The notes beneath the pieces were generated by a model. It had not been told where the DNA came from and made no database searches. It worked only from the letters and a program-made list of their open reading frames with translations. From contig MCFE01000152.1 of assembly GCA_002104905.1 (NCBI GenBank), positions 89,079 to 153,078 on the forward strand: a stretch of DNA of 64,000 nt, read 5' to 3'. Origin of the DNA: Basidiobolus meristosporus CBS 931.73. Lineage: Eukaryota > Basidiobolomycota > Basidiobolomycetes > Basidiobolales > Basidiobolaceae. Made by a program: the position numbers and the translations under genes. Below are positions 1-64,000 of this stretch, piece by piece. Position 1 is the first letter of the stretch. Every line of letters starts with the position of its first letter.

Positions 1-188
1 GATTACCCACACATTGGGGCTGCGTAGCTTCTTAATGCCATAGGCATAGGTGTCTCTATGTGCACATTTGCCCTCAGTATTTTCCAACTCTTTCTGGCTG
101 TCTTCCATGTGCCAACTCATCACATCTATGATGGCTTGAATGTAATATTCTAGATGAGATTGGGATATGGTAGTACCTGCAACTTTAC

Positions 189-2225
189 TCATCTTGCTAT
201 CTCCCCACACATCCGCTCCATAGGAAACTCCCAAAAAGCGAAGCAAGGCCCAATATTCTCCACACACCATGCAAGATGGAGTAGAGAATGGATACAGTAG
301 CAGCAGAGATCTACATGTTCAGCTTTATGTTTGTAGTATAGCTGCTCAAATCCTGTCACAAACTCCTCACACAACAGCTGTAGATGAATCAAGTTGGCAT
401 TGGTGATCTGCTTCTGGATAAATATTCCTACAATGTCCACATATGACTCCCAATGCTTCCAATGTACTCTTGGTAGGAATGGCTTCAAAACACCACTTGA
501 ATAAATACATATCCAGTTCATCCAGTCTTTGCATTTGTATTGTTGCATATGCATATGAATATTAATTGGAGCCTGTGTGAAGTACTTAGGATAGCAGATA
601 CTCTGTAATATCTTGCCAATTTCTTCAAATTTCTCCGGTATCTCAAGGGGCTCATTTAGCTTGAAATATCCCATGTACAACTTGGTCATCAGTATAGGGA
701 TACTATTGAAAAGCAAATGCATTGCTCCCAGTGGAAAGCTTTTGCTCCAACAGATACTCTTTATCTTAAGTATCCAGTTTCCAATTGATTCCATATTCCA
801 GCCAATGGCTTATAGCATGCCAACTTTGCTGCAGTTGCATGCTTACTTCTGTACATTCTTTCTGTGAAAAGATGATGTTCTTAGTGCTGGTTTTTGGGTA
901 ATAATAATGTATGTGAGTTATGGAGTAAATCCCCTGGATCTCACACATTTGACAGCAATACTGTCCATTGTGCCTGGAAAAACCTGCTATCTTGCTGATG
1001 GCTGGGGTATCTCCAATGCAGATAATAATATGTGCATTCACATGACAGCCATTTACTGTTATCCTGCTGGAAATCATACAAAATTCATCCAGCAATGGAT
1101 ACAGGTAGCTATCCAGGCTGGACAGTGATTTAGGCCCAGATACCAGTGAGACTACCATCAGATTGTTGCTCTGATACCGTAAGATGGGCAGCAGATTCAG
1201 ATTGATGAGAATCAGTGGCCAGCAGGATTTGCTGGTAGAGTTCTTGTTTAATGAGAATTCTTCAAGTGCTAAAGCAAAGGCATGTTCATACATACCTTCA
1301 AAGTAGCCCTTGCTTCTTAGCTGTTTGTAATGTTTGCCATCAAATATACTGGATATGTTTGCACTTAATTGATACTGAGTGTGGTACTGTATAGCTTTGC
1401 AATATTTGTTGGACTGCATCAGCTTCCTCAGACAGGGTATGACCAGAATATATCCAGAGTGTGAACAATGTTTTCCCTCAATGGTGGTGGATTCCTGACA
1501 ATTTGGACATGTTGCAATGGTAGCATTTTTGGATGTCAATGCCATGCAACTGTTAGCACATGCTGGAATCAGGACAGTCTCTGGATCATATGTTGCCACC
1601 CACATGATGGTTGTCCACTTGTACCATGTACATGGTAAGTTGCATCCCAGTATGATTTTGACAAGAAGTAGTAATAAATCCTCAAGCCCCTGTTACTGAT
1701 ATTAGTGGAAACACACCACTTCTCTAGCCACTACATTACATCATTCACCAGTAGATGGATTACTGGGCTCACTTGGCTCCATAAAGTATCCTTGGCATTT
1801 GTTTCAACAGGTGTTGTCTCAATGCATATAGGGATTTGACTGGTCTCATACAAGGTACTGTTGTTGGGGGAGATAGGCTCAAAATCCATCAGTGAACCTT
1901 CTTTGTCAGAGCTATTACTCTGTGTGCCATATTCAGAAGGCTGAGGTGAGCCTAAAGGTGTCACAAACTCACCTGACTCAGTTTGTGCAAGGTGACAAGG
2001 ATGGCCAGGTGCCAATATAAAAGTATCAACTAGGTGGCAAGAAAATGTTGGTACAGTGGTGACCAATGAATGGTCAAATATGACTTGGGTGGCAAAACAC
2101 TGGCTGTGATCCTTGTAATACTTCCTATGCTGTCTGCGTGCTTCATGGCTGAGAGGCTTGCCACAATAGCCACATGGTCTTTTTTCTCTTCTCTTACAGC
2201 GTTGAGTCACAGCAGTCTTGTCCAT
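189..2225 (-). pseudogene. Decayed tnp2/CACTA-like (Plavaka-type) transposase
   Basis: Three collinear minus-strand open stretches together look like one transposase. The upstream piece (1731-2225) carries a Cys/His finger (CGYCGKPLSHEARRQH) followed by an acidic Ser/Pro-rich stretch. The middle piece (766-1605) has a second CxxC element (CPNCQES), then a tnp2-like core in which IAGFSRHNGQYCCQMC matches the place where tnp2 proteins have a Gly-x-x-(S/R)-x-x-x-C-x-x-C motif. The last piece (189-794) ends with HLAWCVENIGPCFAFWEFPMER, which resembles the DUF4218-type C-terminal region (HL-x-n-GP-x-W-x-F-x-MER). The middle and last pieces overlap in different frames around 766-794, so at least one frameshift separates them, and the finger piece is separated by about 125 bp. 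Introns could explain part of this, but the frame change inside a conserved stretch suggests decay. Family assignment rests on motif resemblance only. Confidence 0.55.
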
Positions 2226-2447
2226 GGGGCAAACAGTTTGACCTTCAACAACATAACACTATTATATCACTTTTTGGTCAATACTCATGTGAACTTAAGT
2301 CAGGCATGTATTTGAGACATTGCACCTACATGAATGCAAGATTCAATGATGACCCGCCATAGTGAGTATTATAAATAAAGCTGTGACACCACATACACAC
2401 GTATATGTAACACTATTTCCCCTTTGGTTTGACTCATTTCCATATAT

Positions 2448-2873
2448 ATGCCTCCAAAAAATAAAGCAAAGTCATCTGGTTCTCAACCAAACCCCACTGC
2501 TGATGTCAACAGAAGAACAGTTGGACAACAGCTTGCTTTGACATTCAGTGCAACAAGCAGGGCTACATCCAAAAAAGGCCCTGTGGACAGTGTGCTCATT
2601 GAAGGTAACAATGCGGACTCCTCAGGCTCTGAGTCAAGTAGGCAATTGAGAACCTCTGTGGAGCCACAAGCAGACTGTTATGCTCAGGCAGATGAGAATG
2701 TAGCAAATGCAGTACCCTCAGCTGAAGATCAGCAAGTGGCCATGATAACATCACCACCACCCATATTAGCAAGTATGTTGTCAGCTCATACTGAAGCATT
2801 AATGAAGCAATTAGACTTGTTCCATTGTGCCATTGATCATAGTACCAGAAAGTGCTGTATATTTTGCTATTAA
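2448..2873 (+). CDS. Transposon-associated ORF, N-terminal part (unknown)
   Basis: A 141-codon frame starting MPPKNKAKSSG, with a basic start, a Ser/Gln-rich middle and a hydrophobic end (PPPILASMLSAHTEALMKQLDLF). It is transcribed divergently from the tnp2-like transposase, with about 220 bp between the two starts, as expected for a two-gene CACTA/CMC element. The frame closes just before a 20-bp tandem repeat. The next frame (2977-3522) may be its continuation after a removed or mutated segment. I recognise no domain and infer only that it belongs to the transposon. Confidence 0.3.
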   Translation: MPPKNKAKSSGSQPNPTADVNRRTVGQQLALTFSATSRATSKKGPVDSVLIEGNNADSSGSESSRQLRTSVEPQADCYAQADENVANAVPSAEDQQVAMITSPPPILASMLSAHTEALMKQLDLFHCAIDHSTRKCCIFCY

Positions 2874-2918
2874 TTTGATATTTTAGGGTTGCATGCATGT
2901 CAATTTTGATCCCAAGTT

Positions 2919-2998
2919 GGCACTGTTTGGCACCATCAGGCACTCTGTGGCATGATCAGGCACTATCTGGCATGCTATGGCATTATTGGGCACTATGA
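2919..2998 (+). repeat. 20-bp minisatellite, about four units
   Basis: Four consecutive 20-bp units, each beginning GGCA(C/T)T and, in the first three, containing TGGCA at its centre (starts 2919, 2939, 2959, 2979). Units 1-3 are well conserved and unit 4 has drifted. The repeat lies between two transposon ORFs and coincides with the break of the frame, so it may have arisen by slippage inside a former coding region or intron. Confidence 0.75.
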
Positions 2999-3522
2999 TC
3001 AGCTGGAATGATGGAACAAGTGTATTTGGTGCAATGGCTGATAGGATAGATACAATGGCCCAGAGAAATCAGGAAGTAGTCCAGAAACAGGATGAGCAAA
3101 TAACACATGTAGAGCAATCAATATCCCAGGTAGAGAAAGCAGTTTCTTTTCTGCAAAGAAGGAACTCAAGTGGCTCAATGTCACAGCCAAGAATTGAGCC
3201 ATTTCCCAATGTAACAGCAGAGGAACACTGTACAGTCTTTGAAGCACAACAACAGTGCCCAAAGATAAAGCCCACAGAAAAACCTATCACAGCGTGGGAG
3301 GGAGACAATGTGGTGTTAATACCCAAGCCTAAAAATCAAAAGACATTGAAGATCCATGAAGCTGTTGAGTGCAATAATGAAGAGTGGGCTAATATGCAAG
3401 AGGCCATCAGAAGTCTAGCATGCTATCACCTTAAGGCCAGCATACCATGGGACCATCAGGAACTCAAGGCCAAGCAGAATGCACTAGACTTGTTCCATGA
3501 GCATTATCCTGGATTCAAATAG
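2977..3522 (+). CDS. Transposon-associated coiled-coil ORF (unknown)
   Basis: A frame of 181 codons. After a short leader it contains a clear heptad-rich segment (ADRIDTMAQRNQEVVQKQDE, continuing through ITHVEQSISQVEKAVSFL), which predicts a coiled coil. The C-terminal half (WEGDNVVLIPKPKNQKT and after) is mixed charged sequence. It probably continues the 2448-2873 frame across the minisatellite, and could be a DNA-binding or oligomerising accessory protein of the transposon. No family recognised. Confidence 0.3.
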   Translation: MALLGTMISWNDGTSVFGAMADRIDTMAQRNQEVVQKQDEQITHVEQSISQVEKAVSFLQRRNSSGSMSQPRIEPFPNVTAEEHCTVFEAQQQCPKIKPTEKPITAWEGDNVVLIPKPKNQKTLKIHEAVECNNEEWANMQEAIRSLACYHLKASIPWDHQELKAKQNALDLFHEHYPGFK

Positions 3523-3604
3523 GCAAACAGTTTTTGGACCAGCACTGGTATACTAAGAAAGTATCTTAAGAATAGCAGAAACAATCAAAGGCAGAAGAAC
3601 AAGG

Positions 3605-4747
3605 GTGCCATGGCTAAAAACCAGCGGCTTCCTCAAGAGCCTGTTACAAGCAGGGCCAAAAGCTCCAGACAAGCGTCAAAGAGATGTCAGGCAGCTGGAA
3701 GAGTGCCAATTAAGGACAATCAGGCAGACATGGATGCACCAGCACAACATTTATCAAGGAAAAAGCAAAGTACCACTCAAGAAGCACCCAGTCAAAGTAG
3801 CAGTGGAGGACCTGGCTGTGATAAAAACCAGCCGCTTTTACAGGAGCCTGTCACAACTACGGTTGAGAGCTCAAAACAAGCTGAAAAGAATTGTCAGGTT
3901 GCCAGAAGAGTGCCAGCAAGGGACAAGCAGGCCAAAACAGATGCGTCAGAGCAGAATTTATCCAGGAGAAAATGTAGTTCTTTACAAAAAGCACTCAGAC
4001 AAAGTAGCAGTGAAAGACCGGGCAGTGATAAAGGAAAAGATAAAGGGAAAATGTCTACCCAAGCCTGAGACAGGGAGGCATGCAAAAAAACTGCAATTCT
4101 TGCCAATTGATTCCACAAGCCAGGAACAGACTGAATCCCATCATAGCCAAGAAGAATTACAAACAAGAAAACAGCTGCTTTCACAAGAGTTGGAAGCGCA
4201 GCCAGTTGAGCTACACTCCAGCAAGGTAGATGAGTTTGATGAAAAAGGCAATTTGTCTACCACAGCCTCCACAGCTTCCATTGTTGACAGAGTGGAGATC
4301 CCACTGGCAGACAAGGCTACAACATCAAGAGCTCAAAAGACTATCACAATGCCTTCAGTGGAGTTTTGGAACATTAATAGGTACACCAAGAGGTTGCAGC
4401 ACTTCTTCAAGTGCAGCGCTCAAGAAAACGCACTGGAATATTGCATGGATTTATTGCAAAGACTAGCAGATGTGGAGCTGGACCTTGCAGTGCCAGCTGA
4501 AGACCAGGATGTGTGGGAACCAGTGAATGAAAAGTGGCATAAAGCCGTTGGGATCCCACCAAAGTTGTGGAACCAGAGCATTACAGCAGAAGTACCTATT
4601 GAGTGGTGGATTTTAATGGAGTTACTTGTTGAGTGCGGGGTTGGGCTTAATGTTAGAGTAGGGTATAGAGGCTTGTATAGGTCAATACAACTGGTAATTG
4701 AGGTACAACTGAAGTTTCAATGGAAATATATCAGTTTGTATGCATGA
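3605..4747 (+). CDS. Transposon-associated ORF with tandem duplication (unknown)
   Basis: A 380-codon open frame. Its first 420 bp are an internal tandem duplication of a 207-bp (69-codon) unit (about 3613-3819 and 3820-4026). Because the period is a multiple of three, two overlapping frames are both open across it: this long frame, and the frame starting ATG at 3610 (MAKNQRLPQEPV, closing at 4068). Only the long frame continues into the more ordinary C-terminal part (VEFWNINRYTKRLQHFFKCS to DVWEPVNEKWHKAVG). The true product could start at 3610 and shift by a splice into the long frame. It lies in the same transposon block as the ORFs upstream. Function unknown. Confidence 0.3.
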   Translation: MPWLKTSGFLKSLLQAGPKAPDKRQRDVRQLEECQLRTIRQTWMHQHNIYQGKSKVPLKKHPVKVAVEDLAVIKTSRFYRSLSQLRLRAQNKLKRIVRLPEECQQGTSRPKQMRQSRIYPGENVVLYKKHSDKVAVKDRAVIKEKIKGKCLPKPETGRHAKKLQFLPIDSTSQEQTESHHSQEELQTRKQLLSQELEAQPVELHSSKVDEFDEKGNLSTTASTASIVDRVEIPLADKATTSRAQKTITMPSVEFWNINRYTKRLQHFFKCSAQENALEYCMDLLQRLADVELDLAVPAEDQDVWEPVNEKWHKAVGIPPKLWNQSITAEVPIEWWILMELLVECGVGLNVRVGYRGLYRSIQLVIEVQLKFQWKYISLYA

Positions 4748-5061
4748 AAAGTAAGAGAAATGGCTGAGTCAGGAAGTAAGGAGTGTGAAAAAGAGGCAAT
4801 AGCCAATCAATTCACATAAATGTAGGAGGCAATAGAGTGTCTGGGATCAGAAAGTGAGCAAATTGGCAGGGAACCAATCAAAAGCCACTTATACATTGTT
4901 GTGATGAAAAATTTTGACAAAGTTTTTTGTGAAATCTGGGGTGCAATTATTTTTCAACAGTCTCTGGATGGTGTCCTGATGAGATCAGTACCTCTTAGTC
5001 ACGGGACATTAACTTTGTGATGGCCTTTTGATGGGATCATCTCAATAATCTTTCATAGGGT
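4748..5061. other. Transposon flank, no gene
   Basis: No open frame of note. The sequence is AT-rich with T-runs and is probably the right-hand end of the tnp2-like element. I could not identify its terminal inverted repeat because the left end lies outside the window. Confidence 0.4.
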
Positions 5062-5104
5062 CAGCTTCTCAACTCTCAGACCTGGCTTACCAAGAAGATA
5101 TCTC
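5062..5104 (+). repeat. Fragment of the telomere-array SINE
   Basis: About 43 bp (CAGCTTCTCAACTCTCAGAC and following) match, on the opposite strand, the internal CTCAGACCTGGCTTACC repeat region of the SINE at 62645-63187. It directly abuts a MITE-like fragment. It shows that the SINE family also occurs, at least as debris, away from the array at the right end. Confidence 0.6.
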
Positions 5105-5252
5105 ATATGTTCTGGGTACCTGGTATTTTGGTGAAAATATTCTAAGTAAACCCCAACAAGGAACTTGGTCAGTATTCTCTAGGATTTGAAGGTAATGATC
5201 TAAGTGACTAAGTTAGGTGAATATTTAGGTGGAATTACAAAATTTTACAACA
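5105..5252 (-). repeat. MITE-like repeat, 5' half (copy A)
   Basis: Read on the minus strand it begins GTTGTAAAATTTTGTAATTC, then CCACCTAAATATTCACC, and continues to the TACCAGGTACCCAGAACATG region, where it is cut by the SINE fragment. It keeps the left terminus of the family and lacks the right half. Confidence 0.65.
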
Positions 5253-5699
5253 TTTTAATGCCTTCCAGATATTCCTTACTGTTTTGCTTCTGAACATTGC
5301 AATACTGATTGCTAAGACATATACAGTTGGAGGCACCTTGTTCTTTCTTCTGGTGCTACAAGACTTCTTCTCCTATGCCTTTAACAAGTCATTCTACTAC
5401 TATAACAATATACCTGATGCCTTTTTCCTGTGGGATTTTCTTCATCTTCACCTTGCCGACTGGGTAGCCCAATCATTCAAACTTTTCAATAGAGGGAAGA
5501 ATTCCAGTGATGGCAATAGGGAGCATTCCAGAGAGTAACAGCTTGGGGTTCATATTTCTTTGTCAAAGTCATGTAGATATTCAAAGTGCTTTAGTAATCA
5601 AGAAAATTGCAAATTTTTCACTTAATGATTTCTTAGATGTGAAGGTGGTATTGATACTTTGACATAGGTTAAGTGTTGGCAAAACAAGAATGTATATTG

Positions 5700-5905
5700 T
5701 GCCTAAAAAGATTGTCAGAGCTTGTGTGCAAGTGTGAGACTCGTTGGACAACTCTGAAAACCTCTTGTTCTGGGCAATGATGTGTCAGTGAAGAAGTTTG
5801 AAGTAAATCCCAACAAGAAATTTGGCTAGAACCCTCTATGGCTTGCAGGAAATACAATAAGTGACTATACTGGGTAGATATTTAGGTTTAATTATGCAAT
5901 TTACA
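5700..5905 (-). repeat. Diverged MITE-like repeat (copy B)
   Basis: Minus-strand match to the same family, from the region of its TAAATATCTACCCAGTATAG segment to the GTTGTCCAACGAGTC segment. It is more diverged and lacks the right end. The 5284-5538 stretch between copies A and B holds only chance open frames. Confidence 0.5.
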
Positions 5906-6289
5906 GCAAAAAAAGGCACTCCCATAGCATATCAAGATTAGCATGTATTTATACAATTAAAAAAATATTCAACTTGTCAAAATTGAAATAGTACATAAAT
6001 ATTAGTAATTATTTTGTATGGAAGCTGTAGAGAATAAGTTAGACAAACTAGCATACTTTACTACAGATGAATGATTGCTAACATATTCACCAAGTCAGTG
6101 CCCTAAAAAAATTGAGAAAAGGCCTGCTTAATACATTCATGATATCCACTGAATTCCAGGTTTCTTTAATATCAGCCAAAAATCAGATGACTTCTAAGTT
6201 TGAGATTTTCATTGGGCTAGCTAGAGACAAATATGAATATATTAGGCCATGATTGGAACTAGTCAATGAGAATAGTTAGCTGAGTGCAG

Positions 6290-6638
6290 GTATTGCAAAT
6301 TTTGTTATCACCCCTAAATACTCACCCAACTTTGTCCCTCAGATCATTGTCTACAAATCTTAGGGAAATCTGCCCAAATTCATTGTTGGGGTTTTCTTGT
6401 CAATACTTTATGCTCTGGGTACCTGATGTTTTGGTGAAAATATTGTAAGTTATCCAAGCAGCCCCCAGCACTGTACACATGCTCTTGGGACCTTACTAAA
6501 CATATTCAATGTGATTGTTCTGCCAAAACCATGTGAAAGGAAAAATATTACTTTTACATTCAATAAACCATTAAGTGAAAGCCACATAATCTACTTGTAC
6601 TCCTAATCACTTCTAATATCTCCAAAAGTCTTAAAACA
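6290..6638 (+). repeat. MITE-like repeat, near complete (copy C)
   Basis: Plus-strand copy running from AAATTTTGTTATCACCCCTA through CCCAGCACTGTACACATG and CATTCAATAAACCATTAAGT to a worn right end (AGTCTTAAAACAC). Length is close to the 347 bp of the best copies. No coding capacity. Confidence 0.65.
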
Positions 6639-9600
6639 CAAAGCATATTCTCAATGTTTACCCTGCGAGGGCCATACAGCAGAAGATGTATGAAGATTGG
6701 TAAGCTTATCAGGTCTCAGACAATTAGATCTCAATGCCAGAATAACATGGGGCAATAATGGTTCATAGAACCAATTCCAAATTTGTCTAGGTGCAAATAT
6801 GGGGGAAATTGTTTAAGAGTGAGGAATGATCGTAGTGCGTAACAAAGAATGATTTACACCTCTTGCATTGGATAAAAATCAAGATCAGACCCAACGTATA
6901 AGATAACGATTAGCTACGAAACCTTGTCGTTATGGATGACTTGGTGCTCCACTGATCATTTGCAACCTAAATCCCAATACTTTGTAACATAGTGATGCGA
7001 GACTAATTGATTGAGGTGTAGGTTGCAGCCTAGCTCACGTGAGTACGAGATGTATCAGAGTGAATACTCGTAAGTCAGCCTATCCGGGGGCGACTAGTCA
7101 AAAAAGAGGCCCCATATCGGGGCAAGTTTGTATATAGTTGTTCTGAAGCATTGCAGTGAGCGTGACCTAGATATGGGAAAGGAATTTTCAGCATTCCAAA
7201 TACTTCCTGATCTGAATAACCAAGCTGTGTATCCAAAATAGTCCATCCAGACACCATAGCACTAACCCATACTACTGATGATAGTGCCTAACTGGTACGG
7301 ATGAGGGTAGTGGCATACATCAAGAAGCAAACCAGTTGACTGGCCATGGCCTGATACGCACGCATTGGATCAGTTTAATCTGTTAGATCAATGTGAATCA
7401 AATTCCTACCTAAATGGCGGGATATTCAAGATAGACATTATTCGGAGCTCTGTTTTGACTAGCAGATCAGGCTTCGAAGGCACTGGGGGTTGATTTGGTA
7501 CTGGGGCTTGACCCTTGTTTTTATGGATTGATCCTACCGCCAAGGTACAATCCAGCCCTTACCATTTCTGAGGATATGTAGGTAATAGCCAGTTCAGATG
7601 ATAGGATAGGATCTATGGTGTGCGGTGTGTGGTGTGGTAGATCGTACGAGGGTGATTCACTTTAGTGTCATCTTCCAACTCCTTATTGCACTGGACCAGA
7701 TCTCTGACGAGTGGGGCCACAACAATAGATCAGCCAATCATCTCCCCCAACTGCCGACACCGTGAATGAACTTTAAATGCCAAACAAATTGGACCGAAGG
7801 GTTTCATTGTGGGATCTGTTTGACATAGTAAGTTGGGTTATATATAAACCAGCCTATGGGCAAGCGATGGAACAAGCACAACAAATGGCTTTGCATAACG
7901 AAAACCTTGTACTTGTGCCCACTAATATCCAGCCCATCTCAGTCAGACGTTTGGAACTGGATCGACAGATTCCAGCGATTGTCCTAAAGCGCCGCAATGC
8001 CATTGCAGTTTCACCGCCTGACTCACTGGCGCCTCACTCATGGCGGATCCATTCTCCATACTGAAACTAAGTGGACTGAGAGACCTGACCTGAAAATCAC
8101 CACGCCTTAGCAAAATAGAGAAAATTCCTTCGAAGCAACATAGATGACCCAGTGTATCGTAAATAGGAGATCTCTCCCCACACTGACGAGACAATAAACA
8201 TACCAAATACGAGTTGATATTTGGCCAACTAACTGTTCTACTCGCTTCCAAATATGGGCTCCTTAATCGGGTTCTCACCAACACCCTAGGCCGGTGATTT
8301 CCAGCTATTACCTTTATACAGATTCAGATTCTTTGTGCCGGGCAGGGAATAATAGATTTCAGCCTCTGGAGTCTATGTCCGCCTTTAGGCCAACCCAGCT
8401 CCAGGTAATGGTTAATGTATACAGGCTCCGGAGCACAGCGATCGTTCTGATATATATGTAACCTGCATGCCACGGTTTACTCCGATATCAGCCAAGGTCT
8501 AGGATGCTATGGGAACCCGCCCTGACGGGCACTGTAGTCATGGCTATTGATTCTTGAGGCTGTCACCAATATATATTTGGAAGGATAGAGTTCAGACCAA
8601 TCAGCCTGCTCCTAGCTGAGCTATTCTTCGATCCCAACTGTGCACGTAGGAGCTAAATCCGGCCTCTGAAGAGCTTGGATTCTGTGCGTTCAGGAGTACC
8701 ACTCTGCGTCATTTCATAGGGAAGTGTGGTTGGCAATCCCGAAATAGGGCTGAACTATCGTATGGTAACGCTCGAATCTCTGTAAACTTCAGCCAATGCT
8801 TCAAGAATATGAAGGGGATAAACATCACGAATTATGGGTTTATTTAGATTCCTAAACAACAGAAACGGTGCTACATGACCAATAATTGCTGCCTATAGGA
8901 CGTCAGCTCCATCGGATTTGATTATCTTGAAACCAGTTTCAAGATCTAGTAAGTTGTAGATCATGTCCACCTCACGAATATCTAAGAATAATCCGCTTGG
9001 GCACGGGCGAAGGACACATGCAGCCATTGAACAGTCGGCTCCATGCACTTGACGCTGTTCGCCTACTAGTGCCTTAGTGCATAGCAGTAAGTGCAGCTTT
9101 TGGGGTTTTTGGCGGAGAGTTGGCGGAGAGGCGTTCGTCTGATTTCGGGATTAGAGAAACCCCTTTCCTCCCCTCAATGTAACCCTATAATATATAGCCT
9201 ATTTTCCCCTCGTGACACATTCGATTTATCAAGCGTTCACAGATCGCACAAACTGCACCTCGCATCTCTCCTGAGCTTTCTTTGGCATCCAGAACCAGTA
9301 CTAGTATCAACGGGACATGGTCTTCGAGATGGGAATAACTGGATCAATTGTATTGGTGAGGTTTATCATCAACAGAACAGAACCCACCATGCATGCAGCT
9401 CATTATTACCTTAACGATCAATATGATTCCAAACCTATTTCGTCACACCCAGCGTAGATGTGGCAGGAGTAGGCTGCTATTTCGATCGTTGGTCACTAAC
9501 TGTATTCCGAAAATGGTGTTTACAGTAGTCCCAGAGTTCCTGGGGTCGCCAATAACCTTCGACTCACCAATACAATGTGGCCCAATTGAGAGATTTGCAT

Positions 9601-9754
9601 TATGAAAAAAATGAGTCAGGCCACATATACTTGACGTCCGCTCGAGGTTACTGTTGCTTCTTTATAAACTTAGAGTAATCGGGTTGCGATCATAAAGTAT
9701 CTTTCAAACCGCATTAAGGGCATCTCCACCGCAAATAATCAGCTCGACTTGACC
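6639..9754. other. Gene-poor region, no supported gene
   Basis: About 3.1 kb with higher GC than the repeats on either side. The longest frames (7777-8064 on + and 7943-8284 on -) overlap each other on opposite strands and match nothing I recognise. An exact 14-bp inverted repeat, ATTGTATTGGTGAG, lies at 9347-9360 and 9563-9576. A TATA-like CTATAATATATAG near 9187 precedes a short ATG frame at about 9318 that ends at a possible splice donor, but I cannot follow a gene from it. Confidence 0.5.
9663..9668 (+). promoter_or_regulatory. TATA box of the HMG-box gene
   Basis: TATAAA, about 90 bp upstream of the ATG at 9755, with no other ATG-initiated long frame between. Confidence 0.45.
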
Positions 9755-10591
9755 ATGAGAAGCATACCATCTCTAAGTTCGTACTCAGGAGTTCCAGAGT
9801 ATGTTGTTAGCTACGTGTCCGAGCAACCACCACTATCCTTGCCTTCGTCAAGCAACGGGGTCTCCATACATCTCTGCCTTCACGAATCTCCTGAATTCTT
9901 TAGCAATCCGAGACTAAATGGAACGAGCCTGCTGGAAGAAGCAACCATGTCTATTCCTACGGAGGGAGAGTTTTTCTTCGTACCTGAAGGCTTTGTACCT
10001 ATCCTGATAGTCGAATCGTTAACCTCGGTAATAGAATACAACTACCCGACCAATGCAGTCCCTTCGACCCAGCCCAGATTCCCCGGTCCGGTTTATTCCG
10101 CCTCGATCCACACTCAGCCGACTGGGAATGTACCTCCTCGCGATGTCAAGGCCCTGCATCCAGGAGCCTCAAATCCAGCCAAGACGAAGGGCCCGAAGCT
10201 CAAAAAGGCGCCACGACCTACCAATGCATTTATCATTTTCCGCAGGGAGAACCATGGACGCATATTCCAGCAGAACCCACATCTATCCAACAATGATGTT
10301 TCCAAGGCGCTGGGGAAAGAATGGAAGGAACTGCCGGAACACAAGAAAGATATCTACCGTGAAAAGGCGAAAAACCTTCAATTAGAGTATCAGCACAAGT
10401 ATCCCGACTACAGATTTACCCCTCCAGCACATCGCCAAAAACGCGCGAAAACGCCCAAGTTAGTCAGCGATTGCATGGAGCACACTTACACCAAGCCCAG
10501 CCATCCAGCCCCAGACACTACAATGCACACACGTCCTTCACAAAGTCCTTTTCATATATTGTATATTCCGAAGGTGGGCAGCTCCAGCTAG
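9755..10591 (+). CDS. HMG-box transcription factor (MATA_HMG type)
   Basis: An intact, apparently intronless frame of 278 codons beginning MRSIPSLSSYSG at the first ATG (a TTG two codons upstream is not used). Residues about 150-222 form a clear sequence-specific HMG box: PRPTNAFIIFRRENH, then HLSNNDVSKALGKEWKELP, ending KYPDYRFTPPAHRQKR. The PRP-x-NAF-I entry and the LSN-(N/E)-(D/E)-(I/V)-SK-x-LG-x-x-W core are those of fungal MATA_HMG proteins such as mating-type regulators and Ste11/Rox1-like factors. The basic C-terminal extension after the box is likely a nuclear signal. The N-terminal 150 residues are Ser/Pro-rich and unassigned. A mating-type role is possible but not shown: the triose-phosphate transporter and RNA helicase genes that flank the sex locus in Mucoromycota are absent here, and many early fungi carry numerous MATA_HMG paralogues. 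Confidence 0.88.
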   Translation: MRSIPSLSSYSGVPEYVVSYVSEQPPLSLPSSSNGVSIHLCLHESPEFFSNPRLNGTSLLEEATMSIPTEGEFFFVPEGFVPILIVESLTSVIEYNYPTNAVPSTQPRFPGPVYSASIHTQPTGNVPPRDVKALHPGASNPAKTKGPKLKKAPRPTNAFIIFRRENHGRIFQQNPHLSNNDVSKALGKEWKELPEHKKDIYREKAKNLQLEYQHKYPDYRFTPPAHRQKRAKTPKLVSDCMEHTYTKPSHPAPDTTMHTRPSQSPFHILYIPKVGSSS

Positions 10592-11629
10592 ATGTGGCCA
10601 TACACAAATTTGCAGGTCTTGCACCAAGAACACTCTATATACACACATGAATTTCGGGCTTCGTCTACAAGTACTATGACATTCCATCAGGGTGAAGGTG
10701 CACCCATGGAATATTCCTGATCAGAAGAGCAATCATTCGCATTGAATGGCCTCTAGATGCTCAATTTGCAGGATCCCATTGACGGGGGTGTTGGTATATT
10801 TACGAATGATCTCGCCTAGAGCGCACATTCACTCTGAATTGGATGTAAATAAACCTGACAAACCTCATATGATATCCATCTCCAAACAAAGCAAGGCTCT
10901 TACGTCTTCTCAGCTTCCAACAGATTCCTCTTGCTACACGCCACCAGTCCTTGCTGATAAGCCTGGCTTCAGCAAAAGCCATTCGACATCACCAAATCTA
11001 TTTCGGCCCAATATGAACGTGGCCCACCCTATGTTAACATGTATGGAAGGCCGCTCAAAGATCTTGCCATCAGTAGATAATCTGGCACATTTAGCCGTTG
11101 CTAAATATATTTTGTCTAGTTTGGTCTGAACCAACCCACCTGACAGATCCACTTGTTGATCTTCAACGACGATGGAATCACGATACTCCTGCCTAGTTGG
11201 ATACCCGGCTTATGAACACGGGTTCCAAGTATTTTGGTACAACCATGGTGCGAGATCGATGCAACTATTAATGACCTGCGGCTTATTGTTTCGGATAGGT
11301 TTGAACAATGAGAAGTAAATATTAGTATAGCGTTTATTTCTCATATAGTATATACTGATCGCCTAGTATATTTACCACACAAATATTCTTAACAGCCCTC
11401 CCGATATGCCAGAAGCTCAAGCCACTGCTCAGATACCATTCTACTGCAATATTTGGGTTTTGTTGGTGCATAGTTATTTTCCACCAATCACATCTAGTCC
11501 CTTTTTCATCCCAACTAGGCATGATTGGCTATATCCTCTATCTGATCTAAATGATAAAAATTGCCCTCTGGTCATTAGTATATTATTTTTAAGATTCTAC
11601 ATATATACTAGACTCAATTAGATTTGTGG
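10592..11629. other. Intergenic, one unassigned ORF
   Basis: Contains one moderately long frame (10746-11129 +, 127 codons, MASRCSICRIPLTGVLVYL...) with no recognisable domain and competing antisense frames. It may be a remnant of a downstream gene or chance. From 11250 onward the DNA becomes AT-rich. Confidence 0.35.
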
Positions 11630-12304
11630 ATGTAAGTGGAAATACACCATAGGTATATCTAATAGAGCTTTGAATAGCTGAATACAGAACTGGTCCACAT
11701 TATAAATCAGAAATTGCCACCTATTCATGTTGCAAATTTGTAATTCAACCAGACTATTCTATTAACTTTGTCACTTAAAACATAATTAACCAACCTTAGG
11801 GTTTCTTCCCAAGCTTCTTGTCAAGTGTCACCTCAAATATTCTGCCAGGATGTCAGATACCCAGGGCTTGAAAAATTTCAATGCTGTCCAAAGTGTTGCA
11901 ATACTTTAGGGGCTTTTTGAAGTAATTTGGAGAACTAGAAGACTTGTACAGTATTTGCTGCTTGTTACACCAAGTTCAAGGAAGGCATTTGTACAATTGA
12001 AAATGGTTAGACTGGTGCAAAAAGGCTGCTGCCAGCTGTGTGAAGCATTGGTTGCTATTGAGCAGATTTAAAATACCAATGCTTCCAAACCTTCCTCAAC
12101 TAAAGAATTAGCTGATGTCCTACAAGCCAAATTAGAAGTAACTAAATCCTATTTTATCAACAAGTTGAATGGAATCTTGACTATGTGAATTCTTTGGTGT
12201 AAGCCAAATTTCTACTACAGTCAATATATTTCTGAATTACTTCACTAAACACTATTTATTTATTCAATACAGGCATGTATATATACCTTAGTAGGGTATA
12301 AACA
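11630..12304. other. AT-rich intergenic DNA
   Basis: No supported gene. The stretch around 11800-12200 has the base composition of the dispersed repeats nearby but I could not match it to a second copy in the window. Confidence 0.35.
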
Positions 12305-12497
12305 ACAAGTGTGCAGAGTGTGAGGCTGTTTGGATAACCTTGATCTTTCCTATTTTCTGGGTAACTGATGTTTAGGTGAAGCTATTCCATGTAAATCCTG
12401 ACAAGTAACATGGCCAGAATTTTCTAAGATTTGTAGACTGTGATCCAAGTAACCAAGTTTGGTGGATATTTAGGTACAATTCACAATAACAAGTTCA
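12305..12497 (-). repeat. MITE-like repeat fragment (copy D)
   Basis: Minus-strand copy, from TTGTGAATTGTACCTAAATA to the CCAAACAGCCTCACACTCTG segment. The right half is missing. Confidence 0.55.
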
Positions 12498-12681
12498 CCC
12501 ATATTGATGATGTTGCAAGATTCTATGGAAAATTGATTGTGATCTTGGAAACTAGAGTTCCTTAATGCTCACCAGTTACTTTACCAAGTTCAAAATGCCA
12601 AGTTTCTTATTGATTTCACAAGAACTTTATTGAGCATAACATAGGAATGTTCCAAAAAAGGTCCCTGGAGGTGGTATACAT

Positions 12682-13028
12682 GATGTAAAAATTCGTATTT
12701 CCACCTAAATATTCATCTAACTTAGTCACTTAGATCATTACCTTCATATCCTAGAGAATACTGACCAAACTCCTTGTTGGGATTTACAAAGAATATTTTC
12801 ACCAAAATAACAGGTACCCAGAACATGAAAATTCTCAGAGTTGTCCAAACAGCCCCAAACTTTGCACACATGTTCTTGAGACCTTCCTTAACCTATTCTA
12901 CATGTTTTTTATGCCAAGATCATGTAAAAGTAGAAATACTACTTTTACATTTAATAAATCATTAAGTGAAAATCACATAATCTACTTGTTCTCCCAACCA
13001 CTTCCAATATCTCCAAGACTCTTACAAC
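12682..13028 (+). repeat. MITE-like repeat, complete (copy E)
   Basis: A 347-bp copy from GATGTAAAAATTCG to CTCTTACAAC. The flanking heptamers TATACAT (12675-12681) and AATACAG (13029-13035) share five of seven bases, consistent with a worn 7-bp target duplication. The ends are imperfect inverted repeats of the form GTTGTAA/TTACAAC. No coding capacity, so it must be non-autonomous. Confidence 0.7.
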
Positions 13029-13064
13029 AATACAGTGCATACAGGTCTTTAGATGGGTTCAAAG

Positions 13065-13285
13065 ATATTGTAGATTTTGTAATTACACCTAGATACTCAC
13101 ATAACTTGGTTACTAGGATCATAGTTCAAAAATCTGAGAGAATTTTGGCCAAGTTTCTTATTGGGATATACTTAGAATATTCCCACTAAAGTAATAGGTA
13201 CACAGAACATAAGAAATCTCAAGGTTATTCAAGCAACCACTAACTTTGCACACATATTCTTATGACCTTCCTAAGCATATTCTAA
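13065..13285 (+). repeat. MITE-like repeat, left part (copy F)
   Basis: Directly follows copy E by about 40 bp in the same orientation (TTTTGTAATTACACCTAGAT to CTTATGACCTTCCTAAGCAT). The right end is lost. Together with copy E it could be a partial tandem of the element. Confidence 0.6.
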
Positions 13286-14104
13286 CTCCCAGGAACAAGC
13301 AAAAAGATATATATATATAGGTCAGGTAAATACTATATATGTAGGAGTAGGCTAAGCATTTAAAACAATAGATGCATGTAGCAACGTAAACTAGTCGCTG
13401 ATAAACTACTTATGGAACATTAGCAATTTCCTTGTGTCCTAGTTTCACCTGCAGCTTTAGCTTTGTGAAAGTATCCTCTACCAGGCTTATTCTATGATAT
13501 TATTCATACAAATGCGCCACCAATGGTTTCAACAATGAAAACCGAGACCCATTGTTGCATCCGGTGGCTGCCGCAGCATCACTAGAACAGTCCTCCATAT
13601 CACGTGCTAGTTCCACGAAAAACCATAACGGCTCATGCCGATGAGAAGCCAATAGATTTGGATTACATAATCCAAGCCAGTGTATATGCATCGCGTTCTT
13701 ACCACTATCTATAGCCAATCATTTCAATCAAAATCATGACAATCCAAACTAATACCACGAGCGGCATTCATGGAATATGAAACCAACATTTTCAGCATGC
13801 CAGTGAGCTAGGATTCACAATCATCGGCAGAGCCAATCACTCCCGTAAATTCCGGCGACGGTTCACCTTTTTTAACTTCTGGATTCGAGCCTAGTGCGTT
13901 GAATCACGCGTCGATAAACCATACATCACCAGAATGATGGTTAGGTGGACACCGGTGAGCGTAAGATGGAAAAAATCCCACATATACTTTATTTTGCTGT
14001 ACGGTTGGAGGAGAATGACGGTGATGAAAGTATGCTGCTAAAACTAGCTAGACTTCTATACATAATATACAGAGCCAGAGAAAGACAGTAGACAAGAAAA
14101 ATGC
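13286..14104. other. Intergenic, no supported gene
   Basis: Contains a short AT dinucleotide tract near 13308-13320 and a small minus-strand frame (13500-13718) with no recognisable content. The 3' flank of the histone H3 variant lies at its right edge. Confidence 0.4.
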
Positions 14105-14542
14105 TTATATAGTGTAAGTTTCTCCACGAAGTCTTCTCGCCAAGTAAATATCTTTGGTTTGAATGGTAACACGCTTAGCATGGATCGCGGCTAGATTGGT
14201 GTCCTCAAACAGGCCCACTAGGTAAGCCTCCGTTGCCTCCTGAAGTGCAGCAATGGCAGTACCTTGAAAGCGAAGATCACTCTTGAACTCGCTCGCAATT
14301 TCACGGACTAGTCTTTGAAAGGGAAGTTTGTTGATAAGGAGCTCGGTGGTTTTTTGATAACGTCTGATTTCTCGAAGGGCAACCGTTCCAGGTCTATACC
14401 GGTGGGGTTTTTTCACCCCGTATGTGCGTCTGCTTGCTGTAACGGCATTCAGGGTGTTCTTACGTGCGATCTTGGGGATCAGCTGCTTTCTTGGCACTTT
14501 ACCGCCGGTTGACTTTCGCGCGGTTTGTTTGGTTCTGGCCAT
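14105..14542 (-). CDS. H3: Divergent histone H3 variant
   Basis: An intronless 145-codon frame starting [15 protein letters not shown], so the start is fixed by the N-terminal tail of H3. The fold region is well conserved ([20 protein letters not shown], then [20 protein letters not shown], then [18 protein letters not shown]). K4, K9, S10, K14, K18, K23 and K27 are present. Differences from canonical H3: A15V, A21I, S22P, A24I, S28N; 14 residues instead of 7 between K27 and V35, giving a seven-residue tail insertion rich in Arg/Thr; R63N; Q125Y; and a C-terminus GETYTI that is two residues longer than usual. Loop 1 has normal length, so it is not a CENP-A. No H4 gene is adjacent, unlike the paired arrangement common for replication-dependent fungal H3. 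Likely a minor or stage-specific variant; whether it is expressed cannot be told from sequence. Confidence 0.93.
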
Positions 14543-16204
14543 AATAAACTGGTAGCTTTGTGTGTGTGTGCACGTGTGTCTGCTAAATAAATAAAATGAA
14601 GTGCAATCTGTTGGAAAGAGAAAGTTAAACACCTGCCGATTTTTTTGATCGTAATATATATGCTTTTGACAAATGGGGGTTGTAGCCAATGATCATGCCT
14701 CTCGATATAGTTGCCTTTAATTCGAGTTTAATAAAGGGTCATGAGTGAATCAGATGCACTTTAACCAATATAAAACTGGTTTCTCTAAAATTGATGCATT
14801 AGCATTTGTATTGTCACTATGGATCGAGGAATGTTCTATGGAACACCTAATTCCACTCTAAAGAGCTCTTTATGGCCAATATGCATGTCACTTGAGGGAA
14901 GTGACTTGCCTAGGCTCAGCAATGGCAATGAAGCTGATTCAGCTTGCAAATACTTCTGAATAGAAGGTTGGTTTCCCAAGCTGAATCATGTGATAGGAAT
15001 TTCATTCACAAACACAGCAGATGCCAATGGGGATAAATGGAAGTAGTAACCCCATTGATTCTTGGATTAAAGCTCAGAGCTTTGGCACAGTAAATGCAAT
15101 AGTCTCTTATAATTGGATAGTATACTACTTGACAAAGCATTACCAATTTACTTATAGGCATTTCAATATCCAATAATATTAGGGAGATTCCATACCAGTA
15201 CTGTGTTAGGGAGGTGCATGATTGCCTACACTCCAAAGTATGGGGTTTCAGTACTGATGTGGAAGATAGTGATTTAGATCATCAGATAGTACCACAAGCC
15301 CTTACACCAAATTTGAAACTCACTGATAGTGCAGTTAAAGCAGCATGGTGCATTTGTAAATGGAATACAAGGGTACCAGAGTATTTGTATTTTTGAAGGT
15401 GTTGGTGTCTTTCTTTTGCTTGCAGAGCCTAGAGCATACCTTAGCATCCTCCGAATATCCTTCTGCCCGCAGGTAATTCATACCTAGTGGGCTTCATTTG
15501 GGTAGGTGATCATAAGCGATGCGCTCATGCAATTTCAAAATATATCTCCATCATCACAAGCTATCAATGACTCAGCTTCCGAGTTGGGCTTCCGTAAGGG
15601 ATGAGGGATGGTGAAGATTCTTCTGGAATGATCAGAATTCACGATTTGCCTGATGGCAATTTTGGGGTGGGATATGATCGATTTTGGGAGCAATATCCAA
15701 TAATATCGGCAAAGCGGATCGAGAATAGATGCGGTTGATGGCAGACATTTGCACAAAAAGCCCTGGTCAACCAAGTGTTTCAACTTAAAAAATCAATAGG
15801 ATTGTCCCATCTTCTAGGTTCATCCACATTTTGATAGGCAGTTGCTGTGGCACATCCATTCTGCTAGTATTGATACTTGTCTACGCCATTCATATCTGTA
15901 GAAGGTAAGGTGGATTCACACAGTCTTTCCTTGCCTACCTTGAGTTTCGTGACACGATTTCCAAGCCGTAGTTACTGGCACTTCCCACCATTCAGTTTTT
16001 CAAAACGGCCCGCTTCTCCTTTCATCTTGACAACTGTATTATTGAGTAGTAGTGTTTCTAATTCGCGCTCTTTAAATACCAGAACATCATCTACCGTATC
16101 CACGTAGCCACACTTCAGTCGGAGCCATTTCCATTGTATTGCTCGCACTTGCGCGTCCTTATTGAGCAGCCCGTTTTCCAGACCATTCTATAATTTTAAT
16201 ACTA
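14543..16204. other. Intergenic between H3 variant and deubiquitinase
   Basis: The part next to H3 includes a (TG)n tract (about 14560-14580) and AT-rich TATATATTAC (about 14652-14662) likely serving as its promoter. Around 14800-15400 several frames look coding-like in short pieces (for example 15214-15396 +), suggesting a degraded element, but no family is recognisable. 15535-16200 holds the deubiquitinase promoter and no convincing gene. Confidence 0.35.
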
Positions 16205-19200
16205 ATGGATCCATCCGATACCATCCTCGACAAAAGCCCTCCACAGTATGGTACTGCAAGTTTTCTTCAATCTTTCCTGGTTGTCCAAACTAACCTATCT
16301 TGATGTCTTCCCTTACAGAAGCGTCTCCCTCTCCCTCAGAGCAGTATGATGCTATCCAGCCTCTTGTAAATTCGCCACTTCAAGTGGGGGAGACTCGATA
16401 TCTACTTGACTTCAAGTGGTACGAGGAATGGCAGGAATATGCCACAGAGAAGTCTCTGGTTTCACCTGGACCTATCGACAACACCTCTCTCTTTAACGAC
16501 AGCTCATTCACTACGTTGAAGGAATGGTTGAGCGTCGATATTGACATAATCCCTGTTCCCGAGGATGCCTGGGAGAAGTTGGTGCTTTGGTAAGGGTTCT
16601 TTTATATCGGGTGGCAAGCAGAAGCAGTCTGGGACTGCACCCTTCTGTCTCTACCTTCACAAGCCATATTAATCCTTTGACTCCGAAGGTATGGTTCTCT
16701 CACACCCGAGATTATCCGCCCGGTCATCAAAGGTTCTGCACAAGAGGCTATCATTGAGGTTTACCCTTGGGAGGTCAGCTTAGTGCGTATACTTCCACCA
16801 TCTTCTTCTCTGCTCAGCAAAAAGGCACTAAAGTTACAAATAAGTAAAGGGTGCACGATTTCGGATCTCCGATTCAAGGTGATTGACAAACTGGAGATTG
16901 AGGGGGAAATGAAGCTCTGGAAGTTCGGGGAGGATGTGCCAGAAACCTCCTTTATCAAAGCTGATCAGCTGGAGAGTGCCCAGCCTATCGAGGCCAAATT
17001 TGACAGCAAAACCATCCAAGAATTTGGACTTCACTTGTACGACGCAATAGGCGTAGAGGTGAAGGAGCATGGGAAGTGGCCCACCGGATACGTACCTCAA
17101 CCTGTGGTTGCCTCTTCCAATGGCCTGCCAAACAGCACCCCCAACTATACCATCTCCTCATATTCGCCTAGAGCCACTATCCAGCCCTCCAAACCCCGTG
17201 GTGTCACCGGGTTATCCAACCTGGGCAACACTTGTTTCATGAACTCTGCTCTCCAATGCTTGAGCAACACCAAGGAGCTTAAAGAATACTTTGTCTCTGG
17301 AATGTACAAGCATGAGCTCAACAAGACAAATCCTCTGGGGATGAATGGGGAGGTTGCCGAAGCGTTCGGAAGTTTGGTTGAGAGGTTGTGGAGCGGGATG
17401 AACAGTTCTATTGCGCCCAGAGAGTTCAAATTGACCATCGGCCGATTTGCCCCTTCGTTCATGGGCTACCAGCAGCACGACTCGCAGGAGTTCATTGCGT
17501 TCTTATTAGATGGTTTACATGAGGACCTGAACCGAATCTACGACAAACCATACATAGAGAAGAAGGATTCCGATGGTCGACCCGATGCCATTGTCGCCGA
17601 GGAACACTGGCAAGTTCACAAATCTCGTAACGACAGTGTCATCGTGGACATGTTTCAGGGCCAGTACAAGAGCACCTTGATCTGTCCTGAGTGTAACAAA
17701 GTCTCGGTCACCTTCGACCCCTTCATGTACTTAACTCTTCCCATCCCTGTCTCCAAAGAGTTAAAGCTTGAGGTCCATTTCGTCCCTCTCGACCCAGCCA
17801 AGCGCCCTCTCAAGCTCAATTTGAAGATGCCCCATGGAGGCACCCACAAGGCCATGAAGGAGAAGATAGGCTCCATGCTAAATGTTGCTCATGAGAATAT
17901 TGTCACGTGCGAGGTCTATACTTCCCGCATCTACAAGGTCTTCGAGAATTCGGACAAATTGAACGAGATTGGTGTGAGTGACACGATTTATGCATATGAG
18001 CTCCCCGTAGCCTTCCCACCGAATCGTGGCTCTGGGTGTGTCATTTTGTCAGTGCTGAACGCGTATTCCAAGCAAATCTCCACCTCCTCCTTCGGTGCCT
18101 CCCGTGCTATCCCCGACTTCTTCGGCGTGCCACTTCTTGTGGCCTTATCAGAAGACAAGATCTCAGAAGACGGCCTGGAGGAGGCTGTTCTGGAGCAGTT
18201 GGCGAGGTATACTACTGTCGACTTGAGGTCTTTGACTCCAGCTGAGCTGACTTCACTCAAGCGTGAGGATACCACAAACGATGTTGAGATGGACGATGTG
18301 GAAACCAACCAACAGCGTATAGAGGAGATAAACGACGAGGAGCTTGTTACCAAGGAGGAGGATGTAGCGCCGTTGGAGGAGTCGGATTCGGAGACCCCGG
18401 TGAAAAAGTTCAAGAAGGCGGATCCCAAGCTATTCGAGATGAAAATCAGCAGCCAAAGCTCAGGCCGCAGCATTCCCGCCAACTTCACCCTGTCCAATTT
18501 GATTAGCCTTAGCAAAAGGAGACAAGATGTGGACGAGGCCAAAGAAGTCACCCAGCTTCCTTTCCTCAAACTTGGAGACACGATTGTCTGCGAATGGGAG
18601 CGTGAGGTCGCGAACCATGTTTTCGGTGACTCTAGAAATGAGATGGATACCGATGATGTTAGAGGCGGGCTTTGGAGCACGTTCGAGGTCTTTGTGGACC
18701 CCAACGAGAAGCCGGTCGAAAAGTCCCAAGAAAAGAAGGATATCACGCTTGATGACTGTTTAGAGGAGTTTGTCAAGGAAGAGCAACTAGGGGAGGAGGA
18801 TCCTTGGTATTGTCCCAACTGTAAGAAGCACCAGCAAGCCTTGAAGAAGTTTGATCTGTGGCGGTTGCCGGACTTTTTGGTGGTCCATTTGAAGCGGTTT
18901 TCACACACGCGTAGTTGGCGTAACAAAATCGACGTGGTTGTGGATTTCCCCATCAACGATCTTGACCTGTCCTCTCGCGTGCTCGGGGAGAGGATTGATG
19001 AGAACGGCCTGATATACGACCTGTATGCCATCTCTAACCATTATGGCGGCTTGGGTGGTGGGCACTACACCGCATATGCATACAACTCCGAAGAGGAGCG
19101 GTGGTACAACTTCGACGATTCCATGGTAGAGCCGGTCAACGTGGACTCCATCAAGACCACTGCGGCATATCTGCTGTTTTACAAACGTAGAGGCGCTAAA

Positions 19201-19398
19201 TTCCAGCTCCCTGACCTGGCACAAATCCAACGCCAGCCGGAGCCAGAAGCCACCAACGGAGATGCGGACCAGATGCAACTCACACCATTCAACCCCAGTG
19301 TCGGAAACCCGGATCAGATTGGGTACAGCGATGATGAGCTGGACAAGGACATGGAGATATCGATGTCGGATAGCAGATCAAGCCCGGATTTCATGTGA
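16205..19398 (+). CDS. UBP12: Ubiquitin-specific protease, USP15/Ubp12 type
   Basis: Three exons, 16205-16250, 16319-16589 and 16689-19398, give 1008 residues; both introns have GT-AG borders and keep frame. An N-terminal DUSP domain (residues about 35-140) is marked by WYEEWQEYATEK and PEDAWEKLVLWYG. A UBL-like region follows. The USP catalytic core begins with the Cys box LSNLGNTCFMNSALQ (nucleophile Cys288) and the QQHDSQEFIAFLLDGLHEDL motif, continues through the CPECNKVSVTFDPF zinc-binding half, and ends with the His box NHYGGLGGGHYTAY (His898) and WYNFDDSMV (Asp). A second CxxC pair (CPNCKKHQ) completes the zinc ribbon. An acidic, lysine-rich insertion lies between the two halves, as in USP4/11/15. 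The enzyme removes ubiquitin from proteins. The order DUSP-UBL-USP and the length match the USP15/Ubp12 group. A long antisense frame at 17988-19031 is a shadow. Confidence 0.95.
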
Positions 19399-19688
19399 GT
19401 TCTTCAGCCTGCGAGCAGCTTCCGTTTCCAACCTCTATTTATCAGCGCATTCTATGGCTAGTCTTTTTCCAGAAACTATGTACTACTCATTGATAAAAGA
19501 AATATTCCACCTTCATAAAACGCGGGGTCACATATTGTATTATTGGCCTAGCATAGCTCAAAAATCCAGATTACTTTTATTGTACGTGGGTTGGAACAGG
19601 GATCGGAGACATGTCTAGCATTAATTTAACTCTATACCGAATGTTCTCGTTAGCGGTTGATCAAAAAGATATCACTCGATGTTGGTGG
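19399..19688. other. Convergent 3' region
   Basis: About 290 bp separate the stop of the deubiquitinase (+) from the stop of the Osh1-like gene (-), so the two transcripts converge here. No gene seen. Confidence 0.6.
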
Positions 19689-22600
19689 CTATTCTTTGGA
19701 GGCCAGGTGCCCGTTGTTCCTTTCGAACCAGTAGTCATTGGTAAACCTCCAAATCCTTGATCTCGTGTCCCGGTCTCGATCCTCAATAAACCATCGCGGG
19801 TGCCACTGGGCGCTTGGCGCAGGCCGTTTCTCGAGCTTCTGGTTTTCCAATCTACTCTTCTCTATCTGGCCATTTTCGAAGTATCTTATATCGTGCCGTA
19901 GCCTGGAGTCGGTGTCCGGCAGGTATGGGATTAACCCGATGGGCAGTTCGTTCAACGACATCATGAATGGGGAGATGATGCTCTGTTGACTCTCGACTCG
20001 CCAGAGTAGCCTCACACTAGGGTCGGCGGACGATAGGGTGCATGGACAGGTATCACTGGGGAAATCACTCAGCCGGTATTGGCTTAATGGCTTCACCTCC
20101 TCTTCGGTGTCTAGGCTGGAAACCATCTCCCGAGCCACCAGGTACTCATTCCATTTGCCGTACATTTCCCAAGTAATCTTACTGTCAGCTGATGCAACAT
20201 ACCCCTCAACCACGTTCATCTCGCCTTGCAGGGTGTGGGGCTTGAATCGCAAGAGGCACATTTCATTGGTGGTGTGATTCCTTATGATCATCTCTCCATA
20301 ATTCTCCACCTCCACAGCTCCCATAATGAGATTGTGGATTTTGGTGGTGACTCTATTCCAGCTGTAGCGCTCTTCCCTTCTAGGCCTCGTGGGATGGCTC
20401 GCCTCGTCAGCAGCAGTGGGAAGTCTTAGGTAAAGATGATTGGTCCCTTCGGCAGAGACATCAACGGATTTCCCGCGAAATTTGCTCTTCAGTTCCAATT
20501 CCGAATGTAATTTGTAGTTGACCGATTCGCAGTGGCTTGCAGAGATGGGCTGGTTCGCGAACGGAACAGGGAGTTGAGAAGGTGTCAACAGCACCACGAA
20601 GAGGAGAAAAACCACCTACCGGGTTTGTGCAAACCTGCTCGGACATATAGCGGTATCCCTTGTCTCGGTTTACGTATTCGTATGTTTCTCCCTGGGATGG
20701 CACGGATGGTAAGCACATGGAGTGGCATCCAAATTAACACTACTTACTAATAAAGGGTTGAATGGTTTTCGGAATCGTTTCTGGGTACTGGCGTAGCTGC
20801 TCATGGCGAATATCGTGACCCAGAGCAGACGCTCGGTAGAATCCTCTTGCGCGGCTGCCGTATCTAGAAGCTCACTGTATTCCATCTGCTCGGCAAATCT
20901 CTGCAACATCGACAGAGGCTCGTGTAGCTGAATGGGGAAGTTCATCCGATGGAGGTCCTTCACCATGGATCCTTTCATCACTGTCCACAGTGAGACGTCT
21001 TGGATATGGTAGAGTGGGATCGACAGGAGTTGCCGAAATTGAGTTGGATATCCGCTACTCGACCGTAGAATAGACCTACTCAGATTCTGGTTGAAATCCT
21101 GGAGCGACCTGATCATCTCGGTGGTCAACCCGGAGTCTGTGGCATCGTAGAACTCCTCTTCCACCTCCCCGGACGCTTCCGGGCTGCTTTGGTGCTCCAC
21201 ATTTCCTAGCACACCTGTCAGATCGGTATTTTCCGTACTTCTGAATACAGATTGTAACTGGTGGTTATCCGCGACCAACGCCCGGAAGCTCTCGGTCCAG
21301 ATATCCAACTGCCGCACCTCCCGGCGATACTTCTTGGACCAATACATCTCCCTTTCCGAGGCCATCCGGATCACCTCGCTGATGTGCTTTCGAATCTTCT
21401 TGAACGAATTTCGCAACCACACCTCGGTCTCTTTGTCCACGGGGCAATTCTTGTAGACCAAATCCATCCTGTCGCGATACCTTTCCCATTCGTTGAAAAC
21501 ACTGGAGACAGAGCAATGGTACTCCTCTGTGGTTGGGAGGTCGAGCTCTTCATCGGAAGAGTAGGAGTAGGTGGAGTCCTGGGTGGAGACAGAAGAGGCC
21601 CTTTTACTTTGTTCCCGTACGCTTCCAGTGGAGGAGGATTCAGATGTCTCCGGTGTGCTAGGGGAATTGCTATCGACACCAAGCTCTCTTCTGTTGCTAG
21701 GGGCTGCATCTGGGTCCTTCAAGTTTCCTTCGTCCAAACGTTGTTTGGATTTTGTCAATGCCAATACCCATCTTTTCACTTCCATCGCATGGTCAGCGCG
21801 TAAGCGGTACTTGGCAGTCCCAGGGCCAATAACATCAAACCTGGTAAGGTCGTTCGGGTCTATCCATATCCTGGCAAAGCGGAGGTTGATCGCTCCTCTG
21901 CAGGAGTTCTCCGCCTCGTGGCGGCTCTTGTAGTAGGACAGAACCCCTAGAGAATCCGAAGCATCAGAGGGACATATTCATCTCTCTATGACATATGAGG
22001 AAGCCCACCGTTTTCCAAAATGAACCAGCGTCGCTTGTAGCCGGTCGTGAAGTTCATCCACTTCATCAGGGTGCCTGACAGTCGAGGATGGTGCCCAGGG
22101 GCGTGCGGGTTTGAATCATTCGGCACTAGGTATAGTGATGTGGTTAGGCCCAAGAACTGCCCAGCATCTATGGGCGACTCAGTAATCTCATACCTTCCTT
22201 CAACACCCCTTTGACACGGTCGCTTCTAGCCACATCGATGGGCAACTTGCCCATTCTATCTCTTGCAAACACATTCGCCCCCCTCTGCATCAACCAGACC
22301 ACCAGGTCGGCATTTCCCAACCTGGCCGCCTCGTGTAGTGCGGTGGAACCGGTTCTGGGATCCTGAAGGTTGAGATCCACCAAGTTGCGCGTTCGATTGT
22401 TCTCGTAGAGCTTGGCTAAGCTGGCAAAATCCAGCTTCCTTACGAACTCGGCTACTCGTTGGTTAGTATAGCGTACAAACTCCTGCCTGTTTTCTGTGGA
22501 AAGCAGTGATGTTTCCGGTCAATGGATTAGTATCCCGGAGATGAATGGATTGATGTTAGACGGCCGTGAGGGGCGCGTGATTGCTGCAAATACCTTCTAT

Positions 22601-23104
22601 GCACTGGATGATCTCTGAACAGTTGGTCATGTCAATTGCTTGGTATCCGTCGTTGTTCAGGCATGTGTCATCGACCCTTGAGCAGTTCATTAACAAACGA
22701 ACAATGTCAGGTCGGCAGGATTTGGCGGCCAGATGAAGTGGTGTGTTGCCATGCTGGTCTGGTTGGTTGATGTCTAGCCGAAATTCCGGATTCAACAGAT
22801 ACTCTATCATGGAGTATCCGCTGCTTCCGATGGCAACGTGAATTGGATAGATCTTATCCAAGCTGCCCTCGGCTCTGGACACTTGAAGTACCTTGGCGAC
22901 TTTGACTCGATCGGCTGAAAACAAGATTCGTCAAAACCTTATCTCGGCAGTAAAGAGGCGCTCCTTACCTTCCCGCAACGCCTCCAGCAACTGAAAGGTG
23001 AGTATAGCGTCATTGATGTCTGGGGCCTTTGTGACGGAATTGGCATCGCAATGCACCGATTGAATGTCCTCGTGCCTTGAGGAGTGTCTTGATCTTGCCG
23101 ACAT
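19689..23104 (-). CDS. OSH1: Osh1-type oxysterol-binding protein lacking the HH motif
   Basis: Seven exons on the minus strand; start at MSARSRHSSRH (23104). Introns include 22915-22968, about 22130-22190, 21947-22008, 20692-20747 and 20550-20619, all in frame. Domain order: ankyrin repeats (GNTPLHLAAKSCRPDIVRLL; GSTALHEAARLGNADLVVWL), a PH domain (GTLMKWMNFTTGYKRRWFIL, ENGVLSYYKS, IRLRADHAMEVKRWVLAL-type end), a Ser-rich linker, a FFAT motif EFYDATD (21135-21155) for ER VAP/Scs2 binding, and the OSBP sterol/lipid-transfer domain (RKPFNPLLGETYEY to LPDTDSRLRHDIRYFENG). This is the architecture of Osh1/Osh2, which act at ER contact sites. The family signature EQVSHHPP is here EQVCTNPP, formed across the 20550-20619 intron, so the two histidines that bind the PI4P phosphate are replaced by Thr-Asn. 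Exact exon edges of the smaller introns are inferred by eye. Confidence 0.92.
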
Positions 23105-25243
23105 TGTGGATGCAAATGTGTCGGTGGCAAAATGAAATCCTATCGAGGGCTCTTGACAGTGTACCGATGAAGCTTCGAGTTCGGCGAGATTCGCTCCAAG
23201 CACAATGAATGATATCCGCCTCGTGTAACTGTGATCAATGGGAGAGATGTGGTAAGGTAAGGTATGGTAATAAAGGAGTGCTGTGGAGGCCGGCACAATC
23301 AATTCAGTGGGCGAGTGAGTGAGAAGTTGGGACAAATACGTGAAACAGAGGTGTCCCAACCATACTTATGTGGAAATTTCAGGAGATGCTTGGCACTAGG
23401 CCCGCATCAAACCTGAAATTCGTGATCGTTCATTCAGCAAGTTCTAAATTCTAGGGCTAATTGCCAAATACGTAAGGTGTCAGAAATGACTGCTCTAACT
23501 TTAATCCCATACGACCGAGTGTGTCTTATTTCCCCATTCAACCCTTTTAGAAGCAAATTATAGCCAAACTCCACTTATATTATACTTGAATATGCTTGAT
23601 TGCAATTGCCTTGCTCTCCCTAGCCCTGTTTGATTAGTCCACCGGAATTGATCAGCTGTATTTGAATCGTTGTCATTCTACTGACGGACCCAAGATGGCT
23701 AATCACCCACTCATTTGTCTATATTTTTCCCCATCGGAAGGATCACGGGGACTTCATTTACTCCAAGGACATGAACGTGCGTGCATACCAGTTTGCTCCT
23801 TACGAAAGATGTCAATGTACACCTCCCTATACCTCTGAAACGTGCGAGGTCCAACAGGAATCTTGTCTAGTGAGCAGCGAGTTCTTGAGGCATTAACAAA
23901 CACAAGGATATGTTGAAACCACCAACCATCCCATTCTTGCATGGATACAGGAAGCATTCATATGAAATTGACGCATCAGTTCAAAGGAGTCAGGTGACAA
24001 GAGATCTGGAAATCGTCGCAGACTGTGGCCAACTCAAGAGTCCAGCGATGGCCAGGAAAGGGAACCAGTCAACTGCAGGAGGGGCGTCTAGCCGCCCTAG
24101 GAGTGGAGGTGCCATAGCTCAAGATGTCTGCAGGCAATGCACAATCCTGTGAGTCGCCATCCCCTCACACTATACTATGAAGAGCATGAAATGGATGCGC
24201 ACTTATCTGCTATCTCCTTTATCTTATCAAGGGTTCCAGCCATCTCTTCGTATGGCGCCACTTGCCTCGATCCTGTTGGGATTTGGAAGCATCGCAGCCA
24301 AGCGTCAAGCTTCTTGGAGCCGCCTAATCTATCGACAATTGCCTGAGGTGTACTTATGCGGCTGCTGGCTGACCTCAGCAGGTTGGTGTCAAGTCAGAGA
24401 ACGCAGGCTTAATCATCTCCCTCACATTGTAGCGGCTTCCACCTGATGTGGAACAAGGGATTGCTTTTGTTTAGCAACTCTTGCATCTGTGGAGTAACCC
24501 GAACTGTTCCCCAATAATGGAAGTTAATAAACCGTTAGGTATCAACAAATCCAAAATCACCGTGATGTCACTTCCGATGTGCACGGCTGGTCACATTCTC
24601 CCTACTTGGGCATCGCTGATTGGCCACACCCAAGACAATCCTGAGGCACTACCATCAAGTGTATAAAGGCTCATAGGTTGGAATAGACCCAACATGCGCT
24701 GCTAGATGCCTTTACGGGATATCAGTGAACACCTTATGATATCACGCCAGTGGGATTCGCCAGCCACCTGGCTGCGATTGTGGCAAGGCATCCACATGTG
24801 CATAAATCCACAGTCGAACGAAGTCCTACCAGCTTGTCGGAATTGCTAGCATTCAGCACACCTGGTATCGGGAACGATGGATTTAAGGTTTGGGATGTTG
24901 GAACCCTAGCACATCATACCATCCATAATCCAAGCCACCAACAATCATGCCCAAGGATGCGGTCCAAATCGACAAATTACTTGGAGCATACGAATTCCGA
25001 TTGCTCGCCATGTCACCATCCATAACCAGCGCTACCTCGGGCCGTGAGAATCAAGCTCTTCCATACAATGCACACTCGTCAATGTTCGTTGGGTACCCGA
25101 ATGGCTGACGAATTTATTTAGAGATACAGTCCATAGGGACTAGCTTGATTAGTATGAACAGGGGAAGATGCGAGAGTCGCTAGACGCTCTTCAATTCTAA
25201 AAGGGATATAGTGCATGTCAGCAGTATGTGAACGATATATGAC
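23105..25243. other. Intergenic, no supported gene
   Basis: About 2.1 kb. Frames at 23910-24152 and 24177-24446 (+) are short and match no family I recognise. The left part is presumably the promoter of the Osh1-like gene. Confidence 0.45.
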
Positions 25244-25693
25244 CTAGTAGGCTGCTTGATCCGCAGCGATTGTACCCAAACAGCAGCATTCAGCGCATTG
25301 AATTGCCCCACAGCAAGCAAGAGTATAGCAAGGGCAACACAAGGGATTCTCGAAAGCACCACGGCAACACCACCAGGTCAATGCAAACACGATAATGATG
25401 AAGAGGGCAATGGCGATCCCAATCACGATCCAGTGATACCCGTGCTGGGTGAAGCTGTTCTGGCGTTTCAAGAGGTGGCCATGGCTCTGTGCGGAAGAAT
25501 CTATCTCGACGGAGTTCACCACGAGAAAGATGAGGAGCAGAGTGGTGAATACTCCGGCGATGATCTTTCTCTTGTTGCCGCAAAGAAACTCCCATCGGCC
25601 ACGAGATTTATGTTGGCAGCTGGAAGACTTCTCTATGTCCATTTTGGAGATGTCTGGGAGTGTGACAGGTCTGTAAGGTATGGCGGAATTCAT
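25244..25693 (-). CDS. Small two-pass membrane protein with Cys-rich tail
   Basis: A 149-codon frame with ATG at 25693. The N-terminal 45 residues are polar and basic. A first hydrophobic segment (KIIAGVFTTLLLIFLVVNSV, residues about 44-63) is followed by a short polar loop that contains a dibasic HLLKR site, then a second hydrophobic segment (WIVIGIAIALFIIIVFALTW, about 88-107). The C-terminal 40 residues hold twelve cysteines, many paired (WWCCRGAF, CCPC, ACCGAIQC, ECCCLG), as in palmitoylated or metal-binding tails. The KR-Q dibasic site lies where a Kex2-like protease could cut if the loop faces the secretory lumen. No family recognised. A plus-strand frame of 170 codons overlaps it completely, but the hydrophobic pattern argues for the minus strand. 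Confidence 0.6.
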   Translation of the reverse strand: MNSAIPYRPVTLPDISKMDIEKSSSCQHKSRGRWEFLCGNKRKIIAGVFTTLLLIFLVVNSVEIDSSAQSHGHLLKRQNSFTQHGYHWIVIGIAIALFIIIVFALTWWCCRGAFENPLCCPCYTLACCGAIQCAECCCLGTIAADQAAY

Positions 25694-26006
25694 ATTCTCG
25701 ACTCAAAGATTTCTCTGCTGGCAATGGTTGGAAACGGCCATTCTTATATACCTTTGGATGGAGAGTGAAAAATGCTCATGATGTAACATGCTCTATACGT
25801 CATATGGTAAAATTTCCATATGGAGCAGGCACTATTTTTACCTCCATGAAACATCAATCAATTGATGTTGGAACCATTATTGAGCTGTAGACAATGGATT
25901 TATTTTGGACGCAACTCCTGTGCTGATGATACATCAAGGACCCTGATAATCATATTGTATCGGGGCCTATTGGAAATTGATTCCCAGTGAGAGGAATGGT
26001 TGGTGG

Positions 26007-29268
<3,262 letters not shown>

Positions 29269-32200
29269 TGTTGCGAGCTCGAACTGCTTGGGAGGGGAAG
29301 GGAATCTTTGGTATGTTCAGGAATCTGAATTAAGCTAATCTATCAACTTCCTCTTGGCTGTCTTCGCTGCAGGTACTATTCACCCCTTGTAACGTTGCTG
29401 AAGGTCCTAAAATACCAATCGCAAATCTGATGAATTGATTTTCGATTTAATCCTTTCTTGTGATTTATTTCAGGAGTTAGCATTGTTCCTAATTCATGAT
29501 TGATTACGACGATTATGGATTGCATGTATACTGCGAGTGATATCCTGACACCTTACCACTCCAGTCCAGGCGGTCTATGTTGTACTAAAGTAGATCAAGT
29601 AGAAACACCCTGAAATATCGTTGATAGGCCAGCTTTCCCACTACTGGGAAGTGGTTTAGAAACAAGAATAAACCATTGGCACCCATTTAGCGACGCACTG
29701 ACTGGTTGCAGGGAATCTATACTGCGAATCAGATAGGAAGCCAACGCTTGCTCAAGCAATTGAATGGATACAGCACTTGCTATTCTGAGCTCTCTTAGCA
29801 GTACCTCTTTCGCTCCACACCGCTATATGATCTCCACCCTATATAGCACCCATTTTCTCGTGTACTATCTATTTTTGCCTTGATGAGCCATCGTGTTTAG
29901 GATAGACAATTCCGCCCTGGATCTCGAGCCAAATACCCACACTATTGTAATAAGCACTGTATATCAATCCACTGCCAAGCGCTGAACGACGGGGAATCCG
30001 CCAATGCAATCGAAGTAGCCATATAAATAAATAAGGCGGCATTCCTCAAACCTCAACCGACGCTGCCAGTGGATATGATATCATTGAGGCCGATAGCAAG
30101 AATTTACGAATCTCACCAACTCCCGTTGTTTTTCTCCCTATTTCTGGATAATATCCTGAGTCAGCCGGAAGGCCAAGCGAGACGCTTCCCTGATTTTAGA
30201 TACACTGCTCCGATTAGATTACTCAATCCACTCTGATCCAAATAACGAAGCCGTGGTGATCTGCGCATTGCCTCAACTCCAATGCCTCGACAGTCATCTT
30301 ATCACGACAAAGGTTTGGCATCCAGCCTATCCATAATTTAGGTTCGACTCTGATTCCCTGTTTCGTCATTCCATTCCACCCACCATGTGGAGGAGCATCA
30401 GATTCAAGAGAGGGCCGCCCTTAATTACTCGACTGGTGTGACCTCACAATGACAATGCAAGATATGTTGACATAACTCGACTCCCAGTATCCCCATGAAA
30501 TTGACATCAACACCAGTGGTCCCACTTGTGCCCATACGCTACAATAAACAAATCGGCTTCATACTCAGTCACTTCCTTTGGAAGGAAGCCACCAGATTAC
30601 CAACATAGGATCCCAATGCCCAGGAACTAAGCATTCTTCGGGGAGGCATACACACTCTCTGCCTCTGGTCAAAGGGCTGGCGCTCCCTCCCTGCAGCAGG
30701 AAACGAGCGGATTGCTCACCTTGACGCCCACATTTGCAGTCCATCTAGAAAGGCTTGGAGTATCTCTGCCTCGTTGATAAAAGCACACTGGTTGTTCAAG
30801 ACGCCCGTGAGACAGAGGCATCACGATTGCAAGCGCGTGTTGGATTGGACTGAGTTGGTAAGGGGAGTACTCGGAATTATCCGAGATTATCATGATATGG
30901 CCAAATCACGACTCTGCTCTGCATCAAGTGCCTTGCTTTGTTTGGGTTGGGAACCGATGGATGATATAATCGCTGACATGGTAGCACTAAAACCCCAACC
31001 GGCTGCGTTACATATACTCACTCCACTATACCTAATGCAACCACTGTGAGGATACGATGATGTAGTGTCTCAAGTATTAATACAACGTTATGATATGAGG
31101 CATGACAAATCGTACTACCGAGCACTGACGGTCCATTTCTGGAACAGCATATTGATCGCTGCGCAAATGTGGATCGGTGATTGTACTTCATGTGTGTCTG
31201 TGCCAATAAGTAGAGCGTTCAAATGCTCTGCTTTATGTATTTTGACGGATGAGTAGGGATGAAGTCTGGGTCAGGCTTTCCAGGTGCAAGTGCTCTCGCA
31301 TTTATTTCGTGTCGTTGGTGTATAGAGATGAGGGGCTTACGGATCAAAGTACTTCCAACCCATATTGCAGGGTGCATTTCTCGTGTGACTCACTGGCTTG
31401 ACTAAAACGGTGGTTGTGAAACATCAAACTTGGTTTGCTGATACTTTCGGTGATCTGTTGGCTGAATCCAATCTCATATCGCGTATGCGTGCGAGGGTGG
31501 GGATGGGGACATATACAGAGAGTAAAAAGAGTAGTAAAGCATCTCGTTATCGGCTCGATGCATGGATTTGGTGATGGGAGGACTGGTGGGATGATATGAG
31601 ATCTACTTCCTCGTGACACCCTTCGGCCTCCTACTAATGTGCTAATGAATCAATTTGAAACTCAACCAGACACCCACCAGCGCTAATGTTCAAACCTATG
31701 ATGTAAGCCCTACAGCATCAATCCCTTACCCGAAAGTCGGCTGGGTAACATTGTGCGATAGAAAGAATTGAGCAGTCTACTCCTTCAAGGCTGCAACAGA
31801 ACAGTGAGGAGAGCCAACATAGAGCCTAGCTAACTTGGTAACAACAACGAGAGAAGCTGCATCGTTAGGGATATGATGGGGTCAAGGGAAGTCTTGAATA
31901 TTCTCTTTGGATGATCTTCGCTTTAGCATCATGCGTACAAGTCCCTCTTCCAGATCTGAATTTGAAAATTGAAACTTACCTGTTTAGGACTTTATCTACC
32001 CATCATGATTTCATCGTACTGCTAGCAGTATCTGGAATATTTTGGCTTTCTCGTCCACTCCGGTGAAACGAATGAGCTCATAAGCAGGCATTTCCCCGAG
32101 CCTCGTGATATCATTCGCGACCTCTAAAATATCTGCGATTCAACCGACTAAAATATTCTTCTGAATAGAGTGAGATTGATTAAGAGACGATAGGTAGGTA

Positions 32201-32593
32201 GCCCTCTCCCTACATATTCACAGAGACTAGGTCCCTTGTCAACGGCGTGTAACATATATTGCGTGGTGTCTCTCCAATTGGTATGTGTTATACAGAATTT
32301 AGAACACTCAACTTAATTCACTACCATAATGGCATTTATACAGTCCTTTGAAATAGACAATGTTTAACAATACCTGGGTACTGTGGATTTGGTTGGACCA
32401 ATAACTGTGACTTGTATCTACCATCTTACCAATCCCTCCCTAGCAACCAGCCGAGTAAAAGGAATAGCAACTCTTCGCTAGCGGACAACTAGATTGCACT
32501 CACCATATAAATAGGCTCATTCCTCTCACCAACTTTCTTCAACTACTAGTTAGTTTTCTGTGACTATCTCCCATCACGGATTTCATCGCACAA
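29269..32593. other. Large intergenic region, no supported gene
   Basis: About 3.3 kb between the divergent cullin and bZIP genes. Small frames (30774-31049 +, 31344-31619 -) show no recognisable content. Long 5' regulatory DNA is plausible for the bZIP factor, but I see no specific element beyond its TATA box. Confidence 0.5.
32506..32513 (+). promoter_or_regulatory. TATA box of the bZIP gene
   Basis: TATAAATA, about 82 bp upstream of the ATG at 32594. Confidence 0.5.
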
Positions 32594-33748
32594 ATGGCTA
32601 CTACAGTGCCCTATGTAAAGGTTGAGAGCTCGGCCTATCAATTCCCATATGTCAACAATATCCTCAAGTCACAAAATCTCTTTGCCTCATCAGTTACCAG
32701 CATAGATTGTGACAAAGGTAACGACAGTCCTGAAACATGTATATACTTCAGAGCGGTACTAACTCAACCCATCTTTCTAACCTCAGATGATAGTATAAAG
32801 ACGAGTGTAACTTATGCACCATTCAATAGCTCAACAGCCACTGCAAAGAAGCTGGATTTGGAGCCTAATCCATTTGAGCAAAGCTTCCTTGCATCCTCGA
32901 GTCCAGGTAACAACGGTGTTACCGCAAGGAGTACGAACCTTCTACCACCTGTTTCATCACTTGAGAATCCTCAAAGCTCAGCTGAACTCGATTGGAACCA
33001 ATCCTTAAGAGCAGGACCTCTATCGCCCTCGATGTTGTTTGGTCCTCAACCAAGTGCCGCCAGGACTGCAATGAAACCTCAATCTTTCCTGACCAGTTCG
33101 ACAGGCTATAGCGATATCTCTTCTACCCCATTAGTCTCCGGCGATTTCCATGGACCCGTGCAGGCATATCATGATGGCGCCTCTAGCAAGCTAGCTCGCC
33201 CGGTTGTTACTGGTTGGGCAGAACCACTTGGGATTGACAGCAACAATATCCCAGGTTCAAACAAGCGCAAAAGCATCGACAGTAATATCTCCGATTGGAG
33301 CCCTGAGAGAGAGTTCTCCCGTCGTAGCAGTGTCGATGAAGTTGAATCCAAAGTGAAACCAGACATGACACCAGAGGAGAAACGTAAACTCTTCTTGGAA
33401 CGAAACAGAAAGGCCGCACTCAAATGCCGCCAACGTAAGAAGCAATGGCTAAATAATCTTCAGATCAAGGTGGACTATTTATCTCAAGAAAATGAGTCTT
33501 TGCAGACACAAGCCACCTGCCTGCGAGAAGAAATCATCAATTTGAAGACACTCCTTCTTGCCCACAAGGATTGTCCAGTAGCACAAGCAAATGGGGTTAT
33601 TGGGCTGGACAACCTTGTATCAACACTTGGTAACCAAACCTTAGAAATTCAACGGAGTCTTTCTTCAATGGATTCATCAAGATCTGATGTTGCTTTAAAC
33701 TCGGCCAGCCCAATAGGAATAATCCCCAATACCATCATCAGATTCTAG
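32594..33748 (+). CDS. ATF/CREB-family bZIP transcription factor
   Basis: An intact frame of 384 codons starting MATTVPYVKVESSAYQ. The bZIP domain lies at residues about 258-325: basic region NRKAALKCRQRKKQW (matching N-x-x-AA-x-K-C-R), then a leucine zipper with heptad leucines/valines (LQIKVDYLSQENESLQTQ), ending LLLAHKDCPV. The wording of the basic region and the LAHKDCPV end are typical of fungal Atf1/Sko1-like factors acting downstream of stress MAP kinases; that role is family knowledge, not shown here. The N-terminal half is Ser/Thr/Pro-rich with possible SP/TP phosphosites (SPEREFS; DMTPEE). A segment at 32718-32786 has perfect intron borders (GTAACG to CTCAG, internal TACTAAC) and is exactly 69 bp without a stop, so the protein may be 384 or 361 residues. 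Confidence 0.93.
   Translation: MATTVPYVKVESSAYQFPYVNNILKSQNLFASSVTSIDCDKGNDSPETCIYFRAVLTQPIFLTSDDSIKTSVTYAPFNSSTATAKKLDLEPNPFEQSFLASSSPGNNGVTARSTNLLPPVSSLENPQSSAELDWNQSLRAGPLSPSMLFGPQPSAARTAMKPQSFLTSSTGYSDISSTPLVSGDFHGPVQAYHDGASSKLARPVVTGWAEPLGIDSNNIPGSNKRKSIDSNISDWSPEREFSRRSSVDEVESKVKPDMTPEEKRKLFLERNRKAALKCRQRKKQWLNNLQIKVDYLSQENESLQTQATCLREEIINLKTLLLAHKDCPVAQANGVIGLDNLVSTLGNQTLEIQRSLSSMDSSRSDVALNSASPIGIIPNTIIRF
32718..32786 (+). other. Probable 69-bp intron that is also open reading frame
   Basis: Starts GTAACG, contains TACTAAC about 27 bp before the end, and ends CTAACCTCAG. Removal joins GACAAAG to ATGATAG and keeps the frame. Retention adds 23 residues (starting GNDSPETC) with no stop. 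Both forms would make a full bZIP protein. Confidence 0.6.
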
Positions 33749-34501
33749 ATTGTGATACTTTTATCAGCCTGTAGATATATTTTGCCTTGATTGGTGCCAA
33801 TGATCCTGCTTTTCTTATGTATTTTGATTTATCTTACGAAGCATTGTAATTGTATTCTCCCTGTTTATCGAACCTTTGTGTGATTAAAATTTTGAATCTA
33901 TATCATGGAAATGCACGGCGAATTATAGAATCATCATCTTCCTGATCGCCATTATTTAATGCTCATCCTTACACGTACATTCATTGGTCTACGGCTGAAG
34001 GCTCAGAACCAATCATGAGAAAATGAATCCATCGTCAGTTTTTTTTCTCCGGTGGCAATCCAGTATATATAAGGCCATAATTCTTGACATTTAGTTACTC
34101 ACTCAAATTGCGTTCAAGCATTATGTAAGGTATGGTACGATTTCATTCTATTTGTTATTTCCTGTTAAATTCCCCCACCAGATATAAGTTCTCCACTTTG
34201 GATGGGACTACGAACCAGGATACATTGACATTCAATCATCTCGGGCACAACGCTGATGATATCATCATCGTTGCCGAGATGTTGATACAAGTATTTTTCA
34301 CCTACATTGGCATTTGTGCTAACTGATTTCTTTATCCAGGCCACACCCGTTCGATGATGTATATATACTAATTGTTGTAAATAAATTCACATGATTTAAA
34401 AAAACAAATCTCATTTGAAAGTTTTTTCAGTCGCGATGTCGAAAGTGTGATCGTGTAGAACGTCATGGTCTACGGGATTTGCATCTTCATTGTACAGACA
34501 A
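33749..34501. other. Intergenic with a possible small ORF
   Basis: A 64-codon frame (34132-34326 +, MVRFHSICYFLLNSP) sits about 65 bp downstream of TATATATAA near 34063-34071. The start region also reads as a splice site, so I cannot tell whether it is a small gene, an upstream exon or chance. Otherwise nothing seen. Confidence 0.3.
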
Positions 34502-35812
34502 ATGGACGGAAATTCTCCTGACGAAGTCGCGTTTCTCGAGGAGGCTTCCCCGCAGATATTGAAGGAGCAGGCGGTTGCTCTGTTGAAAGAAATTGAGCCC
34601 TACCAGGGGAAGATTGCTGGGATAAGTAAATTAGAGCGAGGCATCGTTGCTGAGCTAAGCTACCTCGAAAAAGTAAGCTTCATCCGTTCGACACAGGGTA
34701 TCGTCTATTCCAACCTTTTTATATTTGTGTAGACTCCTACCGACGAAATAGACCTAAACTGCACGAACTTGAAGTATTATTCGGCTATCGTAGAGACATT
34801 GAAGCATTCTTCCCGCCCAATTGCAGTTTTAAACGGGTATCGTTACTATCCCAAGCAAACCAAACATCTCCAGAAGGTGCTCGTCGATGTTGTTGCAGAG
34901 GACGGCCAAAAATGGATCAAAGTCAGCAAGCTTTATAAGCGTGGAGGCCACAAGTGCTCTGTAGAGTCCGATTATTCCGACTTTGAGGATCCTTGGCCTC
35001 ACTCCAAAGATTCCCCACTTCTTCGATACGCAAGAAAGATGCTTGAAGCGTCGAGACAAAACCTACTCCACTTTAAGCCGCCAAAGATTGCATTTGTCAA
35101 GTATGAAGAGATTGAAGACTCTTTGACATTGTACTTGAGATCGGTGGGGATTCTCATAGAAGAGCCATACAAACCGACCTCGCGCACAAGCTTCATACCT
35201 GACCGCTACGAACACTATTGCACAGAACTAAACCTGGATGTCACCTCCTTAATAGCACTGGTATCTGATTTGACGCACTCACTGACTCGTCCTATCGACC
35301 CACAGGTCTTCAAAGAGAAACCACTAATGGATCAGGCAAGCCAGGAGCTGAGTGAACCCATACTACCAATGTTCACCAGATTATTTTATACACGTACACT
35401 GTACACTACCCGAAGTGCGTACACCAAGTTTTTCGAGTTAATCACTCTTATCGGTGGCGAGAGAGAAACCATCCGCGCAAATCAGATCTTCACCAAAGTG
35501 GCCATCCCGTACCAAGGCTCGAGTGAACTGTTTTGCAGTTGGAAACGGCTCGGGTTTTCTGAGGTTCCCTTTGTCTCAGTCATAGAGGATCAACCTAGCC
35601 CACGTTTTTCTGAGCTCTTCTCACATCCCAACAGGCCCAAGAAGTTCACCGCATTGACGATGGCGGTGTTCGGTACCGGCGATCAGCTGAAGATGACCAC
35701 TGTTACTGGAAAATCCTCGACAAGTCGTTCACTAGAACAGATCGAGTTGAAGAGCTGGAGTGTCTTTGAGCACAGTCCTCGAAGCCTTGTTGAGAAAAGA
35801 TTGTCTTTATGA
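34502..35812 (+). CDS. UPF0415/DUF1308 family protein (C7orf25-like)
   Basis: Two exons, 34502-34672 and 34733-35812, give 416 residues. The 60-bp intron (GTAAGC to GTGTAG) joins YLEK to TPTDEI in frame. The start MDGNSPDEVAFLEE is the first ATG of the open frame. The family is recognised from several conserved blocks: VDVVAEDGQKWIKVSK (residues about 105-120), IAFVKYEEI, LNLDVTSLIALVSDL with FKEKPLMDQASQE, and the C-terminal FGTGDQLKMTTVTGKS and WSVFEHSPRSLVEKR. The same blocks, in the same order, occur in human C7orf25. DUF1308 proteins are proposed to have a PIN-like nuclease fold, but their biochemical role is not established. No break or unusual feature. It is tandem with the bZIP gene but about 750 bp away, so co-regulation is not implied. 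Confidence 0.87.
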
Positions 35813-36226
35813 TAAGCATGGGTTTCTTCCAAAATAAATAGGTCTCACCCGTAGCCTGTTGCCAATGGATTTCCCAATTTTACATCTGCACAACTTCTTC
35901 CACCACCTTTCCAAAGCTTTATAAAGCTATTCACTAAGGTTTGCCAAAAGTAACAAACCCCATTTATCCCTCAGCAAAGCAATATTTGTGAAGCAGCCTA
36001 AATCACACCAAGTCACCTCCAAGCTCTCTCAGGAATAGCTTGTTGTCAATGTTATGATCCAACTGTATGTGATATCTTTGGTGTGGCACCTATGCTGGTG
36101 GCTAGAAGTTGGGGATTTGCTTGCCTGCTACTAGTGACTGAGGTGTGTGGCAGTCGCTTTTTTCAGAGGTTTCATCAGGAATTAGAAGTGATATGGTAAA
36201 CATGAGTGGCAAGTATGTTTACATGT
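35813..36226. other. Intergenic, no supported gene
   Basis: 3' flank of the DUF1308 gene leading to a MITE-like element. No frame of note. Confidence 0.45.
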
Positions 36227-36563
36227 GTTGTCAATTTCATAATTACACCTAAATATTCACTTGGTCACTTACATCATGGTCATCAAATCTTCGATAATCC
36301 TGCCCAAATTCCTTGTCGGGATTTTGAATATTTTGACCAAAACATCAGGTACCTAGAACATGCAAAATTGTTAAGTTGTCCAAACAGCCCCAAACTTTGC
36401 ACACATGTTCTTGGGACCTTCCTAAGCATATTCTACATGCTTATTTTTCCCAGACCACATAAAACTATAAATACTACTTCTACATTCAATAAATCATTAA
36501 GTGAAAACCACATAATCTACTTGTTCTCCCAATCACTTGCAATATCTCCAAAACTCTTACAAC
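36227..36563 (+). repeat. MITE-like repeat, complete (copy G)
   Basis: A 337-bp copy from GTTGTCAATTTCATAATTAC to CTCTTACAAC. The flanking heptamers TACATGT (36220-36226) and AACATGT (36564-36570) agree at six of seven bases, supporting a 7-bp target duplication. Confidence 0.75.
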
Positions 36564-36570
36564 AACATGT

Positions 36571-38004
36571 TGGTATGCTGGTGAATCAAGTATTGACCAA
36601 GGATCTATACTTCCTGTAGAATCTCGTGAAATTAGCTATTAGGATGATTTTGGGAAGGCCACGGAAAGGCGTGCGCAGCATTTGGGGCTTTCGGGCGACT
36701 TGAAAATCCTCTCTTCCTTCAATGTTTCCATAATCCTGAACAATCAGCACCAGGAACACGAACTGAATTCCAAGTCGAAGTTAGTGAAGAATTGGGAAAC
36801 AGATCCTCCTCGACCATTTCGAAATCCAGATTATTCTCCAAGACATTGTTTACTGTTGAATGGCTGGCAGGTGCTAAACTAATCATTGGAAACCCATTAA
36901 TTAATGGTACCCTTGAAAAGGCGACTCAACAGCCTCTCGCAAATCCACAACTTTGATAAGCCAATAAAAGTGAGCTGCAAGCAACGTCGCTAACCAATGA
37001 ACTAGGTGTCACATCGGGCTATGTAAACAACAGTAAGACAGTTTATTTTCAGCACGCAAGACAGAGAGATCGGGTTGGAAAGTCGCTCACTAGCAGGTAT
37101 TGCTCGCTTGGAGACAATCATCCCACTGGTTTGGAGGCAGTTCAGGGATGCCGTACAATGATCATTAGACCAAATCCAATCCACCTCAAAGGAACTTTGA
37201 TCTCAAGGAACAGTGGCATCACTTATTTGAATTTGATTCCCACCATCAACAAAGCGTCAGAATTGAATGGTTGTCAGGGAGTTGCTATGATGGCCCACCA
37301 ATAGCCCCAGTTGATCCTAGCAACTGAAGACCTGGTGCCACCGCCATGTGATTCGGAGTCCATGAGGCGCCGTGAGATATGCAAATACGGGTCAGCAGAA
37401 ACGGGGTGGTCTTACATTTCAATTGCGTAATCTCATATTGGATGGACCATTGTTTGGTTCGAGGAAAACCTGAATGCATGTGTGATTTCCCCATTTACTT
37501 CCTAGAAGACAAGCGCTCGGCTACCAATCAATACTCGTCCCAAGGGCCCGTAAAGAAATCGAGAAATTCCGAAACGCCTGCAACATTCTCCTTGGGAAGT
37601 GGCTCTGATAATTCTGGCGATTGGGCTTTCAATTGGCACCGAACCGGTTTGGTGACGTTGTCACGAACGCATAGTAAGCGCATTCTCTTCGAGGCATTTG
37701 GCCTGTCTGGCCTGCACGCACCTGCTTTGGTCTTCCTGTACCTATGTATCAAGCGTGACATCGTTACTTGTGTCCGATTAATTTAGTTTATTGTTACACT
37801 CGACTGAAGTTCATGTGGAATCAGGACAGCATTATTGAAAAGGAAAGAAATTGAGGGGTATGCCAATACTTTTTGGACAATCGAAGCAAATGTGCACAAT
37901 GCTGGGTCGGGAAAAGTGCCACAATGCTGTCATTGTCAATCTTGTTGGTCACCAGGGAATTATAGAAAGTCATCACATCACCATCCAGGCACCCAGAGAT
38001 CTCC
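36571..38004. other. Intergenic, no supported gene
   Basis: About 1.4 kb. The frame at 37379-37786 (+, 135 codons) has a competing antisense frame and no recognisable content. Confidence 0.4.
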
Positions 38005-38511
38005 TCACAACAACTGTAGAGCGATGTAGCCAATAAGAGCGCCCGTTGACAACTTGGAGGCAGTTACGATGGAGCTAGCATCGTTCTTGTGATTGTTGTC
38101 GGATGGCTGAGATCCGGAGTTGTTGGTATTGTTGTTAGCGTTGCCATCGGAGGCCAAAATTTCAAACGATGGGCTGTAAGAGTAGTTAGGCGCTGACCCA
38201 ATTCGGATGGCATAATCCTTGGCAGGCGCCTGAGTGGCCGGGATATCCCACTGGTATTGGCCCGACGAGGTATCGACGTTGTTGCTGATGGTGGCAACGA
38301 GGGCCAGCGAGGTGGATTTGCCCTGCATCAAAGCGATGTCATGCTTGGCGGGCATGGGGGTTCCGTCGCTGTTATCTTGCCAGGTGATGATATTTTTGGT
38401 ACCTGCTTTCCAGGAGTTCTGCATCGGAGCGGTGATGACGGCTTTCGAATGAACATAGGTAAGAGCGGAAGCCATAGCTACCAGGATCGATGCATATCGG
38501 GAATAGTACAT
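38005..38511 (-). CDS. Kre9/Knh1-domain GPI-anchored surface protein 1
   Basis: A 168-residue frame with ATG at 38511 (the open frame extends upstream but the signal peptide begins here: MYYSRYASILVAMASALTYV). The mature part is one Ser-Thr-rich GPI-anchored/Kre9-Knh1 domain: AVITAPMQNSWKAGTKNIIT, then PMPAKHDIALMQGKSTSLAL, GQYQWDIPATQAPAKDYAIR and YSPSFEIL. A short Asn/Ser-rich linker with NNTNNSG glycosylation sites follows, and the C-terminus is hydrophobic (LSTGALIGYIALQLL) as for GPI attachment. Such proteins are wall or plasma-membrane associated, and Kre9/Knh1 are linked to beta-1,6-glucan assembly in yeast. This is the shortest of three tandem paralogues. TATA box at 38581-38586. Confidence 0.9.
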   Translation of the reverse strand: MYYSRYASILVAMASALTYVHSKAVITAPMQNSWKAGTKNIITWQDNSDGTPMPAKHDIALMQGKSTSLALVATISNNVDTSSGQYQWDIPATQAPAKDYAIRIGSAPNYSYSPSFEILASDGNANNNTNNSGSQPSDNNHKNDASSIVTASKLSTGALIGYIALQLL

Positions 38512-38580
38512 ATCTAGAGGTGTTGATGAGAAGCAGACCGAGCTTTGATTTATCGAATTCCAGAACCATCTACGCCGCTC

Positions 38581-38586
38581 TTTATA
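38581..38586 (-). promoter_or_regulatory. TATA box of surface protein gene 1
   Basis: TATAAA on the minus strand, about 70 bp upstream of the ATG. Confidence 0.55.
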
Positions 38587-40086
38587 GTTGGAAACGGGGG
38601 TCAAACGCTTCGTGAACCGTGAAGGAATGCCGAACGATGATATCCAGATAATCCACTGCATTAACCAATTCTCGTTAATGAAAAACCAGTGTCTCTGCTC
38701 TCTACGTCATACCGCTCTGCTTGAATGATGACGGTAACGCTGATGATGACAGATGATACACTTGTACGACGATACCCACCTTGTCCGGACTTTTAATTAA
38801 TATATCCACTCACCAACTACGGTAATCGTATACACGAAGGTGGAGATGGAGATTCTCCCCGATGACTGATAGCCTCGATTACGACTAAAACGATCCTCAG
38901 GTGACACCGACTAAACCTGAGCTGATCAAGCTTGGCTACGGCGGTGGACTCGTCCCGATCAATTCTAAATTAGTAGCGTGATCTACCCAGCGCAGAATCA
39001 ATCCGCCCGGGGGTTTCTCCAGCATGGAAGGTAGGATTTACTGAAATAAGAATGGATTCCAAGGCGTGAGACATTCATGTTTCATAACTGGCCGAGTATG
39101 TGCCAACCATTTACGAGAGTTGTTTACATCGTTCACTCGTGACATGTATGAGCATCATCCATACCACCAACAAGCTGGGATCGAAGCTGCCCCATTGAAC
39201 ATGGCAGCTCCGCCATCACCCATCTTAAATACGGAATAGAATATTCTGGGTGCATCGAATTAGGCCAGCTCCATAGAGAGAAAACTGGCTTTGTTTCAGC
39301 AAGGATTGGGGGTGCTAGTTAATCCTTTCTAGATATATCCTAATCCCCAAGTTTCAGTAACAGCACCCTGCCATCTAATAAGTGCTGGTCGGCAATATCG
39401 CAAACCAGTTGCTCCCGGAGAGGGGCCGCCCATTGGTCATCCGTGCGGGGTGGCCGTCGATATTAATTCGGTGACAGCCAGCGCAGCTCTTCACAAACAA
39501 ATCAGCAATCTCGGCTTGGCTCAGCCACATTGTGAAGCTGAACGGGCCCAACGTGAATAAAGCAACCCTATAGCCTTGCGAGAAGTGGCAATTGGCATCT
39601 TTGGAAACGGATCTAATGGATTCATCAGGTTTCCTCGAATCATTTCACAAAACTGCGTGTAGACTGTTTTTCTTATGGTAATCCTAACTACCATTTTAGG
39701 CAGCACAAACCAGTCCCATCATAATCTGGGGTTTCCGATGCGGAAATTCCCTCTTTGTGCACATCGAAATATGGTATTTAATTTACGTTCTATTTGACGA
39801 CTACGCCAAGATAGTTTCAGTGTGGTTGTTTTCTGGGCGTTTCCATGACTCGACTGGTATCATCCAATGGCCACCACCATAACCCGGATACATTGGCAAA
39901 TGTATTTCCTTCTTGCTCCGACCCATCTATGGCTGCCGGATTTAGTCTTGCCGTTGGCGATTACTCAATATTTCAACAGACAATTATTTATTTCTTGGCT
40001 TATGATTACGGGTAACACTAGAGATGAGTACAAGACGTGCAGACGCTTATGATGTGAGTATTGATATCATGGGGTTTTGTGTAGAA
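38587..40086. other. Spacer between paralogues 1 and 2
   Basis: About 1.5 kb of upstream DNA of paralogue 1. No supported gene. Frames at 39521-39706 and 39867-40052 are short and unrecognised. Confidence 0.5.
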
Positions 40087-40770
40087 TTATTGTTGAGCAA
40101 GACCGGCAAACACGGCGATAGCGCCAATCAGATATCCGGGGTTAAGGGCAGCACCAGCATTAGTAGCGGTAGGAGTGTGGGTGGCGGTGGAGGTGGAAGG
40201 AACAGCAGGAACCTTGGTACCGGAGCTGGTGGCAGTGCTAGAGGGAGAACTGGAGTTGGCAGAGGATGACACGCCGGGGGTGGAGCTAGCAGAACTTATA
40301 GGTGATGAGTTGCTGCTGGCGGGTTGGGAAGCAGAAGATGCGCTGGTGGAGGTGGAGCTTTGCGCTGGCTGGCTTGTTGTGGTGCTGTTTCCTCCTGGAA
40401 CTGCGCTTCCGCTAACAATCTCGAACGAGGGGCTGTAAGCGACGTTGGGTAGGGTGCCAAGACGAATGGCATATTCTTTGCCAGGGGCTTGGCCTGCAGG
40501 GATATCCCACTTGTATTGTCCAGTAGCAGAATCAACGTCGGTAGCAATGGTACCAACCAGCTGGAGTGTAGTAGCCTTCCCTTGCATGAGATCAATAGTA
40601 AGCTTGGCTGGCATTGGTTCGCCTTCATTATTCTCTACCCAGGTAATTATGTTACTGGAGCCTGCTTTCCAAGATCCCCCAAGGGGTGAAGTAACTGCAG
40701 CACCTGCGCTAACATATGTGATAGCAGTGCTAAGAACAGCGATCAAGGCAGTGAGGCTGGTGAAGTGCAT
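40087..40770 (-). CDS. Kre9/Knh1-domain GPI-anchored surface protein 2
   Basis: A 227-residue frame with ATG at 40770. Signal peptide MHFTSLTALIAVLSTAITYV, then the domain: AVTSPLGGSWKAGSSNIITW, PMPAKLTIDLMQGKATTLQL, GQYKWDIPAGQAPGKEYAIR, VAYSPSFEIV. It differs from paralogues 1 and 3 in a long Ser/Thr/Ala/Pro stretch (residues about 130-205, e.g. SASSASQPASSNSSPISSAS), a likely heavily O-mannosylated stalk, before the hydrophobic GPI tail (YLIGAIAVFAGLAQQ). The domain is followed in the same order by a stalk and tail in all three genes, so they arose by tandem duplication and then diverged in stalk length. Confidence 0.92.
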   Translation of the reverse strand: MHFTSLTALIAVLSTAITYVSAGAAVTSPLGGSWKAGSSNIITWVENNEGEPMPAKLTIDLMQGKATTLQLVGTIATDVDSATGQYKWDIPAGQAPGKEYAIRLGTLPNVAYSPSFEIVSGSAVPGGNSTTTSQPAQSSTSTSASSASQPASSNSSPISSASSTPGVSSSANSSSPSSTATSSGTKVPAVPSTSTATHTPTATNAGAALNPGYLIGAIAVFAGLAQQ

Positions 40771-40831
40771 CGTATGAAAAGAGGGAATTCAACAAATGGG
40801 ATGGTTGTCAGCACGGTGGAGTTCAAAGGTA

Positions 40832-40837
40832 TTTATA
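40832..40837 (-). promoter_or_regulatory. TATA box of surface protein gene 2
   Basis: TATAAA (in CGTATAAATACC) on the minus strand, about 62 bp upstream of the ATG. Confidence 0.55.
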
Positions 40838-41157
40838 CGTGTAGCCGGCCCTCCGATGACAAAATAAACCATGAGATTCATATCATTGGTGTTACACAAA
40901 TTCCAAATCGTCTTTGATGAAATCAAGACTAGAATGACGTAGAAATTCGTTAACCACCGAAAAGATTGATTTTGGATATATGTAGATGCACTATTTGATT
41001 GACTGATTTGCGACATTCGCGGTTATTTATATATCGAGTTGTTAATTAGGCCGCGCATTCCGATATCGGTCGATCAATCAATTCACATTTGACTGGTCAC
41101 GAAGTCGTAGGGGAACTCGAGTATTTATTTCAATTTCATATTCAAGACATAAACAAG

Positions 41158-41748
41158 CTACATGAATCGAGAGGCAATATAGGCCGCAAGTACAACGTTA
41201 CTCAGTTGTAGAGCTGAGTTCAAAACAGCACCATTTCTTTGTGTGGGAGTACCTGTTGATCCAGCATTAGTTGCTGAAGGGGTGTTGCCACCGTTGCTGT
41301 GGGCCTCGGTGACCTGGTTGGGTGCAGTGGAGGTTCCGGCTGGAGCACTGGAGTCCGGAGCTGCACCTCCACCCTGTGCACCATTGGCGCCTACGATTTC
41401 GAAATATGGACTATATGCTACATCTGGAGGGGTGCCAATACGAATGGAATAATCCTTTGCAGGAGCTTGGTTAGCGGGGATGTTCCATGAGTATTGGCCA
41501 GCTGATGAATCAACTTGGGAGACAACGCTGGCAACGAGTTGTAATGAAGTCATCTTCCCTTCCATCAAGGCAATGTCAAATTTAGCTGGCATAGGTTTAC
41601 CGTCGCCATTATCGGTCCAAGTGATGATGTTTGTTGTTCCGGCCTTCCAGGAGCTCATCAGAGGAGCAGTGATGGCGACGCTAGCGAAGACATAGGGAAC
41701 GGTGGCCCCCAAAACGGCAAGAAAGGAGCAAATGTTGGATAGGTACAT
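41158..41748 (-). CDS. Kre9/Knh1-domain GPI-anchored surface protein 3
   Basis: A 196-residue frame with ATG at 41748. Signal peptide MYLSNICSFLAVLGATVPYV, then the Kre9/Knh1-type domain (AITAPLMSSWKAGTTNIITW, PMPAKFDIALMEGKMTSLQL, GQYSWNIPANQAPAKDYSIR, VAYSPYFEIV). A medium Gly/Ser/Thr/Pro linker (residues about 123-175) and a hydrophobic C-terminus (LQLSNVVLAAYIASRFM) follow. No cysteine in the domain. Closest neighbour is paralogue 2, about 390 bp downstream on the same strand, so the 41149-40771 interval must hold both the terminator of this gene and the promoter of the next. Confidence 0.92.
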   Translation of the reverse strand: MYLSNICSFLAVLGATVPYVFASVAITAPLMSSWKAGTTNIITWTDNGDGKPMPAKFDIALMEGKMTSLQLVASVVSQVDSSAGQYSWNIPANQAPAKDYSIRIGTPPDVAYSPYFEIVGANGAQGGGAAPDSSAPAGTSTAPNQVTEAHSNGGNTPSATNAGSTGTPTQRNGAVLNSALQLSNVVLAAYIASRFM

Positions 41749-41809
41749 GTGGTGAGGGGTAGATCAAGTGTGAGCACTGAGTTGCAACAGCCGGTGGTCA
41801 CTGCTCTCT

Positions 41810-41816
41810 TATATAT
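41810..41816 (-). promoter_or_regulatory. TATA box of surface protein gene 3
   Basis: TATATAA on the minus strand, about 62 bp upstream of the ATG. Confidence 0.55.
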
Positions 41817-43706
41817 CAGATTCGTGGGTGTAGAACAGATTAAGAGGCGATATAAAATAACCAAGACACCGCTGACAAGTGCCGGTGATTCGTCTTGGCT
41901 GAAAAGCAGTGCATGCCAATCAGTTGTTGGGCGAGCAATGCGTCTGGCCAAGGTCATTAGTGGTGATCTCATTAGCGGTCAGCAATCAACGGAGAGATTA
42001 ATGCGTATTTGTTGGTGAATTGGTATTTTCATGGCGATGGATGACTCCAAACTTGGCCTAGTGTTGACCAAATGTCAATATAAAAAGTATTTTCTGGCAA
42101 CCGGTTGTCTGATAATACTCACCCAGTTGCTGAAGTGTTCAAAAATATCAACTCAATAGAATTAACAAGGTTTGATTCTGGGAGTGCTTATGTAACTCTG
42201 GGTGCCGATTGGCTGATGCAGCCACCATGTCTAAGTCGTCAAAAACCAAAGCCAGCTCACTCGATATGTGAATAAAATGGAGTATTATATGTTGTATTAT
42301 TAAACACTCATGACTGGGATTAGTGGGTCTCCGAGGGGAACGTGATTGGGTGATGGTGTGACAAAAATAACCTATCCATTTGTAACAGCAGAGGCTGCAT
42401 TGGCGTAGTGAATCGCACATCCCTTTTGACCACTAGATAGTCAGCTTGAAACAACCAAACCGAAAATGCCACCGACTTTGGCTCTTCTGTGGCGATTCCA
42501 TGTAATCCATCGCCACGGCATATTCATCTTCGAGTTGACCCTGTAACCAAATTAATGATGCTAGCGCCAATGCGATGATGCTTCTTAAACAAACGTGTAC
42601 ACATGGAGCACTAATCGATATAGCCACATATTACCATGTTGGATATAAGCATGAGGTGGTCGTTATTTAGGATGTTGGGGAGGAATTTTCGTGTTAGCCG
42701 CTTACAAAAAAGGGATACGTTCGAATCAGGAACTTTCATGGGAACCGCTTAAGGATCAGTTACCAAAAACGATTGAGTGGACTCTGAGGAGTAACTATTA
42801 TGGGACACCAAGGCGGAGTTCTTTATGGTTCTGGAAAGATAGCTAATAAGCGTTGCCTTCGTCACCCTTTGCCAAAATCGATTGAGGAGAATTGTTCTCA
42901 TTTCGATCCACTTGTCCAGCTGTGTTCCGCTGTTACTAAATACACTCGATACCACCCTGTACGTTATTCCACGAGTTCAAAAGGCCATATGGGGTTCTTA
43001 TATGGTTTCTATTTGAAAATATATGCCACGAATCCACCCTCCACTAAGGATATGGTGGGGATACTGGCTGAGGAATGGCAACACTCGGAAAATGACAACC
43101 GCGAAGATATCGTGATTCATTTTGACATCGATGCACCAATTCCAGGATTGGTAACTGAGATGTGTTCGATTTGAGAAGTAAACCATCGGTGTTGTACAGC
43201 TATGTTTTGTTGCCAGAATAGGATCTATGAATTTCGCAAGAGCAAGAACGCTTCTCACGCAAATCTCTACGATAAAGAGGTTGAAGGCAACGTCAGCTAT
43301 GTTAAACATGCTAATTCGAAGCTTCAGCTCAGAGCGCCATATGGCGCCATGAGAGCCCTAACCAGACTTCCGGTTCGTGATGTTCCGCATTTGCCCTGTC
43401 CCTTATATTGCTTGTGAGGATTCGAGAGAAGCTTTGCAGTTATTTCAGCAGCCTATTTCAGTCGCGCCTCTGAGAAAGCGACCACCATGATCATATAGAT
43501 AGTACAATGGGTAGATGTAATAGGGGATGTCCAATTTATTGGCACGGTCGCATTCTGCTGTCCCGTACCTCCACGAAACATTGAAGGTAGTTAGGAGAAT
43601 TCAAGAGTAAAATTGAGAGTTTGAAAGCTTCGAATTCTCTTACGAAACTCAAAGCTATCTCTAGTTGAATGAAAAATCATTAGCTCCCGGGCGTACAAGG
43701 TGCAGC
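41817..43706. other. Intergenic, one unassigned ORF
   Basis: The frame at 42800-43174 (+, 124 codons, MGHQGGVLYGSGKIANKR...) has an ATG and no recognisable domain, and a large antisense frame lies next to it. A second + frame follows at 43202-43417. They could be exons of one unknown gene or relics. No other feature seen. Confidence 0.3.
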
Positions 43707-45609
43707 TCAGTTTGCCAACTCCAGGATTAAGTTTTTGTAGAACTTGATGGCAAAGAGATACTCCTTGACGGGAATGAATTCATCGTGATCATGAAGTAGG
43801 CCTGGTGTGTTGAGGAACGGTGAGATCCCAAGCGCAGGAACGCCGGATTGTCTTACGTATCTATTTCGTAGAAATCGTTCAGCAGTCTTAGCAAAGCAAA
43901 GGTATTTGGCCGAGCAGTTACCGTGCGTCTATGGAATAACAATTAGTTGGATGGTGTAAACGCCAGGAAACCTAGTATTGATTTACCTGTAGTCCCTGGC
44001 ATGATATCTGGAACATAGTCATAGTTGCTAAGTGGAGACATGAGATACGTGGAATAAATGAAAGTGCCAAGCAAGTCGTCCTACTGTTTCTTGAAAGCAG
44101 ATTGGAGCTTTTGCCACCAGCTAGGGTTTGAATCGATTGGTGTAACGATGGGTTTGGGGAAAAAGGTGATGAATTCCATCTTGGCACTACGTTTAAATGT
44201 GAATGAGGGTTGAAGAGAAGCTTCATAAAGTGAGAGATTACTTGTTTTCTTTGGCGGTTTGTTTCAACATAGCCATGACTTCGTCTGGGTCATCATTTGG
44301 TGAAACTCGGATGTCGAACACTAGGATGATGGTGGGGTTTTCGTTAGGTGGATTCAATGGCAAATCATACAGCACCATTACCTGCTTCAACATTCCCAGG
44401 AACGACGTTAGGTTGAACGCCACTCTAGCGGTGCTCGCATTTAGGTAAAAATGTCTTGAAACGAGCATTATGTTCAATTTACCTTGAGCATAGTCAAGTT
44501 TACGGTGGAGACCTGCCCCAGTGTTAATTTTCCATTACTTGCCTCAAGCTTTTGCTTTTGCTCTGCACGGAATTTAAGCAGGGTGTTTGTACTATTCAAC
44601 TACGAAAGGTCCATTAGTTGATGAGCCTGATGGTTACCGATAAGCAAACTCACTAGCCCCTCCACTGCAGTATTCTCTACGAATTTCAATCCGTGCCCAG
44701 TGTTTCCTTCGAAGGTAAATCTGACCCACCTGATAAATCGTATTATTCGGGAAGCATCATGTAGAAGAAAGAAGCACTGCTACATACCATGGTGCTCTCT
44801 CTCCATGGAATACTCTCAGAGTCCCATCTGGGTTAGGTAAGCCCTCATCCAAGAAGAGGCCAATATTCAGATCACGATACTCCTGCGTCTTGGAAAATTG
44901 TTCCCATCCTTTGGCACCACCTACTTCCTCATCTGGAATAGGGCTTTCTTTTAATATCAAAAAAGCGGGGTATCTCTATCAACATTCAAAACCTACCAGG
45001 CGCAAAGATCACGTGAATGGTATTCCGGAGTTGAATAGACTCCGACAGCAACTCACGTATGGCTTCCAGGTGACTATCGGAACTGTGTGTTAAACCTTTT
45101 TGCCTCAATAACACACACCATGAACTCTCACATACGCGATTCCTATCGATTTCATATCTTGAGCGCCACGGGCATATATGATTTCCCCGTGTGTTTCATC
45201 TTCGACAAGGTCAGCAGCGAACGGATCGTGAGTCCAATTTTCCTTAATGGGTAGACTATGTTTAGTCTTGATAAGAAAAGAGTGGCTGGTGGTCTCTAGA
45301 GCAGACATACTCTATACACAGGCACCACATCCATGTGCGAGTTCAAGGCCAGACTTGGCTCTTCTGGGTGGGTTCCAGGCAAAGTAACGATTACTAGAGG
45401 GTTTTTTGGTGCAACCTAGAGAAAACTCAAGTCAGGCAAGTGGGTAATGAGCTTCTAAAAATAATACTTACTTCTACAATTTTATGTTGTAATTTCAAGT
45501 CTTTTGCTAGGCTAACCACATACTCAACTGAGGAGGTATAGTCAGGGTTGGGATGAATAGCATAGACTCGCAAATATTCCTGCAAGCGTTGCACTTGTGG
45601 TAAAGTCAT
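43707..45609 (-). CDS. ACY1: Aminoacylase-1 (N-acyl-amino-acid hydrolase, M20 family)
   Basis: Nine or more exons on the minus strand. Start MTLPQVQRLQEYLRVYAIHP (45609), stop after KNLILELAN (43707). It removes the acyl group from N-acylated amino acids in the cytosol, using two zinc ions. The metal-binding residues of the family are all visible: His in LALNSHMDVVP, Asp in IIYARGAQDMKS, the catalytic Glu-Glu in APDEEVGGAKG (joined across an intron), Glu in LFLDEGLPNPDG, and the C-terminal His in GLLHDHDEF. Other blocks match ACY1: QPNVVPGNVEA-VFDIRVSPN in the dimerisation domain, PDIMPGTTDARYVRQSGVPA and LGISPFLNTP. Every junction I reconstructed keeps frame, with introns of about 50-65 bp, so the gene looks functional. 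Slight doubt remains on one or two exon edges. Confidence 0.92.
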
Positions 45610-47037
45610 TTTTCAATATCTCTGGGAGAAGATAGGGTATAGGTGGCGGAGACCAGAGTGGAATGCGCAGCTTATATGTTTGGTGACTGGTAGAATTCAC
45701 TACTTTCGATTGCGTAGGGTGTACAAATGGTGACAGAAATGGTTGTATAATATGCCACACCAATAGCATAATTTCTACTGGATTGACGATCCCAGGAAAT
45801 GGCGTAATTTTTCCCCAATATTATTCATGGCATAAACATCTAATAGCTGGGCACAAATACTACATCTCCACATTTCAGGCAATTTGTCAGAACATTGTAT
45901 ACAATCGACTCGTGGGAAACCCCAGTAGGACGACTGTGCACGGGTACATCGTCATGGCATGGAGTACAGCAGTCAGAGCATATGAGTGAGAAGGTTTACT
46001 AACATCATTCTATTGCTCTCTTATCCTTCAAGTTCAGGTCAAAGACGGCGGATTAACCTGTTTACGGCGGGAATGTAAAAAGACAAAAGATGCTCAACAT
46101 GTATTTCCTTATGTTGATTTGCGTAACGTACAATCCTCAGCCATCCAAAAGCCTGTACATCTAACCCCAATCTTCTTCGGGAAGCCAATAACAACCAGGA
46201 TGTCAAAATCCCATCAGAAGCATCCTTCCTTCACTTATTATCCATCACAAACGCCGGTTGATGAAACAAGGACTAACCATTCAGAGCGTTCAATCTAAGC
46301 GGCGGTCCTGACAGTTGGGCTGAAAACCTCATATTTACACGAGCACCTTTCGTCAAGTCATTGACTAAATCCAATACGTTGAGTCCTTGTTTGGCATGAA
46401 CTTGAAGTAAAGGATTCACGCTTTGAACCGTATTTCCTCATTGATCAAACTACAAAGCAAGTTTTGTTCAGAAGATATGTTGAAGTAGATGCTAGAAATT
46501 GTTGTGTCGCGAAAACTATTCCAAATAGTTAAATAAAATAACGACATATGACAAGTTCTGACTCTTTATAATCGTGTCCTATATCAGTTATGTACAATGG
46601 TTTGATGTATGTATGGGACTGTAGTTATTTTTATGTCAGTATCTGCTACAATACTTATTCTGCTGATTGTGTTAGATAATCTTGACAATCAAATCAGTAC
46701 TGTCGAGCTGTGATGAAGTTCTGGAATACTTGAAATGGATTTTCATAACTCTTACATTCACTGTTGTCCTTGGCGACACCAAATTCGAATTCGTTTCAAA
46801 ACTATTGATTACTTATCTTACTCGAGTGATCAAACACACGCTAACTTTCGGTGCTATTTATGATGCGGGCTATCTAACTATGTAACAATTCTAGAAGGAA
46901 ACCCAAAAGGCTTTACATGAGTGAATGTGTTCAATAGTCAACACGAATGTAGTTAGACTGACCTACTACAGTTTGCTGGTGCAGAAGATACATTACTCAA
47001 AAGCTTCCATTCATTTAACTATTGGCTCTTGAATCTT
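45610..47037. other. Intergenic, no supported gene
   Basis: About 1.4 kb, becoming AT-rich to the right. Only short frames (e.g. 46682-46885 +) without recognisable content. Confidence 0.45.
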
Positions 47038-47240
47038 TTGTAAATTTTGCAATTACACCTAAATATCTCATCAACTTAGTCACTTGGATCATAGTCTACA
47101 AATCTTAGGATATCTTGCCTACATCCCTTGTTGGGTATTACTTATTTATTGAGGCATCCAGCATTTTGGGCTTACACTATTCCCGCAAAGTATATACACA
47201 TTGCTTGACCTCTATTTATTCACAAGTGGTCTTCATGCAA
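47038..47240 (+). repeat. MITE-like repeat, left part (copy H)
   Basis: Plus-strand match beginning TTTTGCAATTACACCTAAAT and fading after the CCTTGTTGGGTATTAC region. The right half is diverged or replaced. Confidence 0.5.
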
Positions 47241-47333
47241 TAAATCTAGTTCTCCTAATCATTGACAGTCCTCCCTGGTGCTTTGCCAATACCTTGCATT
47301 TCCACTCCAAGTAGCTAGAGAAAGCTAGCTTTT

Positions 47334-47680
47334 GTTATAAAAACTTGTAATTATACCTAAATATTCACCTAACTTAGTCACTTAGATCATTACATACAAA
47401 TATCGGAGAATACTGACCAAGTTCCTTGTCAGGATTTACTTGAAATATTTTGACCAAAACAGCAGGTACCCAGAGCATGAAAATTAGTTAAGTTGTCCAA
47501 GCTGCCCCATGCTTTTCACACATGTTCTTGGGGCCTTATTAAAATATTTACGGAATGTAAAAGTAGTATTTATACTTTTACATGGTCTTGGCAAAACAGA
47601 CCTGTGTAATATGTCTAAGTGAGAACCACATAATCCACTTGTTCTCCCAATTGCTTCACTATCTCCATAACTCTTACAAC
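47334..47680 (+). repeat. MITE-like repeat, complete with target duplication (copy I)
   Basis: A 347-bp copy from GTTATAAAAACTTGTAATTA to CTCTTACAAC, flanked on both sides by the exact heptamer AGCTTTT (47327-47333 and 47681-47687). The ends form a short inverted repeat (GTT(A/G)TAA / TTACAAC). This copy defines the element limits and a 7-bp target-site duplication. Confidence 0.85.
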
Positions 47681-47687
47681 AGCTTTT

Positions 47688-48239
47688 ACTTTAATATGCA
47701 CACACAAGCTATCATATTGTACCAGCAGTAGAGTCTATAATGTTGTAAATATTTAGTTGATACCTGCACCATTCATATTACATAAATTTTACTTGATTTT
47801 TTGCCAAGCCATGAGTTATTTGCCCAAAATTTGGTTTGTAAGATATTAGCTACTTGATAGATATAGCAAAGGTCTGGAAGTTATTGCTATTTACAAACTT
47901 GCTTAAGAACCTCAAGACTTTGCACACACTTCCTGGGACCTTCTTTGATACAGTCTTATCATTGGCAATACAAATTTTCCACAAAAGTATAATTACTTAC
48001 TTGGCACTCAATGGAGCTGCAAATGAATATCATGCAACTCTTGTAGCTCTCCAAATTACTTCCAAAACTCCCCAAAATTTTGCAGTATATAATGGTTAGC
48101 ATAATATGCATTATAGAGGAATATTATCAAAACCAGCAGAGTGCCAAAAGAAGCCAAGTTTTCCTAGTGTTATTGCTCTTGTTAATGAAAGCTGTAGCCT
48201 AGGTTAAGTGGAGGTAAGTAATACAAAGTGTTGTGCTAA
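47688..48239. other. AT-rich DNA, no supported gene
   Basis: The 47854-48099 frame resembles repeat-derived sequence (it includes CTCAAGACTTTGCACACACT and CTTCCTGGGACCTTC, as in the MITE-like family) and is not a gene. Confidence 0.45.
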
Positions 48240-48325
48240 GAAATTCTCATATCAATTTGTAAGTAAAGATCTAAGTTACTAAGTCAGGTCAATATTTAGG
48301 TGGAATTACAAATTTTACAACACAG
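48240..48325 (-). repeat. MITE-like repeat, left end (copy J)
   Basis: Minus-strand left end only: GTTGTAAAATTTGTAATTCC, then ACCTAAATATTGACC and onward for about 85 bp. Confidence 0.55.
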
Positions 48326-49935
48326 AATATCATATTAAGTTTGAGCTTTATACCCCTTATAGGGTTTCTTGGACTTCTCTTAGTCTACTCATGATATAAG
48401 AAGTTTATTGATTGCTGATATTTCCACTGTCACTGTGAGTTAGAATTCTCTACTAATTAGTGAGTGCTAATCATGTTTAATTCAAGCTTTATAGACAATT
48501 ATTCCAAAATAATGCAAGTACTGTATGGAGATGCATACAACTTGATACCTAACTAGTAATTTGCTGAGCACTTGTTATTAACCTCAAACAATCTTTGTAT
48601 GTAAGCACATCTGAGGTCAATATAAAAGCAAGAGAATATCAGACTAGTCCTCCAGCTCTCATATCACATCCAGCACTGTACAAACTCCTCCAACAATGAA
48701 AAGCTCAGAATATATATGATATATCTTCAGCCTTCAACGTGAAACCAAACAAAACTAATTTAACATTACAATAGATATAATTAGGCACCATACAGGTAAT
48801 TTGCTACAGCTTATACTCCTCAAGAATCCTCTGACATATCATCTTCATTAGCAAAATCAAACTATCTATCATATCTGTTATACCAGAGCTTCAGTGTCCA
48901 GATTTTTGATTTGCTAGTAAACTTGAATACCAACTTCATTAAAATTTGAAATGATAATGGTGTAAGGGTTCCAAGTGATGAAATAATATCAACTATGGTG
49001 TGAGCAGTACTAATATGGCATTGCACATGAAGAGAATAGTACATGTTCTTGAAGCTTGATCCTTCAATACCATAACTGTGCATGCATTCTGCTTTCCAGA
49101 ACCTTTTGAAACAGCTCTAGAATATTTTGAATGATGTAAGCGCTGTGCTAATGTATAATTGGCAACAGACTACTAATTTGCCATATATACTAGCCCATTT
49201 AATTCGCATGTGATATGCTGGGCTTAGTTGCCAAAATTGGGGTCCCATTCTATATAAACACAAACTGTTCATTATTGCTAAAAATGAACAGAGTAAATTT
49301 TAAAGAACACTATGTTAAGTGGCTTTTGTCGCAACAAAGCGAAAAATGAACCACTATTTTCGGGGCGTCCCGATAGGTTGACGCAAAAGAACTCGGTTTG
49401 CGGCTCAAGTATTGTAATTTGCATCTTCAAGGCGGATATCCTATTGCATGCTCTCGACAAACTGGACGATTCAAAGAATACGTTAGCGATTATGTAATGC
49501 ATATCTCCCGCTCAGACAGAAATGTTGTCGAAGTAGATAAACCTACGGGCTAGACCTTGGTTCAAGCACTATCAATGGAACCATTTGACCCAGAGCTGAC
49601 TTGAGCCATTATTTATGGCTACGCTGTATATTTAGTATATTTCCACCTAAATATAGACTATTTGACCTCCGTCAATTGGGAAGCCTTTAATATACTGCGG
49701 AGATAGAGCTGCGTTCTTCATTGGTTTAGTATGCTACTACGCTCTGGGGCTTCTACGAATCAACTGGAGATCCCATTTTAGATCTATATCATCAGGTGAA
49801 TCCAATCAGGTCCATGTTGGGAATTTTGGACGATTTGAAAGCCCGAGGGCTCCCCTTAAAAGTCCTTCTTTCCTTGATGATTCAAGAATTTTGCTAGAGT
49901 AGAAACAAGTTACCAGTTAGAAAGTCACTTTTACA
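48326..49935. other. Intergenic, no supported gene
   Basis: AT-rich to about 49260, then more mixed. The frames at 48862-49083 and 49312-49497 are short, antisense-paired and unrecognised. The right edge is the promoter region of the Zn2Cys6 gene. Confidence 0.45.
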
Positions 49936-51968
49936 ATGAATTCGTTCAAATTCTCGGATTCGGGAATATTAGCTTTGCTATCTTGTGAGGAGTGCCGTCG
50001 ACGCAAACGGAAATGTAGCAGAGATAAGCCTGTCTGTGCACTGTGTCTCAAGAATAATACAAACTGCTTGTACAGATGCCCACGAAAAGTATGTGAGGCT
50101 ATCTTCCTTTAAAATCACTGTTTCTTGTCAACTAATCTTTAGCTCCTGTTACAGCGTGGCCCACCCAAAGGTTATATGCTAGGGAAGCGTTCTACCAGCT
50201 ATATCTCTAGTCAACAGCCTGCACAGGAGAAAACGTCCCTGGTAAAAGCTTCTTCGAGCCCTAAGGCTTTTTCTAGAGAGCCATCACTACCATTGTACTC
50301 TCTCTCGAATCCTGCTTTCGCACTTCCTAGGATTCCAATGGCGCTACAAACAGAACTGTTACGCACGTTTTTGAAACATTTTGGAGGAGCAGCGCCAATA
50401 TTTCATCACAAGTATCTTTACTACCGATTGAATACCGGAGCTCTCCCCGATTTCCTGCTCCAAACCATATTTGCCATTGGAAGTAGATTCTTCTTGAAGC
50501 GACAGCATTTAGAAACCAATCCAAATATTCCTGATGAATGGGTAAAGCTGGTACTGGACTCCGACTTCACGGAAAGTGCAGTTCAATTAGCACAGCAACA
50601 GATTTTTGTGGAGCCCAATATATATAACGCTATCGCCTTCAACCTGTTAATGCTAGTGCTGTTCTACGATAACCGAGAATCCGCTTCTTCTACATGCTTT
50701 GGTAAGCATTTACACCGGACTTATAAGCATAGCAAATACTAATCAAGGCACCTCACTATGTTTTAGTGCTCGCTGCGAAGTAAGAGCAATGACTTCAAGT
50801 AACTGAGTAACAACGACTAATATTTTGCTTCTCTACTAGAATTATACAGGAGTCTGGACTAGCGCTACAAGATGTAAACCGTGATATCCTTGGCTGTAGC
50901 CCAATTGAAGGGATTGAGAAAGAAGAGCGGCGCCGGTTTTTCTGGTGGTCGGTAATATTAGATCGCTGGGGAGATGACAGAGTGATGACCAGTGAAGAGC
51001 AGACAGCATGCATACTACCACCGGGAGATGAGCAGAAGTGGCAGCAACTTTCGTTCCTACTACCGGGCACGCAATATCGACTTTCCTTCGAGGATAGAAA
51101 GCTGTGGTCGTTCATGATCGAAATCGAATTTATTGTTAGTGATATCTCCAGCCTTGTAACAACAATCCTAGACCGCAACAAGCTGCCCACTGTTTTTGCA
51201 ACGTTACCTGTCACACACCAAAGATCGGACTTACCTTTGAAGCTTGAGGAACTGCTTGGTGCTCTTCATTCATGGGCCAACCGCCTGCCGTTGGAATACC
51301 AACACAATTCCTTTGCCGAGAATGTAGAGGGCGCCCACACGGATATTCGAAAATGGATGCGTATCAGCTACCTGATTGGCAGGCTGCTAATCAGTCAGAT
51401 ACAAGCAACTCTGCACTGGAACGACGAGGATATGAGCATAGTTCGAGAATGCCTTGCAATCGGTAGAGTCCATTATTCATCATCCATTAGACCATCATAG
51501 TGGATCAATAACCTTCCATTCCATACATATGTAGCCGCGGAGTTTGTTTTGATTGTCCAGTATTTGCCGGAGGAGGAGCTGATAGATGATCCATCGACCT
51601 TTTCTTACGCTATCCTTTCATGCCGAGTACTGCACACAATCGTCGAGTATGTTTATCACTGTGGCACAAGTACCTCTATGGCATATCTTTCCAATCCGGG
51701 ATGTGTGGGAAGATTGGAATTGGCAGTACAGGCTAAGCAGTACATCGATTGCATCCATGGGCTTCTGACAAAATACGTGACGATATGGAAATTCTCCAAC
51801 AGTGATCTTTCGCAGCTGGCGGAAATCAAAGCCACCGCAGAACATATGTGTTCTAGACTGGAGATGGAGAGCAGGGGCAATTGCTCAATGCCACTTAAGG
51901 AAGAGCCCAACATCTACATCCAGGAAGACACGAAGCTCTGTACTCTCCCCGACTGGAGTAGCATCTAA
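49936..51968 (+). CDS. Zn2Cys6 fungal transcription factor with middle homology region
   Basis: Five exons (49936-50088, 50155-50701, 50767-50779, 50840-51462, 51535-51968) give 589 residues. Exon 1 encodes a perfect Zn2Cys6 cluster, CX2CX6CX6CX2CX6C (CEECRRRKRKC to CALCLKNNTNC, residues about 17-45), the DNA-binding module of this class. Exon 2 onward carries the fungal-specific middle homology region: LLRTFLKHFGGAAPIFH, then LAAKIIQESGLALQDVNRD, and EEERRRFWWSVILDRW-like IEKEERRRFWWSVILDRWGD, the usual R-R-x-W-W landmark. A 13-nt microexon (50767-50779) is required to join VLAA to KIIQESG in frame. The start is the first ATG before the finger. The target genes cannot be told. The nearest neighbours do not suggest a cluster. 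Confidence 0.9.
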
Positions 51969-52836
51969 TAAGGAAATGGGGCTATAGGTGACACACACGA
52001 AGCCAGGTAACCGACGTAACTCCTTAAGACCCTTTTCTGTTCTCGCCATTCACGAAGATCGCCATGATTTTCTGTCTTGAAGGGCTGATTAGCTCAAAAT
52101 GAGGCGCCACTTCTATGAGATGGCTCAATACCAAGTCGGAAAGAATGTAGCTGGAACAATCCCAATCTGGATGAGTATTCTTTTGGGCCCTTAAGCTTTT
52201 GCATTTTTGTTTGATTTATATATATTCTCATGTATATTTTCGGGCGAGCTTCCGTGAACCCCATACCATCTCATGACAGCTCCGCCAACCGTAAGATATT
52301 GTCCTGGTATCATTATTCCAGATCTACCATAATGAATTTTCGGCCCGCTTTCCGTATTGACATTAATATTCAGACACTTCACGCTTCCAAGGACTCCAGT
52401 ACGCAAGCCAACAATAATCAATGGTGATGATGACTCAAGTAACCATTTATAGAAACACTGGAACAGTTACCATTTAGGTATCAGAGCTGCACAATGGTGT
52501 TAGCGAATGCAGATAAGTAGCTATAAATAAATTTTCTGTGCCCCACAATTTCCCTTGCTAAGAGAAATTAAAGCAATTAAGGTTGGTTCAATATGAGCCT
52601 GATTCATTTTGCGAATAATATCTGCTTTGGGCATTGTAGAACTGAGAGGATTAACTTTTGATTCCACTTCATAATGCAAATGATGAAAAAATAAAGCAAA
52701 TAGTGCTACAGTGGCTAGTCCTTGAATGATTGTACTATGCTTCTATTGTATGCTGACATGATTTGCCTTCTCAAATATTTGCAATGGAAGAATTCCTTAC
52801 AATTAGTCATTTCTCATGATATTGTGCCTATATTCT
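51969..52836. other. Intergenic, no supported gene
   Basis: A minus-strand frame at 52191-52421 (76 codons, IIVGLRTGVLGSVKCLNINV...) reads like protein but has no ATG start and no recognised family; it may be a gene relic. Otherwise nothing seen. Confidence 0.35.
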
Positions 52837-53147
52837 GTTGTAAGAGTCTTGGAGATATTGGAAGTGATTGGTGGAACAAGTAGATTATGTGGTTTTCACT
52901 TTATGATTAATTGAATGTAAAAGTAGTATTTATACTCTTAACTGGTCTTGGCATTACAGACATGTAGAATAGGTTAAGGAAGGTCCCAAGAACATGTGTG
53001 CAGAGTTTGGGGCTGTTTGGACAACTTTGAGAATTTTCATTTGGTGGGTAGCTGGTATTTTGGTGAAAATATTCTAAGTAAATCCCAACAAGGAATTTGG
53101 TCAGTATTCCCTAGGATTTGAAGGTAATGAACTAAGAAACTAAGTTA
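52837..53147 (-). repeat. MITE-like repeat interrupted by the LINE array (copy K)
   Basis: Minus-strand copy whose right end (plus strand GTTGTAAGAGTCTTGG) is intact. Its left end stops at AACTAAGTTAGG, where intact copies continue TGAATATTTAGG and about 30 bp more. The retroelement array starts exactly there. Confidence 0.8.
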
Positions 53148-54764
53148 GGGGGGGGGGAGAAAGTCACCAACAGGTGAAATCTTTATTTCAGTTGAAACAA
53201 AGAAGCCAGTGCTACTGTTGTAGCTTTGATACAAGAGTGTGTAGCTGAGGGGAATTTGTAGGTAAGTTAATAAGAAGTGATGATAGTTCTTCAGTGCTCA
53301 AGACACTGTTCAGTGGGAAGGGGGGTAGCAAGAGAGGTAAGAATGACTTGTGAAGAACATTAATGAGGGGAATGTGATAAGGATTGATATTCATCATAAA
53401 GGGAGTGTGCTGCTGCAGATATTGCTGCCAAAGGTCTGTCAAGTACTTCAGGTAGGCCAGCTTGGGTTTTTCTGACTGCAGAATATGTTGAGCAAACTTC
53501 TTGACTTCAGGATCTCCAAGTATAGTTCTCCAGCAGAGTCAGGTGTAGTGTGGTGTGTTCTTTTCCAGCCCTTAATCAGTGGATTGTTGCAGTTGTGAAG
53601 TCTGAGATATAATCTGGCTCTAAGGTAGAGAAGTCTGATCTTATAGGGCATAAACCCAAAAGCACCAAGAATAGCATGTCTGTAGGGGCATTCAGGCAAA
53701 TGAGGCACCAAGGAGGTAATGCACCATACTGCAAACTTGTCAAGCTTAGTGCAGTCTCTAGAGGTAAGAGAGAGAAGTGGTAAGCCAAATTCCAGGACAG
53801 GGAAGACAAACTGCTTGAGTAGAAGGAGGCAGCTGGGAGCTGAAGTTGTAGGAGGAGTAACAGCCAGTAGCTTGTGGAGTGCCTGTCTTGTCAGGATAAT
53901 TCTCTTCTTCAGGTGTGCTCCAGAGACTAGTCCAGTAGGAAGGAAAGGAAAGCCAAGATAGGTAGCAGAAATCTGAGCAGGTAGAGTGGAGTTCTCCAAG
54001 TTGATGGGAGAGCCCAAAGGTACTGTCTTTGCAATGGAAAGCTGGAGATTATTCTTCTGCAGATACTGGTGGATGGTCTGGGAGTCTTGTTGCACATTGG
54101 AGGAGGATATTCTGATGTCATCAGCAATGAGAGTAACCAGGCAGTCAGCTGAGAGTCTTGGGAAGTCATTCAGGAAGATGGCAAACAGTATAGGACCAAG
54201 CACAGAGCCTTGAATCACTCCATTAGGAACTGAGAACACAGCTGATTGCTCACTTGGGTGCAAAATTCTTGCTTGTGGATCCAGAAACAGAGACCTGACA
54301 AGGAGGGTGAGAGAGGTACTGGAGAAGCATTGCAACTTGGACCAAAGCAGATTTCTGTCAACTGAATCAAAGGCCTTAGTAATATCAAACTGAACAGAGG
54401 GATACTTGCACTGGAGAGAGTGATCTTGGCTAAGTATGACTGCATATTTCAAGGAAAGGCCAGGAACAAAGCCAAATTGTGCAGGGAGAAACTTGAGGGA
54501 GTCAGAATAGAGCTCCTGAGCAAGCAGAAGCTCAAACACCTTTCTGCAGGTGGGCAGCAGAGATATTGACCTGTAGGAGCTAGGATCCAGGTGCTTTCCT
54601 TTACCCTTGTACAGCAGCAGACCATTTGCAAAGGACCAGTCCTCAGGAGTAGAAAGCTGGGCTGAACATTGCTGAAACAGTGGAAGCAGAAGTGCAGACA
54701 TGGCCTTGGTACTAGTCTTCAGAAGCTCATAGGAGATTGTGTCCACACCTGGGGCAGTGGAGCT
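53148..54764 (-). mobile_element. LINE family B, 5'-truncated copy 1
   Basis: 3' part of an APE-type LINE. A frame at 53448-54746 holds the reverse transcriptase from the PGVDTISYELL region through YKGKGKHLDPSSYRSISLLP, FDITKAFDSVDRN and NGVIQGSVLGP. In place of the F/Y-ADD catalytic box it reads LIADDIRISS, where the other copies have LFADDIRISS. A 1-bp loss near 53530 (compare copy 2 near 55935) shifts the frame before the C-terminal part (53212-53442), so this copy is inactive. It ends with AATAAAG, a TCACC..GGTGA hairpin and a run of ten C on the element strand, then TAAC of the MITE. The truncated 5' edge joins GGGTTAGGGG at 54765. Confidence 0.9.
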
Positions 54765-54774
54765 GGGTTAGGGG

Positions 54775-54954
54775 AGGAAAGTCACCAAGTGGTGAAATCT
54801 TTATTTACTTATGACAAGTATCTAAAGAAGCCAAGTTAATCTGAAGTTATTCCTAGAAAGCTAGGTCTGAGAGATATCCTCCTGGTAAGCCAGGTCTGAG
54901 AGTTGAGAAGCTGAGTGGTACTATACTTCCTAGTTAGCCAGGTCTGACAGTGCA
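54775..54954 (-). mobile_element. SINE, 3' fragment
   Basis: About 180 bp nearly identical to the 3' third of the SINE at 62645-63187, including its tandem CAGACCTGGCTTACCAGGA-type units, AATAAAG and hairpin. It is cut at its 5' edge and followed by TTAGGGG and the next element. Confidence 0.8.
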
Positions 54955-54960
54955 TTAGGG

Positions 54961-55550
54961 GAGGGAAAGTCACCAAGTTGGTGAAATCTTTGTTTGAGTT
55001 AAGATCTAATCTAAGTACAAATAAAGAAGCCAATTAAGAGGTCTAGAACCTCTCTAATAAGTAATCTAATTTATGTTTTGTTTCCTCTCTAATGTTTGTT
55101 TCAATAAAGTAAAGCTCATCAGGGATAAATATAAAATTCAAGGGTTTTGGGTGAAGTACAAATTGTAGATGTTTCTGATCAATGTAATCCAAGACTGGAA
55201 CCCAGCCTGGGACTAGGTGTAGTGGGAAAGGTGTGTGAACTTGTAAGTAGCTCTGCCACATAGATTTAAGAAGGTCCTGAGCTAGTAGTCTTGGTTTTTC
55301 AGCTTTTTGAAGTTTTGAAGCAAGCTCTGTTACTACAGCAGAGCCAATCAGGATGAGCCAGCAAGAAGATTTCAGGGAGGAGTTAGATTTAAGCCATTGT
55401 TTGATGGAGGGGTTATGTGATTTCTGAAGTTTGACTAGGAAGGAAGCACGGAGATAGACCATTTGGATTTGGTATGGGTAGAACCCAAAGGCTCCATTAG
55501 TTGCATGGATATAGGTAGATACTGGAAGATAAGGTACCAAGGATCTGATA
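54961..55550 (-). mobile_element. LINE family D, 3' fragment
   Basis: Carries the C-terminal 165 codons of a family D ORF2 (55043-55540, from PYLPVSTYIHATNGAFGFYP to KHKLDYLLERF) and the same 3' end as the full copy. It is 5'-truncated; the joint to the next element reads CTAAGGGGGGG. Confidence 0.88.
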
Positions 55551-55617
55551 CACTAAGGGGGGGAGACAGTCACCAACAGGTGAAATCTTTATTTCAGTTG
55601 AAACAAAGAAGCCAGCG

Positions 55618-58384
55618 CTACTGTTGTAGCTTTGATACAAGAGTGTGTAGCTGAGGGGAATGTGTAGGTAAGTTAATAAGAAGTGATGATAGTTCTTCAG
55701 TGCTCAAGACACTGTTCAGTGGGAAGGGGGGTAGCAAGAGAGGTAAGAATGACTTGTGAAGAACATTAATGAGGGGAGTGTGATAAGGATTGATATTCAT
55801 CATAAAGGGAGTGTGCTGCTGCAGATATTGCTGCCAAAGGTCTGTCAAGTACTGCAGGTAGGCCAGCTTGGGTTTTTCTGACTGCAAAATATGTTGAGCA
55901 AACTTCTTGACTTCAGGATCTCCAAGTATAGTTCTCCAGCAGGAGCCAGGTGTTGTGTGGTGTGTTCTCTTCCAGGCCTTAATCAGTGGGTTGTTGCAGT
56001 TGTGAAGTCTGAGGTATAATCTGGTTCTAAGGTAGCAAAGTCTGATCTTATAGGGCATAAACCCAAAAGCACCAAGAATAGCATGTCTGTAGGGGCATTC
56101 AGGCAAATGAGGCACCAAGGAGGTAATGCACCATACTGCAAACTTGTCAAGCTTAGTGCAGTCTCTAGAAATAAGAGAGAGAAGTGGTAAGCCAAATTCC
56201 AGGACAGGGAAGACAAACTGCTTGAGTAGAAGGAGGCAGCTGGGAGCTGAAGTTGTAGGAGGAGTAACAGCCAGTAGCTTGTGGAGTGCCTGTCTTGCCA
56301 GGATAATTCTCTTCTTCAGGTGTGCTCCAGAGTCTAGTCCAGTAGGAAGGAAAGGAAAGCCAAGATATGTAGCAGAAGCCTGAGCAGGTAGAGTGGAGTT
56401 CTCCAAGTTGATGGGAGAGCCCAAAGGTACTGTCTTTGCAATGGAAAGCTGGAGATTATTCTTCTGCAGATACTGGTGGATGGTCTGGGAGTCTTGTTGC
56501 ACATTGGAGGAGGATATTCTGATGTCATCAGCAAAGAGAGTAACCAGGCAGTCAGCTGAGAGTCTTGGGAAGTCATTCAGGAAGATGGCAAACAGTATAG
56601 GACCAAGCACAGAGCCTTGAACCACTCCATTAGGAACTGAGAACACAGCTGATTGCTTACTTGGGTGCAGAATTGTTGCTTGTGGATCCAGAAACAGAGA
56701 CCTGACAAGGAGGGTGAGAGAGGTACTGGAGAAGCATTGCAACTTGGACCAAAGCAGATTTCTGTCAACTGAATCAAAGGCCTTAGTAATATCAAACAGA
56801 ACAGAGGGATACTTGCACTGGAGAGAGTGATCTTGGCTAAGTATGACTGCATATTCCAAGGAGAGGCCAGGAACAAAGCCAAACTGTGCAGGATGAAACT
56901 TGAGGGAGTCAGAGTAGAGCTCCTGAGCAAGCAGAAGCTCAAACACCTTTCTGCAGGTGGGCAGCAGAGATATTGGCCTGTAGGAGCTGGATCTAGGTGC
57001 TTTCCTTTACCCTTGTACAGTGGCAGAACATTTGCAAAGGACCATTCCTCAGGGGTAGAAAGCTGGGCTGAGCATTGCTGAAACAGTGGAAGCAGAAGTG
57101 CAGACATGGCCTTGGTACTAGTCTTCAGAAGCTCATAGGAGATTGTGTCCACACCTGGAGCAGTAGAGTTGGGAAGCCTCTTGAGCACATTATGGATTCT
57201 CCTTTGATCAAGTGCAAGTGGAATGGGCAGAGTCTTGAAGTCAGGATGAAAGCCAGGAGTTGAGTACTGCTTTGTAGAGAAGAAGATGTTAGTCAGCTGT
57301 TCTGTTGAAGGTAACTTCCTGGAAGAGGGCCTCATTGCCCTGTAGAGTCTTGATACTGTTCTTGTTATAGAGTTGGAAGATTGCAGAGGCAAAGAACTCA
57401 TAATATGATCCCAGAGCTGAGTATGCAGTGTGTGGTGAATTGCCTTGGAGTGGTGTATTGCTGTCAGGAGGAGTTTCTCTGTTTTTGGGTTAGGGAAACT
57501 CAGGTAGCTTTGTTGCAGGGCTGAAACAATGGATTCCCATTTCTTGAGGTAACAGCAGTAGTCTTGCATGGCAGTGAGAGGGAGGCAGACACCAGAATCA
57601 GATGCTTCACAAAGTGCCAGGCATAGTTGAGATCATCTGGCAGAGAAAGTAGCACACTGGCAAGCTTCAAGTAGTTCCCAAAGTCTTTCTTCTGATTCTT
57701 GGTAGCTTTGTGGGTGAGCACAGTAAGTTTTGGCAGCTTCTTCTTCACAACTGGTTGCATAGAAAGGGACCAGGCTGGGTGGTCAGAGGCTCTCAAGGAT
57801 CCTAGCACAGCTCCAGAGAATTGCTTAACTTCATTCACAAAGTAGAGGGCAGCAGCAGAAGGGCAGATCCAGTCAACACATCTTTTCTCAGATTGAGCAC
57901 CTAGTGCTAGCAGGTGGCTTTCTCTCAGGAAGTTCAGTAGGAATGTAGACCTTGGCTTCATTCTTGCAGTCAGAGTAGTCTTGTTCTCAGGATGGGGAAT
58001 GTTGAGATCTCCAAGCAAGATAACAGGTGTTGATATAGATTGTTGGTATTGCTGAACCTTCTGGCATATAACTTGCACTTCCTGAAGGGCAAGACTTGGA
58101 GGCAGATAGCAGAGCACCAGACTGATAGTTGGCAACTGGAGAGCAGCACAGTAAGGGGAGTAAAGAGGAACACAGAGCTGAGGAGTATTGATGGTAGAAG
58201 AGATGAAGCAGATAGAGGAGGTATTCTTTGTTCTAGGAGTAGAAAAGCAATATAGATTAGTCAAAAGTATAGAGGGTAGCTGGACATCAATCAAACACAG
58301 GAGGGAAAATCTTGAAAGAAGTCTCTCTAGAGTTGGTCTTGATGGCTGTATGCTGTTGCAGTTAAGCAACAGAACTTCAGGTAG
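55618..58384 (-). pseudogene. LINE-B ORF2 (APE endonuclease and reverse transcriptase), two frameshifts
   Basis: Read after the TGA at 58385-58387. The endonuclease part (57500-58384) shows LLLNCNSIQPSRP, LCLIDVQLPS, LCYLPPSL, LLGDLNIPHPEN, RCVDWICPSAA and ASDHPAWS. A frameshift near 57555 leads into the next frame, which carries the linker and RT start (KRLPNSTAPGVDTISYELL, NVLPLYKGKGKHLDPAP). A second frameshift near 56985 leads to 55618-56946 with FDITKAFDSVDRN, NGVVQGSVLGP and LFADDIRISS. The catalytic Asp pair of the RT is present. Two indels make the copy inactive although its sequence is otherwise fresh. Confidence 0.88.
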
Positions 58385-58387
58385 TCA
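58382..58387 (-). promoter_or_regulatory. In-frame TGA CTA between LINE-B ORF1 tail and ORF2
   Basis: On the minus strand the ORF1 tail EEATTSA is followed by TGA CTA and then, in the same frame, LPEVLLLNCNSI, the first endonuclease motif. The hexamer and its surroundings match the LINE-D site. Confidence 0.75.
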
Positions 58388-58769
58388 GGCAGAGGTTGTA
58401 GCTTCTTCAGAGGCAGCATTGATAATGTGACCTGCAGAGTCCAGAGCTCTTCAAATGGTGCATCACTTAAGTCAGCAAGGAGGAAATGCATGATCTGAGG
58501 AAGTATGCACATCATAGAGGCTGTCTTGATGAGCAAGAAGACAGAATGGCAACATGGCTGAGCTGTTGAACAGTAGAGTCAGAGATCAGATCTCAGCATA
58601 TCTGAAGTCAGTTTCAGCAGTAAGTTCTCACAAAGCAACAAATGTCAGCAATGTGGTCTAGGATAACTCAGAGTCTTAGGGTTAGGGGAGGGAAAGTCAC
58701 CAAGTTGGTGAAATCTTTATTTGAGTTAAGAACTAATCTAAGTACAAATAAAGAAGCCAATTAAGAGGT

Positions 58770-61619
58770 CTAGAACCTCTCTAATAAGTAATCTAATTTA
58801 TGTTTTGTTTCATCTCTAATGTTTGTTTCAATAAAGTAAAGCTCATCAGGGGTAAATATAAAATTCAGGGGTTTTGGGGGAAGTACAAATTGTAGATGTT
58901 TCTGATCAATATAATCCAAGACTGGAACCCAGCCTGGGATTAGGTGTAGTAGGAAAGGTGTGTGGACTTGTAAGTAGCTCTGCCACATAGATCTTAGATG
59001 GTCCTGAGCCAGTAGTCTTGGTTTCTCAGCTTTTTGAAGTTTTGAAGCAAGCTCTGTTACTACAGCAGAGCCAACCAGGGTGTGCCAGCAAGAAGATTTC
59101 AGGGAGGAGTTAGATTGAAGCCATTGTTTGATGGAGGGGTTATGTGATTTCTGAAGTTTGACTAGGAAGGAAGCACGGAGATAGATCATTCGGATTTGGT
59201 ATGGGTAGAACCCAAAGGCTCCATTAGTTGCATGGATATAGGGAGATACTGGAAGATAAGGTACCAAGGATCTGATACACTGATGGAGAAATTTATCCAG
59301 GCGGTGAAGTTCTCTGGAGGTTAGGGGTATAATGTGGAGACCAAATTCAAGTACCGGCAGTACATACTGCTTCAGAAGTATAGGGATCTTTTGAATTGGA
59401 GTGTCTGGAGTGACTACTACCAGAAGCTTTTTGAGAGCCTGTTGGGCAAGACGGATCCTATTATTCAGGTGGAGCTTTGAGTCAATCCCATGTTGACAAA
59501 ACGGCAGACCTAGATATATTGCAGTTTGTTGTGGCAGAATGCTAGTGTTCTGTATAGTTGTAGTGCATCCAATTGGGACTGTCTTGGAAATTGAGAGTGA
59601 GAGGTTGTTGGCAGCCAAGTACTTCTCAATGATGGCAGTGTCTGCTATGGGATTAGGAGTAGCAATCTTGATATCATCCGCATAGAGAGTTAGTAGTGGA
59701 TAGGGAGAGTCTGGTGAGGGGCCTTTTGGAAATAAAGGAAAGTCATGTAGGAATATCACAAATAGTAAGGGACCTAGTACAGATCCTTGGACTACTCCAT
59801 TTGGAACCTCATAAGTCTCTGATGTACAACTTGGATGCAAAATTTTGGCTGAGTTCTCACAAAATAGAGAACGTACAAGAAGGGTCATTGGTAGTGTGGT
59901 AACTGCTAATAGCTTTCTCCAAAGCAGAGCTCTGTCCACAGAGTCAAAGGCTTTAGTAATGTCAAACAGAATGGTTGGCAATGAGAATTGAAGTGAATGA
60001 TCATGGCTTAGCACTACAGCCATATCCAAGGAGAGTTTGGGCAAGAAGCCAAACTGAGAAGGATGGAATGGATATAGTTGAGATTGCAAGGATCTTGCTA
60101 TTATAAGCTCAAAGATTTTCCGGCAGGTTGGTAGGAGTGAAACTGGCCGGTAAGAACCTGGGAGTGAGTGTTTCCCCTTCCCTTTGTATAAGGGTATTAC
60201 ATTTGCCTGTGACCAGGCCTTTGGGGTAGTCAATTGTTGGGCACAGATAGAGTAGAATGGGAGAAGTAAGTGACTCATTTTGGAGTAGCACACCCGGAGT
60301 AGATTGTAGGTAATCAAGTCATGTCCAGGTGCAGTATTTGCAGGAAGCTTCTTTAAAATTTTCTCCAGAAGCTTTGCTGAAACCAAAATTGGAGATGTTG
60401 GACTGCTAGATATGTTACCAGTATGGTAGAAAGGAGGAGTGGGATGCATGGTTGAATCAAAGAATATAGGGGCCAGTTTGTCTGGTGATGGTATACTCCT
60501 TGCTTGGGGTCTCATGGCTTTGTATACTCTTGATATGGACCTTGTGGTGGCATTCATATTTACTAAGGGCAAGGTATCCATGATATGAGCCCATAATCTA
60601 GTATGCTCAGTGATCTGTAGTGACTTGGAGTAGGAGATTGCGCTTTCCAGGAGGTTCTGTGTTTTTGGGTTAGGGAAACATAGGTAGCTGGAATTTAAGG
60701 CAGAAATGATGGATTTCCATTTAAGTTGGTTTGCAGATGGCTTTTGGTAGGACTTGGTGGGCAGGGCCAGACAGCCAGTGATTATGATGAAATGCTGGTA
60801 AAATAGCCATAATGCATTTATATCATCACAAATCCATGCAGGTAAGCTGGGAAATGCATATTCTGTAAGCAAGGATAGGTAGTTGGCAAAGTCCTGTGTC
60901 TGTGATACTGAAGCTTTGGCTGGCAGGATTGTAAATGGCTGAAGAAGGGTGCCAATTGGTAGGGTTTTTCTGGCAGAAATGATAATATGTATTGGCTTGT
61001 GATCAGATTTCTCTAGTGAACCACAGCTGATATCCTCTGGAATGCTTGTAACCTGGTGGATGTACTGTAAGGCAGCTGGAGTAGCTGTTACCCAGTCAAC
61101 ACAACGTTGAGCTTGCTGAGTGTTTACAGTGACCAGATGGTTTTGTCGGAGGAACTTTGTAAAGTGCTCCTCTCGGGTTCTAAGTCTGGATGAAATAGTG
61201 GTGATATTTTCAGGGTGGGGAATATTTATATCTCCCACTACCATACAAGGGATTGATGAGCTGTTAATGAATTCTGATGTGGCCAAGAAAATTGCCAGTG
61301 TTATGGAGTTAGACAGAGATGGAGGGAGATAGATAATAATGGCTACTATAGTTGGAAGTGTTAGAGCATAGCAGTAATACTCATAGATGATGGATACATT
61401 TGCTGAGGGTGCAAGCTTAGAAGATGAAAGAGCAACAAGTGCCATTGAGTGAGCTGGAAATTTTGGGTGAGCAGATGAATATGCATTCAGTCTAGAGGGA
61501 AGTTTTGGCAACTTAACATCAATTAGTAGGAGCAAGGAATATTCCTTTTTCAGTAAGTTTTCTAATTCAGCTACAGTTGGAGTGATGGAGTTGCAATTGA
61601 GTAAGAGTATGTTCTGTAG
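58770..61619 (-). CDS. LINE-D ORF2: APE endonuclease and reverse transcriptase
   Basis: An uninterrupted frame of 949 codons following the ORF1 stop, in the ORF1 frame. The endonuclease motifs are LLLNCNSI, LLLIDVKLP (Asp where many families have Glu), IIYLPPSL, VVGDINIPHPEN, RCVDWVTATPA and KSDHKPIH. The reverse transcriptase has LPANTAPGHDLITYNLL, NVIPLYKGKGKHSLPGSYRP, FDITKAFDSVDR (catalytic Asp), NGVVQGSVLGPLLFVIFL, and LYADDIKIA (catalytic Asp pair). A C-terminal region of about 250 residues without a clear zinc knuckle follows and ends KHKLDYLLERF. It copies the element RNA at a nicked or free DNA end. The first in-frame ATG is about 60 codons in, after the first two endonuclease motifs, so independent initiation would give a defective enzyme; production by readthrough from ORF1 is inferred. 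Confidence 0.93.
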   Translation of the reverse strand, partial: LQNILLLNCNSITPTVAELENLLKKEYSLLLLIDVKLPKLPSRLNAYSSAHPKFPAHSMALVALSSSKLAPSANVSIIYEYYCYALTLPTIVAIIIYLPPSLSNSITLAIFLATSEFINSSSIPCMVVGDINIPHPENITTISSRLRTREEHFTKFLRQNHLVTVNTQQAQRCVDWVTATPAALQYIHQVTSIPEDISCGSLEKSDHKPIHIIISARKTLPIGTLLQPFTILPAKASVSQTQDFANYLSLLTEYAFPSLPAWICDDINALWLFYQHFIIITGCLALPTKSYQKPSANQLKWKSIISALNSSYLCFPNPKTQNLLESAISYSKSLQITEHTRLWAHIMDTLPLVNMNATTRSISRVYKAMRPQARSIPSPDKLAPIFFDSTMHPTPPFYHTGNISSSPTSPILVSAKLLEKILKKLPANTAPGHDLITYNLLRVCYSKMSHLLLPFYSICAQQLTTPKAWSQANVIPLYKGKGKHSLPGSYRPVSLLPTCRKIFELIIARSLQSQLYPFHPSQFGFLPKLSLDMAVVLSHDHSLQFSLPTILFDITKAFDSVDRALLWRKLLAVTTLPMTLLVRSLFCENSAKILHPSCTSETYEVPNGVVQGSVLGPLLFVIFLHDFPLFPKGPSPDSPYPLLTLYADDIKIATPNPIADTAIIEKYLAANNLSLSISKTVPIGCTTTIQNTSILPQQTAIYLGLPFCQHGIDSKLHLNNRIRLAQQALKKLLVVVTPDTPIQKIPILLKQYVLPVLEFGLHIIPLTSRELHRLDKFLHQCIRSLVPYLPVSPYIHATNGAFGFYPYQIRMIYLRASFLVKLQKSHNPSIKQWLQSNSSLKSSCWHTLVGSAVVTELASKLQKAEKPRLLAQDHLRSMWQSYLQVHTPFLLHLIPGWVPVLDYIDQKHLQFVLPPKPLNFIFTPDELYFIETNIRDETKHKLDYLLERF

Positions 61620-61622
61620 TCA
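61617..61622 (-). promoter_or_regulatory. Putative stop-codon readthrough site (TGA CTA)
   Basis: TGA CTA at the ORF1-ORF2 boundary. TGA followed by CTA is an established strong readthrough context in animals and fungi (for example fungal peroxisomal isoforms of glycolytic enzymes). ORF1 and ORF2 are in the same frame with no second stop, and no ATG precedes the endonuclease start. Confidence 0.75.
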
Positions 61623-62417
61623 GGCAGACTCTGAGGTTGCCTGTTCCTGCTGAAACTCTTGCACTGCCCTTTGTAAATTTCCAGAATTATTCCACAACTC
61701 TTCAAATGGAGCTTGCGTAATGTCTTTCAGGATTCTAATTGCTTCCTCTTTCAAGAAGTAGGCCACATCATAGGTTGGAGCCTGTTTCTTAATGGCAGCA
61801 AAGAAAGCCATAATTGCCATGTGAGCTGGGGGCTTGTTGAATATTCCTGGCTCAGTGTCCATTGACTCTGGTGGAATGATTGTGAATTTGGTAGGCACCC
61901 AGTTTAGATTTTTTGCCAGATACTTAGTCAATGCAGTGGAGAAGTTTCTGTCTACAATCATTTCTAGGATCTTTCCTCTTCTCCAAGCTAGGTTAACAAT
62001 TTTTGAAGTGTCAATATTTAGAGAGCGGAATGTATGTCTGATGTTTGATATAGTAGTCCATGGAACATTGGCAAAGTATAGCAAGGACCAATTCTGGAGC
62101 TGAGGTAAGTTTGCTGGAGGCTTATAGGTAGACTTCCTGGCAGGTTGTGTGGTAGGCTTTAGTGTTTCCAAGGTAGCAAGTTGTGGTTGAGACTTTTTGG
62201 AATTACGTATGACTTTGGAAAGAATTCTGCCAGCAACTGTGTCAGGAATGTTAGTACTCATTGATGGTGCAGGGCCTGGCTCCTGGTACTGCTTTTGTAG
62301 AATACTTGAGTATGTCTCTTTTTGTTTTCCTTTATCCAATGTGCTATGCCTTGGAATGGGATTTTGGGGAATAGAGACTTCAGGTATCAACTCTGGGGTC
62401 TGGTGATTGTCCAACAT
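61620..62417 (-). CDS. LINE-D ORF1: putative RNA-binding protein
   Basis: A 265-codon frame starting MLDNHQTPELIPEVSIPQNP. The first 100 residues are polar and disordered with a basic patch (RKSTYKPP). Residues about 110-190 look like an RRM-type fold as found in many LINE ORF1 proteins (WSLLYFANVPWTTISNIRHT, then FRSLNIDTSKIVNLAWRRGK). The C-terminus (ITQAPFEELWNNSGNLQRAV and EFQQEQATSESA) leads to the TGA. It would coat the element RNA. Upstream of this ATG another frame reads NDELKQRVQILEEKLKLKQQ, a coiled coil, so the original ORF1 may be longer and this copy may carry a frameshift near 62420. Confidence 0.75.
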   Translation of the reverse strand: MLDNHQTPELIPEVSIPQNPIPRHSTLDKGKQKETYSSILQKQYQEPGPAPSMSTNIPDTVAGRILSKVIRNSKKSQPQLATLETLKPTTQPARKSTYKPPANLPQLQNWSLLYFANVPWTTISNIRHTFRSLNIDTSKIVNLAWRRGKILEMIVDRNFSTALTKYLAKNLNWVPTKFTIIPPESMDTEPGIFNKPPAHMAIMAFFAAIKKQAPTYDVAYFLKEEAIRILKDITQAPFEELWNNSGNLQRAVQEFQQEQATSESA

Positions 62418-62644
62418 TGTTGCTTGAGCTTCAGCTTTTCCTCTAAGATTTGAACTCTCTGCTTAAGCTCATCATTTGATGCTATAAGTGTTGCATTGTT
62501 TGGAGCCAGGTCAGGTGTTGAGTTATGAAGCAGGTTGAGCAGCGTTCTAACTCCTTTGTTTGGTCATCCAACTTTTCTTCTAAGGTTGAACCTCAATTGA
62601 GTGCACATTTGAGGTTAGAAGCTCAAGTTATCAGCTTAGGGTTA

Positions 62645-63187
62645 GGGGGGAGGAAAGTCACCAAGTGGTGAAATCTTTATTTACTTATGACAAGTATCTA
62701 AAGAAGCCAAGTTAATCTGAAGTTATTCCTAGAAAGCTAGGTCTGAGAGATATCTTCCTGGTAAGCCAGGTCTGAGAGTTGAGAAGCTGAGTGGTACTAT
62801 ATTTCCTAGTTAGCTAGGTCTGAGAGAGGTTTCCTGGAAAGCCAGGCCTGAGAAGTGAGAATCTGAATATATCTGAGCTAAGTTATACTGGTTTGCAGTA
62901 GCTGAATTGTGGCCGGAATGGCCAGTAGACTGGGGGAACTGAGATGAATTTCTGGGCGATCACTGGCCAAATTTACTAGGCAAATCTGGCCAATTAGCAT
63001 TTCAAGGATTTCAGCCAATCAGAGCCTTTACTTTGCCCGATGGTTGATCAAGCCATCTCCCAATGAGCACACATCAATTTATTAATCAAATTTTGCTGGA
63101 TCCAGGATTTGAACCCACAACCATGGGTATGGAAGGGTTAGGGATAACCACAAGGCTAAGTTAAGAAGTCCAAGTGTGAATCATTGA
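62645..63187 (-). mobile_element. tRNA-headed SINE with LINE-like 3' end
   Basis: About 540 bp on the minus strand. The 5' head (about 63100-63170) reads AACTTAGCCTTGTGGTTATC and, 40 bp later, GTTGTGGGTTCAAATCCTGG, matching pol III A-box-like and B-box (GGTTCAAATCC) sequences of tRNA genes. The middle is unrelated and non-coding. Next come several divergent tandem units of the type CTCAGACCTGGCTTACCAGGA (62700-62860). The last 45 bp, AAATAAAGATTTCACCACTT plus GGTGACTTTCCTCC and C-rich CCCTAA, match the 3' ends of LINE B and D. This is the structure of a SINE mobilised by a partner LINE. It sits between telomere-like seams at 62635 and 63188. Confidence 0.8.
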
Positions 63188-63189
63188 TT

Positions 63190-64000
63190 AGGGGGGGAGA
63201 CAGTCACCAACAGGTGAAATCTTTATTTCAGTTGAAACAAAGAAGCCAGCGCTACTGTTGTAGCTTTGATACAAGAGTGTGTAGCTGAGGGGAATTTGTA
63301 GGTAAGTTAATAAGAAGTGATGATAGTTCTTCAGTGCTCAAGACACTGTTCAGTGGGAAGGGGGGTAGCAAGAGAGGTAAGAATGACTTGTGAACAACAT
63401 TAATGAGGGGAATGTGATAAGGATTGATATTCATCATAAAGGGAGTGTGCTGCTGCAGATATTGCTGCCAAAGGTCTGTCAAGTACTTCAGGTAGGCCAG
63501 CTTGGGTTTTTCTGACTGCAGAATAAATTCAGCAAACTTCTTGACTTCAGGATCTCCAAGTATAGTTCTCCAGCAGGAGCCAGGTGTTGTGTGGTGTGTT
63601 CTCTTCCAGGCCTTAATCAGTGGGTTGTTGCAGTTGTGAAGTCTGAGGTATAATCTGGTTCTAAGGTAGAGAAGTCTGATCTTATAGGGCATAAACCCAA
63701 AAGCACCAAGAATAGCATGTCTGTAGGGGCATTCAGGCAAATGAGGCACCAAGGAGGTAATGCACCATACTGCAAACTTGTCAAGCTTAGTGCAGTCTCT
63801 AGAAGTAAGAGAGAGAAGTGGTAAGCCAAATTCCAGGACAGGGAAGACAAACTGCTTGAGTAGAAGGAGGCAGCTGGGAGCTGAAGTTGTAGGAGGAGTA
63901 ACAGCCAGTAGCTTGTGGAGTGCCTGTCTTGCTAGGATAATTCTCTTCTTCAGGTGTGCTCCAGAGTCTAGTCCAGTAGGAAGGAAAGGAAAGCCAAGAT
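63190..64000 (-). mobile_element. LINE family B copy 3, continuing past the window
   Basis: 3' part of family B, including the C-terminal reverse transcriptase region (63252 onward: HLPECPYRHAILGAFGFMPY to LHTLVSKLQQ). The frame is open from 63252 to the window edge. It has no 1-bp loss where copy 1 is shifted. The 3' end has the same AATAAAG/hairpin and seven C, joined to the SINE 5' end through GATTAGGGGGGG. Confidence 0.9.

Follow-up and report, generated by a model that had tools for sequence, protein, structure and literature searches.

Retroelements of several kinds appear to stack on chromosome ends of Basidiobolus meristosporus with about one telomere repeat per join

Retroelements at chromosome ends are usually exemplified by the telomeres of fruit flies, where telomerase has been lost and the tail of the resident elements HeT-A, TART and TAHRE is A-rich. 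In fungi, telomere LINEs of the CRE clade have been described, namely MoTeR1/2 in Magnaporthe, FoTeR in Fusarium and Cnl1, for which short TTAGGG tracts between copies are reported (PMC7367193, PMC12857005); MoTeR copies are also described as lying head to tail, alongside a non-autonomous element that shares their termini (PMC7367193). Here we describe a locus with these same likenesses in the window, by which we mean the whole stretch of 64,000 nucleotides that was analysed, from contig MCFE01000152.1 of Basidiobolus meristosporus CBS 931.73 (labelled C372 in our analysis). In this fungus, several RNA-copied selfish elements appear to stack on chromosome ends, with about one telomere repeat per join and often with telomerase-type caps.

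An initial sequence-only reading of the window had described seven retroelement pieces lying head to tail, all on the minus strand, and this arrangement was borne out, all seven joint strings being located where that reading had placed them (Table 1). The joints had been taken to be of TTAGGG type, which holds exactly for six of the seven (53145, 54768, 54955, 58676 and 58682, 62636 and 62642, 63188), the joint at 55553 carrying the variant CTAAGGGG; the paired positions are the two telomere units that had been proposed at the 5′ joint of the two longest elements, LINE D (55557–58675) and LINE B (58685–62635). TTAGGG itself is not enriched across the window (23 found, 30 expected from shuffles), and within the array four of its 12 plus-strand occurrences lie off the joints (57490, 59321, 60670 and 63138). 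It is the position of the hexamer and not its number that matters, and window-wide enrichment was dropped as evidence since none was found. The seam at 53145 partly predates its element, with CTAAGTTAGGTGA standing at the same place in another copy of the flanking repeat. In the long LINE D copy, the reading frame is broken and the 5′ part is missing from within ORF1.

Table 1. Features of the retroelement array (window positions)
Feature	Position	Strand	Remarks
Element 1: LINE D, 5′-truncated	53145..54764	-	Reverse transcriptase domain, Pfam PF00078, E 2.6e-21
3′ joint of element 1, TTAGGGGGGGGGGAG	53145-53159		On broken dispersed repeat
Element 2: SINE1 3′ fragment	54765..54954	-	Joint GGGTTAGGGG, 54765-54774
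Element 3: LINE B 3′ fragment	54955..55552	-	Joint TTAGGGG from 54955
Element 4: long LINE D copy	55553..58675	-	Variant joint CTAAGGGGGGG at 55553
LINE D ORF2, endonuclease part (APE-like)	57752..58384	-	Exo_endo_phos_2, E 1.2e-4, below curated cut-off; covered jointly with LINE B in the structure modelling
LINE D ORF1/ORF2 border	58385..58387	-	In-frame UGA then CUA
Two-unit seam TTAGGGTTAGGG	58676..58687	+	
Element 5: LINE B, both ORFs open	58685..62635	-	62635 is the boundary at the joint and may not be the true 5′ end
LINE B 3′ module	58688..58755	-	Two hairpins, then UUUCCCUCCCC
LINE B ORF2, 949 aa	58770..61619	-	APE-like endonuclease and reverse transcriptase; PF00078 (RVT_1), E 1.3e-20
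LINE B ORF1/ORF2 border	61620..61622	-	In-frame UGA then CUA
LINE B ORF1, 265 aa	61623..62417	-	No Pfam match
Two-unit seam TTAGGGTTAGGG	62636..62647	+	
Element 6: SINE1	62645..63187	-	LINE B-type 3′ module; B-box-like stretch near 5′ end
Element 7: LINE D cut by contig end	63188..64000	-	Joint TTAGGGGGGG at 63188

The elements comprise two LINEs (B and D), an ORF1-only element (E) and two short SINE-like families (SINE1 and SINE2), and all families have in common a C-rich 3′ tail with two hairpins, in which the hairpins UCUUUxUUUx...xAAAxAAAGA and UCACC...GGUGA are followed by a C run. The SINE 3′ end is shared with the resident LINE in an eight-row alignment, and the module hairpin has a covarying closing pair in 45 copies. 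Family E, with an ORF1-type frame of 266 aa and 45 exact 3′ ends, is a putative partner of the gag-only type that presumably moves. SINE1 matches the B box at 11 of 11 positions; an A-box-like TAGCCTTGTGG precedes it by eye, the box scan having scored other places higher, and no tRNA head was found by ARAGORN or Rfam.

As for the encoded proteins, the best PDB match of LINE B ORF2 is LINE-1 ORF2p (E 2.7e-11), and by sequence comparison its reverse transcriptase is of the non-LTR type. Pfam gave no endonuclease match in LINE B ORF2. Foldseek with a structure model of the LINE endonuclease (216 aa, pLDDT 64, C-terminal part weak) returned APE1 (E 5.8e-7) and TRAS1-EN (E 3.5e-6), and the endonuclease as modelled is of the APE type. 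Its GD.N and SDH motifs are retained in both LINE B and LINE D; one Glu expected at a catalytic position reads Asp in both. Two patterns scanned for a CCHC zinc knuckle found none in either ORF2. An LTR origin was set aside, the element ORFs having yielded only reverse transcriptase and endonuclease domains, compatible with LINEs. An element primed by chromosome ends alone could do without an endonuclease domain, and the retention of one here speaks against end attachment.

The polarity of the array fits a chromosome end to its right, as had been proposed, and on other contigs elements are followed by about 28–40 TTAGGG and then by the contig stop, such arrays finishing 9 of the 12 contig ends read. 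Rather than running into unique interior sequence, the right end of the window is the end of the contig, which stops inside LINE D with its telomere not reached. The listed plus-strand copies are not scattered through the genome either: of those on 12 long contigs, all 31 are found no more than 22 kb from the right end, and 40 of 41 in the list of seams with at least two units and 15 of 15 in that with at least three lie within 25 kb, all these counts covering plus-strand rows on contigs of known length. One copy, a decayed relic 80 kb inside contig C402, is an exception. The 27 terminal arrays fetched measure 130–297 nt up to the contig end. Among 30 telomere-array starts picked regardless of elements, an element lies within 60 bases in 16 and within 1.5 kb in 22; the other eight, seven of them at contig ends, have none within 1.5 kb, and telomeres also stand on non-element DNA. 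Truncated copies of LINE D and LINE B directly abut long telomeres. Matches to the TERT RNA-binding domain reveal a telomerase-like gene on contig C880. Telomeres and elements occur almost only in one orientation (8002 versus 103 and 1183 versus 91, respectively), probably an assembly effect.

Searching the genome (89.0 Mb, 1311 contigs) for exact element 3′ ends gave 1274 (1183 plus, 91 minus), with TTAGGGG at most 12 bases in front of 1014 (951 plus, 63 minus) and lacking there in 260; reversed-pattern controls gave 0 for both searches. Exact patterns with at least two and at least three units numbered 316 and 69, counts that used a shorter anchor and are not strictly comparable with the 1274 or the 1014. 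In the 49 joints read, truncation points and partners varied, and TTAGGGG was missing at the usual distance in 10, all of which carry a closely similar string instead, TTAAGGG, GGTAGGGG and a doubled G run being examples. A T run of at least five was absent at 48 of these 49, the sole case (C21) lying in the flank ahead of the seam. The length of the G run is typical of each family, mostly 6–7 in LINE D, 5–6 in SINE1 and 4–5 in LINE B and SINE2, as expected if every RNA brings its own Cs. GGTT was present in 97 of the 100 SINE1 joints listed, including joints that continue with other than AGGG, and the natural SINE1 end is therefore probably GGTT. In 70 of these 100 joints the seam is exactly one TTAGGG with additional Gs. 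The usual 5′ end of SINE1 occurs in 213 exact copies, of which 136 have another element following within 30 nt and 21 are directly followed by at least four TTAGGG; at least three of the latter are long seams ahead of another element (C291, C424:311584 and C980). Telomere-cycle microhomology of at least 3 nt was found at 7 of 33 joints (null 6.2%, p 0.004), and that of at least 2 nt, at 9 of 33, was not significant (p 0.18). These 33 joints were kept out of 55, the 22 dropped comprising 15 without a close reference, six natural SINE ends and one whose reference had its own joint. A looser scoring, which put 19 of 38 joints at no less than 2 nt against a null of 26%, was discarded as biased by artefacts, with mismatches bridged and a mean below the null.

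Taken together, these results support the end-attachment interpretation put forward earlier, and we consider it probable, on sequence grounds, that the array is a chromosome-end stretch made by serial retrotransposition, in which the C run pairs with a nearly bare G-strand end. In such a model, LINEs B and D, which bear the APE-like endonuclease, would supply the reverse transcriptase, and the LINE RNAs, the family E RNA and the SINE-like RNAs would present the same 3′ structure, the LINE proteins presumably mobilising E and the SINEs as well. The C run of the RNA would pair with a chromosome 3′ G-strand that has no more than about a single telomeric repeat, and the paired RNA would be copied directly onto the chromosome end, which we infer to be itself the primer. 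The fresh 3′ end, often left by an early enzyme stop, would again be bare and would then receive the next element or telomerase repeats. The difference between seams mostly of one repeat and the long terminal arrays, which goes beyond the earlier reading, is the reason for suggesting that elements attach to ends that are almost bare; seams so short make a near-bare end or the telomere base a more likely substrate than an ordinary long telomere. Many seam repeats would represent a first telomerase round, captured by an element before telomere growth. Since the primer may itself bear the repeats, with no need of an RNA-borne CCCUAACCC, the seams do not imply that the RNA carries CCCUAACCC.

A variant of end attachment, in which the seam would be copied from an element RNA ending in CCCCUAACC, the enzyme would extend any end sharing 2–4 nt of telomeric microhomology and telomerase would serve only for the final cap, is possible, though we lean against it. 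The 70 SINE1 joints with one TTAGGG plus extra Gs would need just AGGG and Gs added after GGTT, and rotifer Terminon RNAs are described as bearing reverse-complement telomere repeats past their 3′ fold (PMC6431247); however, seams longer than usual, of five and seven units (L074 and L060), occur, and a seam on C505 carries a GGTTAGGTTAGGG variant that is found in terminal arrays too. Alternatively, an endonuclease could nick the G strand in the first one or two repeats by the subtelomere, in the style of TRAS/SART or MoTeR, the distal telomere staying in place. This we regard as unlikely, since the nick would be expected anywhere in about 35 repeats, yet seams of three or more units are so few, and where a reference exists for the array base, the underlying sequence mostly differs from one array to another. 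It would nonetheless yield the same end product, an element followed by a telomere, and it is consistent with the APE-like fold, the TRAS1-EN match and the motifs of both LINEs, with stable inter-element tracts of at most two repeats as described for MoTeR arrays (PMC7367193), and with one CTAAGTTAGG repeat site shared by the array bases of C372 and C27.

The arrays could also have spread chiefly through exchange between chromosome ends, by recombination or break-induced copying, while retrotransposition is now rare. Such exchange is described for MoTeR arrays (PMC7367193), and joints may be shared at similar positions in contig pairs such as C488/C489, but the wide differences among the joints read in truncation point and partner render it improbable here. 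An assembly artefact at repeat-rich contig ends, to which the one-orientation bias would point, was discounted as the source of the joints and is very improbable: more than 1000 joints have consistent polarity, and contig C424 bears outward-facing SINE1 with at least four TTAGGG at both ends.

We tentatively suggest, while giving it slightly less than an even chance, that a complete telomere consortium evolved separately in a telomerase-keeping fungus, LINE enzymes serving their own, the ORF1-only and at least two SINE-like RNAs via one 3′ fold in competition with telomerase. Breaks anywhere in a small-chromosome karyotype would then be healed by the first reverse transcriptase to arrive, and the consortium would include SINEs specialised for telomeres. 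Such a system would combine a fly-like division of labour, between an autonomous LINE and an ORF1-only partner, and SINE-like parasites with a telomerase-like gene and TTAGGG caps. Copy number is high, with more than 1000 natural joints readable; it would become possible to measure how telomerase and the reverse transcriptases of retrotransposons compete for broken ends, and the arrays would offer a natural test of chromosome-end selection by an RNA tail. Our literature search, limited to open-licence papers, found no printed account of such a system.

Among known systems, the array fits the broad kind of telomere-attached non-LTR retrotransposons in both its reverse transcriptase and its end location with fixed polarity, the C402 copy excepted. 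MoTeR, FoTeR and Cnl1 are described with a restriction-enzyme-like endonuclease, whereas the fold here is APE-like and CCHC is lacking; MoTeR's own 5′ end is reported to have telomere-like repeats, and none were seen at the SINE1, SINE2 and E 5′ ends read. TRAS/SART of Bombyx share an APE-like endonuclease, two ORFs and the keeping of host telomeric repeats, but are described as nicking TTAGG arrays at a fixed site, SART with a poly(A) tail (PMC7265360); here poly(A) is absent at the joints read, joints mostly hold one repeat, and the short seams do not resemble insertion inside long telomere arrays. Terminon/Athena elements of bdelloid rotifers are reported to have a 3′ RNA fold with a telomere-complementary stretch, 5′ truncation against short telomeric stretches and head-to-tail chains, all likenesses to the present array, but they are of the Penelope-like kind, lack an endonuclease and have a hammerhead fold (PMC6431247). 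For the elements here, PDB, Pfam and Foldseek comparison instead gives a reverse transcriptase whose closest solved structure is LINE-1 and an endonuclease that is APE-like; the 3′ fold consists of two plain hairpins. With Drosophila HeT-A/TART/TAHRE, the array shares head-to-tail order at chromosome ends with the 5′ end outward (PMC7265360), and autonomous elements accompanied by an ORF1 (gag)-only partner, family E resembling HeT-A. In contrast to Drosophila, there is no sign of telomerase loss, given the TERT RNA-binding domain at C880 and the TTAGGG caps; a telomere repeat stands at the joints, the tail is C-rich instead of A-rich, and SINE-like elements join in. The array has the appearance of an independently built counterpart to the fruit fly telomere elements.

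The contig that carries the window (C372; C numbers denote contigs of the same assembly and L numbers stretches of such contigs) is 153,078 bases long and holds the window at 89079-153078, so that window and contig end together on the right, the side where the sequence-only reading had placed the chromosome end. Reading of the window sequence bore out the seven minus-strand elements lying head to tail and their seven joints, with an exact TTAGGG at six of the seven and the variant CTAAGGGG at the remaining one. The hexamer itself is not enriched across the window (23 found versus 30 expected), and 4 of the 12 found within the array lie inside elements; the case was therefore built on the joints and not on hexamer counts. 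As a side observation, the arrays of the window and of C27 start at one CTAAGTTAGG site in copies of a single dispersed repeat, as if a chance TTAGG had served as landing point.

Positions of elements, joints and other features in the window and on further contigs
Feature	Location	Strand	Remark
Start of the window array	window 53145	-	
Start of a second array	C27:10394		
5' leader of a SINE1 copy	window 63150-63187	-	unlike the usual AAGTGTTCTTGG end
UGA-CUA ORF border	window 61620-61622	-	
UGA-CUA ORF border	window 58385-58387	-	
UGA-CUA ORF border	C3:172000-172025		
Three similar-looking ORFs	window 38005-41748	-	
The one tested of these three ORFs	window 40087-40770	-	matches Kre9_KNH
ORF with start of histone H3	window 14105-14689		14 residues, by eye
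Family E copy	L029:1536-2481		
End of C1	L002:1440-1500		
tRNA-Lys gene at telomere	L069:1434-1506		
Decayed LINE D	C402:165365-166600 (L051)		
Two element copies	C80:1364 and C80:18332	-	close to left end

Using the 3' end pattern of the main families (AGTCACCAAN{2,3}GGTGAAATCTTTRTTT), 1274 matches were obtained genome-wide (1183 plus, 91 minus), and TTAGGGG lies at most 12 bases in front of 1014 of these 3' ends (951 plus, 63 minus). Seams of at least two and at least three units, counted genome-wide with a shorter anchor, number 316 and 69, respectively, and the reversed-pattern controls gave 0 matches in each genome-wide joint search. When 49 joints were read base by base, TTAGGGG was absent at the usual distance in 10, all of which carry near variants. 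No poly(A) tail was seen at these joints, a run of at least five Ts preceding just one of them (on C21), within flanking sequence that comes before the seam. In the copies read, the seam is on one side of the element, and the other side is the next element, telomere, another repeat or the contig end.

Copies scattered through the genome, an outcome named beforehand as refuting attachment to chromosome ends, were not what we found in a sample of listed plus-strand matches on contigs of known size, which is not a whole-genome census. Among the first 100 matches listed, 31 plus-strand copies fall on 12 such contigs of more than 100 kb, and none is farther than 21.8 kb from the right end (median 3.9 kb); 40 of 41 with seams of at least two units lie within 25 kb of it (28 contigs), and 15 of 15 with at least three units within 6.3 kb. 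The lone exception among the 41, at position 165,365 of the 246,065 bases of C402 and thus 80 kb inside the contig, is a decayed LINE D with the same seam (TTAGGGTTAGGGGG, two units), which adjoins an apparent gene and then another repeat, and may represent a former chromosome end. The plus-strand bias also holds for telomere triplets (8002 plus versus 103 minus in the whole assembly) and is probably an assembly effect acting alike on elements and telomeres, perhaps because the initial read of a contig is dropped, as some assemblers do.

For 12 contigs chosen for their elements the right end was read (C25 up to 13 bases short of its end); in nine (C1, C2, C21, C22, C23, C25, C36, C40 and C62) the last 260 bases contain 28-40 TTAGGG. 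Directly before the telomere lies LINE D, cut at differing points, on C2, C36, C40 and C62, and a SINE-like element on C21, C22 and C25; about 40 bases of other sequence separate a truncated LINE D from the telomere array on C1, and on C23 (L045) a SINE2-like element is followed by an approximately 85-base tandem repeat containing CACTAGGTTAGGGG and then by the telomere. C3 and C29 break off within LINE D, and the end of C43 is other DNA, with telomere absent. Since these contigs had been picked for elements, array starts were also sampled blind to elements. Among the first 30 of 111 places at which an array starts after a non-G base, an element lies within 60 bases in 16, within 1.5 kb in 6 more and not within that distance in 8. 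These 30 include a short internal array (L055) and inter-element seams of 7 and 5 units (L060 and L074), the remaining 27 reaching the contig end with 130-297 bases; 7 terminal arrays have no element within 1.5 kb, with copies about 6-8 kb further in on C58, C114 and C202.

Telomere arrays on non-element DNA imply that telomerase-type addition occurs there too. At L069 a tRNA-Lys gene begins right at the telomere, whose first bases ARAGORN takes as acceptor strand; this suggests that the gene was cut and lost its 5' acceptor strand, possibly in a chromosome break that telomerase then healed. C880 encodes a telomerase RNA-binding domain (E 1.6e-8 and 9.7e-7 for its two matches, the latter interrupted by one TAG in what is perhaps an intron), and the control search matched 0 of 14 control genomes. 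C424 (312,558 bases) carries outward-facing SINE1 with at least four TTAGGG near both ends and may be a whole chromosome of merely 0.31 Mb; the longest contig of known size is C1 (0.35 Mb), and the karyotype may consist of many small chromosomes.

The seams are short compared with the terminal arrays. SINE1 was chosen for clean counting because its usual 5' end is fixed (213 exact copies genome-wide). Another element follows within 30 bases at 136 of these ends and at least four TTAGGG directly at 21, at least three of which (C291, C424:311584 and C980) are long seams before another element; 56 are left over, provided that the 136 and the 21 do not overlap. Among the 100 joints listed of the 136, 70 consist of one TTAGGG with nothing but extra Gs added, and 97 have TT after GG. 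As this TT is present even where no AGGG comes next, SINE1 probably ends in GGTT, its copied end already being in telomere register. The seam G run (mostly 6-7 in LINE D, 5-6 in SINE1 and 4-5 in LINE B and SINE2) is read as three telomere Gs plus the Cs of the element RNA. Of the 33 joints for which a close reference was available (22 of 55 were dropped), 7 have at least 3 nt in common with the telomere cycle (6.2% under a null taken from LINE D; binomial p 0.004, to be taken with caution since three thresholds and three scorings were examined); at the level of at least 2 nt the excess is not significant (9/33, p 0.18).

The families share a 3' module of two hairpins and a C run. Eight rows (LINE B, LINE D, SINE1, two SINE2 copies, family E, the SINE2-like variant F and the C402 relic) align over TCTTT...AAATAAAGATTTCAC...TTGGTGA...CCC, and six, each folded alone, give the same two hairpins (z -2.5 to -5.1). 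Across 45 copies, hairpin 1 is closed by C-G, G-C, A-U, G-U or U-G, the pair being broken in one (A-C), with two further mismatches in the SINE1 stem; the second stem is nearly invariant and hence uninformative on pairing. Family E (about 0.95 kb; 45 exact 3' ends, 40 plus and 5 minus) has a 266-aa frame matching ORF1 of LINE B (E 4e-11) and LINE D (3e-12), and no RT frame in the L029 copy. A second copy differs by 4 synonymous and 3 non-synonymous changes across 627 nt of the frame (98.6% identity) and has no stop and one gap column; an older one (88%) has three stops. SINE1 contains a perfect B-box-like stretch, and neither ARAGORN nor Rfam found a tRNA in it, so that the label 'SINE' rests on size, absence of a long ORF and the common 3' end.

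ORF2 comprises 949 aa in LINE B (open in the window copy) and 922 aa in LINE D (open in the C3 copy), with 46% identity. In Pfam, the RT of LINE B matches RVT_1 (E 1.3e-20); among PDB entries, human LINE-1 ORF2p (2.7e-11) comes ahead of R2 (1.5e-5). The endonuclease signal by sequence is weak: LINE D gave Exo_endo_phos_2 (1.2e-4) and Exo_endo_phos (1.1e-3) in Pfam, both below cut-off, and LINE B gave no Pfam match. An AlphaFold model of the LINE B endonuclease from three sequences (pLDDT 64, pTM 0.64, poor C-terminal part) matches APE1 (E 5.8e-7), TRAS1-EN (3.5e-6) and R1Bm-EN (1.1e-5). GD.N and SDH motifs are retained, and both LINEs have LID at the position where a catalytic Glu is expected. 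No CCHC motif was found in ORF2 of either LINE. In both, ORF1 stops at UGA, followed by in-frame CUA and then ORF2. A fixed-flank pattern, which biases toward young copies, found 132 LINE D sites, and among 100 listed UGA is present in all and UGA-CUA in 99. ORF2 may be reached by stop-codon readthrough, for which UGA-CUAG is an efficient signal in mammals according to an excerpt of PMC4132726.

We favour a model of direct priming, in which the element RNA would be copied with the 3' G-strand of a chromosome end bearing about one repeat as primer; many seam repeats would represent the first telomerase round and the C run would be the element's own. Templating of the seam repeats by the element RNA itself accounts for the joints nearly as well and is a serious, if somewhat less probable, possibility, and nicking by the endonuclease at the telomere base, with the element then copied in, is less probable still. 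All three would yield identical final DNA.

Among known systems, the fungal telomere LINEs MoTeR, FoTeR and Cnl1 belong to the CRE clade, as described in excerpts of PMC7367193 and PMC12857005, from which LINE B and LINE D differ by their APE-like endonuclease and lack of a zinc knuckle. The endonuclease type is in common with TRAS/SART, although the poly(A) tail and long-array target of the latter are missing here (PMC7265360); PMC4700185 and PMC10088271, also in excerpt, further underlie the comparison. Without being a member of either group, the array appears to work like the fly HeT-A, TART and TAHRE elements (PMC7265360) and, as far as the excerpt of PMC6431247 goes, like the Terminons, the Penelope-like elements of bdelloid rotifers.
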